From the NCBI GenBank assembly GCA_030710605.1, contig CP092877.1, forward strand, positions 38,902,373-38,966,372: DNA of 64,000 nucleotides, read 5' to 3'. The translations under genes and the position numbers were made by a program. This DNA is from Cordylochernes scorpioides (Eukaryota; Arthropoda; Arachnida; Pseudoscorpiones; Chernetidae). Under the pieces are notes generated by a model that made no database searches, was not told where the DNA came from, and was given only the letters and a program-made list of their open reading frames with translations. Shown here piece after piece: positions 1-64,000 of this stretch (its first letter is position 1; each line of letters starts with the position of its first letter).

Positions 1-396
1 TGACCACGAGCATATGTGCTTTTTAGATGACATATATATATATTAGATTATATATGTTTTGGCTGGATTTTTGCATATTGGCATTAGTTTTATTGAGAAT
101 AATATTATTTGCATATTACTTGTTGTTTATTATATCTTGAGTGTTCGATTATTGGTTGAATTTGACTTATTTATATTGTGTATTCTATAGAATTATATAT
201 CACAAGAGAAAACCTCACGCATCAGCATGAGCGACAACCTTTGTAAAATCATAAATGAATTGACCGTTTCTAATCGAAACTCCAATATGAGACAACCTCC
301 TTAAGAGACCAAGGATATCCATGTTTTATGTTTCTTTTGAGATGTTCTACTATATATCACAGGTATTAATATGTATAAACAATCATTATAATGTGA

Positions 397-720
397 AAAA
401 TAGTACAAATATAATATTGTACTGGGATAAGATGCGTAAATTAAGAAAGAAAAAGGTACCTCTCCTTATCGAGCAACTGAAATTTGCTGATGGCTTGCGC
501 CATCTATCGGAATAAATATAAAATATTCTCGTTGTTTTTTAATTATTCCAGAATTGGCCAAATATCCATTTTTGATTATTCAAGAATGGGTTTTTGGCCA
601 ATTCTGAAATTATTAAAAATCAACGAGAATAGTGGATATTTATTCCGATAGATAGTGCAAACCATCAGCAATTTTCAGTTGCGCAATAAGGAGATGCCTT
701 TTTTTTCTTTCTTAATAATT
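397..720. repeat. Ribozyme-repeat family B foldback (no ribozyme left)
   Basis: The two halves are inverted copies of one another around about 580, each with the family B signatures: a pyrimidine-rich GATAAG/GCATCTCCTTATCG-like end, a TTGCTGATGG block, a GGAATAAATAT block, and TTGGCCAA before a TTGATTATTCAAGAA-like palindrome. It corresponds to the part of the 338-bp unit at 54277-55600 downstream of the hammerhead. The turn-round lies in the TTGATT palindrome, so the ribozyme itself is absent. Confidence 0.7.
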
Positions 721-1089
721 ATAATATTAAATTATGATGATAAAAATGTAAATAACACCTACTCTAACGTTTAAAGAATATATAATTTTTAAAGCAAACT
801 TTCGGGTGTTAAAATTTTTCAACCTCTAGTAAAAATGAGAAACGATACACACTATATGAAATCTCCCCAAAATATTTTGAAAGGTTGCGGCAAATTTTAC
901 AAATTTTTAACTTTTTTAGTAGATATTATATATATCCCGCACAATTACAAATTTTCAAAAAATGTTTTAAACAAAATAAATTGTCATATCATCTATAGAC
1001 GTAAAAGTTGTAACTATTTTTCAAATGGATCTTTGAGAGATAATAAAGACATGTATGTGAAATTCTTAGCGTATTTACGTAAGTTTGGC

Positions 1090-1365
1090 CTTAAATACCC
1101 ATTTCTTGATTTCTCAGAAAGTCTCTGGGACCATAATATTTTTGGTCGTCGAGGTACAGTCTGCACCACGCTGACGAGGGCCAACAGCCCGAAGCGCTTT
1201 GGTGGTTTACTTTTCTTGATTTATCAAGAAAATGGGTTGGCCAAATATCAGGGAGCATGTTAAATCAACATTTAGTTGATTTCTGTTCCACCAGATGTCG
1301 CTCTATCATCAAATGGTTCATTTGAACGTGGTCAGGATATGCCTTTTTTGATTTTAAAGAAATGT
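1090..1365 (+). repeat. Ribozyme-repeat unit, family A-like
   Basis: This unit has the same layout as the family A units at 43.4 and 53.4 kb: TTTGGCC and ATTTCTTGATTTCTC blocks, a hammerhead-like core, a CTTGATTTATCAAG palindrome, GGGTTGGCCAAATATC, a stretch like CCACCAGATGTCGCTCT, and a GGTCAGGATATGCC end. Its core (1166-1205) has decayed. A second copy lies in the duplicated segment at about 15620-15900. Confidence 0.75.
1166..1205 (+). ncRNA. Hammerhead ribozyme, degenerate
   Basis: The order is stem I 5' strand CCACG, core CTGACGA, stem II GGGC-CAACA-GCCC, then GAAG where GAAA is required, a short stem III region, and a 3' strand GGTGG that no longer fully pairs with CCACG. Core and stem II match the intact ribozymes at 54-55 kb, but the GAAA change and weakened stem I predict loss of activity. 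Confidence 0.6.
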
Positions 1366-2917
1366 ATGTGTATATAAGTATCTGATCAATTGTTTCTTTT
1401 ATTCATTTCAACACACAAAACGCGATATCTCCGCTAGGATTAATATTGCTTCAATTTACAATTGTTAAAAAAAAAACAGTTTTATAGATGATGCAAAAAA
1501 AGAAAAAAAGAAACGATAAGATAAAGTAAGAACCTGATTCTTTCAGGTTAGACAAATAGTCATAAATATATTTACAGAAGTGATTAAATCTCCGACAATT
1601 CCTCTGTAATTTACAAAAAAAAATTGCATACATATCTATAACATTAGTAACTGTCTGTTGTCTAACGCTGTAGAAAAGTGGACATTCCAACAGTAGGTGT
1701 CTCGAGTTTTAGGTTTCCTTGCTATAGTAACAGCTCGAGTGCTTAACAGCTCCAATGGTTGAGAAAAATCCCCTAAGGTTTCCGTGGTTTGTTATGAACC
1801 GGGTATTGTAAAAGTTAGAACGGATAAATAATGGAATTACAAACATTAAAAAGCTTTGATATGATTCATTTGTTTTAAGAATATATATATAATTCATACA
1901 TTTTTGCACACAATAAGGATAATTGTTGCTTTAATAATGATAACCAATGCGAATGTATGTTAGTTGAATTTTCTGTATTAGAATCAGTCATTATTCCAAC
2001 TGATCAATCAAACGGTATTAATGAAAGTTTATATGTAATTGGGAGCTATGCAATTAAACTTGGAGATTACATAACCTAATTAACAGTCGTTCTGGATTTG
2101 CATAGCGTCACATGTGTGAGTTAATCTCTGTATTTACATATTCACATATTACGGTCGAGAATCGCGTTCTAAGATAAACCGGATTTAAGACCGGATCGCA
2201 TATAAAACTGAGATTTTCTTATCCCATGGTTCAAATACAATTTTGGGAATAAGAAAATAATCATAACTAAAATATGGAAGATTGTACTGCTGAACCTCTT
2301 TGTATATGTTATATGGCCTAGACAATTTAGTGATGGCTTCAAGTTTTTGTTTAGCATTTATTTCAATATAATAGTGGATCTTTCTTTTGTGTAGAAATAA
2401 TACATGTATACAAATTTGAAGTTCAAATATGATAATTCAAATTTTAAAGGATATATCCAACAATGTGTGTGACTCTTTTTTTAAATTCAAAATGTAAGCT
2501 CTCAAGACAGAATCTCTGCTCCGCCGGCTTATATCCTGTAGGGACCTGTACAAGAGTTTTATAGCTGGAATTTTAAATTTAGGAAAAATTTAATTGTGAA
2601 AATATATTTTCAATACCTTCCATAATTTTACCTTAAATATCATCATATATTTATTTATTTATTTTATTACCAGTTGCAAACAAGACACGCTATATCCGAT
2701 CTGAATAATTGCGCGTGAAACTATTTACAATAATTCATATTGTAGTAGAGTAGGTAACAGAATTGTCAAAAAGAAAATAAAAAATTAAGAAAAAAAGCAT
2801 TGAATAAACATATACATTAAACAAAATATAATATATATTATATCAACTTGGTATCTCCTATCGCTGAAAAATGCAATACATATATATTTAATTAATAGGC
2901 TAATCCCTTAATAGAAT

Positions 2918-3241
2918 GTTCAAATCAATAAGCTTAAGGGATGAGTTTCTTTTCTAAATAAATTTATTTCGAGCTTTCGGGCAACGCCCTTCTACAGGAA
3001 AATAAAGTAAATTAAATTATATTACACTAAGATTAGGCGAGGCAAATGTATAACGAACTATAGAAAAATGTTTCTGATACTTATTTTCTATAGTTCGTTA
3101 TACATTTGCCTCGCCTAATCTTATATATAGTGTAATATAATTTAATTTACTATATTTTCCTGTAGAAGGGCGTTGTCCGAGAAAGCTCGAAATAAATTTA
3201 TTTGGAAAAGAAACTCATCCCTCAAGCTTATTGATTTGAAC
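2918..3241. repeat. Family E foldback
   Basis: Arms of about 145 bp (2918-3063 and 3087-3241) are inverted copies separated by about 23 bp. Each arm carries a block that reads, in its own orientation, CCTGTAGAAGGGC-GTT-GCCCGAAAGCTCG, with small changes. That resembles a hammerhead core with an altered CTGANGA box and an AGCT stem III. The duplicated segment holds the same foldback at 17452-17769, and a diverged relative lies at 61171-61341. Confidence 0.75.
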
Positions 3242-3552
3242 ATAATACATATATAAATTAAAAACAAAATAAGGCATTTTCTGACCGCTCACATGAACAA
3301 TTAAGATAGCAGAGCGACATCTAGTGGGAAAATATTTTATCATTCTGAAAGTTTCAATTCCAGAAGATAAACTTTCGACCTTTTATTTACAGAGATTTCG
3401 ACGACTTACTAACGCCATTTTCAAAGTTATAAAATTCCTTTGTGCTTGCGTAGCTGTTGTCAAATTGAGAGTCTTACAATGGGTTTTACGGGTATAAATA
3501 GTCGGTAGTACACATCTATTGATTTGCTGTTATTTCTTATTAAGATGCACCT

Positions 3553-3846
3553 GAGGATCAATGGAAGGATGGTCTAAACCGTTGGGTTTCGACCACTACG
3601 ACTCGGGATCGAATCCTGCATTGGGCATTTTTTTCTTATATTAAAAAAAATGCTCCAATGGCCCCCGATTCTTGCAAAATTCCTAACCCACCAGCTAGGA
3701 CAAGTAACAAAACGGGACTATGGCACATTTGTAAGTGCAAATTCGAACTGCTTTTCACATGTGTAGACAGTAAAAGCAGTCGCTAACTACTCAACATGAT
3801 TATCATGGCCTGTAACACGTGCACTGGGGATAATAAAAATAAAAAA
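3553..3846 (+). repeat. tRNA-derived SINE (copy in segment 1)
   Basis: The 5' part has a B-box-like CGGGATCGAATCCTGC preceded by a diverged A-box region, as in a tRNA-derived SINE head. A 200-bp body follows, ending in an A-rich tail of GATAATAAAAATAAA type. Flanking target duplications are visible as AAGATGCACCT before and AAGATACACCT after. Its twin is at 18080-18368. Confidence 0.65.
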
Positions 3847-3859
3847 AAGATACACCTAA

Positions 3860-6800
3860 TTTGTAAACAAACATTATTGCCCGAAATTAGTCTATTTTAC
3901 AAAATAAATTTATATTCTGTACTTTATATATAAAATACAGAAGAGAATGGCATTCATGTACTAAAAGAGACATCTCCTCCTTAAAAATTCACTAGCACAT
4001 TTACCCAGAACGTTTTGCTGATTATGAAGAATGTGTTACAACACCAGTTTGGGGGAATTCAAACAAAAGTCAAACTACATAACATTCAATACTGAGTGAT
4101 TAACTGAAATTGCATTGTTTTGATGCATTTTTTAAAGGGAATTGTGCCTCTTTTGGGATATAAAATATAAAAATAAAGACACTTCTTATTATTGTAACTT
4201 GCCTGGAAATAATGAAGTTAAAGGGAGGCTGACGTCCCCAGAGATAGCCGTGACAACCAGGCGCCATATAACTTCACAACAGGAGAACAGGGAACAGGAA
4301 AAGACCGACCTTTGTCTCCAGTGGGGGGGTTACACTCTGGCAAAAAAAAAAAAAATAGAGCCGGGGGCTGGTTAAAGACAGTTGGGAGGTAGAGATCAAA
4401 GGAGATGCGGCCGTACTGGGCAGTCTTTATTGCTGGAGCCATGTCAGCACGTTTTTTTCTATAAACGTAGCCTTCTTGTGTGTCGCCACTGACTTCTGGA
4501 GTGTTTATTTTATTCTCCATTTACAACATTAAATATATATATATATATATTATAAAAAAATATTTAATTTTAAAATGTATTGTCCTAGAACAAACTCTGT
4601 GAAGTCGACCGTCACTATATAAATTCGTTGTTGTTGTTTTCTTTTGACCGACACAAATAATTTTGTAGATATGTAAATACGTAATATTTTATTTTCTTCA
4701 TTCTTCACGTCTTAAGTCAGGTGGTACCTTTTTAAATTATGTCTTATATGTTTTTATCAGAAAAATTAGAACAAATTGTGATCTTAATTGATTTTATTGT
4801 ATTTTCTTCAAAGGGTCACGTCTTCAAATTATTGGCTAAATGCTCATGAATTCAAATTCACAGCAAATAACTCCTCTAAGCAATATTTAAAAAATATATA
4901 TTATTTTTGAAATCAAAGAGAGAATGAAATTCTTCAGTTGTTAATTTAAAATCTACATTGAATATGTATATTGCCACGGTTGCAGATTCATTTGTCTGAT
5001 GAAGCATAGAAGCATGCATGTTTACTTAGCTTTATAGCGAAAGATACGCCTTGCTAAGCCTTGTTATAATATTAGTTGATAATCTATTGAAATCCTATTA
5101 TCTTATAAGGTTGTCCTAAAATTTCTTGTTTTTCTTAAAATGTTGTTTATCTTATTACTTGGTGAATAATATTATTACGGCAAATACATAATATAATACA
5201 TAATACAATTACTTTATACATAATACAAAGGCATTATACATAACAGCGAATAATATTGGTATTTCAATTTTTGCAAATGTTTACGAACTTTTGGGACAAA
5301 CTTGTAGAATCTAATGTCTAAATTCCGATTTGATTTAAGGTAATAGATTGACGTATTTGTATTTAAGGCGTTAAGATTGGAATTATTTGGTCTTAAATCC
5401 GGATGGTCTAAATTCGGGAACGAGGACAGAGGACATTATCGGAGACTGAGTCTACAATACCGAATATCGGAACTGAGGGTTTAATTTTAAATGTCAGAGG
5501 CCAGTTTGTCGAGAAAACTCCAACAATGACTTAGTGTGGTCGAATTCACCCTCAGGTAATGGGGAACTTTGTTGAAGACGACAATAGAAAACCGACCAAT
5601 CAAATTTGGACTAAATAGAGTAAATACATCCCATTATCGTATGTATAGCTATTCTGATTGGTTGCCTCACATACGAGCTATGCCATCTCTCTTTGTGATT
5701 GGTTGTTCCTATTTTGATTATTTTTTTGTCCTGTCTGAAAATGGTACTTTTTAGATTTATTCATGTTTCTGTTTATCAATCAATCAATCAATGCTTTTCA
5801 AGTTGCATATGTTGTTAATTTTAGGTTGAAGAGTAGAAGCATTTCGATATAAAATATATTTATTGGCTTATATACTTATCACAACATTATAAAAGTAAGA
5901 AATGATTAAATGCAAAAGATTATATATCTAAATACAAAAGGTTATTTAAAAATTAAAGACCATCCTTTGTTCTTCATGATTTTTATTGATGTCCTTTTTT
6001 TCACAGACATTATACCTTCAGTATATACCTGTAATAATAACAAAATAATGCCTATTTTCAGAAAAATGAACAGGGATATATTTCTTAAAATATATTTTTA
6101 TTATATATGATGAAATATATATTTATTCTTTCTTTTTCAAATAATTTCTAGGTTACTATTTTACTCACATATATTTAATTACATATTTAAATTAATTCTC
6201 TTAATTATTATTTTCAAACAAACTGCTTAACGAAGTGATCAACATCTATATATATAATGAACAACATATAAATACTAACTATAATTATATATCCAAATGT
6301 CATCTATCTCGTAATAATTTATAATAATTATTTTTGACCATGTTTTCTTGATACCTATTATCAAATATATTATCTCTGCATATTTATCATTTGATAACTT
6401 TAATTATTGCAGTAAGGTCTGTTGAAATATCATTTATTATTATTGTAGCAAAATATTTATGTCATTTTAATGAACTGATCATTAATTTTGATATTTATAT
6501 ATTTTGTTACTCTGTAAACTTCCCTTTTTGATTCTCTGATATTTCATAAATGCTAATTTATACTTGCCTTAAATAAAATGCTCTGTCATCTTGAATTTTT
6601 CTATAAATGACAATATATATCATAAGTAATATATTGCCAAAAAATTGCTTCTATTACAAATTTTACAAATTTAACAGCTAAATATAATAATATGATTACT
6701 AAATATTGCCAAAAATTGTAACTTTTTTGTGTGTAATTAAATAAATATTTTTGCTATTGTTTTTATATATTTTACTAAATAAATATTATTTTAAATATCC

Positions 6801-7960
6801 AATACACAAGCGCAAATTTAAAATAGGTTATTTCAACTGCAAATGTCATTTATTAAGTTTATCACTCTGCAATATGAATAAAATATAAGTGTACCGTAGA
6901 TATAAAAGATGGTGAAATGTAAGGAGTTATATATATATATAAACTGAAATAACCTTATTTAAAAATTGGTTTGATCAATATTCTCAATGTACCAAAAAGA
7001 GGAATCTCTTTCTTTAATTGTGCATCATAGCAATGGCATTGTACATCACCCTATTAAAAAGCTTTACTAATGATGATCACCCTCTGTTAATAGAAAAAGA
7101 TCGTATGCAAAAAAAAAATATTTTTTTAAAATATTTTTATAGTTTTTAATTTATAAATATAAAAATTCTATTTAAAAAAATATATATATTTCAATTTTAT
7201 AAATAAAATATATGAATTTTATTATAATACGAACACAGAAATAGAAAAAAAGAAATAATTCGATTCCAAATATATTTAATAAAATTCAAAATCAATTTAA
7301 TAATATATGCATATATATTTCCATATGGCAATATGTCTGGCCAGATATGTAATATTTCGAATTGTCAGCAGAAATTTATGGGAAACTTTTTTTCCACCTT
7401 TTTCTGCAAACATGGAAGCAGACGAATATTTTGGGCGGGAAACTCGAATTTCTTCTGATCGACGTTAAATCTTGCGCGCCTAAACTTGTTAGGCCTAAGG
7501 TTATTAGATTCCCTCTAGCGGTGATTTTCATATTCCCTGCTTGCATATTCCATTTCCTATAAAATTGACTTTTAAAAAATATATTAATATTAATTAGATT
7601 CTGATATAATATCAGGGACACCAGATATATTTTATATAAAAAAATTATTTTAAAAGATATTTTTATCACATTCACCCTATATTTAAAAAAAAATTCTCTA
7701 TGAGAAAAATGGTTGAAATTTTATCTACCAAAATATATTCTTTCTTTTATATACGGAGAGGTTTAAAACTACTTATAAATATTTAAAAACCTTTTATTTT
7801 TTAGGATCTATTTTTTTAAATTCAATATTTCATTTTTTTTCTAAAAATATACGAATTTAATAGAATCGAATTATGGTTGTTGGATAAATAGAGAAAAGAA
7901 AATGAGGTTAACATAAATTAAATAGCTATATTAAACAATAATTTTATTTATAGAATTAAA
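3860..7960. other. AT-rich intergenic DNA, no gene recognised
   Basis: Long A/T-rich stretches with short TA microsatellites. A less AT-rich patch at about 4200-4520 (an unidentified 300-bp block with homopolymer G and A tracts) and a GGCCTAAGG-containing patch at about 7330-7560 are also present in the second copy. The short open frames here lack codon bias, domains or splice signals. Confidence 0.6.
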
Positions 7961-7964
7961 TTTG

Positions 7965-8250
7965 ACAATTTTACCGCATTTATTTTATTTTTTTGAACGA
8001 AAAATCGAAATTTATTTTAAGGAGAAATAACGATTATTTCTAACCTTAGGGATGAAGTATGAAAGGATGAATTGTAAAGAGTAATGATCAACGGAAAAAT
8101 AAAGTGTCCAGGGATGGGAATTCACACTTCACAATTCATCCTTTCATACTTCATCTCTAAGGTTAGAAATAATCGTTATTTCTCCTTAAAATAAATTAAG
8201 ATTTTCGTTCAAAAGAAACATTTGCGGTATAATTGTTAAATTTCGTTCTA
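7965..8250. repeat. Inverted pair of family F SINE tails
   Basis: The left arm (about 7965-8112, minus) and right arm (about 8120-8250, plus) both match the sequence that follows the tRNA-like head at 43670: a CATCC..CATACTTCATC block, TTAGAAATA, a CTCCTTAAAATAAATT block, then AAAAGAAACATTTGCGG. The centre keeps GTCCAGGGATGGG, which looks like a remnant of the tRNA acceptor region. The second segmental copy has only the left arm, so the right arm is specific to this copy. Confidence 0.65.
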
Positions 8251-8365
8251 CAATCATAAGCCGTATCATATTGTATTATAAATTTTATTTAGTTCCTGAC
8301 GTTTTAGTGAGTCGTTGTTACTATCTTCAGATTAGTATTTTTAAATCCCATCTTATACTTATTTA

Positions 8366-8465
8366 NNNNNNNNNNNNNNNNNNNNNNNNNNNNNNNNNNN
8401 NNNNNNNNNNNNNNNNNNNNNNNNNNNNNNNNNNNNNNNNNNNNNNNNNNNNNNNNNNNNNNNNN
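8366..8465. other. Assembly gap (100 N)
   Basis: A run of exactly 100 N, the usual placeholder for a gap of unknown size. It lies about 230 bp past the end of the first duplicated segment, which makes local order and orientation less certain. Confidence 0.98.
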
Positions 8466-9835
8466 TACCTTTTGTAGAATTTGAAATAACTGGACTGAAT
8501 CATTTATTATTTATAGATAAATTTTGGGAAATAGGTAGCTTTCATTGTATGACCAGAAAGATTTTAATCACTATATGAAATAGTTTTGAAATAAGAAAAA
8601 GAAATAGTGTGTAACAATATATTATATATATAGATAGGATTCTGTGTTTATAATAGTGAAGATACGCTATTTTCTAGATATTTTTCGATCAAAATGCGTT
8701 ACTTTTTACAAGTTTAAATATTTTAAATATAAATTCGGTTAGAACCTATCGTATAAGACATACCTATGAAGTGACCTCTTCAAATCAAAATAATGTTCAT
8801 CTTTTAAACCAAATTCCATAAGATACCAAATGTATCCTTGTTTTAGGCTACGTTCACTCAATAGATATTCTATCTACTGTAAATTTATGCTCCAATTCTA
8901 CAAATAGGCTGTATTGAAGAAGAATAAAGACAACAATAGAAGATGCCTATCAACAAAACCGATACAAAACATCCATTGTACACATAGGAGAGAGGTGTGA
9001 TAAAAGAATACATAAACTGAGTTGAAGATTTACACAAAGAAGAGCTCTCATTTTGCTTTAGAAGAAAGATTCTTATCAACCAACTTCCTTGATGGAAGAT
9101 GGGTATTGAACTGTAATATAGATCCGTCCTTCTTGACGTTTTATTATAGGATGAGAACGAATCAAATTCAGGAAATAAAGTGGTTAAGAAATATAACAAT
9201 GAACTTTTGAGGCCTATTTGTCAAAGTCTGGTATGTCATCAAATATAATGTTTTAATTAATAAATTAATTTATTAAAACACCTTGTTATTAACTATTAGT
9301 TGAAGCAAGTAATCATTTTGAAACTCAACACTCAATTATACACTCTTTATACAAATTTTGCGAAGATTTGGAAACAAATAGGTGATTTTAAAAGAGTGTA
9401 AGTTTTAGTAACTTATTAATTGATGAGTTTTTTCTTGTCATATAGTACAGCAAATGTGTCGTCAGCATTTAATATATATATAATATAAAAATGAGATTTC
9501 TGTTGATTTTTGATTATCTTCTGGATTATGCTATGGTAATGTAGTCGTGGTTAAAATCTTGAAACTATAATTATAAAAATAGTTTTGATCAGTAATTTAA
9601 TTGAGCTAAAGGAATATATGAAAAACATGGTTTGATAAAGGTACTGCCTGGGTTAAGGCATAAGAATTAAAAAAAAAAATGGAAAACTTATTTACATAAT
9701 GAACAAAGGTTTGAGTCGGCCATCGGAAAACAACAATGAGTTTTTATAGGGAAAGCGTGACCTCTGGCGGTCGATTTAACAGAGTATTTGAATCTATGAA
9801 ATATAATTTTAAATAAAATAATATTTTAATATAAC

Positions 9836-9860
<25 letters not shown>
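8466..9860. other. AT-rich intergenic DNA, no gene recognised
   Basis: No recognisable gene. The overlapping open frames on both strands at about 8885-9210 show no domain and no clear splice sites. A TA dinucleotide run is present at about 9835-9860. Confidence 0.5.
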
Positions 9861-9867
<7 letters not shown>

Positions 9868-10020
9868 TAAAAATGCATATCCTGACCAGAAGCACATGTG
9901 CTTTTCAGAAGGCAGAGCGCCATCTGGTGGAACATAAATCAACTAAACATTGATTTAGCCTGTTCCCTGATATTTGGCCAACCCAATTTCTTGATAAATC
10001 AAGAAAAGCCACGAACTCTC
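9868..10020 (-). repeat. Ribozyme-repeat family A fragment, truncated at the ribozyme
   Basis: It begins with the usual GCATATCCTGACCAG end, then AGCACATGTGCT, GCGCCATCTGGTGG, TTGGCCAACCC and the CTTGATAAATCAAG palindrome. It stops at GCCACGAAC, within a few bases of where the minus-strand hammerhead would start. A Tc1-type MITE follows at once. Confidence 0.75.
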
Positions 10021-10031
10021 ATATATATATA

Positions 10032-10243
10032 CACTGATGAACAAAACTTAAGGAAGTTGTACCTTTCAGCATGTATATCGGTATTCAGCCAATAATTCTC
10101 AAAGATATTTAATATACAATGAGGTTTATTGACGTTATACGAGATAACAAATTGTGAACAAGAAAGTCTCTGTCTCCTTAGAAAAATAGACGACTGGCGA
10201 TATCTCGAAGACTTTTCACTTCCTTATGTTTTGACCATGAGTG
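10032..10243. mobile_element. Short TIR element (Tc1/mariner-like MITE), 212 bp
   Basis: The ends are imperfect inverted repeats: CACTGATGAACAAAAC on the left and the complement of GTTTTGACCATGAGTG on the right, followed inward by AAGGAAG. TA dinucleotides flank both ends. It has no coding capacity. A diverged copy lies at about 61505-61708 and a partial one at 52240-52320 on the opposite strand. Confidence 0.65.
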
Positions 10244-10299
10244 TAACTATAATTGATACTGCAGGAATTCCTTGTTCACAAAGATCAGGAGTAATGTAG

Positions 10300-10484
10300 T
10301 CCTATTGTGATGGGTCCAGAACTCTGTCCACCTCCAGAAGTCCGAGGATTACCTGCATTCAGCCAGGCGATAGTACAAGTCCGTGAAATCCATTTCCTGG
10401 AGGAAGACCGACTGTGTAAGCTGCGATGTCACCATGGGACCTGGGTGGGTCCTGTTTGTAACGTGCCGGAGTCCCAAAGTGGAG
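10300..10484 (+). CDS. Sushi (CCP)-like exon, partial gene
   Basis: The frame reads a cysteine-spaced segment: LCPPPEVRG, then CKLRC, then GTWVGPVC. The order Cys-Pro-Pro, a mid Cys pair and a Gly-x-Trp-x-Gly-Pro-x-Cys end is typical of sushi/CCP modules in extracellular adhesion and complement-like proteins. An AG acceptor ends at 10299 and a GAG|GTAGGT donor begins at 10485; with these the exon enters in phase 2 and leaves in phase 1. The frame is closed upstream by a stop at 10292-10294, which fits an exon rather than a free gene. The module is short, so it may be one part of a split domain or a decaying copy. It lies on the strand opposite to the related exons near 50-51 kb. The acceptor choice is less certain than the donor. 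Confidence 0.55.
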
Positions 10485-10569
10485 GTAGGTCCTGGAAACT
10501 CTAGCCATAACACTACATCTCTAGGTGTCCACCATAACTCCGCTTTTTACAACTAAAGTCATTGAACTT

Positions 10570-10680
10570 CCAGTTTTACTTCGGTAAATTGGTAAATCAA
10601 GAAAACCCAACAACGTACGCTTTTCTGGCTGTTGGTTCTCGTCAACGTAGTCCAAATAGTACCTTTAAGACAAAAAAAAA
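10570..10680 (-). repeat. Degenerate ribozyme-repeat fragment
   Basis: On the minus strand it keeps stem I-like CTACG/CGTTG, a core reading TTGACGA in place of CTGACGA, loop CAACA, and GAAA (about 10611-10650). Stem II no longer pairs well. It is probably an old family A relic with no activity. Confidence 0.45.
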
Positions 10681-10861
10681 GTTCTAAAGTCATCCTGAAA
10701 AATAAAAAATGGGTATTTAAGACAAAGTTTGCGTATTAAAATATACGCTGTTTATGTGAAAAAATAAGAAGATAGAAAGGTAGTGAAATATTTTTTCTTA
10801 TATTTTTACACACACATATATGTATACCTCTTTCATAGGATGTTATGAAATTGAAGCCACC

Positions 10862-10904
10862 CCTGTACTGACGAGAGCCAAACCCCGAAACCATGGTATA
10901 CGGG
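10862..10904 (+). ncRNA. Hammerhead ribozyme, family C
   Basis: Stem I is six base pairs (CCTGTA with TACGGG, one G-U). The core CTGACGA is intact and GAAA is intact. Stem III is the self-complementary ACCATGGT, and the predicted cleavage triplet is GTA. Stem II (GAGCC..CCCC) is the weak part because it pairs poorly. Relatives at 48409-48454 and 59552-59596 share the CCATGG-type stem III and GCCATTAGCCC stem II. It sits in a repeat ending near AGGGAGAGATGCC at about 11020. Confidence 0.6.
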
Positions 10905-11820
10905 TTGGCTTTTTGTTTGAATTTGCCAAAACTGGTGCTGTGGCTTATTCTTTATTATCGCTAGTGAAGTTTACTAAGGCGATGAACATAATGCCTCGTT
11001 CTGATGTATAATTAAAGGGAGAGATGCCTCTCTAGGTACATATATATTTTTGAGAGATTGGCTCATCACTGTAAAACCCTCCTTCCAGCTACAGTTTATC
11101 TACGATGCATATTGTATTGAGATGTTCTGCTTATTTAGCGGACCATGGAGAGGAATTCCTGATATATGAATTTTAGGATGTTATGGACATAGCCATATGA
11201 GTCTGCAAGAATATATGCAATTCAGAAGGTACATCAATAATGAACCAGTCCATCCCAATATTCCTATTGCTGTATAGGAGCAGTAGATATTTTCTAAGAA
11301 AATGTAAAAGCTAATGAGTTTCTTTATTGAAAAGGTAAGAACTGAGCGACAAGAACGTCATTCAACAGGCTGAATACAAGACTGTTTGTGGACGTAATTG
11401 TCCGAAAGTTGACCCAGCTTTTCCTTTTCAAAAATTAAACTCGTCTAATTAGCTTTTATTAGAACAATAATGTTTCTTTTTCTCCCTTTAATTTTTCCAT
11501 CGCAGTAAGGACAGTAGAAATTGTTTTATTTTAAAAAGAATATTACGCCTCTAAAATAGTTTTATAATTTAATTAGCTTTTACCTTTTTTAGAAATGATA
11601 TCTGGCTAGATTCCTCCTTTTGTATTTATAAAATTGTTTACTATTGAGAAAAAACGAAGAACTACACCAGTTTCAATTCTTACTGTGAAATATTGTTGTA
11701 TATATATTTTATTTGATTAATTAATAAATTGTTTCCACAAAGTATATGTGTGTAAGATCATAATAAACTTTAAGAAGATATGTTTCTCTTATCGTAAAGA
11801 TGGAGGCTGCCTGGCCGGCA
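10905..11820. other. Intergenic DNA with repeat fragments
   Basis: No gene seen. A CATCGCAGTAAGGACAGTAG block at about 11500-11520 recurs at 62220 and 62598, where it follows family G motifs. A CAATTCTTACTGTGAAA block at 11676 recurs at 12629 and, diverged, at 12772. Confidence 0.5.
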
Positions 11821-11872
11821 TTCATAGTTCTTCAAATAAAAGATACTTCTGCCAGTAAATCTTCTTATTATC

Positions 11873-11910
11873 TAAACGTTTCGACAAAAATCTTTTGTCC
11901 TCGTCAGGAG
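11873..11910 (-). ncRNA. Hammerhead ribozyme, family D, left arm
   Basis: On the minus strand: CTC, core CTGACGA, a seven-pair stem II (GACAAAA/TTTTGTC), GAAA, then ACGT as minimal stem III. The core is intact, but the 3' strand of stem I (TAGA) has lost pairing with CTC, so the copy is probably weak or inactive. Confidence 0.55.
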
Positions 11911-12043
11911 TGAACAAAAGTTAAAACATTTGGCAAAGCGTTAGAAATTATTCTATATAATTATATATAATATAATTTTTATTTATATAATATAATATAA
12001 TAATTTCTAACGGCGCTTTGCCAAATATTTTAATTTTTGTTCG

Positions 12044-12082
12044 CTCCTTACGAGTACAAAAGATTTTTGTCGAAACGTCGAG
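12044..12082 (+). ncRNA. Hammerhead ribozyme, family D, right arm
   Basis: Here stem I (CTC with GAG), the GTC cleavage triplet, GAAA and the long stem II are kept, but the core reads CTTACGA instead of CTGACGA. The two arms have therefore lost different parts of the same ribozyme. An intact ancestor can be inferred from the pair. Confidence 0.55.
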
Positions 12083-12384
12083 ATAATAAAAAGATATACT
12101 GGCCGACGTATCTTTTATTTGAAGAACTATGTTTCTCTTAGTTTACTATGTTATAAGTTTTATTTTGTTTCTCTCTTGTAAATCAATAATGTTTGATTAA
12201 TCTTCTTGGACTTAGTTAATTTAAAAGGTCTAAGCAAAGTTAACAAATCTTTTATATTGCCACTCTGAAATAACTTAATACATATGTGGGATGGTTGCGT
12301 GCGTGTTGGTGTGGCTTGTGGAAGGCCGCTGATATTAATTAATTTATTTATTTTAAGCCAGAAATATATAAAAAGAAATGAAGT

Positions 12385-12545
12385 AACGGCCGTTGGAAGC
12401 AAGCCTTGTTGTTGACGACGCAGGTGGCCAGAGTCCCGGATGCCGCCCGCGCATGCGTAGTGAGGCCGCCACACTACCGCCCGTATGTTTAGTGAAGCTT
12501 TGTCCCAGTTCGCGCTCGCTGAAGCAAAGTGTGGTCACCACATAT
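12385..12545. other. Isolated GC/CpG-rich patch
   Basis: A 160-bp patch rich in CpG, including GCGCATGCG and CGCGCTCGC, in very AT-rich DNA. Overlapping frames on both strands show no domain. It could be a promoter-like patch or a fragment of a GC-rich mobile element; nothing visible decides. Confidence 0.35.
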
Positions 12546-12890
12546 ATATTAAAACTTATTATAAAATTAACGAATTTTTATTTAATTTATTTCATTAACT
12601 ATATATTTTTAGAATTGATATAGTTTCAATTCTTACTGTGAAAAATCTATATTTTTTCACACTCTAAAATAACTTTGAAAATATATATATTGAAACTTAT
12701 TACTAAAATACCGAAATATTTTAAGAAAATGATTTTATCAACTATACATTTTTAGGAATAAAGCAGTTTCAATTCTTACTATAAAATATTTTATATTTTG
12801 ACACTCTAAAATAACTTTCAAAAAATTACATATATTAAAACTTATTATAAAAATAGCGATATTTTAATTAAATTTTTCTTTAACTTTACA
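12546..12890 (+). repeat. Degenerate tandem repeat, period about 143 bp
   Basis: The blocks TTAAAACTTATTA, ATTTTTAG..TTTCAATTCTTACT and CACTCTAAAATAACTTT recur at about 143-bp spacing, in two to three copies. AT-rich and non-coding. Confidence 0.6.
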
Positions 12891-14045
12891 TTTTTGTTTC
12901 ATATTTTTATTAAAAAAAAAAATAATAAAACATCCTATAAAAATTTCATATACATAAAAATACATAAATTTTTTTCAACCCCCTTAATATACCGTAACCG
13001 ACAACACTGGAATAATATTTCACTGAAAAAATAAATGAGAGAAATAAGGATAATATTTAGAATGTTTTTCCTAGCTATATTTTAGTTAATCATAGAAAAA
13101 TAGTACCAAATTGACATTTGGGATTTAAAAAAAAAGGCTAAGAAAATAGAATTTTTGTAATTTTGCCTTCCCCATGACTTCCTCAATTTCCCCCCTCCTC
13201 TTCATTTTGTATTGCCTTCATTTTAATATCCATTATATTACATTTCTTGGCTTCTGTGAAATCGATTTTTTACTTGGTGGTGAACTTATATTACAGCCTG
13301 GCGACACTGGACACGGTTTCTTCCAGCTCTTTGATCTTTATTGAAAGTATCTTCTGCAAAACAGTATTATTCTGATCTATGAGTTTCAGTTTAGTGATTA
13401 CTTCGAATTAATGATTCACTTTGAATTATCTATATTTATTAATTAAACAAGTCAAAAAGTCTCTGGAGAATTTCTTTTATTTATTTATTACAAAACACAC
13501 GCTATATCCTATGTGGATATTTGCGTGTAAATGTTTAAACTGTTTTATGTACATTGTTTTTAAATATTTATTTATGGATTGCTCTATTTTCAAAATGTTT
13601 CAAATATATATACAAATTATTTATAGTTTTAGAGAGATAGAGTGAAATTTATTTAAATTTATATTTTAAAGCAATAAATTATACAAGAAATAAAATGGCA
13701 CAAATATAGAACATTCTAAAACAATAACATCAATTAAAAAAACTATACTAATTAAGACTAGAAATTTCAATTCTTAATGTAATTCAGATCCACTGCATTT
13801 GAAATAGTCTACAGAATTTGTTAAATTTTATATATTATTCTTTACTGGAAACCATTTGGCTTAAACTAGAACTCTTCATTTGACATTGTACTCTCAAATC
13901 TGCAACAAGTGGGCACTGGATTGGAGATGAGTTTCTTATTTCTTTTCATTGCCAACTCTAGCTTTCGTAGCTCTTCTACTGGAGTACAACTATACAATAA
14001 TATCACACCGTTAGATAACTATTATACTTGTATATATATATATAT
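12891..14045. other. AT-rich intergenic DNA, no gene recognised
   Basis: Nothing gene-like was found. A TATGGATTGCTCTATTTTCA block near 13573 is almost the same as the right part of the 105-bp insertion at 14801-14905. A TA run lies at 14031-14053. Confidence 0.5.
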
Positions 14046-14055
14046 ATATATATTA

Positions 14056-14460
14056 AAACTAAAGAAGGCATCTCCTGACCACGAGCACATGTGCTTTTTA
14101 GATGGCAGAGCGCCATCTAGTGGAGCAAAAATAAACTAAACGTTTATTTAGCTTGCTCCGTGATATTTGGCCAACCCAATTTCTTGATAAATCAAGAAAA
14201 GCCATCCACGAACGCGTTTCGCGCTGTTGGCGCTCGTCAGCGTGGAGTAGGCTGTAACCACTGCGACCAAAAAGATTTTTTGATCCCATAGGCTTCCTGA
14301 GAAATCAAGAAATAGGTATTTAAGGCCAGATTTGCGTAAAGACGCTTAACACATGAAAAAAACAATAGAAAAAATAAAAAGATAAGTGGGTCAGGTGTTG
14401 ATATTAAAAATAAAGAAGGCATCTCCTGACCACGAGCATATGTGCTTTTTAGATGGCATA
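14056..14460 (-). repeat. Ribozyme-repeat family A, one full unit plus start of the next
   Basis: The block GGCATCTCCTGACCACGAGC occurs at 14067 and again at 14418, so the unit length is 351 bp in head-to-tail order. The first unit has the palindromic GATGGCAGAGCGCCATC, TTGGCCAACCC, the CTTGATAAATCAAG palindrome, the ribozyme, and a GATAAGTGGGTCAGGTGTTG end. The second unit breaks off into the duplicated segment after about 40 bp. Confidence 0.85.
14206..14245 (-). ncRNA. Hammerhead ribozyme, family A, intact core
   Basis: Read on the minus strand: stem I CCACG with CGTGG, core CTGACGA, stem II GCGC-CAACA-GCGC, GAAA, and minimal stem III ACGCGT giving a GTT cleavage triplet. All conserved core positions are present. 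Minimal stem III type I hammerheads are known from Penelope-like elements and retrozymes, where dimers or tandem copies help cleavage. Confidence 0.85.
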
Positions 14461-14800
14461 TATATATTAGATTATATATGTTTTGGCTGGAATTTTGCAT
14501 ATTGGCATTAGTTTTATTGAGAAGATTATTATTTACATATTACTTGTTGTTTATTATATCTTGAGTGTTCGATTATTGGTTGAATTTGACTTATTTATAT
14601 TGATTCTATAGAATTTTAGATCACAAGAGAAAAAACCTCCCAAGAACGCATCAGCATGAGCGACTACCTTTGTAAAATCATAAATGAATTGACCGTTTCT
14701 AATCGAAACTCCAATATGAGACCACCTCCTTAAGAGACCAAGGATATCCATGTTTTATGTTTCTTTTGAGAGGTTCTACTATATATCACAGGTATTAATA

Positions 14801-14905
14801 TTAGATAATAAAAAGGCATATATTGGATTTAATAAATATTATTGAATCCAATATATGCCTTTTTATTATCTAATGAATTAAATATGGATTGCTCTATTTT
14901 CAAAA
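14801..14905. mobile_element. Small hairpin insertion unique to copy 2
   Basis: This block is absent from the matching place in copy 1 (near 370). Its first 75 bases form a strong hairpin, AGATAATAAAAAGGCATATA pairing with its complement around an AATAAATATTATT centre. It is flanked by GGTATTAATAT and GGTAATAATAT, a likely 10-11 bp target duplication with one mismatch. Similar sequence occurs near 13573 and 34575-34620. Confidence 0.55.
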
Positions 14906-14939
14906 GGTAATAATATGTATAAGGAATCATTATAATGTG

Positions 14940-15262
14940 AAAAATAGTACAAATATATTATTGTACTGGGATAAGATGCGTAAATTAAGAAAGAAAAAAG
15001 ATACCTCTCTTTATCGAGCAACTGAAATTTGCTGATGGCTTGGGCCATCTATCGGAATAAATATAAAATATTCTCGTTGTTTTTTAATTATTCCAGAATT
15101 GGCCAAATATCCATTTTTGATTATTCAAGAATGGGTTTTTGGCCAATTCTGAAATTATTAAAAATCAACGAGAATAGTTGATATTTATTCCGATAGATGG
15201 TGCAAACCATCAGCAATTTTCAGTTGCGCAATAAGGAGATGCCTTTTTTTTCTTTCTTAATA
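14940..15262. repeat. Ribozyme-repeat family B foldback, copy 2
   Basis: Twin of the foldback at 397-720, with the same turn-round in the TTGATTATTCAAGAA palindrome and no ribozyme. Confidence 0.7.
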
Positions 15263-15709
15263 ATTATAATATTATTTTATGATGATAAAAATGTAAATAA
15301 CACCTACTCTAACGTTTAAAGAATATATAATTTTCAAAGCAAACCTTCGGGTGTTAAAATTTCTCAACCTCTAGTAAAAATGAGAAACGGTACACACTAT
15401 ATGAAATCTCTCCAAAATATTTTGAAAGGTTGCGGCAAATTTTACAAATTTTTAACTTTTTTAGTAGATATTATATATATCCCGCACAATTACAAATTTT
15501 CAAAAAATGTTTTAAACAAAATTAATTGTCATATCATCTATAGACGTAAAAGTTGTAACTATTTTTGAATGGATCTTTGAGAGATAATAAAGACATGTAT
15601 GTGAAATTCTTAGCGTATTTACGCAATTTTGGCCTTAAATACCCATTTCTTGATTTCTCAGAAAGTCTCTGAGACCATAATATTTTTGGTCGTAGAGGTA
15701 CAGTCTGCA

Positions 15710-15749
15710 CCACGCTGTAGAGGGCCACCAGCCCGAAGCGCGTTGGTGG
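15710..15749 (+). ncRNA. Hammerhead ribozyme, degenerate
   Basis: Twin of 1166-1205 in the second segmental copy. The core now reads CTGTAGA, the loop CACCA, and GAAG replaces GAAA, so it should be inactive. The added core changes relative to the twin arose after the duplication. Confidence 0.55.
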
Positions 15750-17451
15750 TTTACTTTTCTTGATTTATCAAGAAAATGGGTTGGCCAAATATCAGGGAGC
15801 ATGTTAAATCAACGTTTAGTTGATTTCTGTTCCACCAGATGTCGCTCTATCATAAAAAGGTCCATATGAACGTGGTCAGGATATGCCTTTTTTGATTTTA
15901 AAGAAATGTATGTGTATATTAGTATCTGATCAATTGTTTCTTTTATTCATTTCAACACACAAAACGCGATATCTCCGCTAGGATTAATATTGCTTCAATT
16001 TACAATTGTTAAAAAAAAAACAGTTATATAGATGATGCAAAAAAGAAAAAAGAAACGATAAGATAAAGTAAGAACCTGATTCTTTCAGGTTAGACAAATA
16101 GTCATAAATATATTTACAGAAGTGATTAAATCTCTGACAATTCCTCTGTAATTTACAAAAAAAAATTACATACATATCTATAACGTTAGTAACTGTCTGT
16201 TGTCTAACGCTGTAGAAAAGTGGACATTCCAACAGTAGGTGTCTCGAGTTTTAGGATTTCTTGCTATAGTAACAGCTCGAGTGCTAAACAGCTCCAATTG
16301 TTGACAAAAATCCCCTAAGGTTTCCGTGGTTTGTTATGAACCGGGTATTGTAAAAGTTAGAACGGATAAATAATGGAATTACAAGCATTAAAAAGCTTTG
16401 ATATGATTCATTTGTTTTAAGAATATAGATATAATTCATACATTTTTGCACACAATAAGGATAATTGTTGCTTTAATAATGATAACCAATGCGAATGTAT
16501 GTTAGTTGAATTTTCTGTATTAGAATCAGTCATTATTCCAACTGATCAATCAAACGGTATTATTGAAAGTTTATATGTAATTGGAAGCTATGCAATTAAA
16601 CTTGGAGATTACATAACCTAATTAACAGTCGTTCTGGATTTGCATAGCGTCACATGTGTGAGTTAATCTCTGTATTTACATATTCACATATTACGGTCGA
16701 GAATCGCGTTCTAAGATAAACCGGATTTAAGACCGGATCGCATATAAAACTGAGATTTTCCTATCCCATGGTTCAAATACAATTTTGGGAATAAGAAAAT
16801 AATCATAACTAAAATATGGAAGATTGTACTGCTGAACCTCTTTGTATATGTTATATGGCCTAGACAATTTAGTGATGGCTTCAAGTTTTTGTTTAGCATT
16901 TATTTCAATATAATAGTGGATCTTTCTTTTGTGTAGAAATAATACATGTATACAAATTTGAAGTTCAAATATGATAATTCAAATTTTAAAGGACATATCC
17001 AACAATGTGTGTGACTCTTTTTTTTTATTCAAAATGTAAGCTCTCAAGACAGTATCTCTGCTCCGCCGGCTTATATCCTGTAGGGACCTGTACAAGAGTT
17101 TTATAGCTGGAATTTTAAATTTAGGAAAAATTTAATTGTGAAAATATATTTTAAATATACCTTCCATAATTTTACCTTAAATATCATCATATATTTATTT
17201 TATTACCAGTTGCAAACAAGACACACTATATCCGATCCGAATAATTGCGCGTGAAACTATTTACAATAATTCATATTGTAGTAGAGTAGGTAACAGAATT
17301 GTCAAAAAGAAAATAAACAATTAAGAAAAAAAAGCATTGAATAAACATATACATTAAACAAAATATCATATATTATATCAACTTTGTATCTCCTATCGCT
17401 GAAAAATGCAATACATATATATTTAATTAATAGGCTAATCCCTTAATAGAA

Positions 17452-17769
17452 TGTTCAAATCAATAAGTTTAAGGGATGAGTTTCTTTTCTAAATAAATTT
17501 ATTTCGAGCTTTCGGGCAACGCCCTTCTACAGGAAAATAAAGTAAATTAAATTATATTACACTAAGATTAGGCGAGGCAAATGTATAACGAACTATAGAT
17601 AAATGTTTCTGATATTTATTTTCTATAGTTCGTTATACATTTGCCTCGCCTAATCTTAGTGTAATATAATTTAATTTACTTTATTTTCCTGTAGAAAGGC
17701 GTTGTCCGAAAGCTCGAAATAAATTTATTTGGAAAAGAAACTCATCCCTCAAGCTTATTGATTTGAACA
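17452..17769. repeat. Family E foldback, copy 2
   Basis: Twin of 2918-3241 with nearly identical arms. The GCCCGAAAGCTCG-type block is present in both arms. Confidence 0.75.
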
Positions 17770-18079
17770 TAATACATATATAAATTAAAAACAAAATAAG
17801 GCATTTTCTGACCGCTCACATGAACAATTAAGATAGCAAAGCGACATCTAGTGGGAAAATATTTTATCATTCTGAAAGTTTCAATTCCAGAAGATTAACT
17901 TTCGACCTTTTATTTACAGAGATTTCGACGACTTACTAACGCCATTTTCAAAGTTATAAAATTCCTTTGTGCTTGCGTAGCTGTTGTCAAATTGAGAGTC
18001 TTACAATGGGTTTTACGGGTATAAATCGTCGTTAGTACACATCTATTGATTTGCTGTTATTTCTTATTAAGATACACCT

Positions 18080-18368
18080 GGGGATCAATGGAAGGATGGT
18101 CTAAACCGTTGGGTTTCGACCACTACGACCCGGGATCGAATCCTGCATTGGGCATTTTTTTCTTATATTAAAAAAATGCTCCAATGGCCCCCGATTCTTT
18201 CAAAATTCCTAACCCACCAGCTAGGACAAGTAACAAAACGGGACTATGGCACATTTGTAAGTGCAAATTCGAACTGCTTTTCACATGTGTAGACAGTAAA
18301 AGCAGTCGCTAACTACTCAACATGATTATCATGGCCTGTACCATGTGCACTAGGGATAATAAAAAAAA
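18080..18368 (+). repeat. tRNA-derived SINE (copy in segment 2)
   Basis: Twin of 3553-3846, flanked by AAGATACACCT and ATATACACCT. Confidence 0.65.
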
Positions 18369-18379
18369 TATACACCTAA

Positions 18380-21300
18380 TTTGTAAACAAACATTATTGC
18401 CCGAAATTAGTCTATTTTACAAAATAAATTTATATTCTGTACTTTATATATAAAATACAGAAGAGAATGGCATTCATGTACTAAAAGAGACATCTCCTCC
18501 TTAAAAATTCACTCGCACATTTGCCCAGAACATTTTGCTGATTATGAAGAATGTGTTACAGCACCAGTTTGGGGGAATTCAAACAAAAGTCAAACTACAT
18601 AACATTCAATACTGAGTGATTAACTGAAATTGCATTGTTTTGATGCATTTTTTAAAGGGAATGGTGCCTCTTTTGGGATATAAAATATAAAAATAAATAC
18701 ATTTCTTATTATTGTAACTTGCCTGGAAATATTGAAGTTAAAGGAAGGCTGACGTCCCCAGAGATAGCCGTGACAACCAGGCGCCATATAACTTCACAAC
18801 AGGAGAACAGGGAACAGGAAAAGACCGACCTTTGTCTCCAGTGGGGGGGTTACACTCTGGCAAAAAAAAATAGAGCCGGGGGCTGGTTAAAGACAGTTGG
18901 GAGGTAGAGATCAAAGGAGATGCGGCCGTACTGGGCAGTCTTTATTGCTGGAGCCATGTCAGCACGTTTTTTCTATAAACGTAGCCTTCTTGTCGCCACT
19001 GACCTCTGGAGTGTTTATTTTATTCTCCATTTACAACATTACATATATATATATATTATAAAAAAAATATTTAATTTCAAAATGTATTGTCCTAGAACAA
19101 ACTCTGTGAAGTCGACCGTCACTATATAAATTCGTTGTTGTTGTTTTCTTTTGGCCGACACAAATATTTTTGTAGATATGTAAATACGTAATCTTTTATT
19201 TTCTTCATTCTTCACGTCTTAAGTCAGGTATCACTTTTTTAAAATTATGTCTTATATATTTTCATAAGCACAATTAGAGCAATTTGTGATTTGAATTGAT
19301 TTTATTATATTTTATTCAAAGGGTCACGTCTACAAACTATTGGCTAAATGCTCACGAATTCAAATTCAAAGCAAATAACTTCTCTAAGCAATATTTTAAA
19401 ACATATATATTATTTTTGAAATCAAAGAGAGAATGAAATTCTTCAGTTGTTAATTTAAAATCTACATTGAATATGTATATTGCCACGGTTGCAGATTCAT
19501 TTGTCTGATGAAGCATAGAAGCATGCTTGTTTACTTAGCTTTATAGCGAAAGATACGCCTTGCTAAGCCTTGTTATAATATTAGTTGATAATCTATTGAA
19601 ATCCTATTATTTTATAAGGTTGTCCTAAAATTTCTTATTTTTCTTAAAACGTTGTTTATCTTATTACTTGGTGAATAATATTATTACGGCAAATACATAA
19701 TATAATACATAATACAATTACTTTATACATAATTCAAAGGCATTATACATAACAGCGAATAATATTGGTATTTCAATTTTTGCAAATGTTTACGAACTTT
19801 TGGGACAAACTTGTAGAATCTAATGTCTAAATTCCGATTTGATTTAAGGTAATAGATTGACGTATTTGTATTTAAGGCGTTAAGATTGGAATTATTTGGT
19901 CTTAAATCCGGATGGTCTAAAATCGGGAACGAGGACATTATCGGAGACTGAGTCTACAATACCGAATATCGGAACTGAGGGTTTAATTTGAAATGTCAGA
20001 GGCCAGTTTGTCGAGAAAACTCCAACAATGACTTAGTGTGGTCGAATTCACCCTCAGGTAATGGGGAACTTTGTTGAAGACGACAATAGAAAACCGACCA
20101 ATCAAATTTGGACTAAATAGAGTAAATACATCCCATTATCGTATGTATAGCTATTCTGATTGGTTGCCTTACATACGAGCTATGCCATCTCTCTTTGTGA
20201 TTGGTTGTTCCTATTTTGATTATTTTTTGTCCTGTCTGAAAATGGTATACAGTTTAGATTTATTCATGTTTCTGTTTATCAATCAATCAATCAATGCTTT
20301 TCAAGTTGCATATGTTGTTAATTTTAGGTTGAAGAGTAGAAGCATTTCGATATAAAATATATTTATTGGCTTATATACTTATCACAACATTATAAAAGTA
20401 AGAAGTGATTAAATGCAAAATATTATATATCTAAATACAAAAGGTTATTTAAAAATTAAAGACCATCCTTTGTTCTTCATGATTTTTATTGATGTCCTTT
20501 CTTTTTTTCACAGACATTATACCTTCAGTATTAACCTGTAATAATAACAAAATAATGCCTATTTTCAGAAAAATGAACAGGGATATATTTCTTGAAATAT
20601 ATTTTTATTATATATGATGAAATTTATATTTATTCTTTTCTTTTTCAAATAATTTCTAGGTATCTATTTTACTCACATATTTAATTACATATTTAAATTA
20701 ATTCTCTTAATTATTATTTTCAAACAAACTGCTTAACGAAGTGATCAACATCTATATATATAATGAACAACATATAAATACTAACTATAATTATTTATCC
20801 AAATGCCATCTATCTCGTAATAATTTATAATTATTATTTTTGACCATGTTTTCTTGATACATATTATCAAATATATTATCTCTGCATATTTATCATTTGA
20901 TAACTTTAATTATTGCAGTAAGGTCTGTTGAAATATTATTTATTATTATTGTAGCAAAATATTTATGTCATTTTAATGAACTGATCATTAATTTTGATAT
21001 TTATATATTTTGTTACTCTGAAAACTTCCCTTATTGCTTCTCTGATATTTCATAAATGCTAATTTATACTTGCCTTAAATAAAATGCTCTGTCATCTTGA
21101 ATTTTGTTTTTCCCAATTTCTATAAATGACATTATATATCATAAGTAATATATTGCCAAAAATTGCTTCTATTACAAATTTTACAAATTTAACAGCTAAA
21201 TATAATAATATGATTACTAAATATTGCCAAATATTGTAACTTTTTTGTGTGTAATTAAATAAATATTTTTGATATTGTTTTTATATATTTTACTAAATAA

Positions 21301-22490
21301 ATATTATTTTAAATATCCAATACACAAGCGCAAATTTAAAATAGAGGTTATTTCAACTGCAAATGTCATTTATTAAGTTTATCACTCTGCAATATGAATA
21401 AAATATAAGTGTACCGTAGATATAAAAGATGCTGAAATGTGAGGAGTTATATATATAAACTGAAATAACCTTATTTAAAAATTGGTTTGATCAATATTCT
21501 CAATGTACCAAAAAGAGGAATCTTTTTCTTTAATTGTGCATCATAGCAATGGCATTGTACATCACCCTATTAAAAAGCTTTACAAATTATGATCACCCTC
21601 TGTTAATAGAAAAAGATCGTATGCAAAAAAATATATTTTTTTTATTTTTATAGTTTTTTAATATATAAATATAAAAATTATATTTAAAAATATATATATA
21701 TTTCAATTTTATAAATAAAATATATGAATTTTATTATAATACGAACACAGAAATAGAAAAAAGAAAGAATTCGATTCCAAATATATTTAATAAAATTCAA
21801 AAATCAATTTAATAATATATGCATATATATTTCCATATGGCAATATGTCTGGCCAGATATGTAATATTTCGAATTGTCAGCAGAAATTTATGGGAAACTT
21901 TTTTTCCCACCTTTTTCTGCAAACATGGAAGCAGACGAATATTTTGGGCGGGAAACTCGAATTTCTTCTGATCGACGTTAAATCTTGCGCGCCTAAACTT
22001 GTTAGGCCTAAGGTTATTAGATTCCCTCTAGCGGTGATTTTCATATTCCCTGCTTGCATATTCCATTTCCTATAAAATTGACTTTTAAAAAATATATTAA
22101 TATTAATTAGATTCTGATATAATATCAGGGACACCAGATATATTTTCTATAAAAAAATTATTTTAAAAGATATTTTTATCACATTCACCCTATATTTAAA
22201 AAAAAATTCTCTATGAGAAAAATGGTTGAAATTTTATCTACCAAAATATATTCTTTCTTTTTATATACGGAGAGGTTTAAAACTACTTATAAATATTTAA
22301 AAACCTTTTATTTTTTTAGGATCTCTTTTTTTAAATTCAATATTTCATTTTTTTTTCTAAAAATATACGAATTTAATAGAATCGAATTATGGTTGTTGGA
22401 TAAATAGAGAAAAGAAAATGAGGTTAACATAAATTAAATAGCTATATTAAACAATAATTTTATTTATAGAATTAAATTTGACAATTTTAC
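18380..22490. other. AT-rich intergenic DNA, twin of 3860-7960
   Basis: It repeats the AT-rich stretch of copy 1. Nothing gene-like was seen. Confidence 0.6.
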
Positions 22491-22644
22491 CGCATTTATA
22501 TTTTTTTTGAACGAAAAATCGAAATATATTTTAAGGAGAAATAACGATTATTTCTAACCTTAGGGATGAAGTATGAAAGGATGAATTGTAAAGAGTAATG
22601 ATCAACGGAAAAATAAAGTGTCCAGGGATGGGAATTCACACTTC

Positions 22645-22883
22645 CCAAAGGCGATCACACCCCATATTAACAACAATATCCAAGATATTTATGCACTGAC
22701 TGCAAGAAGATCATTGCTTGACCGGCTAATTTGCATAAAATACGTGTTAGAATTCTTTGATTTCGGGTATTCTAATCAATTATGGAATAATAAATTTGTG
22801 TATAAAATTTCATTGATAAATGTTCAATAAAATTTGAGATAAATGAAAAAAATATTTTGTTCCTTTAATTTTGCGGACCAGTG
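22645..22883 (+). mobile_element. 3' end of a Tc1/mariner-like element
   Basis: The right end reads, on the minus strand, CACTGGTCCGCAAAATTAAA, which matches a common Tc1-like terminal repeat, and a TA follows. The left end is cut at the border of the duplicated segment. The open frame through the junction has no recognisable transposase motif. Confidence 0.5.
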
Positions 22884-23670
22884 TATATTCATAAATTTAT
22901 ATTTTATAAGCCGTGACACCTAGCGGAAAGAATAAATACCTTTAAATCTAACGATATAATATTCAAAACGAATAATATTGTTGAGCCTTCCTATACAACT
23001 GTTTTGACTGTAGACTGATCCATTGCTGTATTGTAGATAAGTACCAGAGCTGTGGTAGCCCATAATTTTATTTTATTATGTATGTTTAGGTTACCTATTT
23101 ACAGAAGACTTGAAGTAACATAACATGAAAAATATTACTCTATTCCATATATTAATTTCATATTAACCTGTTTGATGTGGTGTTAGTGATAGACAACACC
23201 AAGGTGGGTAGTCATAATTTAATTTTATTGTATATGTTTTTGTTTCCCTATTTACAGAAAATTTGAAGTAACATAGCATGAAAAATAATGACTATGTCAT
23301 TAATTAATGTCATATTAATATCTTTGATATGGTGGTGGTGTCTTGTTCATCTTCATAGAAAAGAGGGTGCCAATGCCCCGTTAGTCAGCCACATTTCAGA
23401 GTTCCCTGTAGGCCTTCACGGTTACCGTAGCGGCTAGGGGCTCACGACACCGTACTTCACCCTACAGGGCACTCCCTTACTTGTGCTACTTCTCCCGCCT
23501 GCTATGTAGAGGAGGATTGGACTTCTGGGCAGGATTCTGATGAATAAATATCATATATATTTGATACATTTAAATATTTTCAAAAATAAATTCTTTATTT
23601 TATTTTATTATTACAGAAGCACGAAGTCTATGAGACTATTGTGCTATTTTATAATTATTTACATATATAT
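22884..23670. other. Intergenic DNA with a short unidentified repeat
   Basis: Two similar blocks sit at about 23090-23170 and 23228-23330: CCTATTTACAGAA..TTGAAGTAACATA.CATGAAAAATA then CATATTAA. A patch with CCCTGTAGG and CCCTACAGGG inverted ends lies at about 23400-23475. No gene seen. Confidence 0.4.
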
Positions 23671-23671
23671 A

Positions 23672-23957
23672 TGTCATAATATATGCTCTTCCAGGAATAA
23701 TAAAGCAAGCCTACAGTCGACCCAGAGAGAGACGGGCAGCTAAAGTCCGGTCATTTGAGACACCAGCGACATTCCAAGAGGCGACCAGAGGGGCCCGTGA
23801 GTTCTCGGGAATTAAGACAGTGAGTGATTGTGTTCGACTCGAACGGCCGGCCGCTCAGCGGTGGCAGGCCCGTCTATCTCTCTCTGGTTGTCTGGGATTC
23901 CTCTTCCAAACTTGTGGTGTCCTTATTTATCTTTCCCCACCCTAATATATTACCACA
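23672..23957 (+). repeat. 5' LTR, 286 bp
   Basis: Left LTR of the element at 23672-26564. It contains GAACGGCCGGCCGCTCAGCG and ends CACCCTAATATATTACCACA. Confidence 0.85.
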
Positions 23958-24029
23958 TTAAAAAGTCGACAGGATAAGACCTGGCCGGGAAACAAATTCC
24001 CATACCTACTAGTATATGAAGAAAAAAGA

Positions 24030-24340
24030 AGCACAGCCATGGAGATCGGACGAACCCACAGCCAAGCTCCACAATATTTTACAACCAATCCAACTGTAGT
24101 CACTCATCTTCGAGCTCTCAAACCCTTCCTCGCCAACTTTTGAACCGTTACCCTGAAGAAGTGATCACCTACGACGGAGATGAAGCTGCCGCCCACTTCT
24201 CCCAGCACTAGACTTGCCCAAGAACAATCGCCGCGCCAGAGCAGGACACCTTCCATCATCATGGACTCCGCCATACCCCTGCCGCTTATGTGGCGGACAA
24301 CACTGGCACGTACAGCAGACAGAACCCTCCCTCAATGAAC
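24030..24340 (+). pseudogene. gag remnant of the 286-bp-LTR element
   Basis: Short frames after the left LTR resemble the gag of chelicerate Ty3-like elements. The clearest part, near 24280-24320, reads PCRLCGGQHWHV, like a zinc knuckle of CxxC-xxx-HWH type, but the last cysteine is missing. Several stops and frame changes interrupt the region, so no full protein is made. The family is inferred from the motif only. Confidence 0.4.
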
Positions 24341-26278
24341 TCTATGAACCTACTTCGCCCTAAACCAGCATAACCTGTGAGTGTAATTATTTTACCCCCA
24401 CCATTCATTCTTCAAAGAAGCCATTCCTTGCAAACTCTGGTGCCAATATTTCCATAATTAGTTTAGTTCAATTCGTAAATATATAAAATTTTTAATAGCT
24501 ACAATTATTTCACCCCTATTAATAGTGATTTCTTATTATCTATTCCATATATCTATGTGAATTCAACAGTTACCTTAACAATCTAATTTAATTATCGTCA
24601 TTTTAATAAAATAATTTATATTTAAAGTCACCCCTTAAAAAATGGAATTCTACCTATTCATTCTTTACGATTTTCAATACTAACAATAGATTTTTTCATA
24701 ATCAATTTATATATAAAAACAGTGCTCCACTACCTAAACCTTTGTACTACTTTGTATATGACCTTCTCTCTTACGGCTCACGAAATATAATTTATTTCCC
24801 TAAACGACTTAAAATTCACTCTGTAATTCAGGCGTCGAAGAATTCCAACCACCACGTGAGCCTTGCTTACAACCAACCCTTGGTGACTCTTATCTATCTT
24901 CCCCTTAATGTCCCACTCATTCTTACAACTTTGTCAACCTTATACCAGCTTATGACCTTTTATAGAATTATTGATTAATCATTTATTGAACATTATTGCA
25001 AACAATATTGTCATTTCAAAATTCTAATCTTCACTCTTGATTTATGATAATATATTTTGTAGTTTCTCTCTAGCATATCCACCGACCCACGCCATCTAGC
25101 CACTGGTGTGTTCGTCACAGGATGCAGATTGACTAACTGCTATATGTTTATTAACTCCTTTTTGTTCGTACTTGAACAATCTGCATCGAGCGGGACAGCT
25201 TCGCTCCTCCTTCTCGCGCCACATGTTCGCCACATGGACCCTGTCTTCAAATCTATGTTGTCCCTTGTCCAAACCAGAACGATATAACCTACGTCCGATA
25301 TTTCCCACGGAGGTACGTTGAACATCGTCGCTGATTTGGTCCGGTCCGTGATCATTTCGCGCAGACATGGGTTTTACGTTCAACCCGTCGCGAAATCAGC
25401 TCCTTGCACAAGCTCCCACGACGGGTCAAACACCTCGTGTACGAGATGCTTGTTAATTGTAAAGGACAACACCGTCCTCGACCCAATTTTTGGCACTGTG
25501 CGCGCACACTTTCCTTCAATTAGTTAAAACTACCAGGGTCTCTTAGTATCGAAATAATTAAGGTAGTAAGGCCCAAAGCAAGTTTCCCCTCGCTCTGTTC
25601 GCCTATATTCTACCTTTGCATCTCGAACTATTTTATCTTCTCAAATTAAATATAAGTCCATTCCACTTCCTCACCTAAAAACGGGACTTTTCCCCTCGGA
25701 CTCGCTACACGAGTAACTGCATACATAAGGTAGAATGGCCCAAAGCATGTTTCCCCTCGCTCTGTTCGCCAAAATTCTAACATTGTATGTAGTTCTATAT
25801 TTACCTCAGTCCTGAGCTCACGCAATTTCCAACCTCAACCTCATTTCTCGTACTCTACACCTATAGCCTAGAAAGCCCATGCCAAGTTTTCCCTTGCCAT
25901 GTCCGCCTGAAAAATATCTTAAAGTGTAGAGTTCCCCAGTCTTAATGACCTTCAGAATTTCACCATGTGTATGTGACTCACCTTCTCGTTGTTCACACTC
26001 CTCAATAGAATTTACCTTATAATATATTAGATGTTATTGTATATAGCCTTTTATAACTTTGATATTATTTAAAAAATCCCTTAAATGTCAAACTCTCCGG
26101 TGTTGTAAAACTGCTTGTGAATAATATTTACTTGTGTACTATACAATATTTTATTTACATAAAACTATGTCACCATAACCTTAAATTATTTCAACTATAA
26201 AATTATTTTCTTTATTCCTGGCTTCTCCAGCTTTAAGTATACTCAAACCATGCTCAGCCTTCTTCAACGGGGGCCATA
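24341..26278. other. Non-coding interior of the 286-bp-LTR element
   Basis: No pol motif was found. A block like GCCCAAAGCA.GTTTCCCCTCGCTCTGTTCGCC occurs at about 25571 and 25739, and more diverged at about 25878, as a tandem repeat of about 150-170 bp. Short frames near 25096-25527 on both strands have no recognised domain. Confidence 0.5.
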
Positions 26279-26564
26279 TGTCATAATATATGCTCTTCCA
26301 GGAATAATAAAGCAAACCTACAATCGACCCAGAGAGAGACGGGCAGCTAAAGTCCGGTCATTTGAGACACCAGCGACATTCCAAGGGGCGACAAGAGGGG
26401 CCCGTGAGTTCTCGGGAATTAAGACAGTGAGTGATTGTGTTCAACTCGAACGGCCGGCCGCTCAGCGGTCGCAGGCCCGTCTATATCTCTCTGGTTGTCT
26501 GGGATTCCTCTTCCAAACTTGTGGTGTCCTTATTTCTCTTTCCCCACCCTAATATGTTACCACA
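26279..26564 (+). repeat. 3' LTR, 286 bp
   Basis: Right LTR of the element at 23672-26564, same length as the left one, preceded by a purine-rich tract. A poly-T-rich repeat of unknown type begins right after it. Confidence 0.85.
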
Positions 26565-26569
26565 TATAT

Positions 26570-27010
26570 TTATTAAAAGCTTTTATTTAACTTGCCTATC
26601 TGTCTGGATGTCTGTCGCCAAATCTTGTATTCAATCTATATTAATAAAATGCAAATTTCATAAGTGTACATCACTAAAAACTTTCGTTACAATGCATCAA
26701 TTTCAACCAAATTTTCAACATTTATGTAAAACGAGATGGAGCAGGTTTTGCTTAACATCAAAATATTTTTCCCTAACATTAACATGCGTAACTTCGCTGT
26801 TATCGATTAAATACAAAAAAAAATCAACAGAGTTAATTTTATTTATATATAAATACAAAATTAAATTTCAACAGAGTTAATTTTTTTACATACTAGCTAA
26901 TAATCTCAATCTAAAAAAATATTCAAAACAAGCAATTTTAAGATAACACCATATGTAAAACAGTCGGCCAAGAAAACAAATAACGTGTAATATATATATA
27001 ATATAATATA
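26570..27010. repeat. Dispersed repeat with a GTCTGGATGTCTGTCGCC block
   Basis: The block AAAAGCTTTTATTTAACTTGCC followed by GTCTGGATGTCTGTCGCCAA recurs at 28207. It looks like the 5' region of a Helitron-type element, though no TC end was fixed. The open frame through it is not a gene. Confidence 0.45.
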
Positions 27011-27021
27011 TATAATAAAAT

Positions 27022-27410
27022 TAAAAATAAAGAAGGCATCTCCTGACCACAAGCACATGTACTTTTTAGATGGCAGAGCGCCATCTAGTGGAGTAAAAAT
27101 AAACTAAACGTTTATTTAGCTTACTCCGAGATATTTTGGCCAACCCAATTTCTTGATAAATCAAGAAAAGCCATCCACGAACGCGTTTCGCGCTGTTGGC
27201 GCTCGTCAGCGTGGAGAAGGCTGTAACCATTGCGACCAAAAAGATTTTTGGTTCGTGGATGGCTTTTCTTGATTTATCAAGAAATTGGGTTGGCCAAATA
27301 TCTCGGAGTAAGCTAAATAAACGTTTAGTTTATTTTTACTCCACTAGATGGCGCTCTGCCATCTAAAAAGCACATGTGCTTGTGGTCAGGAGATGCCTTC
27401 TTTATTTTTA
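27022..27410. repeat. Family A inverted dimer with hammerhead
   Basis: The left arm (minus, 27022-27252) is a family A unit with an intact ribozyme. The right arm (plus, about 27253-27410) is an inverted copy of the part downstream of the ribozyme. The right arm begins at CGTGGATGGC (27254), which is the predicted first nucleotide after cleavage. Outer ends are both AATAAAGAAGGCATCTCC and its complement. Confidence 0.85.
27175..27214 (-). ncRNA. Hammerhead ribozyme, family A, intact core
   Basis: Same sequence as 14206-14245: stem I CCACG/CGTGG, CTGACGA, GCGC-CAACA-GCGC, GAAA, ACGCGT stem III, GTT cleavage triplet. All core positions are present. Confidence 0.85.
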
Positions 27411-27479
27411 ATATCAACACCTGACCCACTTATCTTTTATTTTTTTCTATTGTTTTTTCATATAATAAAATCTTAAATA

Positions 27480-27899
27480 TTATTTATCAAAAGTAAGATT
27501 ATCTCAGGATGACACGGCAATTTATTTGAGACAAGAATAATGATACAATTCCAAGGCGAAGATACTATTCCTTTAACTTCCAATTACCGAGGGAACCAAT
27601 TAATATTGATTTTATTCAACTTATCGAGTATTTTTCAAGGGACCGGAAAAAAATGTTCACTAGATAAAACGATGATTTTGTAATGTAGAAAATTAGGAAA
27701 GACAAAATTCAGGATGACACGGCACACAGGGACCGGGAAAAAATGTTCACTTTATCGAGAGATTCAAATTTACAAGTTTCAAATTATCAAAATATATCTT
27801 CTTTTTTAATAAGTTTATAGAGAATTGTTTTAACAAATGTTCGTTAGACAAACCTTTACTCGGGTAAAAACCCGGGCGAAGCCGGGCACATCCGCTAGT
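27480..27899 (+). mobile_element. Helitron 3' end
   Basis: It ends with a hairpin CCCGG-GCGAAG-CCGGG followed by CACATCCG and CTAGT, the normal arrangement at a Helitron 3' end. Upstream are two CTCAGGATGACACGGC / GGGACCGG.AAAAAATGTTCAC blocks (27512/27643 and 27709/27730). The 5' end was not found; the family A dimer may lie inside it. Confidence 0.6.
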
Positions 27900-28400
27900 T
27901 TTTAATATACTTATAGGGCACCTAGAAATATGAAATTTGGTACACATGTTCATACCTGATGACAATGCTAGCTGATCAATTTTCAGACTTCTGGGTTGTC
28001 AGGTTGGCCAAGAACGGACAAATTTCCTAATTTCCTTTCAAATTTTGTATATTTAATTTTATTTATTTTGTTTTGCCAATATCTCGCGAACTGTTCGTTT
28101 TTAGCGATTTTCCTTCGATTTCTCCTTCTTAGAGTAAAGCTTTCTTTGTATACTTTTTACGCTCTTTCTATTGGTACCATTTTCTTTGAGATTGGTCCAC
28201 TTTTTTATTTAAAAGCTTTTATTTAACTTGCCTCCATGTCTGTCTGTCTGGATGTCTGTCGCCAAATCTTGTAATCAATTTTTATTAATATACTTATAGG
28301 GCACCTAGAAGTATGAAATTTGGTACACATGTTCAAACCTGATGACAATGCTAGCTGTCCAATTTTCAGACTTCTGGGTTGTCAGGTTAAGCTACGATTT
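27900..28400 (+). repeat. Two direct copies of a dispersed repeat block
   Basis: TTAATATACTTATAGGGCAC followed by CTAGAA.TATGAAATTTGG and on to CTTCTGGGTTGTCAGGTT occurs at about 27902-27997 and 28288-28387, about 387 bp apart. The copies differ at a few bases. It resembles inner parts of Helitron-type elements; a protein-coding role is unlikely. Confidence 0.55.
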
Positions 28401-28899
28401 TAGGCATCCTCTCAATCGAAGCTCTACTGTATCTACTTTTTCACACTGTTTGGCTTAATAAGTGCCATTTAACACCATTTTGAATGTGTATCAATCCAGT
28501 CTATCTTTTTATATTTTATAGGCAAAATCACTTCATTTCAATTAATAGGGAATTCTTAACATTTTTTTTTGTCTTCATTCAGCTTACTTTCTATTATATT
28601 TTAAGCCATTGTTCCCCCCATTATACATATTAATACCGTATACACTGTTTTACTTTCAAAAATGTCATTAATAATTCGAATACAGACACACATTGAAAAC
28701 CTGCTTAATAATGATAATAATTTTTAATAAAAATTTTAATGGAATTTGGGAAATATAAAACGAAACGAAAAAAAAGGAAATCTGACAAAAAATAGCTTTA
28801 TAACTTTCCCCAAAGTTCTAAATGGTCAAATAGCAAGTGGCTATATAAATAAAGTTATACACAAATATAAAATATAGATTTTAAAATAAATTGTTCTAC

Positions 28900-29037
28900 T
28901 TAATTTTAATGCATTGTAAATTCTTCATCTTCAGAGTCCTTGGTAGGTATGTGGAAAATTTGGTGACATTTGGTTAAGTAGTTTCTGAGCTGATCGATAA
29001 ACACAGACAAATTTTGATTTTTATATATATATAAAGA
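28900..29037 (-). mobile_element. Helitron 5' end (minus strand)
   Basis: On the minus strand it starts TCTTTATATATATATAAAAA preceded by A, then GTCTGTGTTTATCG and CTCAGAAACTACTTAACCAA, a typical Helitron 5' end with a primer-like AAACTACT block. No matching CTAG end was found, so it is truncated or nested. Confidence 0.55.
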
Positions 29038-29139
29038 TAATGCAGAGATAATAAATCAGAGTGCTGAAAATATAACAGATATATTAATTAATATTTATCC
29101 TTATTTTTCCAAAATAAAAAAAAGGTTTTTCAAACTAAT

Positions 29140-29496
29140 AATTAGATAGAAACCTTTCTGGTAGTATATTAAACAATTTCTCAAAGTTAAATTGCGATGC
29201 AATGAGTAGTTTGGTCCGGCATAAAGAAGAGGCATATAATCATTTTTTTCTATATGCATGATAATATTTAGAGCAGATTGTTGAATTATAACAGATAAAT
29301 TAGAATATGTATCTTGATTATTTTTAGGCGAAAAGTTATTTCAAAAGTTTTATTTGCTAGAAACCTTCCCAGTACTATACTAAATAACTTCCCAAAGTTT
29401 CATGGCGTTCCAATGAGTGGTTTGGTCAGGCATAAAGGACAGACACACACCACACACACACACACACACACATACATTCATTTTTATATATATAGA
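29140..29496 (-). mobile_element. Helitron 5' fragments with CA microsatellite
   Basis: On the minus strand the right end starts TCTATATATATAAAAATGAA preceded by A. A (CA)n run at 29443-29472 and a GGTTTGGTCAGGCATAAAGG block follow. A second, diverged block is at 29205-29235. Likely partial copies of one Helitron group. Confidence 0.5.
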
Positions 29497-29499
29497 TGA

Positions 29500-30328
29500 T
29501 CTGGCTTTGTGTCTTCTACTCGAATGAATGTTTTCTGTTAGAATTTTGTTTCTGCATACTAAAAGTGAACTCGCTTCACCCGTGGTCTCTGCTTTTTTGG
29601 AATTTTTCCCTATATAATTTTGTATCTGATTATCAAACATGATACAGCAATATTTTCATCATCATTTTCTGACTAAAAAACAACTATTTTTTCCAGAACC
29701 TGTCAATTTCAATTTTTCTTGGCTAAAAGTGCAACAATGCTGGAGGTTGCGAAAGGATTTTTTCAATAAATGTTCAAGACATGGAAGGAATTAGAAATCC
29801 AAATATTCAGATTCCTATCTAAAACGTCCTTGGAATTACAAGCAAATAAATGTGAGAAAAGCCAACAAATATATTAATTTTATCTGTTATAATTTAGTCA
29901 TCTTATTCCAATATCATCACGCATATAATTATATTCATTATATATATAGGTGTGTGTGTAACAATATACCACCATACATTTCACGGCACCTTTTTAAATA
30001 GTTCCCCTTTTTCAATTAGTATGTTGTTACTTTTAACTATTTAATCAATTGTTTAATTGTAATTCAAATTTTATATGTACCAATTACCCCCCCTAACAAT
30101 AATCCACTGGGTGTCTCTAACTTTGTAATATAATTCAATAAATTTAGGGTTCCCAAAAGCAAAGAGACGCAGTTCTGTTATTAACGGATTTTGCTTACGT
30201 CACTTCCGACCTCCCACGAGGAATTGAGCAATCTGCTGCGAGCAGGCTTGCAGCTATTTAAGGCCAACGTCGTCTCAGTGATAAGGCTTTTTTTTGACTG
30301 GCATATATACGACTAAAAATAGCGTGAA
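29500..30328. other. Intergenic DNA, no gene recognised
   Basis: No gene was seen. A less AT-rich patch at about 30140-30290 (ending AAGGCCAACGTCGTCTCAGT) is unassigned. Confidence 0.45.
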
Positions 30329-30732
30329 TAATTAATTATAAAAACACTTTTAAAAAGCTTTTATTTAAAATGCACTAAAAATAACAAAATAAATATTTCT
30401 GAAGTATTGCTTTTTTTTCTGAAAGTACCATTTAACAAATAAAATAATAGACTTAGAAATAAAAGCGGTGGGGTACAATAATAATAAATTTGAGATCAAT
30501 GTGATTTTATATGAATCAAATGATTAGCAAGATTATGCCTTTCATTTAATTTATACCTATTTGCTGAATAAATGATTATCATCCCCCACCGCTTTTATTT
30601 CTAAGTCTATTATTTTATTTGTTAAATGGTACCTTCAGAAAAAAAGCAATACTTCTAAAATATTTATTTTGTTATTTTTAGTGCATTTTAAATAAAAGCT
30701 TTTTTAAAAGTGTTTTTTTTTATAATTAATTA
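30329..30732. repeat. Foldback, arms about 147 bp
   Basis: The left arm (30329-30475) and right arm (30586-30732) are near-perfect inverted copies, from TTAATTATAAAAACACTTTT inward to AAAGCGGTGGGG. The 110-bp centre is not shared. No coding content, no ribozyme core. Confidence 0.8.
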
Positions 30733-31307
30733 TATCTTTAATTATTTACACGATGAAATAGTGGTGATTTATAAATTTGTGTACAAATAGCCCTAAACTT
30801 GCCAAAGTTTTCATAAGATTGAGTATAGATGTAGTAAGATGTAGTAAAGAAGCATATATAGTAAAGATGATTTGGCCTTATTTCAAAGTAAGCAAGTACA
30901 ATAATAAATTCTATGAATATATAGAATTTAACCTTCCAAATAATTATATAGTGAATTGAGAATTTATTTTACAAAGATATGTAAATAAGTGAGAATATAC
31001 CAATCTGTTGTTTCGTTTGGCAAGGCTGAAGTTTCTCCAGCTTTCTGTGCAATCCTGTGGTTAACTGTGAGTGATTGGCTGTTTGGATATAAGGACTGGT
31101 CCTTATTGGACCGTAGATCTTTCTTTCACGACCCTAATATAGATCTAAACCATTGCCACAGAAGGGTTTCTCATGAAGTGTTCTGTTATCAATCGTATTT
31201 CATGTATTTTAGTCTTAAGATGATTAATCTGAAATACTCTTTTTTGAGATTTTAAAACTGTAGAATCTATTAATAAAGACAATAAACGAACAAGATCCTC
31301 TAAAAAA
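30733..31307. other. Intergenic DNA, no gene recognised
   Basis: Short frames only. The frame at 30989-31255 has no recognised domain, and its boundaries do not look like an exon. Confidence 0.4.
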
Positions 31308-31650
31308 AGATTCTATGGGAGGGGTCGCCTATAAAAAATTCCGGAAAGGGGCCCCATCTGGACGTCGGTCATGTCCTCTGAATCTTTGTCCTCATAGTTT
31401 CTCCTACCGCTCTTTGGCTGTTTTTATTTTGACGTCATCATTTTGAGGTTTTATAAAAATAAGGATGATACAGGTTATATCAATAAGATACAGTATATCA
31501 TGCAAGACATGAGGGGTGGTAGCAAATAGGAACAGTGTACATTTTAATAGAAAGGTATGATCTTATAAAGTATTGGCTTCATCTAATTGGGAAGATATGT
31601 GTAATATAATAAAAGTGCCAATATTATACATTTTAAAATATACTACATAT
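31308..31650 (+). repeat. Inverted repeat pair, left copy
   Basis: It runs from GGGGTCGCCTATAAAAA through TTTATTTTGACGTCA and GGTGGTAGCAAATAGGAACA to AAAATATACTAC. The reverse complement, diverged, lies at about 33845-34197. Confidence 0.65.
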
Positions 31651-31655
31651 ATATA

Positions 31656-31929
31656 TGTCGTGATGTGTTAAGTTGCTGACTGACTGTGGTGATGAGTTTA
31701 TCCTGTCGGATTGACTGTAGTGTGGTATGATTGGTTGTCTCCTGATTATCGTGGTAAGCAGGTTGGTTATATGCAGTCATGGGGCCACAGTGTTTTCAGG
31801 CGTGTTCTGTCCTGTCTGGGTACCAGCTGTCTCTTAAACTTAATTATTCCGTTTTGTGACACATGATGGCCAAATTGGCTAGTTGGATTGTGTCTACAAT
31901 TTTGGCTGTTACGCTATAACTATATTACA
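31656..31929 (+). repeat. Possible solo LTR or repeat fragment
   Basis: It begins TGTCGTGATG after a TA run and ends TAACTATATTACA. The block CACATGATGGCCAAATTGGC to TACAATTTTGGCTGTTA recurs, diverged and inverted, at about 48590-48665. TG...CA ends suggest an LTR, but no partner or inner region is present. Confidence 0.3.
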
Positions 31930-33000
31930 TATGGATATCAACTATACATTGAAATATATTACAACATATATATAAAGGAATATATATCAAATCGTTTGAA
32001 TCTACCAAAGAGTTGTTTCAGCTTGCAAAAGGATAACGTAATTTTACGACATGAATAGTTTGCATATCATCACCACAAAGTAAGAACACCATCAAATAAA
32101 TACTTAAAATGCTTAGTAATTCGTTTTTGATATCAAAAAGTGAATAAAGGTCAAGATATAATGTATGAATTTTTATTTGAGTGTAAAAAAACATCGCATT
32201 ATTTAAATATATATTTTAATTAAATATTAAACAAATCGTCTTGCAAATTAAAATTTCTGAGCAAATAAGAATCTGAAAAAATCAAATTATTATTAAATAT
32301 TTAACTACAAAAAGAAAATAGGAATGGAATTTTTTCATTTTGTTTAATTCTTAGCTAAAGAATTCAGTCAATACTTGAATGATAATATTTTTTTCTTACT
32401 ATTATTAATTAATAACAAATATTTTTATATACATATAAATAATTTTAAATAAAACCTAAAGAGTCAAGAGTTTAATTATCAATTTTTAAAATGCCTCTTT
32501 TATTACCAAAATATTCTATATTTAAATGCAGAATAAAATTAAATTAATTCAAAAGATTTTTTGAAGTCCTTCAAAAATAAACTATAAATATCTGACTATA
32601 GATTATACCACTTCAATTCACACGAAAGAAATGAAGCTTTAAATATTTCACTATTTTATTTGATTTTTAATGCTAAAAATTCAAATAGCCATAATATGTA
32701 TATAGATAAGCAATTGAAATATTTCCTTTTATAATAGAAAATAATAAAATATTTGACATTTGTTGAAAAAAACAATAAATCGTAAGTTTTTTTCAACTTT
32801 AAGATAAGTATTTCTCTTTTAAACTTGTTCATTTTATTTTAATGTTCATTCTTATATAAAATTGAACAAAATAAAGTTAACTATTAAAAATATTTCTATA
32901 TGTTCAACTTCAAATATATTAAAATATAATGTATAAAAACTTATTTAATAGTATTAAAATGAATCTAATCTGTTTCTAAAATTTCAAACCAGGTTCATGG
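31930..33000. other. AT-rich intergenic DNA, no gene recognised
   Basis: Nothing gene-like was found over this very AT-rich stretch. Confidence 0.5.
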
Positions 33001-33844
33001 AGCGCAGAAATTCTATGAATTGTTTTATTGCACGATATATATATGTGGTGAGGTCTGGGAGTCCTCATATAGAATCCTGTCGACTAAAACTGTGATGAGG
33101 TATCCAGTCGACTTAAACTATGGTGTGAGTCCCTGTAACTCTCGCTATACTGTGTTGACCGAGAGGAACAGTCAGGATGGGGAGTTTTCCAGTACCTCTC
33201 TGCACCTTGGAAGACCTTTAAAAGTTCTCACAAAGTACAGGCAATCGTGGTCGAGGCAGAGTGGAAAGCTTGGGAATGTCCATACACAAAAAACGAAGAC
33301 ACAGTTGCACTAAGAAAGTTCCGTGAACAGATAAAAGTTGAGCTAGGAGCGAAAGATGGAGATAAAAGAGTTCTTACTGGTCTACATGGTGGATGAGGTG
33401 GATCTGGGGTACAACCGGCGAGGGCTCACGCAGATGGTGAAGTGACTGTCAAGTGACTGTATTTTTAGCTAAGACGGGGGGGGGGGGGCTTTTATATATT
33501 TTCTGAGAAAAGAAGTATTGCATTAAAGCAGATGCGACAGGGGCGTGGATCGTCTGGTGAAATTGTACACTGGCGCCGTGGCAGTTTCCATCTTTAGACC
33601 TTGTTGTTTTGGGACTTCCATCTATCTCGATTTTAGACGTTTCTGACTTCTATCTCTTGCTTCAGCTCAACTCTTAATCTATTACAGAAATGTATTTATT
33701 TATCCTCAGTTTGTACAAAGTACATTACATATGATGATGTAATGACACATGTCAATCGTGCGTATAATCATTTACAGATGTGTTTCTAGTATACAACATG
33801 AAAATCTTGTTATAAGTTAAATACAATATGGGGTTGTTGGGTTA
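33000..33844. other. Mixed-composition DNA, unassigned
   Basis: Higher GC than its surroundings from about 33040 to 33660. The frame at 33020-33313 (plus) has no recognised domain. A homopolymer of 14 G lies at 33475-33488. It may be the interior of the element bounded by the inverted copies at 31308 and 34197, but no transposase motif is visible. Confidence 0.3.
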
Positions 33845-34197
33845 AATTACCATATATATAGTATATTTTAAACTGTATAATAATGACACATTTAGTATAT
33901 ATTTCACATATCTTCCAATTAGTTAGAGCCGATACCTTATAAAATCCTACCCTTCTATTAAAATGTACACTGTTTCTATTTGCTACCACCCCCATATTTT
34001 GTATATATGCTATATCTTTCTTAATATAACCTCTAGACCCCTATTTGTTATTTAAACTAAAAATGGTGACGTCAAAATAAAAACCAAAGAGTGGTCGGTC
34101 AGCTGGTGGCAGCTGCGGGCCAGAGGGGAGGAAAAAGGCAACGCCCAGCCCATGTGGGGCCCCCTCCAGAGACTTTTTATAGACGACCCCTGTAAAC
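33845..34197 (-). repeat. Inverted repeat pair, right copy
   Basis: Reverse-complement match to 31308-31650, with many substitutions. A GC-rich stretch with no recognised domain continues to about 34480 and ends ATATTACA before a TA run, so the copy may be part of a longer, minus-strand repeat. Confidence 0.6.
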
Positions 34198-34642
34198 AGG
34201 ACAGGTTTGAGAAGGGGGTCAGCAGCAGATGTTCTAGGGTGTGGCTTTCGGCAGACGGCAGCTGTCTCTCTCGGTCTCTTTTTCTAGGCCTCGGTGATAG
34301 GCATCCAAGTTTGTGTCATGGCCTCTACCTCTGTCCAGTGGGTTGTTCCCGATCACTCTCGGTGCTAACATCAAGCCCTGCCTCTGCTCCTTGTTGTCTG
34401 CGTGTGGGAAGAACATCAACACTCGCCTCACGTACACCACTGCCAGTTTATCCATACTTCGACAGGATCATTAACAACAATATTACATATATATATATAG
34501 GATCATAAATATGTTATAATACCTTGAAAAAGATTGGGGTTCAGCCAACTGAAATATTGGTAAATAAATAATTGTTGATCCAATATATGTCTTTTTAACT
34601 AAAGATCTATTTATGTATGGCTCTACTTAATATATATATATA

Positions 34643-35312
34643 TATCGTAATATGCTATGCTGGGAAACCTTACTCTTGGGGTTGAAGATTGTTGAGGTGG
34701 TGGCGCAGTCGTGATGGCTGAGTGAGAAGGTTTACACACAAGGGAAATAAGCCAGGACACTTGATGGGTTGAAAATAAAAGGCAACTGGTTGGAGGAAAG
34801 AAAGGCTTGAGAGAAGGCGGAGCGGTTTTTGACTATTGGCCTATCGATTCACATGGCGGTGATTGACTTTAGGTGCTATCTCGGTGGGAGCGAAGTGAAC
34901 TAGGTCCGAACTCGGTGGGAGCGAAACAACTACTGACAATCCTCGGTTCTCGATTTAACACGAAGACCGTTCTTCTTTCCCATTGGTCGAAAGGTGGGAC
35001 GTGGCCGTTTTCTATTGGTTGACCTTTGGGAAGGTGCTTCCTAATTGGTCCTTGCTAATTTCTTTGTCTTTGGACTTGTCCTGACACGACCAGGAAATAC
35101 TGTGTCGTTGAACTCAACTTTTATTATTTCAGCGATAATAAAATTGGCTGTAATTTTGCTAATGATTCTGCTCACTTCTAAGCCTCTTTTCTAGGCCTTG
35201 TTTCTCTAAGTCGTTCTATCCTCCAGTTACCTTATTCTTTCTTAAGTCTTTGAAACATACATTGCATACATATTGGGTCGGGGTTGCATACAGCTATTTA
35301 CAAATTATGACA
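34643..35312 (-). repeat. LTR, 670 bp (3' LTR in minus orientation)
   Basis: One of two near-identical 670-bp repeats. It contains two CTCGGTGGGAGCGAA blocks at about 34879 and 34911. Confidence 0.85.
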
Positions 35313-35562
35313 GATGCGCCCCCTACATGTGAAGAATTTATGAAGGGGTTTTAGTCTGAATAAGTTCTTTACATCAAAGAAAATAATTTTGGGCGAAAAT
35401 TAATTGATTATAGGGAGGTTATATACAATCTTGATAAGGATATAAGAGATTAAAAAAAATGTAGTGTTAATGAAATATAGTTGGTTGTTAGTTAATAGAA
35501 ATCAAAATTTTATAAAGGTGCATCATATGTTGAGTACTATGGTACAAAAAAAAAGGAAAAAT

Positions 35563-36010
35563 TGCCTAACTAATTTTTGCTCGAGATTGGGAAAGAAAAC
35601 TAGGAAATTTCATTAGGTATTTTGAAATCAAAATAAAAATAAAAAAAATAGTTGAATGAAATCAAAGTTGAATGTTTGGTTGAAAAAGAGAAAAAAAAAT
35701 GTTTTGTTGCATTGGTAAAAGAAAAATGCCTAACTACTTTTTGCTACAGTTTGGGAAATAAAACGAGGAAATTTCATGAGGTATTTTGAAATCAAACTAA
35801 AAATAAAAGAGATGTTGAGCGAAATCAAAGTTGAATGCTTGGTTGAAAAAGAGAAAAAAAAATGCTTTGGTAAAAGAAAAATGCCTAATTACTTTTTGCT
35901 CGAGTTCGGGAAAGAAAACGAGGAAATATCATGAGGTATCAAAAATAAAAATAAAAGAAATGTTGAGCGAAATCAAAGTTGAATGCTTGGTTGAGAAATA
36001 AAAAAAATGA
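35563..36010 (+). repeat. Tandem repeat in element interior, three units of about 120-165 bp
   Basis: Blocks CCTAACTA.TTTTTGCT, GGGAAAGAAAAC.AGGAAAT and AATCAAAGTTGAATG.TTGG recur at about 35563, 35728 and 35882. They lie near the 3' end of the minus-strand element. No coding function is evident. Confidence 0.7.
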
Positions 36011-36019
36011 AAAAGGTTT

Positions 36020-37790
36020 TTCAAAATAAAGGATGACTTAATGTCTTAAGTTTAACGGAAAACCAATGAGTTTTTGTTGATAAATGAAGCTACGATAATA
36101 TAACTAAGTGGTACATAAAATAGTAATTAATGGTTAAAAGTGATAATAAATTGAATAAGTTGCTAAATTGGTTAAATATTTTAATTTTAATTTGAAAAAA
36201 ATAGTGAAATTGGTTAATATATAAACAATAAGGTGTATTGGTTTGAACCCGTTGTGTATCTACATGCCCTGATCTAGATGTCTTAATTGCTTAATTATGC
36301 CCTATAAATTTTTTGTCTCTGTGTGTATTGTGGAAAGTGTTAAAAGTTATTGTGTAAGAAGTGTGTGAAACGAATTCTATGTGTTGTTGAGATCCTAAAG
36401 TCTGTGATATCTACGTGTAGGTGGAATAGGGAATGAAAGATTGGTGACCTATTTTTATGTGCTAGCCAAGAGAGGTTCCCAAGCTGGCGACATGTAGAAA
36501 TCGTCAGCTTGACCTCCATTTAACTGCTGATCGAGGGATCCGGGGTGGTAATTGGATCCGGAAATGGGGGAGCTCCCTCTATTTGCATTAGCTGGCTGCT
36601 CGAATTTATGGCCTCGCGGAACTACGCTTCCTGTCCGCCGTCTAATTGTCTTTGTGCTAATTGAATCTTCTACTTTCGGCACTGGTTTGTTAATTTTCTA
36701 GTTTCCTCTATCTGGGAAGAATGATGTAAATCGTTTTTGTTTGTCGTAGGTGATGTAATTTCGGTATTGGTTGTATTGTGTGTGCGACATGTTTTGTGTA
36801 CGAATTGTTTTATTTTGTGGGTTGGGTCGGTGTTTTTACGTGGTGTTGGTTGGATTCATCGATACTTCTAGAGAATCGGCAGGTGGGACAGGTTTTACCT
36901 GTTTTTGTATTGTCGTGTGTTATGTTCTGCCAATAACATTGTGAAGAGATGAGTTGGTGTAGTTTCGGCATTATTTGTATTTTGAAAATCCGGATATTGT
37001 ATCCATTTATTAAATCGAATGGTCGTTGTGACTTTAGTAAAAATGCTATTCAGTGATATTAGAATGGAATTAAGTGAAAGTGAGGCTTTCAACGTGGACA
37101 CGTTTTGAGTTGAGAAGTGTCACAGGCGTGGTGAAGGCGTCTTTGGCCTGAAAAGTGAAAAAGTTTTGTGGTGTGACCTGTGACACGAATCGAGAAAAAA
37201 AAATTGTAAATGAGAAGGTGTCACGTGAAGCCTTTGTTTGTACAAAATTTAACCTGTTCTCACTATGGCAACGAATTTATTAAAGTCACGGGTGCTGGTT
37301 GTATGAACATATATCGAAATTTTTATATTGTTGGTGAATATGGCACGTTTAATGTGAATTTTTTTTAGTGTTTTGTGTAGACGAGGTTGTTGTTATTAAC
37401 GGTTGTGCATGCGCTTACTGGTTGTTGTCGTCTTTTGGCGCGAGTGTCGCGCTTGTTTGGGCGGGTTGTGCGTGTTTGTTGCGTGATGACGTATGGGTGC
37501 GTGTTTGTTGCGTGATGACGTATGGTTACGTATGAACTTTGTGGTAAGTGTGTGAGCTGTGCTGTTGTACGGACACGTTTTTGGGCATTATTGGGATTGT
37601 AGGTTGAAGCCGTTGTGGCTTTGTGAGTTGAGGGCCTATAGTAATGGTAATTGGGTTTTAGGAAAGAAGTTGGGGTGCGGGGTTAGAATGATGCATGTAA
37701 AGAGTTGGGGTTGGGTTAATGAATGCAGGCAAGGGTTGCCATGTATGAAAGCTTTGGTTGCAGTGCGAGTCCTTTCGGACAGGTTTGGCC
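36020..37790. other. Non-coding interior of the 670-bp-LTR element
   Basis: A minus-strand frame at 36455-36682 (75 codons) has no recognised domain. GCGTGTTTGTTGCGTGATGA occurs twice, 30 bp apart (about 37469-37520), followed each time by CGTATGG, giving two TGACGTA CRE-like sites. Confidence 0.45.
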
Positions 37791-37904
37791 TAGCCCGTGC
37801 GTGCATTCATTGGGTACAAGGTTGGATACATGGTTAAAGGGGTAGGTGGGGTTAGATATAAGTCCAAAGTCAATTTCTTGACGTCATAGGGTGGGGTGCC
37901 TACC

Positions 37905-38396
37905 TCAGTTTCCTCTGGGGCGTCTTGGGATGGCTGCTTGGGGCTCGGGACTGCTTGCACTGTCCGTGGAATTGAGGGGGAAATCTGGCACTGGGATATC
38001 GGTTTGGGACTGTTTGCACTGTCCCGGGTCGCGCGGATTACTTTCGGGTGCGGTGTACGGATACGGCATGGCGGTGGATGACTCCTCGGTGGTCGGTGTC
38101 CGGCCACGTTGACACTTGCCTGGGGTGGTGGCACGGGCGTCGGCTGTCCCGTCCATCTTGCCTGGGGTTGGCGGGGGTTGTGTCCGTCGTCCTCCCCGGG
38201 GGATGGCGCTCCGGAACTCCGTCGCTCCTTGCGTGGCGTTGACTCGTCGAAGGGCCACTGTCATCTGCCATATAATGGCCGCTAGAAGGCGTCTGGTCGC
38301 CTCGCTTCTTGCTAGCTTCTTTCCGCTCTTCGCCAGTTTCTTCTTTCTCGGTTTGTCATTGCCGTTTGTTTTGCTGGCGTCTTGGCTAATCTCCAT
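37905..38396 (-). CDS. Unknown basic protein at 5' end of LTR element
   Basis: A 163-codon frame starts at an ATG 27 bp inside the 5' LTR of the minus-strand element, where gag normally begins. The N-terminus is rich in lysine (DKPRKKKLAKSGKKLARS). The rest is rich in Pro, Thr, Ser, Gly and Arg, with no Cys knuckle and no capsid-type motif. The composition is more GC-rich than the surroundings. Two overlapping frames on the same strand (37790-38134 and 38038-38271) are probably shadows. It could be a truncated gag N-terminus, or chance coding in a low-complexity leader. I do not recognise it. Confidence 0.35.
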   Translation of the reverse strand: MEISQDASKTNGNDKPRKKKLAKSGKKLARSEATRRLLAAIIWQMTVALRRVNATQGATEFRSAIPRGGRRTQPPPTPGKMDGTADARATTPGKCQRGRTPTTEESSTAMPYPYTAPESNPRDPGQCKQSQTDIPVPDFPLNSTDSASSPEPQAAIPRRPRGN

Positions 38397-38422
38397 CTTT
38401 ATCCTGGTCGACTTTCAATAGC

Positions 38423-39092
38423 TATCGTAATATGCTATGCTGGGAAACCTTACTCTTGGGGTTGAAGATTGTTGAGGTGGTGGCGCAGTCGTGATGGCTG
38501 AGTGAGAAGGTTTACACACAAGGAAAATAAGCCAGGACACTTGATGGGTTGAAAATAAAAGGCAACTGGTTGGAGGAAAGAAAGGCTTGAGAGAAGGCGG
38601 AGCGGTTTTTGACTATTGGCCTATCGATTCACATGGCGGTGATTGACTTTAGGTGCTATCTCGGTGGGAGCGAAGTGAACTAGGTCCGAACTCGGTGGGA
38701 GCGAAACAACTACTGGCAATCCTCGGTTCTCGATTTAACACGAAGACCTTTCTTCTTTCCCATTGGTCGAAAGGTGGGACGTGGCCGTTTTCTATTGGTT
38801 GACCTTTGGGAAGGTGCTTCCTAATTGGTCCTTGCTAATTTCTTTGTCTTTGGACTTGTCCTGACACGACCAGGAAATACTGTGTCGTTGAACTCAACTT
38901 TTATTATTTCCGCGATAATAAAATTGGCTGTAATTTTGCTAATGATTCTGCTCACTTCTAAGCCTCTTTTCTAGGCCTTGTTTCTCTAAGTCGTTTTATC
39001 CTCCAGGTACCTTATTCTTTATTAAGTCTTTGAAACATACATTGCATACATATTGGGTCGGGGTTGCATACAGCTATTTACAAATTATGACA
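38423..39092 (-). repeat. LTR, 670 bp (5' LTR in minus orientation)
   Basis: Partner of 34643-35312. It is bordered by a TA run on its right side. Confidence 0.85.
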
Positions 39093-39102
39093 TATATATA
39101 TA

Positions 39103-40893
39103 GTATAGTTATGAAAAATTTTAAGATTAATATTTTTTTATAATTTAATTTAAATGTGTGAGGTTTGTTTTTTTATTTTTTGTAATAAATAATTAGTTAG
39201 ATTATATTTTTTTAAAAAGAGAAAAAAAAGGTAACACCAGCAAAGCATCGGCAGTTACGCGTCATAGGCTGGGTGAAAAAGGGAATAAGCGAAGAGAAAG
39301 TTTTAAAGAGAAGAGCAAAGACAGAACCATGATAATAATTTTCCAAATATAAAATAAAGCTAATTAGAGAGAGAGAAAAGTATTTTTTTGCTCTATTTTC
39401 TCTCTTGATGAGAAAAGTTAGATTTTTGTAATTTTTTTTTTTATATATATATAAAAGCTTATTTTAAAGACAATCTAGTGTGAAAGTGGAGGACACGATA
39501 TAAGATAATATATTAAATTAGGAAGGATGAAAACCTTAAGGGTTAGACCAATTTAAAACCATAAAGGTTAGACCAGATGGAAAGAGGATGGTACTCAGGT
39601 GGGCCTCTTCAGATGAAGACCTGAGCAGCAGTTTCGGCCCTTACTCCATTACTGCCAAACCATACCTCTTCGACCAAATAGAAAGCAATTTTAGGTTGGA
39701 ACGGAGATAGGGTAATAGCTGAACCTTAGATATACTACTGGTATGACGCACATTCTTAACTTGTTTGAATTTAATCATACTTTCTTGTAGTTCCAATTAA
39801 TCCTTATCCTCTCCTACTACTAATATCTTATTATTTTCCTGCAGTCCTATTATTTAGAGTGTATGAACACAATTTGGACTATAATCTGAACCTACTAACA
39901 TCAGGCAAAGTTTATTTTTCTATGTTCTTTAATGTTAGATTTCCTGTTCCCTTGTCGACGCACATTGTTAAAGGCTTGGGATATGATCAATTTTTCCTAT
40001 ATTTATAATAATCATTTAACTGTATTACTAATTTCTTATCAGTCTCTTACAGTCCTTATACCCAAAAAGAATAAACACAATTTGATTTAAAGTTTAACAC
40101 TAAGGGATAAGTATATATCAATCTGATTAAGTCTAGGGAACCGAATCAATTTAACTTCTGAACTGAAAAAACATGTTTTGAGTTAGGTTTGAAAGTGCAG
40201 AAGGTGACAATGTCTTAGTTCATTAGTTGATTTTTGTAGTATATCTAAGGTTCAGCTATTACCCTATCTCCGTTCCAACCTAAAATTGCTTTCTATTTGG
40301 TCGAAGAGGTATGGTTTGGCAGTAATGGAGTAAGGGCCGAAACTGCTGCTCAGGTCTTCATCTGAAGAGGCCCACCTGAGTACCATCCTCTTTCCATCTG
40401 GTCTAACCTTTATGGTTTTCAATTGGTCTAACCCTTAAGGTTTTCATCCTTCCTAATTTAATATATTATCTTATATCGTGTCCTCCACTTTCACACTAGA
40501 TTGTCTTTAAAATAAGCTTATATATAAAAAAAAAAAAATTCCCAAAAAAAAAAAATATTTACAAAAATCTAACTTCTCTCATCAAGAGAGAAAATAGAGC
40601 AAAAAATACTTTTCTCTCTCTCTAATTAGCTTTATTTTATATTTGGAAAATTATTATCATGGTTCTGTCTTTGCTCTTCTCTTTAAAACTTTCTCTTCGC
40701 TTATTCCTTTTTTCACCCAGCCTATGACGCGTAACTGCCGATGCTTTGCTGGTGTTACCTTTTTTTTTTCTCTTTTTTAAAAAATAAAATCTAACTAATT
40801 ATTTATTACAAAAAAAATAAAAAACAAACCTCACACATTTAAATTAAATTATATAAAAAAATATTAATCTTAAAATTTTTCATAACTATACTA
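39103..40893. repeat. Long foldback, arms about 640 bp
   Basis: The left arm (39103-39737) and right arm (40238-40893) are near-identical inverted copies, starting with AGTATAGTTATGAAAAATTT at the outside. The 500-bp centre is single copy. Each arm holds long T/A homopolymers, a CTCTTGATGAGA hairpin and a GCCTCTTCAGATGAAGACC block. No transposase or other coding sequence is present. In the cell this could form a long hairpin RNA if transcribed. Confidence 0.85.
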
Positions 40894-41017
40894 TTTGATA
40901 CAGAATTAGCTTGCTGTTCTGACTCAAAATTAATTCAAAATCTGTTGTTCTTAATAGTTTACTTTTCCTCTATTTTCCAAATATAAAAACAATTACTATT
41001 AATATATATATATATAT

Positions 41018-41269
41018 TGTGGCGAAGAAATATTTTATTAATCAATTTAATATTATTCAATGAAAATATATAATCAACAGATTATAAAAATATATATTAA
41101 TCTGTATTTGTGAAATCATCTATAAAATATTTATTTGCTTGCTTGCTTAAGATTCTCTAGCGGTAAATAGTTTTGCTGACTTGTTAATAATTGTCGACTC
41201 GTCGCTGTGACGTCATCAATAAATACTTTTACATCTTAGGATATTTCAAGGCTTGATTTCTACGTTACA
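41018..41269 (+). repeat. 5' LTR, 252 bp
   Basis: It carries a perfect CRE, TGACGTCA, at 41208-41215 and AATAAA at 41218-41223. It differs from the 3' LTR only at one position (TTTATTTGC here, TTTCTTTGC there). Confidence 0.9.
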
Positions 41270-41345
41270 ACTGGTGGAGAAGCTGGACCGATACCCATTA
41301 AGAAATAAAAGAAAAATTGATTCTGTTGAATCAGACGAAACTTCT

Positions 41346-42566
41346 ATGAATGTAAAGCTGGAAGCAGGTACCCAGGTAAGCAACTACGTTGTTCAACATC
41401 TGCCAAGGAACCCTTCCATTTTCTCCGGGGAGGATGGTGAAGATCTCCAAAAATGGTTAAAAGGGTATGCACATGTGGCAAAGTACAACCATTGGGATGA
41501 AACCCTTTGTCTTACTAAAGTTTATTTTTATTTGTCTGGAACTGCTCTCAAATGGTTTGAGAACAACGAAGAAAGCATCCAGACTTGGAAGGAATTCGCA
41601 TCTCAATTAGAGAATGTGTTCGGAAAAAAAGAAAATTCAAAATTGCAAGCGGAGAAGAAACTTAAAACACGGGCACAATTAAAAGGCGAAAGTATCGAAT
41701 TTTACATCCAGGATGTCCTGTGCTTTTGCAAAGAGGCTGATCCTCAAATGAGCGAGGAAGATAAAATCTCCCACCTCATGAAGGGGATAGCTGAGGAGCT
41801 TTATCAAGCACTCCTACCGAGGGATGTACAGAGCACCGAGCAATTCATTACAGAATGTCGCCTTGTCGAAGAGCTTCGCTGTAGGCGAGTTACCCCAACC
41901 AAGTACGAGCGCCTATCAAATGTAGCCTCTCTCTGTGACCAGGATGATGGAGAAGATCTATCATCGCTGATCCGAAAAATTGTTCGTGAAGAGATAAAGC
42001 AAGCATTGGACTCTCCTCAAGAGGAGCCTAAAATCGCTGTCATTGAAGATTTAGTGAGGGAAGAGATTGTAAAGACCATGGCACCTAGATCAAAACCTAC
42101 AATAAGTCCCCCTCAAGCATCCAGGCCTAGATACGAGGCCCAAACGATACGACCGCATCCTGAACCTCATTACCGAAAGCAAGGAAGAAGATGTGACACC
42201 AATGAATGGCGGACAACTGAGGGAAAGCCAATCTGTTTCTACTGCGGACGCCCAGGTCACGTCGTCCGCTATTGCCGCGACAGGAAGAGACACAATGAGG
42301 AAAGGAAAAATAAATATCTCCAAAGAAAGCAAGACGCAATGGAATTCTACAACTCTCAAACCGAATCTCAGGAACCCAACGATGAATTATCGAGGAAAAA
42401 TTTCAGTCGCTACCGAAGCCCTACCCCATATACCGGTCGAAACAGACAAAATTTCTCACCTGCTAGAAGATCTAGCTGGTCGCCCCGCCATGGAAATCAG
42501 ATGATAGACCATATTGAAGGTGAGGACGCAAAGTTAGGAAATCCTACCTTGCCGACCACAGTATAA
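41346..42566 (+). CDS. gag: Gag polyprotein of Ty3-like retrotransposon
   Basis: The protein has 406 residues from the first ATG. The frame stays open upstream to 41253 inside the LTR but has no earlier ATG. Residues about 22-170 match the retrotransposon gag (capsid) family: FSGEDGEDLQKWL, YFYLSGTALKWF, WKEFASQLENVF. Residues 297-310 form a zinc knuckle, CFYCGRPGHVVRYC, with exact CX2CX4HX4C spacing, for RNA packaging. The C-terminus is rich in Arg, Ser and Asn. Capsid and knuckle types are those common in chelicerate Ty3-like elements. The frame has no stop or frameshift, consistent with one LTR difference. After the TAA stop the same frame runs to 42689 with a short extension; an A8 tract followed by C lies between. 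Confidence 0.9.
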   Translation: MNVKLEAGTQVSNYVVQHLPRNPSIFSGEDGEDLQKWLKGYAHVAKYNHWDETLCLTKVYFYLSGTALKWFENNEESIQTWKEFASQLENVFGKKENSKLQAEKKLKTRAQLKGESIEFYIQDVLCFCKEADPQMSEEDKISHLMKGIAEELYQALLPRDVQSTEQFITECRLVEELRCRRVTPTKYERLSNVASLCDQDDGEDLSSLIRKIVREEIKQALDSPQEEPKIAVIEDLVREEIVKTMAPRSKPTISPPQASRPRYEAQTIRPHPEPHYRKQGRRCDTNEWRTTEGKPICFYCGRPGHVVRYCRDRKRHNEERKNKYLQRKQDAMEFYNSQTESQEPNDELSRKNFSRYRSPTPYTGRNRQNFSPARRSSWSPRHGNQMIDHIEGEDAKLGNPTLPTTV

Positions 42567-42689
42567 ATAAAAAAAAACTACATTGACGTAAATATAGACC
42601 TGCCAAGCCCTCAGGAAGAAGTTATCTCAACTGAAAGAAGACATCCACCGCAGTCACCTGAAAATATCCCTGTCCCTAGTACTATGTAG
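42567..42689 (+). pseudogene. Residual pol fragment in frame after gag stop
   Basis: Downstream of the gag TAA the frame continues for 40 codons to a TAG at 42687-42689. It begins YIDVNID, like the first strand of a retropepsin, then changes to a Pro/Glu-rich tail (LPSPQEE) like the C-terminal end of a pol polyprotein. I infer that almost all of pol was deleted, leaving both its edges. It is too short to act as an enzyme. Confidence 0.4.
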
Positions 42690-42740
42690 TTATTGAGACT
42701 GACGACGTAAGTCTCCTTCTGAGCATCGGGTCGATGCTCT

Positions 42741-42756
42741 TTATAGGAGGAGGCTA
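42741..42756 (+). promoter_or_regulatory. Polypurine tract of gag-only element
   Basis: TAGGAGGAGGCTA lies directly before the 3' LTR and would prime plus-strand DNA synthesis. Confidence 0.7.
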
Positions 42757-43008
42757 TGTGGCGAAGAAATATTTTATTAATCAATTTAATATTATTCAAT
42801 GAAAATATATAATCAACAGATTATAAAAATATATATTAATCTGTATTTGTGAAATCATCTATAAAATATTTCTTTGCTTGCTTGCTTAAGATTCTCTAGC
42901 GGTAAATAGTTTTGCTGACTTGTTAATAATTGTCGACTCGTCGCTGTGACGTCATCAATAAATACTTTTACATCTTAGGATATTTCAAGGCTTGATTTCT
43001 ACGTTACA
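42757..43008 (+). repeat. 3' LTR, 252 bp
   Basis: Right LTR of the gag-only element. The CRE TGACGTCA is at 42947-42954. Confidence 0.9.
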
Positions 43009-43222
43009 ATATATATATATATATGAAAAAACAATAGAAAAAAAATAATAAGTGGGTCAGGTGTTGATATTAAAAATAAAAAAGGCATATCCTGACCAGG
43101 AGCACATGTGCTTTTCAGAAGCCAGAGCGCCATCTGGTGGAACAGAAATCAACTAATCATTGATTTAGCCTGTTCCCTGATATTTGGTCAACCCAATTTT
43201 TTGATAAATCAAGAAAAGCCAT

Positions 43223-43262
43223 CCACGAACACGTTTCGCGCTGTTGGCGCTAGTCAGCGTGG
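43223..43262 (-). ncRNA. Hammerhead ribozyme, degenerate core
   Basis: On the minus strand stem I CCACG/CGTGG, stem II GCGC-CAACA-GCGC and GAAA are intact, but the core reads CTGACTA, losing the essential G. The copy should be inactive. Confidence 0.6.
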
Positions 43263-43429
43263 ATTTATTTTTAATATCAATACCTGACCCATTTATATAT
43301 ATTTTTTCTATTGTTTTTTTTCATGTGTTAAGCGTATTTACGCAAGTTTGGCCTTAAATACCCATTTCTTGATTTCTCAAGAATCCACTGGGACCAAAAA
43401 TCTTTTTGGTCGCAGTGGTACAGCATACT

Positions 43430-43469
43430 CCACGCTGACGAAGGCCAACAGCGCGAAACGCGTTCGTGA
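43430..43469 (+). ncRNA. Hammerhead ribozyme, degenerate stem II
   Basis: The core CTGACGA, GAAA and ACGCGT stem III are present. Stem II (AGGC-CAACA-GCGC) has two mismatches, and the last stem I pair is lost (CCACG/CGTGA). Weak or inactive. Confidence 0.55.
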
Positions 43470-43669
43470 ATGGCTTTTCTTGATTTATCAAGAAATTGGG
43501 TTGGCCTTAAATATCAGGGAACAGGCTAAATAAATGTTTAGTTGATTTCTGTTCCACCAGATAGCGCTCTGCCATCTGAAAAGCACATGTGCTCCTGGTC
43601 AGGATATGCATTTTTTATTTTATATATATTTAAGTACTTTAAGTATTATTTACGAACGGAGAAATAACG

Positions 43670-43885
43670 TCCAGGGTAGCCTAGTGGACATGGCACCTGC
43701 CCGGTAAGCAGAAGGTTGTGGGTTCGATTCCCGCCCCTGGACACTTATTTTTCCCGTTCGCCATTACTCTTCATATTTTCACCCTCTCATACTTCATTCA
43801 AAAAAGTTAGAAATAGTGAATATTTATCTTTAAAATAAATATTGATTTTTCATAGAAAAGAAACTTATGCGGTATAATTTTAAGT
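43670..43885 (+). repeat. tRNA-derived SINE, family F
   Basis: The first 73 bases (43670-43742) fold as a tRNA: acceptor TCCAGGG/CCCTGGA, D-arm GCC/GGC with GTGG, anticodon arm CTGC/GCAG, T-arm GTGGG-TTCGATT-CCCGC. The loop CCGGTAA would give anticodon GGT (Thr), but position 33 is C instead of the invariant T. A 140-bp tail follows that recurs alone at 50451-50600 and 7965-8250, so I read this as a SINE rather than a working tRNA gene. Confidence 0.65.
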
Positions 43886-43899
43886 ATTGTTTATAATCA

Positions 43900-45226
43900 C
43901 ACGCCGCAGTCCTTTATAATGTATTATAAATCAATGTGTGTATAAAATATTATAGAATACAAGAAGGTTTCAGAATATTTCAATATGAATTATATTCAAC
44001 CTTCTTTTTTATTATTGATAGCGTCAGGGAACGGCAATTTTAATTAATACCTTCAGAAAAATAATGTAAAATATGTTTTCTTTTTAAAAATATATTCATA
44101 AACCTATTATTTAAAGCTTCAATAAATTTATTCTTATTAAGAGATTATAAATAGTATATATTTAATAGAATAATGCTGTAGTAATTTTAGTTTTATATAT
44201 GCATATAATACACCAAAATTCCGAATTTGGGTAAAGTGTCTTCTCAGTTTTTTCTCAAAAAAAAAAAATAATAATAATAATAATTCTTAAAAAAGCCTTC
44301 TAAAAAATGGCGGAATATGCGGAACGACTGCATGTTCATAAATACAGTGATAAAGATTGAATGAACTGCGCATGCGCACTTGGAAACCTGAGGGAACCAA
44401 TGGCAATCACGCGGTAGATCGATACCCCCTGGAAAAAGTTTTTTTTTTTAAATCTACATATATTTCAATCTAGGAAATTCAAGAAAAACATAAACCTGTG
44501 TGTGATATATCCTCTGAAATAATAAAAATGGAAATATAGAAATTGTTTTTCTCGAGGAACTATTACCAAAATATAAAATTGTGGAATAAAAGGTAAATAA
44601 TAGAACCCACCTTTTTTGCCGAATAAACAAATTACTTCTGCAAGTTTTATTTCGACAGAGAGAATTTAAACGCTCACTTGTAAATTGTTTGTTTTAGAGA
44701 AAAATGGAGAATTAAATAAAACAACTTTAAATAGGCTTGCTGTCAACTTCTGTCTCTCCCCCCCCTTCCCCTCAACTTATTTCGAAATCAAATTTGCAGC
44801 GCCAACAGTTTGAAATTAGAAAATATTTCATTGATCCAAAAGAACAGGTCATTGTAGGCCTGATAACTGGATAGACTTTAATTGATGCTTTTTCCCAAAG
44901 GACAGGAAAAGATCGACTATCCATCCTGCCCTTAACATAACTCTGGAAAAGATAGTAGGTTGAGTCATATCCTACTCGACACCCATAGTGATCCCAACCA
45001 TTCAACATGGGAGGGAAGAAACCTAGCTTTATAACCCGGTAACTTCGAGACACAGCGAAACTTGGCGATTCTATTTGTGGCCGATTGAAACCGAGAGTTG
45101 AAGTTGGAATCAGACGCCGGTTCCTTCTTCTTCTTTTTTATCTCCACTCAATCATATTAGGGTGTCAAGCTTGTAAAGCTTGAGACTTTTGATGGTGTCT
45201 GTCGGGGATGAGTAGAGTTCATCAAC
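43900..45226. other. Intergenic DNA, no gene recognised
   Basis: AT-rich, then mixed composition from 44300. The minus-strand frames at 44772-45053 and 44965-45147 overlap and show no domain. A poly-C run lies at 44760-44767. Confidence 0.45.
44367..44378. promoter_or_regulatory. NRF-1-like palindrome
   Basis: TGCGCATGCGCA is a perfect palindromic match to the NRF-1/EWG consensus. A CCAAT follows at 44397-44401. No transcript start can be shown. Confidence 0.3.
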
Positions 45227-45326
45227 NNNNNNNNNNNNNNNNNNNNNNNNNNNNNNNNNNNNNNNNNNNNNNNNNNNNNNNNNNNNNNNNNNNNNNNNNN
45301 NNNNNNNNNNNNNNNNNNNNNNNNNN
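45227..45326. other. Assembly gap (100 N)
   Basis: A run of exactly 100 N; the true size and the relative orientation of the two sides are unknown. Confidence 0.98.
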
Positions 45327-46468
45327 TCGTTTAAACAGGATTTACTATTGAATAATAATATTAAAAGAAAAATACTATAACTTTTTTTTGGAAAACCTTT
45401 TCAAATGTTTATATATACATTAAGTGAAACAATATTTTTTCTCTGCGTAAGGGATTACTACTTATTTATTTTACTTCTATATTTGAAATAGATGAATGCA
45501 TTTTAAGATTCTGAAGAAAAAATTTAAAAAGAAGAGAAAATACGCAAAAATATTCCTTTAAAAAAAATTAGGTCAAGTCAATTTTTCATTCTCTCTTTCT
45601 CTGTTATAATAAAATGTTTCCATGAAAATTCATCCCATAAAATCTATTTAAGAACAGCGTTTGTGAGTTCAGAATTAATTGCCTCATATCACTTTTTAAA
45701 AAAGAAAAAAAAAAAACTAAATTAGTAGAAAGTCAAATTTAAATTACATTTTTTTTTTGAGGATGAAAAATCGAAAAATGCTTTTTTTTTTCCTTTGTCA
45801 TATGCGCGCTTGAAAAATATGGATCTTATATCTTAATTAATTGAATAGGGTTACAGTTGAGAGCGAGAGAAAGCGAGAGAGAGAGATATTTCCTCTATTT
45901 ATAAAACACCGGCTTGAAGAGACAAAACAAATTAAAGATCAAAGTTTTCCTGCCTCGAGTTTCTCTCTTTCACTCCTGGACCTTGTCCACGTCTTCGACG
46001 CTGGCCTCTCTGAGGTAACATCCAGCCTTCCTCGTCCTTTGTGTAACTCATTGATGCCTGAAACCACTGTGGCCCCATGACTGCATAGTACTTGCAATAT
46101 CACATGATTTTCTCATATACAGAGTAGAGACTATCTCTAAAAGACAACGCCTAGTTAGAAAGCTTCGATATCGCCGTGGTGGCAAACAGGGTCATTTTGA
46201 CGACATGTGCTGAGAGGAAGGAAGCCAATGGACCATTCTATAGAAGGAAGAAGCCCAGCTGACGGCCAGGAGTGAAGTCATGCTCCATGTTGTTGACTCT
46301 TGGATGATGTTACCTGTATGTTACTTTCTTCTCCATACTACACGAAGGTAAATAAAGAGAACAGATATCCTTACCAATCCCGCATGCTCATTTGGCACTC
46401 ATTGACACGGCAGGCAACACTATTATACCATATCAAAATGCGTTTCTTCAAATCAGAATTTTAAAATA
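45327..46468. other. Intergenic DNA, no gene recognised
   Basis: AT-rich to about 45840, then a GA-rich run at 45866-45890 and mixed sequence. The plus-strand frame at 45841-46080 is not gene-like. Sequence at about 46300-46430 ends GGCAGGCAACA and could be part of a solo LTR, but no start was fixed. Confidence 0.4.
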
Positions 46469-47671
46469 CAGTGGTACCTCGACATACGAGTTTAATTCGT
46501 TCTGCAACCTTGCTCGTATCTTGAATTACTCGTATCTCGAAGCAAATTTCCCCATACAAAACAATTGAACTACCATTAATCCGTTCCAACCTCCAAAATG
46601 TCACCCAGTTATTTTTGTTACGTGGTTTTAAATAATAAAAACGTATTTATAAATATCAAATATTTATTGCACAAAAACAAAAAAGAGAATGTAAATCCTT
46701 GGGCTTTTATTAGATCGGAAAATGTTTTTATGTAATCCTCAGCTGCCTTCATATCTGAACTTGCTGCCTCACCATGTCTGACAACGGAGTGAATACCGCT
46801 CCTCTTTTTAAAATTCTCAAACCAGCCCCGGCTGGCTTTAAATGACTCTTCCGATGCCTCGTCGATGGGAGTCTGCGGGTTTTGCTTCAGCAAATCTCCG
46901 TAGATCGCTCTTGCCTTCTCACAAATGATGAATGCGTCAAGGTATCTCCTTGGAGCTGCTTTTCTGTCACCCACACCATCAGCAGTTTCTCCATATTTTC
47001 ATGAAGGGAGGTTCGCAGCTTGGAAATTATCGTAAGGCCCTTAGCCGGCGTTACACTCTTTATCGACTCCTTCCGTTTAAGCACAGAACATATCATGGAC
47101 GTACTACGGCCATACTGCCTCGACAAGTCAACAACTCGAACATCTTGCTCATGTTTTTCTTTAATTTCACGTTTTAATTCAATACTCATCATCTTTTTCT
47201 TAGCACTTGACTTTTTACAAACTTTCTTCCGATCCATGGTCATAAAAATAAATCAACTAAAATTGTAAATGTAAACGCGAACACAAAACACAACTTATCA
47301 CAGCGCAAGCACGCTGCTAACTGATCGTGATGGCGCGACTGCGTGTTACTACCTGTTGTGTTTTAACTTTAAAAGCACACAAAAATATAATAAACTTGAA
47401 TTTGTTTATTCAAGTCTCAAAAAACAAAGCTTTGCATATAGAACAAATAATAATGAAGAAGAAGAAAGAAACATTTTAGGAAAAGCAAAAACAAAACAAA
47501 AGTACTGGTCAAAAAGAAACATTCAAAATCACATATTAATATCTTCAACACTACCGAACCGAACTCGTATCTCGAATTTCGCTCGTAACTAAAAGCAAAA
47601 AATCACTTGCTCGTCGGCTCGTATCTCGAAAAACTCGTATGTTGGGGCACTCGTATGTCGAGGTACCACTG
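46469..47671 (-). mobile_element. Tigger/pogo DNA transposon, internally deleted
   Basis: The terminal inverted repeats are CAGTGGTACCTCGACATACG at 46469 and its complement (one base changed) ending at 47671, with TA on both outer sides. Sub-terminal CTCGTATCTCGAA-type blocks repeat at both ends. Total length is 1203 bp against roughly 2.5-3 kb for full elements. The only coding part is the N-terminal DNA-binding region on the minus strand. Confidence 0.85.
46618..47243 (-). pseudogene. Tigger transposase, DNA-binding part only, frameshifted
   Basis: The first frame (47243 down to about 46930) begins MTMDRKKVCKKSS and contains a Pipsqueak/CENP-B type helix-turn-helix: LKREIKEKHEQ, VVDLSRQYGRSTSMICSVL. 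The second frame (about 46970 to 46618) carries the second CENP-B/Tc5-type helix-turn-helix: ICEKARAIYGDLL and SRGWFENFKKRSGIHSVV. The change of frame lies near 46930-46960, after MEKLLMVWVTEKQLQGD. The catalytic DDE domain is absent: after IKAQGFT the frame runs into an unrelated tail and a stop. If made at all, the product could bind the terminal repeats but not cut them. Confidence 0.8.
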
Positions 47672-47673
47672 TA

Positions 47674-48280
47674 TTCAATTCATCTTGCCAAAATGTTAAA
47701 ACAGATCTTTAATAAGGAATAGAAAATATCAAGCAATTCACTTATAAAATGAAAAAAAAAAAAAGATTTTGTTGTCGTTTTTATAGTTTATAACACTACA
47801 CCGTACAATACCAGGCTTAAGAAGGAACCAGCTGTTTTACTTAAGTTTCCTTAGTGGCCGTTTGGGACGACCCCTACTGTCTCATAATTAAGGAAAATGT
47901 TTATTTGGAAGAGTCCCATAGGGAACCTTTAACCATGTCCCACTTGGAATCTTTGCCAGCATTTAGTTCTTGAATCTCTCGTGGAGGTATCTCATTTGTT
48001 GACAAATCTTATATTCACCAGAGAAACACTTCTAAACAAGAATGTTCATCTCCATTTCATTAATTCTATGATACTCATTGTTTATCAACAACGGGATGTT
48101 CACTACTGGATTCTCTGTTGATATTACTGTAGTAAGAAATTTAAACTATTTTTGAACGTCCCTATGCTTCATTTTAAAATGAAATTATTGTTACTTCTCT
48201 TACTGCAATGATGAATTACTGTTGTAACGTTATATTGCTTTGAATTGAGAATTTATTGTTTATGAAATGGTATATATAGA
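47674..48280. other. Intergenic DNA, no gene recognised
   Basis: No gene or repeat was identified. Confidence 0.4.
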
Positions 48281-48284
48281 TGGA

Positions 48285-48530
48285 AATGTGGCCCCTGGAA
48301 GGATATCTTGAGCTATAGAAGTAAAATGTTATCTATCTCGTCAAGCACCTCTTTGAAAGATTCTGAAGATATCATGAATCCATGAGGGATTGATGAAATC
48401 AAGATCTGTCCTGTACTGACAAGTGCCATTAGCCCGAAACCATGGTCTCCAGGAGGACGCTTCTCAGTCGTGGCTATGTCACCTCTAGTTAGCGGAGACG
48501 GTCAATAGATAGCGCTTAGTTATATCAATA
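48285..48530 (+). repeat. Family C ribozyme-repeat unit
   Basis: It shares with 10840-11030 and 59440-59720 the hammerhead block and the downstream stretch with GCTATGTC/AGCGGAGACGGTCAATAGAT type sequence. It is followed by a TA run. Confidence 0.5.
48409..48454 (+). ncRNA. Hammerhead ribozyme, family C, degenerate
   Basis: Stem I TCCTG/CAGGA, GAAA, the ACCATGGT stem III and a GTC triplet are present. The core reads CTGACAA instead of CTGANGA, and stem II (GTGC-CATTA-GCCC) has one mismatch. Probably inactive. Confidence 0.5.
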
Positions 48531-48965
48531 TATATATATATGGTAATATATGTCAATATATACTAGATTTTCAAATATATCATAGTTATAAATAGCATAA
48601 CAGCCTCAAAATTGTAGATAAACCTCAACGAACCAGCTTGGCCATCATGTAATACAAAATAAGATAATGAAGTTTTAATAAGACAGCCGCATTCAATACA
48701 GGGAGAGGTTCCGAAGAGTCAAATTTCGTCAAATATTATTCATTCACTTCCAGTAAACTTCCAATAAGCTTTACTGGACATCGAAAACGAGCGAACAAGC
48801 AGATCATCTCTTCCTATCTTATAGATCACACCCTCCTGGACTTTGTCTGCGTCTTTGTTTATATATTTTGATTAACCTTGTTGTAATTGAATTAAATTTC
48901 AAAACACAAAGCATTGTGACTATCCCTTATTTCTAAATAGGAAACGCTACATCTTTATATATTTA

Positions 48966-49950
48966 CTAGACGAATGACTCGGCTTCGCCCGAGAATTCCC
49001 CCGAGTGCAATTTCCTTCATACTGAAAGCACATCAATAATAAATAGTAGAAGTGCCATAGAATAGCAATACAGAATTAACCCATAAAACCACAGACAAAA
49101 AGTGTGTGTGATGGAAAAAAATTGTATTATATTAGTGTTTAGGTATTAGATTTAATTATTGTTTTGCTATCCATTTATTTGTTTCAAAATCAATATAGTT
49201 TAAATCGATGGCAGCTTTTCCACCCAACTCCCGAGGTACTCGCCCCAGCGCATTAACCCTTTAAATTGCCTGAGTTGAGTGAGTGACTGGGATGGATCTT
49301 GACTGCGATGCCCATCTTCTCAGTAAGAATATTAAAAAATAGGTTTATAAAAAAATTAATCCAAAATACTGGCATTTAAATATTTTTCTTTAAAAATAAA
49401 AGAACACATGGAAATTAGGCAAACATATGTGTTTGCTAATGACTGTGACTGCATTTTAAACGATTTTTTAAAGAGACAAAAAAAAAAAAACAAAGGCCAG
49501 AACAAAAATTAATAAAAAAAATACGAAAGCCATTATTTACATACAGTAACGCTAGTTTTGAAAAGTTTTTTTTTTTAATTGCATTGTGTGCACTTACCGT
49601 AAATTAATAATATAAATTTCTCTCTCAATACACAATACTTTTGTAAAAAAAAAGGTAACACTCGTATAAAAATATATTTTAAAAAAGTACGCAAGCAACT
49701 TGAAAAAAAAAATGCAGAACGCTCATTGGTCGCTTAATTGGCCTGGTGTTGTTACTTCGCCTCGTATTTACTCCGCGTAAAAAAAGTTATTCAAATGATA
49801 AAAATAAATAGCCAAAAACACTAAACAAAAGGTAGCCGAAAAATTTCTTCAGTTTTATAAAAGCGACATGGAAAATTTGGTACCAATTGGTTCAGTAGTT
49901 TTTGAGTTTATCGCGAAACAGACAACAGATATTGACTTATATATATAAGA
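48966..49950 (-). mobile_element. Helitron, complete non-autonomous copy, about 985 bp
   Basis: On the minus strand it begins TCTTATATATATAAGTCAAT after an A, followed by CTGTTTCGCG and CTCAAAAACTACTGAACCAA. It ends with a hairpin CTCGG-GCGAAG-CCGAG, then TCATTCGT and CTAG, before a T. These are the standard Helitron termini and A/T target. No helicase coding sequence is present. Confidence 0.8.
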
Positions 49951-50069
49951 TTTCCTTGTATGTATATAGGCGTGAATTTTTAGTTACGGATATTCCGCAG
50001 AAATATTGGTAACAAGGTCACAGTTAGTTATCTTGTCAATAAAGAATGAAGTCCGAGACTTGGACTCAC

Positions 50070-50256
50070 CGCTCGGATGGAGTCCAGGTCCACTCCGGGT
50101 TGCCGTCGTAGCGGCGGTAGAGACAGTCCAGGTGGACCACGCTGGACGGGACCACCACCAGCTGGCCTGTGTCCGAGGTGCCGGCCTCCCCTGCTGCCAC
50201 GTTGTACACTATGGTGGGCGGAGACATCACTGGGCACACCCCCGGGAATATTTGGT
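50070..50256 (-). CDS. Ig-like exon of a sushi/Ig extracellular protein
   Basis: The frame reads VCPVMSPPTIVYN, then QLVVVPSSVVHLDCLYRRYD and GNPEWTWTPSER. The pattern Val-x-Leu-x-Cys about 11 residues before Trp-x-Trp is the first half of an Ig-like domain, and the Cys-Pro start looks like the beginning of the next sushi unit. The exon ends at a strong GCG|GTGAGT donor (50069). The acceptor AG at 50258-50257 gives phase 1, which fits the exon at 50984-51208; a second AG at 50231-50230 keeps the same frame but would remove the Cys-Pro. GC content is well above the surroundings. The combination is reminiscent of arthropod synaptic-matrix protein Hikaru genki, but this is from memory and untested. 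Confidence 0.75.
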
Positions 50257-50270
50257 CTTATACGAGGATA

Positions 50271-50435
50271 GCACTTCTCTTGACAAGGATGGGATAGTTT
50301 TCGGGCTCCAAACCTATACAGTTAGCGCTCCCTTTCACAAGGATGGGATAGTCTTCGTACCCAACACATAAACGGTTAGCACTACCCTTGACAAGGATGG
50401 GACCCAGAATAGGACCCAACACACATACGGTTATA
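50271..50435. repeat. Intronic tandem repeat, three units of about 55 bp
   Basis: GACAAGGATGGGATAG.. ACCCAACACA..ACGGTTAG-type units recur at 50281, 50337 and 50390. They lie just upstream (minus strand) of the Ig-like exon. Confidence 0.65.
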
Positions 50436-50450
50436 TGCTATATATAATTT

Positions 50451-50600
50451 GTGACTTTATTTTTCCGTTTATCATTACTCTTCACAATTCATCCTATCAT
50501 ACTTCATCCCTAAGGATAGAAATAGTCATTATTTCTCCTTAAAATAAATTTCGATTTTTCGTTTAAAAGAAACATTTGCGGTAAAATTTTCAAATTTCGA
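50451..50600 (+). repeat. Family F SINE tail without tRNA head
   Basis: It matches the part of the SINE at 43670-43885 that follows the tRNA-like head (TTATTTTTCCGTTTATCATTACTC onward, ending AAACATTTGCGG). It lies in the intron between the two minus-strand exons. Confidence 0.65.
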
Positions 50601-50983
50601 TATACTATATATACTTCTGAAAAGAAAATCCCCTTCAATATAAATAATCTATATATATATATAATGAATGTCTAAAAAAGAAGGGTTTGTAAAACCAGAA
50701 AGATTGAGAAGTGAATATACAATAAAGAAAGAAACTCATCCTCGGAAGCCGTTAAACATATTGTCGCAAAGTATGCATTATTTTATTAACAGAGTATCAT
50801 TTTTGATGTTTATATTTTACTACTCTGTAAACTTCCCTCTTTGCTTATCTTTCTTTTATCATTCATAGTTTGTTATTGCCTTTCCTAATTCCTTTCCTTT
50901 TGTTTTCCCTAATTTTCCACGTGGCAATATATATACCGTTGTGCTGTGAAGGAAGGAAAGGTAGATCACACCACAGGACTCAC

Positions 50984-51208
50984 GGGAGAAGTTTGTCTGC
51001 AGCGTGGTGCGGACACAACGGGGGAACGGACCGCTCCACGTGCCCTCAGGTCCGCAGGTCGTGCGGCTCTCCCCAGCCAGCCTGAAGGTCGGAGGACAGC
51101 GGAAGTGGAGCTCCGTGCCCCGCTCCACCACGGACTCCGTGGCTCGGTCGGGGACCCCCGTCACTACCAACTCGGGGTCCAGTCCACTCAGTAGACATCC
51201 GGTGGTAC
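50984..51208 (-). CDS. Sushi (CCP) domain exon of an extracellular protein
   Basis: The exon is 225 bp and phase 1-1, the usual form of a sushi module exon. It reads VVERGTELHFRCPPTFRLAG, then CGPEGTWSGPFPRC, the classic second half of a CCP domain (Cys, Trp, Gly-Pro-x-Pro-x-Cys). The first cysteine lies in GCLLSGLDPE. The acceptor is GACACAG (ends 51209) and the donor TTCTCCC|GTGAGT (50983). The exon splices in frame to the Ig-like exon at 50256. CCP proteins of this kind are secreted or cell-surface adhesion molecules. Further exons must lie outside 50-51.2 kb; none was found between 51.2 kb and the window end. Confidence 0.85.
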
Positions 51209-51239
51209 CTGTGTCATACAACACATTAGAATGATTCCT

Positions 51240-53380
51240 CAGTCAGAAATACGGGAAGGAAAAGGTCATATACTCCTATAAATGGGTCTATAATACCCGA
51301 AGGCTTGAGAGAATATATAATTAGAGCAAAAAAAAACTATCCTCGAAGGTCCTCTTTCATTATTAATTATAGAAATACTCACATTGCAAATCAATAAATA
51401 TCTATGTTGACGAGTGGAATGAAATCACAGTGATGAGATTATGTATACAAAAATGGCTCTCTCTTGTTTTAAGTATTCTCCAAACTAAGAAACAGTCGCA
51501 CCTTTGAACCTTCTATCTATCTAAAGTGATATGTTCGCTAAACAACATAACTTTAACGAGATTTTTCATCTTATTTATCTTCCTCGGAAAACATAATGTC
51601 TTAACATTTCCACATTTATATCAATGATCCAGTCTGGCTGGCAAGGGCCATAATGAACGGTCTACTGTTTAGTTTTCTGAATTTGACAAAGCTCTTGCAG
51701 TGAATTTGACGCTGATTCGAGACTACTAGCTTGTAGAAAAATTCAATAGATAGCGTCCATTTTGTCTATTTTGATGGGAGAGGTCTCTTCTCTTATTATT
51801 TTTGTATTTTCATTTTAATTTTTATCACCATAATCTTTTATGAACAGGTCCAATGTTATAGACTAGATAAGTTTTCTATCTACCTCCTTTACGGCGTCTT
51901 ACAGTCGTAACTAAACATAATGGTATATAAAAGCATGGAAAATCCGACAAAACAAATTAAATTATTACAGTTCAATACTTTCGTGTTAGGATAAATTAAA
52001 CCTTAACTCTGTTATTTTGGGTCACCCTGTATATTTTATTGTTTTTAAATACACGTTTATTGGTGTCCTTGACAAGGAGGATAGTGTTTCGCCGAAATGT
52101 TGGAAATAAAGACAAAATAAAGGTTTTGGAGATAGGTGTGTGAATATTTAATCTTATCTATACTCATGGACAAATTTGAGGAAGGGAAAGTCTTTGATTT
52201 CTCTGGTACTCTGAATTTTTTTTTTTTGAAGGACACGGAGGCAATTTTGTTCACACTTGGTTATCTCGTGTCTTCAATAAAGGTTACTGTGTATCAAATA
52301 TCTTTCAATGTTATTGTCTGAAAACAGATATACTTGCTAAAAGGTACAACTTAAGTTTAATTCATGAGTGTATAAATCAAGTCTATAATAATGTTTTCTC
52401 TAGATGTATAATTAGGTAATTTATTTATTTATGCTTATGAGGTGATACAGCAGCGTATTTACAATTAGAGAGGAGACAAAATGAATTAAATCTAGAAAAA
52501 AGAAGTGAGGACATGTAGCTGCTGTATTATTATAATTATTAAATTTTATGTATAATTAGGTAATCAGATGTTATAGTAAGAAGAAGTTATGTAGACAGGA
52601 AAGCTAATATTTTCAACTATCTACAAGAAACTGTGTGGATTGGTCTTAGTCCTCCAACATGGCAAAGTCTATTATTTAGCATCAGGTTATCGAGGACACA
52701 TATATTGAACTTTGCCATTTTTTAAGGTATTTTAGGTGTTTTTCATACTTTTTGGATCATTATAATTAAATTAGAGACTTACTAGCCTTGATATTAAATG
52801 TAACATATTTCTGATTAGTTTTCTTACAGTTTGGTATTAAATTCATTAGGGGTTTTTGTTGAAATTGGCAATTCTAGGATATTTCTACGATGAAATTCTT
52901 CCTATAATTTTCATATTGTTGTAATATTGTCTGCGCTGATTTGCATCTTTGTTAGATGTCACAGCTGGTTAGTTGGCTAGCGGTTCTTGGATAGGTCAGG
53001 CCGCTGATAGGCGTGAGCTGCTGGTGTGTATAAATTTTATCTAGTTTAATTTCTTTTATATATTGTCCTTCCTTATTGTTTATAAATACCTTCAAGTAAT
53101 AAAGGATCTTCGTAATTATCAGCCTTCTTTCTCGTCTACGAATAAATACACACACATACAGCTTTATTAAGACCACCGGTCTTATACAGATTCACCATAG
53201 GAAGGAAGCATTGATGGAGCTCCTATACTCCAGGCAGACAGAACCCAAGAGCTTCCAGGTCTGACGCATGTCCAGTAGCCACAGAATCCACCGAGCATAA
53301 GTTAGTGTATCACTGAAAAGGCGAGTGTGGAATCAGCCGCATTTTAGTCTTCGCTTTCCTCATTCATATATATATTTATA
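51240..53380. other. Probable intron or intergenic DNA with repeat relics
   Basis: No exon was recognised. A GTCCTTGACAAGGAGGATAG block followed by CGCCGAAATGTTGG at 52070-52105 looks like a decayed hammerhead repeat end. A MITE fragment related to 61505-61708 lies at about 52240-52320 in the opposite orientation. The rest is AT-rich. Confidence 0.4.
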
Positions 53381-53384
53381 TATG

Positions 53385-53583
53385 AATACTACTCCACGCT
53401 GACGAGCTCCAACAGCGCGAAACATTTCGTGGATGGCTTTTCTTGATTTATCAAGAAATTGGGTTGGCCAAATATCACGGAGCAAGTTAAATAAACGTTT
53501 AGTTTATTTTTGCTCCACTAGATGGCGCTCGGCCATCTAAAAAGCACATGTGCTTTTGATCAGGAAATGCCTTCTTTCTTTAT
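53385..53583 (+). repeat. Ribozyme-repeat family A unit
   Basis: A single unit, truncated just upstream of the ribozyme, then the CTTGATTTATCAAG palindrome, GGGTTGGCCAAATATC, GATGGCGCTCGGCCATC, AGCACATGTGCT and GATCAGGAAATGCCTTCTTT. Confidence 0.8.
53394..53432 (+). ncRNA. Hammerhead ribozyme, family A, near-intact
   Basis: Stem I CCACG/CGTGG, core CTGACGA and GAAA are intact. Stem II GCTC-CAACA-GCGC has one mismatch, and stem III has changed to ACATTT, losing self-complementarity. Reduced activity is likely. Confidence 0.65.
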
Positions 53584-53590
53584 AATATAG

Positions 53591-54094
53591 TGAAGCGGTG
53601 GAGCAAGGCAGGCCAAGAGAAGAAGGTATGCAGGGCCTTCTCCAAGGAAGTGTGGATTGACAAATTCCAGAAGAGGGGGCGGCAGACAGGGAGTCCAGCT
53701 GGTGTCGTCGTGAAGCAAGCAGCTGAGTTAGCGGCCGGCCTGCCGGGGGTTTATGCGCCGAGAAGACATGGCAGTCTGGGGACGGAAGTCTGTCTGGTCA
53801 CAACGGGACCTGCAGCAAGGAGAACGGCGGTGACGACAGACGCTGCAAGTTGGCTACGGAAAGTGGGCTCCGGGACCGTGTGGATTAACAAGAAGAGGAC
53901 GGTGCAAAGAAGGACGAGGAGGAACCTACCTGGGGCGGCAATGAAGGCAAGTCAATCTCCTATGTATAGTTATTAATATCCATTTTAAAGCTCTGTTATA
54001 AATTTATAGTACTAAGCTGTATCCAAAACGAACCCACATTGTTTTCTCAGAAACCTTGCACACAAACATCGACGACTGAGAAGAGTCGTAACAA
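53591..54094 (+). repeat. Candidate solo LTR, about 504 bp
   Basis: A GC-rich block begins TGAAGCGGTGG after TATAG and ends GAAGAGTCGTAACA before a TA run, giving TG...CA ends. The 128-codon frame inside (53590-53976) has no domain and starts at the LTR edge, so I do not call it a gene. No second copy lies in the window. Confidence 0.4.
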
Positions 54095-54154
54095 TATATA
54101 TATATATGTGTGAAAAAATAATAGAAAAAGAAAAGGTTCAGGTGTTGATCTTAA

Positions 54155-54262
54155 AAATAAAAAATGCATATCCTGACCAGGAGCACATGTGCTTTTCAGA
54201 ATGGCACTCTGCCTTCTGAAAAGCACATGTGCTCCGGGTCAGGTATATGCCTTTTTATTTTA
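54155..54262. repeat. Short family A palindrome
   Basis: The two ends of a family A unit (TGCATATCCTGACC / GGTCAGGTATATGCC with AGCACATGTGCT) face each other around GAATGGCACTCTGCC. It is a foldback of about 108 bp lacking the ribozyme part. Confidence 0.75.
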
Positions 54263-54473
54263 AAAATATATTTCTATGTGAAAAAATAGTACAAATGTAA
54301 CATTGTACTGGGATAAGGTGCATAAATTAAGAAAAAGGCATCTCCTTATCGTGCAACTGAAAGTTGCTGATGGCTGGCGCCAACTGTCGGAATAGATATC
54401 AACTATTCTCGTTGATTTTTAATTATTCCAGAATTGGCCAAATACCCATTCTTGATTAATCAACAAAAGCTAA

Positions 54474-54513
54474 CCACGGACGCGTTTCGAGCTGTTGGCC
54501 CTCATCAGCGTGG
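54474..54513 (-). ncRNA. Hammerhead ribozyme, family B, unit 1
   Basis: Minus strand: stem I CCACG/CGTGG, core CTGATGA, stem II GGGC-CAACA-GCTC (one G-U pair), GAAA, minimal stem III ACGCGT, cleavage triplet GTC. All core positions are conserved. Confidence 0.88.
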
Positions 54514-54811
54514 TGCAAGCTGTACCTCAACAACCAAAAAATTGGTCATTAAGGCATCCTGAAAAATCATGAAACGGGTAGTTAAGGCCAGAATTGCGTG
54601 AGGACGCTACACAATGTGAAAAAATAGTACAAATGTAACATTGTACTGGGATAAGGTGCATAAATTAAGAAAAAGGCATCTCCTTATCGTGCAACTGAAA
54701 GTTGCTGATGGCTGGCGCCAACTGTCGGAATAAATATCAACTATTCTCGTTGATTTTTAATTATTCCAGAATTGGCCAAATACCCATTCTTGATTAATCA
54801 AGAAAAGCTAA

Positions 54812-54851
54812 CCACGGACGCGTTTCGGGCTGTTGGCCCTCATCAGCGTGG
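54812..54851 (-). ncRNA. Hammerhead ribozyme, family B, unit 2
   Basis: Identical to unit 1 except for a perfect stem II, GGGC-CAACA-GCCC. It lies exactly 338 bp from unit 1, so a transcript through both would release a 338-nt monomer on cleavage. Confidence 0.92.
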
Positions 54852-55407
54852 TGCAAGCTGTACCTCAACAACCAAAAAATTGGTCATTAAGGCATCCTGA
54901 AAAATCATGAAACGGGTAGTTAAGGCCAGAATTGCGTGAGGACGCTACACAATGTGAAAAAATAGTACAAATGTAACATTGTACTGGGATAAGGTGCATA
55001 AATTAAGAAAAAGGCATCTCCTTATCGTGCAACTGAAAGTTGCTGATGGCTGGCGCCAACTGTCGGAATAAATATCAACTATTCTCGTTGATTTTTAATT
55101 ATTCCGTGGTTAGCTTTTCTTGATTAATCAAGAATGGGTATTTGGCCAATTCTGGAATAATTAAAAATCAACGAGAATAGTTGATATTTATTCCGACAGT
55201 TGGCGCCAGCCATCAGCAACTTTCAGTTGCACGATAAGGAGATGCCTTTTTCTTAATTTATGCACCTTATCCCAGTACAATGTTACATTTGTACTATTTT
55301 TTCACATTGTGTAGCGTCCTCACGCAATTCTGGCCTTAACTACCCGTTTCATGATTTTTCAGGATGCCTTAATGACCAATTTTTTGGTTGTTGAGGTACA
55401 GCTTGCA

Positions 55408-55447
55408 CCACGCTGATGAGGGCCAACAGCCCGAAACGCGTCCGTGG
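55408..55447 (+). ncRNA. Hammerhead ribozyme, family B, inverted unit
   Basis: Plus-strand copy with perfect stem I, core CTGATGA, stem II, GAAA and GTC triplet. Because it lies inverted to units 1 and 2, either transcript of the array carries at least one active-looking ribozyme. Confidence 0.92.
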
Positions 55448-55619
55448 TTAGCTTTTCTTGATTAATCAAGAATGGGTATTTGGCCATTTCTGGAATAATT
55501 AAAAATCAACGAGAATAGTTGATATTTATTCCGACAGTTGGCGCCAGCCATCAGCAACTTTCAGTTGCACGATAAGGAGATGCCTTTTTCTTAATATATT
55601 TCTATGTAATATAAATTTA

Positions 55620-56670
55620 TACACGAATATATATATATTTTCCCAACATGTTTGAATCGATAATTGAGACTGTATAATTGTTTTCATAAATATTTTCACA
55701 GACAAAACTTTTAAAACTTGTCTCAACTATAAAATAAAACTTGAGTTCTAAAACAAAGTTAGAAAGTTGAAATTTCCAAGTTAATCCATTTTATTGTGTT
55801 TTTTAATTTATTTACTTCAATTATGAATGACACTCTGTTCAACTCCTGTCAACAACACTCGGTAACTTCCTCTAGTAATATAGTTGAGATCCAATTTGAC
55901 AAACTGACTTCAGAAAATCTTCAGAAGTCAAAGAAGTAAATTTGTTATTGATACACACAGACCCACACTAAGAACAAACTTGTTCGTTTGAAAGGTTCAA
56001 AATGTTAATTATATCTCTATTTTTGTTTATGAAACTATTGAAACTTTTGTCAAATATTTATTTTAGATTTAAAAAATAAACACAATTTAGAAATAGGAGA
56101 TCATCGAAATCCGTAATCCGTTTACCATGAATAAACACAATGTTTAGAGATAAGGAATTAAAACTATTTTATACGCGTATCATATTTTTTCAAATTGAAC
56201 AACGTTCTACTGCCCTTACTGTAAGGATAATCATTGAAGTAAGGATAGTAGAAAATTGCTCAATTTTAAAAAGATTTATACGCGTATACTTGTGTCTTTT
56301 AAATTTCGTATAACAGATGACCCGCTAATGCCTCATATTATAAACGTTTAGATAGATGGTCCTTTTGGTTAAGAAAAAATAAAATTTTATTTATGTTGTG
56401 GTGGAATGTGTGTATTCTCATGGCAACCAGATGCATACCCTGAGAAGCTTTTTTATTATAATCACAATAATTGGCTTCAATTCTTCAACCATCATAATGA
56501 TTGCCTACTGGCGAAGACACATTTGTAACCGTTATACAACACAATTATAGAATAGATCAAACTGCCCTGTAGGTATATGTCCACAGGAATCTACAGGAGT
56601 ACAACGCAGACTGGATGTTACAGTTGTCTCCTGGTTGAAAGACTCCATCATCTAAGGACACCTTTTCTTT
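55620..56670. other. Intergenic DNA, no gene recognised
   Basis: AT-rich. A CTGCCCTTACTGTAAGGATA block at about 56210 resembles the CAGTAAGGACAGTAG block at 11505, 62220 and 62598. No gene seen. Confidence 0.4.
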
Positions 56671-57297
56671 CTCCTTCAGTGCCTTCCTCTACTGAGGGTG
56701 GGTCACATGGTCTCTCCATATCTCTCTCCTTCAGTGCCTTCCTCTACTGAGGGTGGGCCACGTGGTCTCTCCATATCTCCCTCCTTCCGTGCATTCTTCT
56801 ACTGAGGGTGGGTCACATGGTCTCTCCATATCTCCCTCCTTCCGTGCCTTCTTCTACTGAGAGTAGGCCACGTAGTCTCTCCATATCTCCCTCCTTCAGT
56901 GCCTTCTTCTACTGAGAGTAGGCCACGCGATCTTTCCATATCTCCCTCCTTCAGTAACTTCCTCTACTGAGAGTAGGCCACGTGGTCTCTCCATATCTCC
57001 CTCCTTCAGTGCCTTCTTCTACTGAGAGTAGGCCACGCGATCTTTCCATATCTCCCTCCTTCAGTAACTTCCTCTACTGAGAGTAGGCCACGTGATCTCT
57101 CCATAACTCTCTCCTTCAGTACCTTCCTCTACTGAGAGTAGGCCACGTGGTCTCTCCATAACTCTTTCCTTCAGTGCCTTCCTCTACTGAGAGTAGGCCA
57201 CGCGATCTTTCCATATCTCCCTCCTTCAGTAACTTCCTCTACTGAGAGTAGGCCACGTGATCTCTCCATAACTCTCTCCTTCAGTACCTTCCTCTAG
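56671..57297 (+). repeat. Minisatellite, 55-bp period, about 11 units
   Basis: Units read CTCCTTCAGTGCCTTCCTCT then ACTGAG(A/G)GT(A/G)GG(C/T)CACGTGGTCTCTCCATATCTCC. Starts at 56671, 56726 and 56781 fix the period at 55 bp. Most units carry CACGTG or a one-base variant, an E-box palindrome. Later units share higher-order patterns, for example GTAACTTCC units alternating with GTGCCTTCTTC units, so pairs of units have been copied together. Confidence 0.92.
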
Positions 57298-57536
57298 TGA
57301 GAGTGCTGAGGTTCCCGGTCCTCCGCCATCCTCTTCATCTCCTCGTAGGTGTGGCGTCCAGTCCATTGTTTTAAATCGTCTATGTCTAAAGACACTACCG
57401 GACTATAAACCTGACATACGATGTTCTCCATAGTAATTATTATTAGAGTAAAAAGTTCCATGTGAACTTCAACCGAGCTGTATATGTGAATATTGTGAGG
57501 AATTTCTCGAAAGATATCATTGTATCCGCTATTCAT
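57294..57536 (-). CDS. Hypothetical open frame abutting the minisatellite
   Basis: An 80-codon minus-strand frame whose last 45 codons look more coding-like: SPVVSLDIDDLKQWTGRHTY then EEMKRMAEDREPQHSH, charged and of balanced composition, in contrast to the surroundings. It ends with a TAG just where the 55-bp repeats start. It could be the last exon of a gene whose 3' part is the minisatellite, or a transposon-derived fragment. I do not recognise the family, and upstream exons were not found. Confidence 0.2.
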   Translation of the reverse strand: MNSGYNDIFREIPHNIHIYSSVEVHMELFTLIIITMENIVCQVYSPVVSLDIDDLKQWTGRHTYEEMKRMAEDREPQHSH

Positions 57537-57834
57537 AGTCTCTATCTCTTTTATATATTGATCTGTTGTGGTCTTTGCTCTTGCGTGCGAAGATAAAGAT
57601 TATTAATGACTTCCTTGACCTTTAATATTTGTTCAAGTCCAAATACACCAATGAGTTCGAGTAACCATACGTTGCTCTGTCAATGTAAAGTATAATTACA
57701 CGTCAGGTAAATATAAGGAAATGGTGCGCCATCTATATATTAAATTTGTAACTATTCAGCGCAATTTTCAAATAATTTTTTATTGCAATAATATTATTCT
57801 TCCTGTGGTAGGAAATATATATTTGGCCGGACCA

Positions 57835-58520
57835 TGCTCATCAGTGGTTAACTCTCCCAGCAGTTTATCCAGTTTTATCTACCAGACTGTGATAATATTC
57901 GATTGAAATATTCAACTTATAAACTACTAGTCAATAAAATTGCAACACCGGGTAGAAATACAAATAACAAAATGATGTTTGTTGAACAAATATATTATAC
58001 TGGGAATAAAAAATGATTAAAATATAGAGATATTTAGAGGCACATTGATTCTGAGAAATCAGTACCTAGAAGAAGCACTTCTGGCAGTAATGCACTTATA
58101 CAGTTGGGCATTGAGTCAAACAGAGATTGGATGGCATGGACAGCTCCCATGCAGCTTCCACACGATGCCACAGTTCATCGACAGAAACTAATCTCCAGAA
58201 AATAACCTGTAGTATTATTTAATCAATGAAAAAAAAATGGTAAGGTTTATGGTGAACTTCATCAGTGGTGAACTTTCCCAAAGATTTCACCAATATATCT
58301 TCTCACATAGGTATTCTTCCATAATTTTCTTTAAGCTTCAATACCAAGGATAAACCTTCAAGTAATAGACTATAGAAGCAGAATCAACATACACAGATTT
58401 ATAATAAAATAAATAAAGATTCCAGGACTAAGTTTCTTGTGCTACAAATGTTATAGCAATCTGTCGGATTAAATTGGTGAAATTGTTGGGAAGGTGTTCA
58501 CCACTGATGAATCAAGCTTT
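57835..58520. repeat. Family G repeat copies (three)
   Basis: The motif TTGGTGAAA..TTGGGA..GTTCACCACTGATGA occurs at 57838-57873 (-), 58258-58293 (-) and 58474-58514 (+), each with AT-rich flanks. GAAA and CTGATGA, the two hammerhead core boxes, are in permuted order with complementary arms outside (TTGGT / ATCAA). Confidence 0.5.
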
Positions 58521-58529
58521 CACAATTAT

Positions 58530-59430
58530 TTTTTTCAGTTTAATAATTGTAAAAATATGTTTTTTATTGGAAATTAAATAGCTTCGAATAACTCTATCCT
58601 CTAAAAACAATATTTGCTGAAGATACACATAGGAAGATTGGTATATTCCAAGAAAAACAATCAAAAATGAATATTCAATTTAACTTGATACGAATGAATG
58701 CATCTATATGAGAAAGAGGTAAAATAAAGTTTATAAAAACAGTTTCATCTTATTCAACTGTTTGTGCGGCAAACGAAATGTAGAATGTTAAAAAAATGGA
58801 GCAGAAGATTTTAAATATTAAGAGAAGCCGAGACCAATCCCATAAAGGGATGATTCATAAATTGATGGCGATAAAATATTCAAGAAAATCTCCGGCAACT
58901 CTGCTTTTACTCTATGATCTACCCACCTGTAGTGCCGGTTGTTAAACTTGGATTTGTTCAGAATTGTCTGGAAAAAATATTTATTCGATTTTTGTTCAAA
59001 ATATTTTTGTGAAACAATTTCAGAACAAGTTTGCTTATACTCTGTTTAATACGTAAGAATTAATGTACCATGTATAAGTTGAAAAGGTTTTATAAAATCA
59101 AACCAATAATATCATTTTTTTCAAGTAGAAACAAATTTCCTACAGAGTCAACTGCAATAAAAATATGGAAGGGGAAGACTGCCTGACTATTCAGTGGTGG
59201 ACAAAGTTCGATCCAATTGATGGTTTATATGTCAACCAATCAGGGAAGATCAGTATGTTCCATTTACAAGTATTGCATATAGTCTTACCTCTGCCCAGAT
59301 TCCTTCAATACCAAGAATTCCTCTGATTATTGTTATAAACATATAGGCAAACACATACATGCAATTTATGAAAGAATAGGTCGCCTCTTTGTCAAAACTA
59401 GATGCCATCTATTGACTGTCACCGTAAACT
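58530..59430. other. Intergenic DNA, no gene recognised
   Basis: AT-rich; nothing gene-like. Confidence 0.4.
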
Positions 59431-59439
59431 AGCAACCTC

Positions 59440-59720
59440 GGATCGGTGATGAAGCCACAACACCAGCTTTGGAAAACTGAGAAGCGTCTACCTGGAGACC
59501 ATGGTCTCCACATTGGGGAGTTACCTTGTGGATCTCATGGAATAAAGTCCGTCCTGGGCTTGAGAGGGCCATTAGCCCGAAATCAAGGTCTCCAGGTGAA
59601 CACTTCCCAGTTTTACAAAGCTGGTGTTGTGGCTTTTTCATCTTCCTGAGGCAGCTAATTTGCGGTGACGTTCAATAGATGGCATCTAGTTTTGACGTTT
59701 ATTTTGACGGGAGAGGCCCT
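59440..59720. repeat. Family C foldback with hammerhead relic
   Basis: The left arm (about 59448-59500: GATGAAGCCACAACACCAGC, TTTGGAAAACTGAGAAG, CTACCTGGAGACC) is the inverted copy of the right arm (59589-59645). The plus-strand unit continues past the arm to GGGAGAGGCC near 59720. Confidence 0.65.
59552..59596 (+). ncRNA. Hammerhead ribozyme, family C, degenerate
   Basis: Stem I TCCTGG/CCAGG, stem II GGGC-CATTA-GCCC, GAAA and GTC are good. The core reads CTTGAGA in place of CTGANGA and stem III is changed (ATCAAGGT). Inactive by prediction. Confidence 0.5.
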
Positions 59721-59809
59721 CTTCGCTTTTATTGATCAATTTCTTACCGGCAAAATTTCCATCTACATCCAGGCAATATTTTAGTAGAGCAGGGATCTGG
59801 AAGAGTAAA

Positions 59810-59851
59810 GTGGTGTAAAACAGCTGGAAGGTTTCACCACTGATAAACCAA
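59810..59851 (+). repeat. Family G motif
   Basis: GTGGTGTAAAACAGCTGGAA then GGTTTCACCACTGATAAACC; a decayed copy of the family G motif with GAAA changed to TAAA. Confidence 0.4.
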
Positions 59852-59859
59852 GATATTTC

Positions 59860-61165
59860 ATTATTATCCTCCTTTACAGAGACAATAGAAGAAGGTTTTT
59901 GAAATGTTAGTTTATTTATTACAGATAATCCTTTATGTTCAATTAAATAAATTGAAGAGATCTCAATCTTTTGTATTCCATTTTAGGGTTGTAATTTTTA
60001 GTATTGAATATTTATCTCTGTCAATAAAATTAAAACTTGGAATTTAATAATTTTTCAGTTAATCAATCACGATATTTAAAAAAAAAACGTTGTATTTGAA
60101 AAACAAAGTTCAAAGACCGCGTTGCAACAACTTAAATACACGTATGATAATATAATATATTGTGTATATGGGGTTATTTGCATTTTACACTGGAGTTTAT
60201 ATAGTAAGTGCAAATAACAAAACTCTTAACTTGTAACTGCTAAGCCGTACTACTTCCACAGGTGTAGGCATGTGATGCACATACACAGTAAACTTACTTG
60301 TTTGCTATAAACATAGAATTTAATAAAACCCCTCTGTATTCTCGGTTATAAGTAAATTTGGATAAAGTTAGAAAAACGATATCAATCTGTTAGATAGGAA
60401 TAAACTCGATTGTTAATGAGACCAGCGCAGTACTCAATGGGTAGAATATTGAATTCTTGAGATGTAGTTTACCCGATTGGACGATTCGGTTACAAAAGAA
60501 ATCGGTCAGAAAGTTTCCTGTTAGGAGACTGGGATCCTCTGGGACATGGAGAACTTGTCCAATTACTTGACAACGTTGGCAATTTCTATCCAAGTCCATA
60601 AATTCTTGTTTACTCTTTTCTTCATTGCTGAGTGTTCAATCTATTGACTGGTTGATTGCTTTAATACTGATTCTCTACTCTTCTGTGTCGAAATTCTGCC
60701 TTCACCCTTTTATTTGGTGTGTATGTCTCTTCTATGAGTTGCCGTGTCTGTTTATTTCGGTTATTTGGAATATTCTTCTCATATCTAATATGACCCATGA
60801 CCTATCCATTCTCACAAGTATTCATTATTTATGCAATAGATGTTAAACTTCTGTATATGAATTAGAGATTACAATGTGTTTTTGGAGATAGTTTAATTTC
60901 AATTTTAATGCTATCTCAAACTTTCGTGCATAATCTGATATTGTCTGAAAACTTGAGATTGGAATAAAAAAGAAACTCATCTCCAGAAAACTGTTGTCCT
61001 ATTCAATTAATTATTGATGTTACATTCTCTCCCGCTATCCTAAGACCTTGTAGATTTGATTGTTTTATTACACCTAACTGATATTGTTTCCATCTGTCAT
61101 TAATGATAAACACATAGAGACATCGGCCCACACGTACATTCGAAATTCTTTAGTGCGTATACTAT
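59860..61165. other. Intergenic DNA, no gene recognised
   Basis: AT-rich; the plus-strand frame at 60625-60846 is hydrophobic but has no start context, partner exon or known domain. Confidence 0.4.
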
Positions 61166-61170
61166 AGTAA

Positions 61171-61341
61171 TGTAAGTAAAAGATTTGAAGCGTACGAGGT
61201 TACTTTTCTTTTAAACTTTAATAACGATTCGAGCTTTCGGGCCAATTACCCTTCTACAGGACTGATTAATTGGCCCGAAAGCTCGAATCGTTATTAAAGT
61301 TTAAAAGAAAAGTAACCTCGTACGCTTCAAATCTTTTACTT
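61171..61341. repeat. Foldback related to family E
   Basis: Arms 61171-61239 and 61270-61341 are inverted copies around a 30-bp centre. Each has GGCCCGAAAGCTCGAATCG in its own orientation. The left arm also keeps CCTGTAGAAGGGTAATTGG. This is the hammerhead-like block of family E with a different stem II. Confidence 0.75.
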
Positions 61342-61504
61342 ATATTCATCAGAGGTTTCCAACTTTCTATTTACTATAGTAATGCATTTATTTACCTATT
61401 TAGTGATGCGGGTATCTTGAGAGTTTTTGACATTTGGCTTCATGACACATGGACCGGGTTGTTGGTGTTCTGTGCTCCATAACCTCAAGATATCCCTAGA
61501 AAAT

Positions 61505-61708
61505 ATATATAAATAGAAAGCGGTATCTTTCAACATGTATACAGGGATTCGGACATCAACTCTGAAAGATATTAGATACACAGTGGCCTTTATTGAAGAC
61601 ATACGAGATAACCAAGTGTGAACAAATTTCCCTCTGTCTCCTTAAAAAAATAAAAATAAACGGACGATCGAAGACTTTTCATTTCTTAAATTCTGTCCAA
61701 GAGTGCAT
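61505..61708 (+). mobile_element. Short TIR element, diverged copy of the 10 kb MITE
   Basis: It shares AAAGATATTAGATACACAGTGG, GACATACGAGATAACCAAGTGTGAACAA (compared in parts) and CTCTGTCTCCTTA with 10032-10243. The terminal repeats are eroded. Confidence 0.5.
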
Positions 61709-61924
61709 ATACATATGCCGAAGCTTTTGCATGAACCTTGTTACAACCCATAATTGTTTTTAAAGAATGAAAATATTTTAAATTTTTATTATCACTCTCA
61801 ATTTTTCTCTTTCTATTTAACCTTTTAATATTTAACTGGGATAGTTTATAAGCCTAATATATACTGATAATTATAAAAATAATAACTTAATTGTTGTTCA
61901 GGTTTAACTTTCTAAACTGAGTTA

Positions 61925-61985
61925 ATTCTTCCTTGAGGAGAGTGACAGAAACGTCGAGAAATAAATAATTGATTGATTGATGTAG
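61925..61985 (+). repeat. Hammerhead-like repeat end, decayed
   Basis: TTCCTTGAGGAGAGTGACAG followed by AAACGTCGAGAAATAAATAA. GAAACGTCGAG is the same 3' part as in family D, with CTCCT-like sequence upstream, but the CTGANGA box is lost. Confidence 0.35.
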
Positions 61986-62528
61986 CGATATTTCTAAATA
62001 TATTTATATATAAAGATAATCTCTAACGTCAAAATAGACGTTAAAACTAAGTTTCATCATATTGACGGGTGACCTCTATTTTTGAATATCAATATTATAT
62101 TGAGACGAAATTTTCATTAGTACCCCCTCTATATATAATACTCTGCTCTTTTCTTAAGACAAATTCTCAATTACATCATTAAACAAGTTGATCCAAGCCC
62201 TCCCAATATATTATTTCATCGCAGTAAGGACAGTAGAAGTTTGTTTTACATTTAAAAAGAAACATTCGTACTATAATGCTTCCATTTATTATGTATAATT
62301 GGCACGTTATCACCTTATAATTATTTATACCTAATTGGTCTTTACTTGTTGTTTGTGGAAGAGTATTGCTCGATGCAAATATTTATATTTAATTCTACAG
62401 TCCTAAAAGCTTATGTCTATAGTTTGCTTAAATACCATTTCTGAGATTCCACCCTTCAGTGAAGCATATATAAGCAGAATGATCCAATACAATATTAAAG
62501 CTCTAAAGAAGCGGTCTGGTGATTAAAA

Positions 62529-62571
62529 TTGGCGAAACTCTTGGGAGGGGTTACCACTGTGATGAGCCCAA
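62529..62571 (+). repeat. Family G motif, best preserved
   Basis: TTGGCGAAACTCTTGGGAGG then GGTTACCACTGTGATGAGCCCAA. The arms TTGGC and GCCCAA pair with one bulge. It is followed by CATCGCAGTAAGGACAGTAG at 62598. Confidence 0.45.
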
Positions 62572-62619
62572 GTTCTCTCAATATATATTTTTTTTCATCG
62601 CAGTAAGGACAGTAGAAGT

Positions 62620-62800
62620 TTGATATTTATACATATTAATATATGTATGATATTTATGATGTATATGATATATGTATATGTTATATGTGTTATAAGATGT
62701 TATATGTGTTATATATGTTATATATGTACATGTATATGTATATGCATATGTATATGATACATGTATATGTATGATGTATATGATATTTATATTTGTATTT
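62620..62800 (+). repeat. TATG/TA-type microsatellite
   Basis: Imperfect repeats of ATATG, ATGT and TATATGT. They interrupt a copy of the CAGTAAGGACAGTAGAAGTT..TTTAAAAAGAAACATTCG block, whose uninterrupted form is at 62220-62275. Confidence 0.8.
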
Positions 62801-62829
62801 AAAAAGAAACATTCGCGCGTGCTATAAAG

Positions 62830-64000
62830 CTTCAAACAAGATCATTTAGGTATTTTAAGATTTTCAAATGATTATATGACATTTCATTTTAAAACATATT
62901 GTATAAATTATTATTAAAACCTAAAAAGTTATGCATCTAAAAACAAACATTATTTAAAAAGAATTATCCAAGAAATTAATAATCACAAAACTCAATCTAT
63001 TCTCTTAGGTATATCTCATCATAATAAGGAATAGAGAATATAAACTTACATCTCTCTCCAGATGGTTAAGACATAAATTCTAAGAAAGAAGTAACAATCC
63101 ACCTTCTATCCCAAACTTCAATTAACTCAAACAAAAATAAGAAGAAACTTTCTAGATAAAAAACATGATAAAAAAAGAAGAAGATATATATCAAAAATGC
63201 TTCGAGCACAATTGAGGAGGACTTTGCCCGTGAGCGTATTGTTTTTGGGGCAGCCGTAAAAAATATTTACCCCAATAGATAAAACAGAAAGTAAATTATG
63301 ACAAGGTTTATCAGACCGATCAAGTCCCCCGACAGTCATCTGCCATAAAACTGGCAGATTTGCTTCCCTCCCTTGCCCATTAGAAGAAGCTGTTTGCTAT
63401 GAATTATGAATGGCTGAGAAAATAATTCTTTTGTAATCCAACAGATGGCGCGATATTTTTGTGATATTTATATTTAAGAGGTAGCTATAATGAGATAGGA
63501 TATTTATATCATGAATTGTATAAATAGTTTGTTATTGGAAATAATATTTCAATGTTTATTTATACATCTTGCCCTAAATCTAATAAGTATTCAATTAACA
63601 TTTTCAAAACAAAAGATTCTTTAAAAAACGGTTAATAAGATGACCGAATCTATGCAACCACTGTATGTGCGCAAGAAACGGCGATGGAAATGAACAGTGC
63701 ATACGTCACCAGATAGCTCCACTAAACAGGAAACCGCTAATAGTTGATAGAATAAAACTGTAACCATAAAAATAACCCAATACCTATCTTATAATATTGT
63801 GTAAAAACATATATTAATTTTTAAAATACATTAAAATACTGCGTTCATCTTGGAGACGGACGGCAAGGTATCTCTTCTTATGCTGATTGGTTGACTTCAC
63901 GCATGCACGATCTAGCCGGTCAAATTGTTGTAGGTTATCTTTCAAAAGAGCGAGTCAGAACGTAGACTGTGAGTTGAATATTCCAAGTACAGTTCACTAC
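62830..64000. other. Intergenic DNA, no gene recognised
   Basis: No gene was seen. The last 350 bp are less AT-rich and contain CACGCATGCACG; a promoter or first exon could begin here, but nothing proves it. Confidence 0.4.

What the first reader, a model, noticed from the sequence alone, without database searches (positions are those of the whole stretch)
54277..55600. Young retrozyme-like array: 338-bp tandem units with intact hammerhead ribozymes, then inverted units
Unit starts at 54277, 54615 and 54953 give a strict 338-bp period. Ribozymes at 54474-54513 (-), 54812-54851 (-) and 55408-55447 (+) have every conserved core box (CTGATGA, GAAA, GTC) and pairing stems I and II. Known metazoan retrozymes and Penelope pLTRs use such ribozymes to cut transcripts into monomers that may circularise. 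The inverted half means both strands carry an active-looking ribozyme, which is unusual.
Basis: partly seen in the sequence, partly recalled or inferred. Interest (0 to 1): 0.9.

Follow-up and report, generated by a model that had tools for sequence, protein, structure and literature searches.

The report
Mirror-image retrozyme with Penelope insertion marks
A small self-cutting RNA element has been copied into this animal genome as two mirror-image arms whose ends carry the signature of Penelope retrotransposons, which gives structural support to a proposed but untested idea about how such ribozyme elements spread.

Summary
The array is real: one insertion of a 338-bp hammerhead retrozyme. Two minus-strand units and a fragment are followed, after an inversion at 55103-55105, by about 1.4 plus-strand units, between 15-bp target duplications. 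The ribozymes score below Rfam's cut-off, but base pairing is kept between families. Two such ribozyme words occur 19,685 and 23,960 times in this 2.6-Gb genome.

The inversion is not unusual here. In 31 two-sided insertions the RNA 3' ends face outward. In 30 of 30 readable cases (28 independent) one end stops near U61, the other near U10. Nine of nine readable Penelope palindromes in this genome also have one tailed and one tailless end. That matches the two reverse-transcription start sites of a purified Penelope enzyme (PMC11167929).

In 10 of 36 insertions a variant is shared by every covering unit on both arms; one two-variant word occurs only twice genome-wide, once per arm. Best reading: Penelope-type reverse transcription primed on both target strands, from a multimeric or circular template. 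Partner element, cleavage, expression and circularity remain unshown.

The parts
54265..54279 (.). left copy of the target site duplication AATATATTTCTATGT (last 4 nt also readable as element end)
   Evidence: 15-nt match to its own right flank; none of 27 other right flanks matches as well
54276..55105 (-). left arm: ribozyme strand reads leftward; U61 at the outer end (54276), two full 338-bp units, fragment ending at U246
54276..54326 (-). 'tail': the 51 nt (U11-U61) present at this outer end only
54474..54513 (-). hammerhead ribozyme 1 (cleavage predicted between 54479 and 54478); one G.U wobble in stem II
54812..54851 (-). hammerhead ribozyme 2 (cleavage predicted between 54817 and 54816)
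55103..55105 (.). inner 5'-to-5' junction of the two arms: left arm ends at U246, right arm begins at U195-197, 3-nt overlap TCC; the right arm's start coincides with the predicted ribozyme cleavage site (U196/197)
   Evidence: such a coincidence is not significantly enriched among 28 insertions (3 of 56 ends, 1.24 expected)
55103..55594 (+). right arm: U195-338, one full unit, then U1-10; tailless outer end
55408..55447 (+). hammerhead ribozyme 3 (cleavage predicted between 55442 and 55443)
55593..55607 (.). right copy of the target site duplication (first 2 nt also readable as element end)
27020..27458 (.). older related family V (351-bp unit, hammerhead at 27179-27209 -), also head-to-head with one tailless and one tailed end
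43026..43609 (.). V-family head-to-head insertion, hammerhead at 43435-43465 (+), tail left, tailless right
54112..54267 (.). small V-family head-to-head remnant just left of the insertion
53389..53589 (+). V-family fragment with a divergent hammerhead at 53399-53428

Best explanation
This is one insertion of a non-autonomous, non-coding retrozyme family (unit U, 338 bp, type I hammerhead), most likely mobilised by an enzyme of the Penelope-like (PLE) kind. Proposed cycle: tandem copies are transcribed and the ribozymes cut some or all of the RNA (inferred). A multimeric or re-circularised RNA is bound by a PLE reverse transcriptase with a GIY-YIG endonuclease (inferred). The enzyme cuts both strands of a TA-rich site with a stagger of about 12-16 bp (shown by the target duplications that can be read). 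Each target strand primes one cDNA. The two cDNAs start at two fixed places about 51 nt apart, one per strand, so exactly one outer end carries the 'tail' (shown by counts). The two cDNAs meet in the middle at a variable junction, which gives mirror-image arms with 3' ends outward (shown). In about a third of the insertions examined both arms or all units demonstrably copy the same sequence variant (shown). Whether the template is a circle copied several times round or a short homogeneous concatemer is open; I favour a circle slightly.
For: 338-bp unit, hammerheads, TSD. Structured RNA: -114 kcal/mol, z -6.5, 0 of 100 shuffles as low. Hammerhead stems kept between families: 95.5% of cells paired against at most 37% for slid partners; 13 cells changed on both sides, 0 of 500 shuffles. 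31 of 41 clusters are two-sided head-to-head; 30 of 30 readable have one tailed and one tailless end, 28 of 28 after dropping two segmental-duplicate copies and one cut cluster. V family: 5 of 5 independent two-sided clusters likewise. PLE palindromes of the same genome: 9 of 9 readable of 10. TSDs: mean best shared word 12.9 nt against 7.8 for mismatched flanks; at 9 of 28 sites no other flank does as well (12-16 nt). 48 of 62 arms exceed 338 nt, so a ribozyme-cut linear monomer cannot be the usual template. Shared variants: of 28 shared sample-private variants 20 are in all covering units; 12 of 36 insertions have such a variant and in 10 of the 12 it is on both arms; label shuffles give 0.05 on average, 2 at most. 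A two-variant 35-mer of one insertion occurs exactly twice in 2.62 Gb, once per arm. PAc, a purified PLE, cleaves and extends both strands, starts at two sites, and its 'tail' is the sequence between them (PMC11167929, passages).
Against: No autonomous PLE sharing sequence with U or V was found: L053-L072 align to U or V only in short, mostly AT-rich words, and L051/L052 to U only in words of 13-22 nt. No expression, cleavage or circularity data. In one search the number of pairs with double changes (2) and of further pair types (9) is no higher than in shuffles (401 and 285 of 500 reach it): the covariation rests on two pairs and one family split. At 3 of 28 insertions no target duplication was readable (best word 3-4 nt), and at 16 more the TA repeat makes it ambiguous. 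Arm-to-arm gene conversion could also give shared variants, though 0 of 14 changes after two segmental duplications spread to a second unit. Two single-variant words are not private genome-wide (327 and 329 copies). Long arrays (C5, C22, C20, C2:100370400) hold heterogeneous units, which fits concatemers rather than one circle. In C2_11085 a variant is on one arm only. Inner ends are not enriched at the ribozyme cut (3 of 56, 1.24 expected, P 0.13). One plus-minus neighbour pair was seen against 15 minus-plus.
Confidence: 0.72

Rival explanations
1. Self-priming (snap-back) of one cDNA, or use of an antisense RNA template, makes the inverted repeat, as proposed for bdelloid Penelope elements.
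For: Head-to-head PLE arrangement with palindromes at the junction led to this proposal in PMC3846280 (passages). A few junctions here lie at the palindrome near U210-232.
Against: Snap-back predicts both arms to turn at about the same template position: 4 of 28 junctions have inner ends within 15 nt of each other, 2.6 expected by chance (the window is one of the 4 by BLAST ends, but its exact ends, U246 and U195, are 51 apart). It gives no reason why the outer ends are always one tailed and one tailless.
Confidence: 0.08
2. DNA-level events only: satellite-like tandem duplication followed by local inversion or fold-back recombination.
For: A long same-strand array with a repeating variant pattern exists at C2:100370400; an 88-bp satellite that contains part of U exists on C7.
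Against: Loci dispersed over many contigs, with fixed outer ends and readable target duplications at the sites that are not TA repeats, 3 exceptions apart.
Confidence: 0.05
3. The arrays are remnants of full PLE copies (stacked pLTRs after loss of the coding part), not an independent non-autonomous family.
For: Ends, TSDs and ribozyme placement are PLE-like. By eye, V has an ATG just after the cleavage site; in PAc the ribozyme overlaps the ORF start (PMC11167929).
Against: Clusters were joined over gaps of at most 60 nt, so the parsed two-sided arms leave no room for a coding region (the 1.2 kb between the two C9 parts was not examined); the longest stop-to-stop stretch in the window array is 49 codons. 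The hammerhead-bearing PLE 3' ends fetched have other hammerhead sequences.
Confidence: 0.15
4. The shared variants in both arms come from gene conversion between the arms after insertion, so they say nothing about the template.
For: Near-perfect palindromes are known to convert (recalled). C5 and C22 share single variants between some units of opposite arms.
Against: 0 of 14 post-duplication changes spread in two duplicated insertions, against 28 of 133 sample-private variants that are shared in the main set; a small sample.
Confidence: 0.25

Closest known systems
Metazoan non-LTR retrozymes (Cervera and de la Pena 2020, PMC7229834; abstract and passages read)
   Same: Non-coding tandem units of about 300 bp (150-450), type I hammerhead, low GC, TSDs longer than 4 bp when present, highly self-paired RNA; high copy number.
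   Different: The word 'inverted' does not occur in its main text, and PLE mobilisation is argued there from co-occurrence and shared traits. Here the insertion structure itself carries PLE marks.
Penelope-like elements with pLTRs, tail and minimal hammerheads (PMC3846280, PMC11167929; passages read)
   Same: Head-to-head arms, 30-40 nt tail at one outer end, AT-rich target, TSD, ribozyme upstream of the start sites.
   Different: No RT or endonuclease encoded; a 338-bp unit is repeated; the tail is 51 nt; the hammerhead has a different sequence.
Amphibian satellite 2 / axolotl retrozymes (330-350 bp, PMC7229834)
   Same: Unit size, very high copy number (axolotl: up to 120,000, section title).
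   Different: Whether those insertions show the one-tail rule was not tested here; sequences were not compared.
L1 twin priming (recalled)
   Same: Two target strands prime two cDNAs that join head to head.
   Different: Here both cDNAs start at fixed sites of the template and cover overlapping or repeated sequence.

Membership tests
Metazoan non-LTR retrozyme | short non-coding tandem repeat (about 150-450 bp) with GC below 50% | tested here: met
   338 bp, GC 41%, longest stop-to-stop stretch 49 codons
Metazoan non-LTR retrozyme | type I hammerhead with complete core and paired stems | tested here: met
   but sub-threshold for Rfam HH9
Metazoan non-LTR retrozyme | canonical helix III and loop-loop contact (against the minimal PLE type) | tested here: inconclusive
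   helix III is 2 bp with a 2-nt loop; stem I folds with an internal loop; tertiary contact not tested
Metazoan non-LTR retrozyme | TSD longer than 4 bp where present; no LTR, PBS or PPT | tested here: inconclusive
   TSD 12-16 bp at 9 of 28 unambiguous sites, 3 of 28 without one; PBS and PPT not searched
Metazoan non-LTR retrozyme | expressed as circular RNA, self-cleaving | not testable with these tools
   no RNA data
Penelope-like element | encodes RT and GIY-YIG endonuclease | tested here: not met
   no coding capacity in the array
Penelope-like element | head-to-head arms with tail at one outer end and TSD in AT-rich DNA | tested here: met
   30 of 30 readable, TSDs; same ends in 9 of 9 readable PLE palindromes of this genome

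The most novel reading that the evidence does not exclude
Each insertion is made by one asymmetric enzyme-RNA complex that uses the two start sites once each, one per target strand, and both cDNAs run round the same small RNA circle: two-strand rolling-circle target-primed reverse transcription. Full PLEs and retrozymes would share the one-site-per-strand rule.
Probability: 0.35. Interest if true: 0.82.

Novelty: new member of a known kind. Interest (0 to 1): 0.62.

Why it matters
PLE mobilisation of animal retrozymes has been argued from co-occurrence and shared traits (PMC7229834, PMC7761336), and the head-to-head arms and 'optional' tail of PLEs have been explained by self-priming or left open (PMC3846280, PMC11167929). 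The counts here link the two: the same end rule in retrozymes and PLEs of one genome, one start site per strand, and, in a third of insertions, arms or units from the same sequence variant. That turns a proposal into precise tests of circular against linear templates. A genome with tens of thousands of copies is a good system for them.

Tried and rejected
Hammerhead cleavage as the usual 5' end of the cDNA: inner ends are not significantly enriched at U197, although the window's right arm starts there. Snap-back: see rivals. Sample-private single variants as proof of one template: weakened when 236A and 219G proved to have 327 and 329 copies genome-wide; the two-variant word of C17 stood. In the first 100 of 329 places, four stretches are 88-bp satellite arrays; of the 27 other loci 5 hold more than one copy, 4 of them on both arms (by eye). 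Partner PLE: L053-L072 were compared with U and V, L051 and L052 with U; the later ends L073-L086 were not compared. Orientation in the first 100 places each, by eye: 15 neighbouring opposite-strand pairs within 600 bp are minus-plus, 1 is plus-minus (C1:7792511). PMC12910113 (passages) has no mention of hammerheads or pLTRs.

Rows dropped before counts: the 38 U loci are all distinct loci, where 40 of 335 candidates were scored, so young full copies are over-represented. parses 41 clusters of at least 100 bp; one of 31 two-sided clusters is cut by the end of the fetched stretch and is not counted for ends; a 20-nt plus-strand stub beside C22_27707 was left out; C9 is listed as two one-sided parts split by 1.2 kb; the 62 arms include the two duplicate copies. 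One search leaves out C2:100370400, the second copies of two segmental duplicates, one cut cluster and rows of under 40 nt, and uses 150 of the 176 unit rows, in 36 insertions, not all two-sided. One search uses 28 insertions. One search uses 24 of the 28 distinct hammerheads; I left out four by eye (one with a shifted start, one with an unusual stem I, the window's own shortened copy at 53399, and one that differs only in the last base). Three of these pair badly; over all 28, each of ten pairs is kept in 24 to 28. V: 17 clusters, of which 6 are two-sided (5 independent); of the 11 others ten are one-sided or fragments and one (C24) runs plus, plus, minus. PLE pairs: of 11 close pairs, L051 was not read for ends and C1:119836583 had no readable left end; some tails were read by eye where the motif has a mismatch.

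Full report
What is there. The window lies in an unnamed 2.62-Gb assembly of 24 contigs. At 54276-55594 there is a single insertion of a 338-bp unit that I call U, numbered on the ribozyme strand from TTTTTCTTAATTTATG. The left arm reads leftward: U61 at 54276, two full units, then a fragment that ends at U246. The right arm reads rightward from U195-197 through one full unit to U10. The arms overlap by 3 nt at 55103-55105. The flanks repeat AATATATTTCTATGT at 54265-54279 and 55593-55607; none of 27 other right flanks matches the left flank as well.

The ribozymes. The core CTGATGA starts at U167 and the predicted cut is after U196. Rfam's HH9 model gives 25.5-26.5 bits for the three, E 0.001-0.002, below its gathering score of 52. 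Comparison of families is a better test. Between U and the related family V, the outer pair of stem I changes from A-U to U-A and the second pair of stem II from G-C to C-G. On 24 distinct sequences 95.5% of cells pair, against at most 37% for slid partners; 13 cells have changes on both sides, which none of 500 shuffles reaches. Two other measures of that call, the number of pairs with a double change (2) and of further pair types (9), are no higher than in shuffles: the covariation is two pairs and essentially one split between families. The whole unit folds at -114 kcal/mol, z -6.5.

How common. A 35-nt ribozyme word, with up to two mismatches, occurs 19,685 times in the U form and 23,960 times in the V form; the two sets may overlap a little; the reversed patterns occur 0 times. 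V units are 351 bp and the window holds several.

The inversion is the rule. I parsed the 38 distinct loci: 41 clusters of at least 100 bp, of which 31 are two-sided, all head-to-head with the RNA 3' ends outward, and 10 are one-sided entries. In 30 of 30 readable two-sided clusters one outer end is at U56-67 and the other at U3-12; none has two ends of the same kind. Two pairs are segmental duplicates, so 28 are independent. If the two ends were chosen independently, at least half would be alike, so 28 of 28 has a chance of at most 4 in a billion (my arithmetic). V shows the same in 5 of 5 independent two-sided clusters; two of these rest on tail fragments of about 50 nt at 81-83% identity.

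Target sites. Over 28 insertions the best shared flank word averages 12.9 nt, against 7.8 for mismatched flanks. At 9 sites no other flank does as well (12-16 nt); at 3 none is readable (3-4 nt); the rest are TA repeats in which the length is ambiguous.

The same marks in Penelope elements of this genome. A GIY-YIG search listed 146 matches (150 of 17,015 candidates scored); the 11 pairs that lie within 5 kb are all minus then plus (by eye). L052 is a palindrome with 2402-nt arms, 100% identical, that codes for RVT_1 and GIY-YIG; it ends on one side at TATATAAAT and on the other about 35 nt later, and its flanks share GATTCAGGTAAT. For 10 of the 11 pairs I looked at both ends: 9 are readable and all have one tailed and one tailless end; the left end of C1:119836583 was not found. 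In C3:60214170 the tail is judged from homology between L063 and L066. The PLE ends with a recognised hammerhead carry sequences unlike U's.

What that suggests. In a purified anole PLE, reverse transcription starts at two adjacent internal sites, the 'tail' is the sequence between them, both target strands are cut and extended, and no difference in start site between top and bottom strand was seen (PMC11167929, passages). If each insertion uses one site per strand, but either strand may take either site, that observation and the present counts agree. PMC3846280 describes the tail as optionally present on one of the inverted pLTRs and prefers self-priming on an antisense template (passages). 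Self-priming predicts that the arms turn at about one template position; 4 of 28 do within 15 nt, 2.6 expected, and the window, one of the four by BLAST ends, has exact ends 51 nt apart.

The template. 48 of 62 arms are longer than 338 nt, so the usual template is longer than one ribozyme-cut unit or is circular. Of 133 sample-private variants with at least two covering units, 105 are in one unit, 8 in some and 20 in all. Twelve of 36 insertions have an all-unit variant, and 10 of the 12 have it on both arms; shuffled labels give 0.05 on average and 2 at most. Two single-variant words turned out to be rare rather than private (327 and 329 copies). The two-variant word of C17:42,133,671 occurs exactly twice in the assembly, once on each arm. 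So both arms there came from one sequence, by a common template or by later conversion. In two insertions that were later duplicated with their surroundings, 0 of 14 later changes have spread to a second unit, which speaks against frequent conversion but is a small sample. In the window insertion 292T is in 4 of 4 covering unit rows, on both arms, though the variant is also found in two other sampled insertions. Long arrays are less uniform, and one insertion has a variant on one arm only. I therefore keep circle against concatemer open.

Comparison. The element works like a metazoan non-LTR retrozyme and meets most of the features I could test. It is not a PLE, since it codes for nothing, but its insertions bear PLE marks. 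PMC7229834 and PMC7761336 (passages) already propose PLEs as likely mobilisers and circular RNA as template. Papers were searched with 'retrozyme/hammerhead', 'Penelope-like/hammerhead ribozyme', 'Penelope/pLTR/inverted/tail', 'retrozyme/penelope/target-primed' and 'penelope/head-to-head/reverse transcription/pLTR'; the passages I read of the papers I opened do not report the one-tail rule for retrozymes. The 2014 hammerhead-PLE paper (PMC4209133) is not held, and subscription papers are mostly missing, so priority is not settled.

Limits. No RNA data; partner PLE unknown; host unnamed; sample biased to young, well-matching copies.

Noticed in passing
window 361-8134 and 14905-22648: Segmental duplication inside the window, 7.8 kb at 96.8% identity, with its retrozyme fragments.
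   Followed up: no
window 50269-50466: U6atac-like match (37.1 bits, gathering 33) that overlaps a 54-bp tandem repeat of 2.5 copies: part of a snRNA seems locally duplicated.
   Followed up: no
window 56671-57304: 55-bp minisatellite, 11.5 copies, 90% matches, about 1 kb right of the insertion.
   Followed up: no
G000 C7:71881992-71882550, 101195623-101198205, 101223241-101225998, 101640652-101641382: Arrays with mostly 88-bp spacing that contain a 31-nt piece of U with the 219G variant: a retrozyme fragment seems to have become a satellite.
   Followed up: no
L034 (C2:100370400-100375100): Same-strand array of 13 full U units plus partial ones, with a repeating pattern of variants, so probably amplified as DNA; it runs beyond the fetched stretch.
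   Followed up: partly
L051 (C1:8985900-8993200): PLE-like palindrome (3.4-kb arms, 98.7%) whose GIY-YIG domain lies before the RT, as in PLEs with an N-terminal endonuclease (name Naiad recalled); also head-to-head.
   Followed up: partly
window 14210-14240 and related V copies: By eye, an ATG follows the V ribozyme's cleavage site closely and opens about 35 codons, as in PLEs whose ribozyme overlaps the ORF start; perhaps a trace of an ancestral PLE.
   Followed up: no
window 41223-42566; 46618-46998 (-): Retrotransposon gag with zinc knuckle, and a Tc5-type transposase DNA-binding domain.
   Followed up: no
window 43669-43744: tRNA-Thr gene (GGT) some tens of bp right of a V-family insertion.
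   Followed up: no
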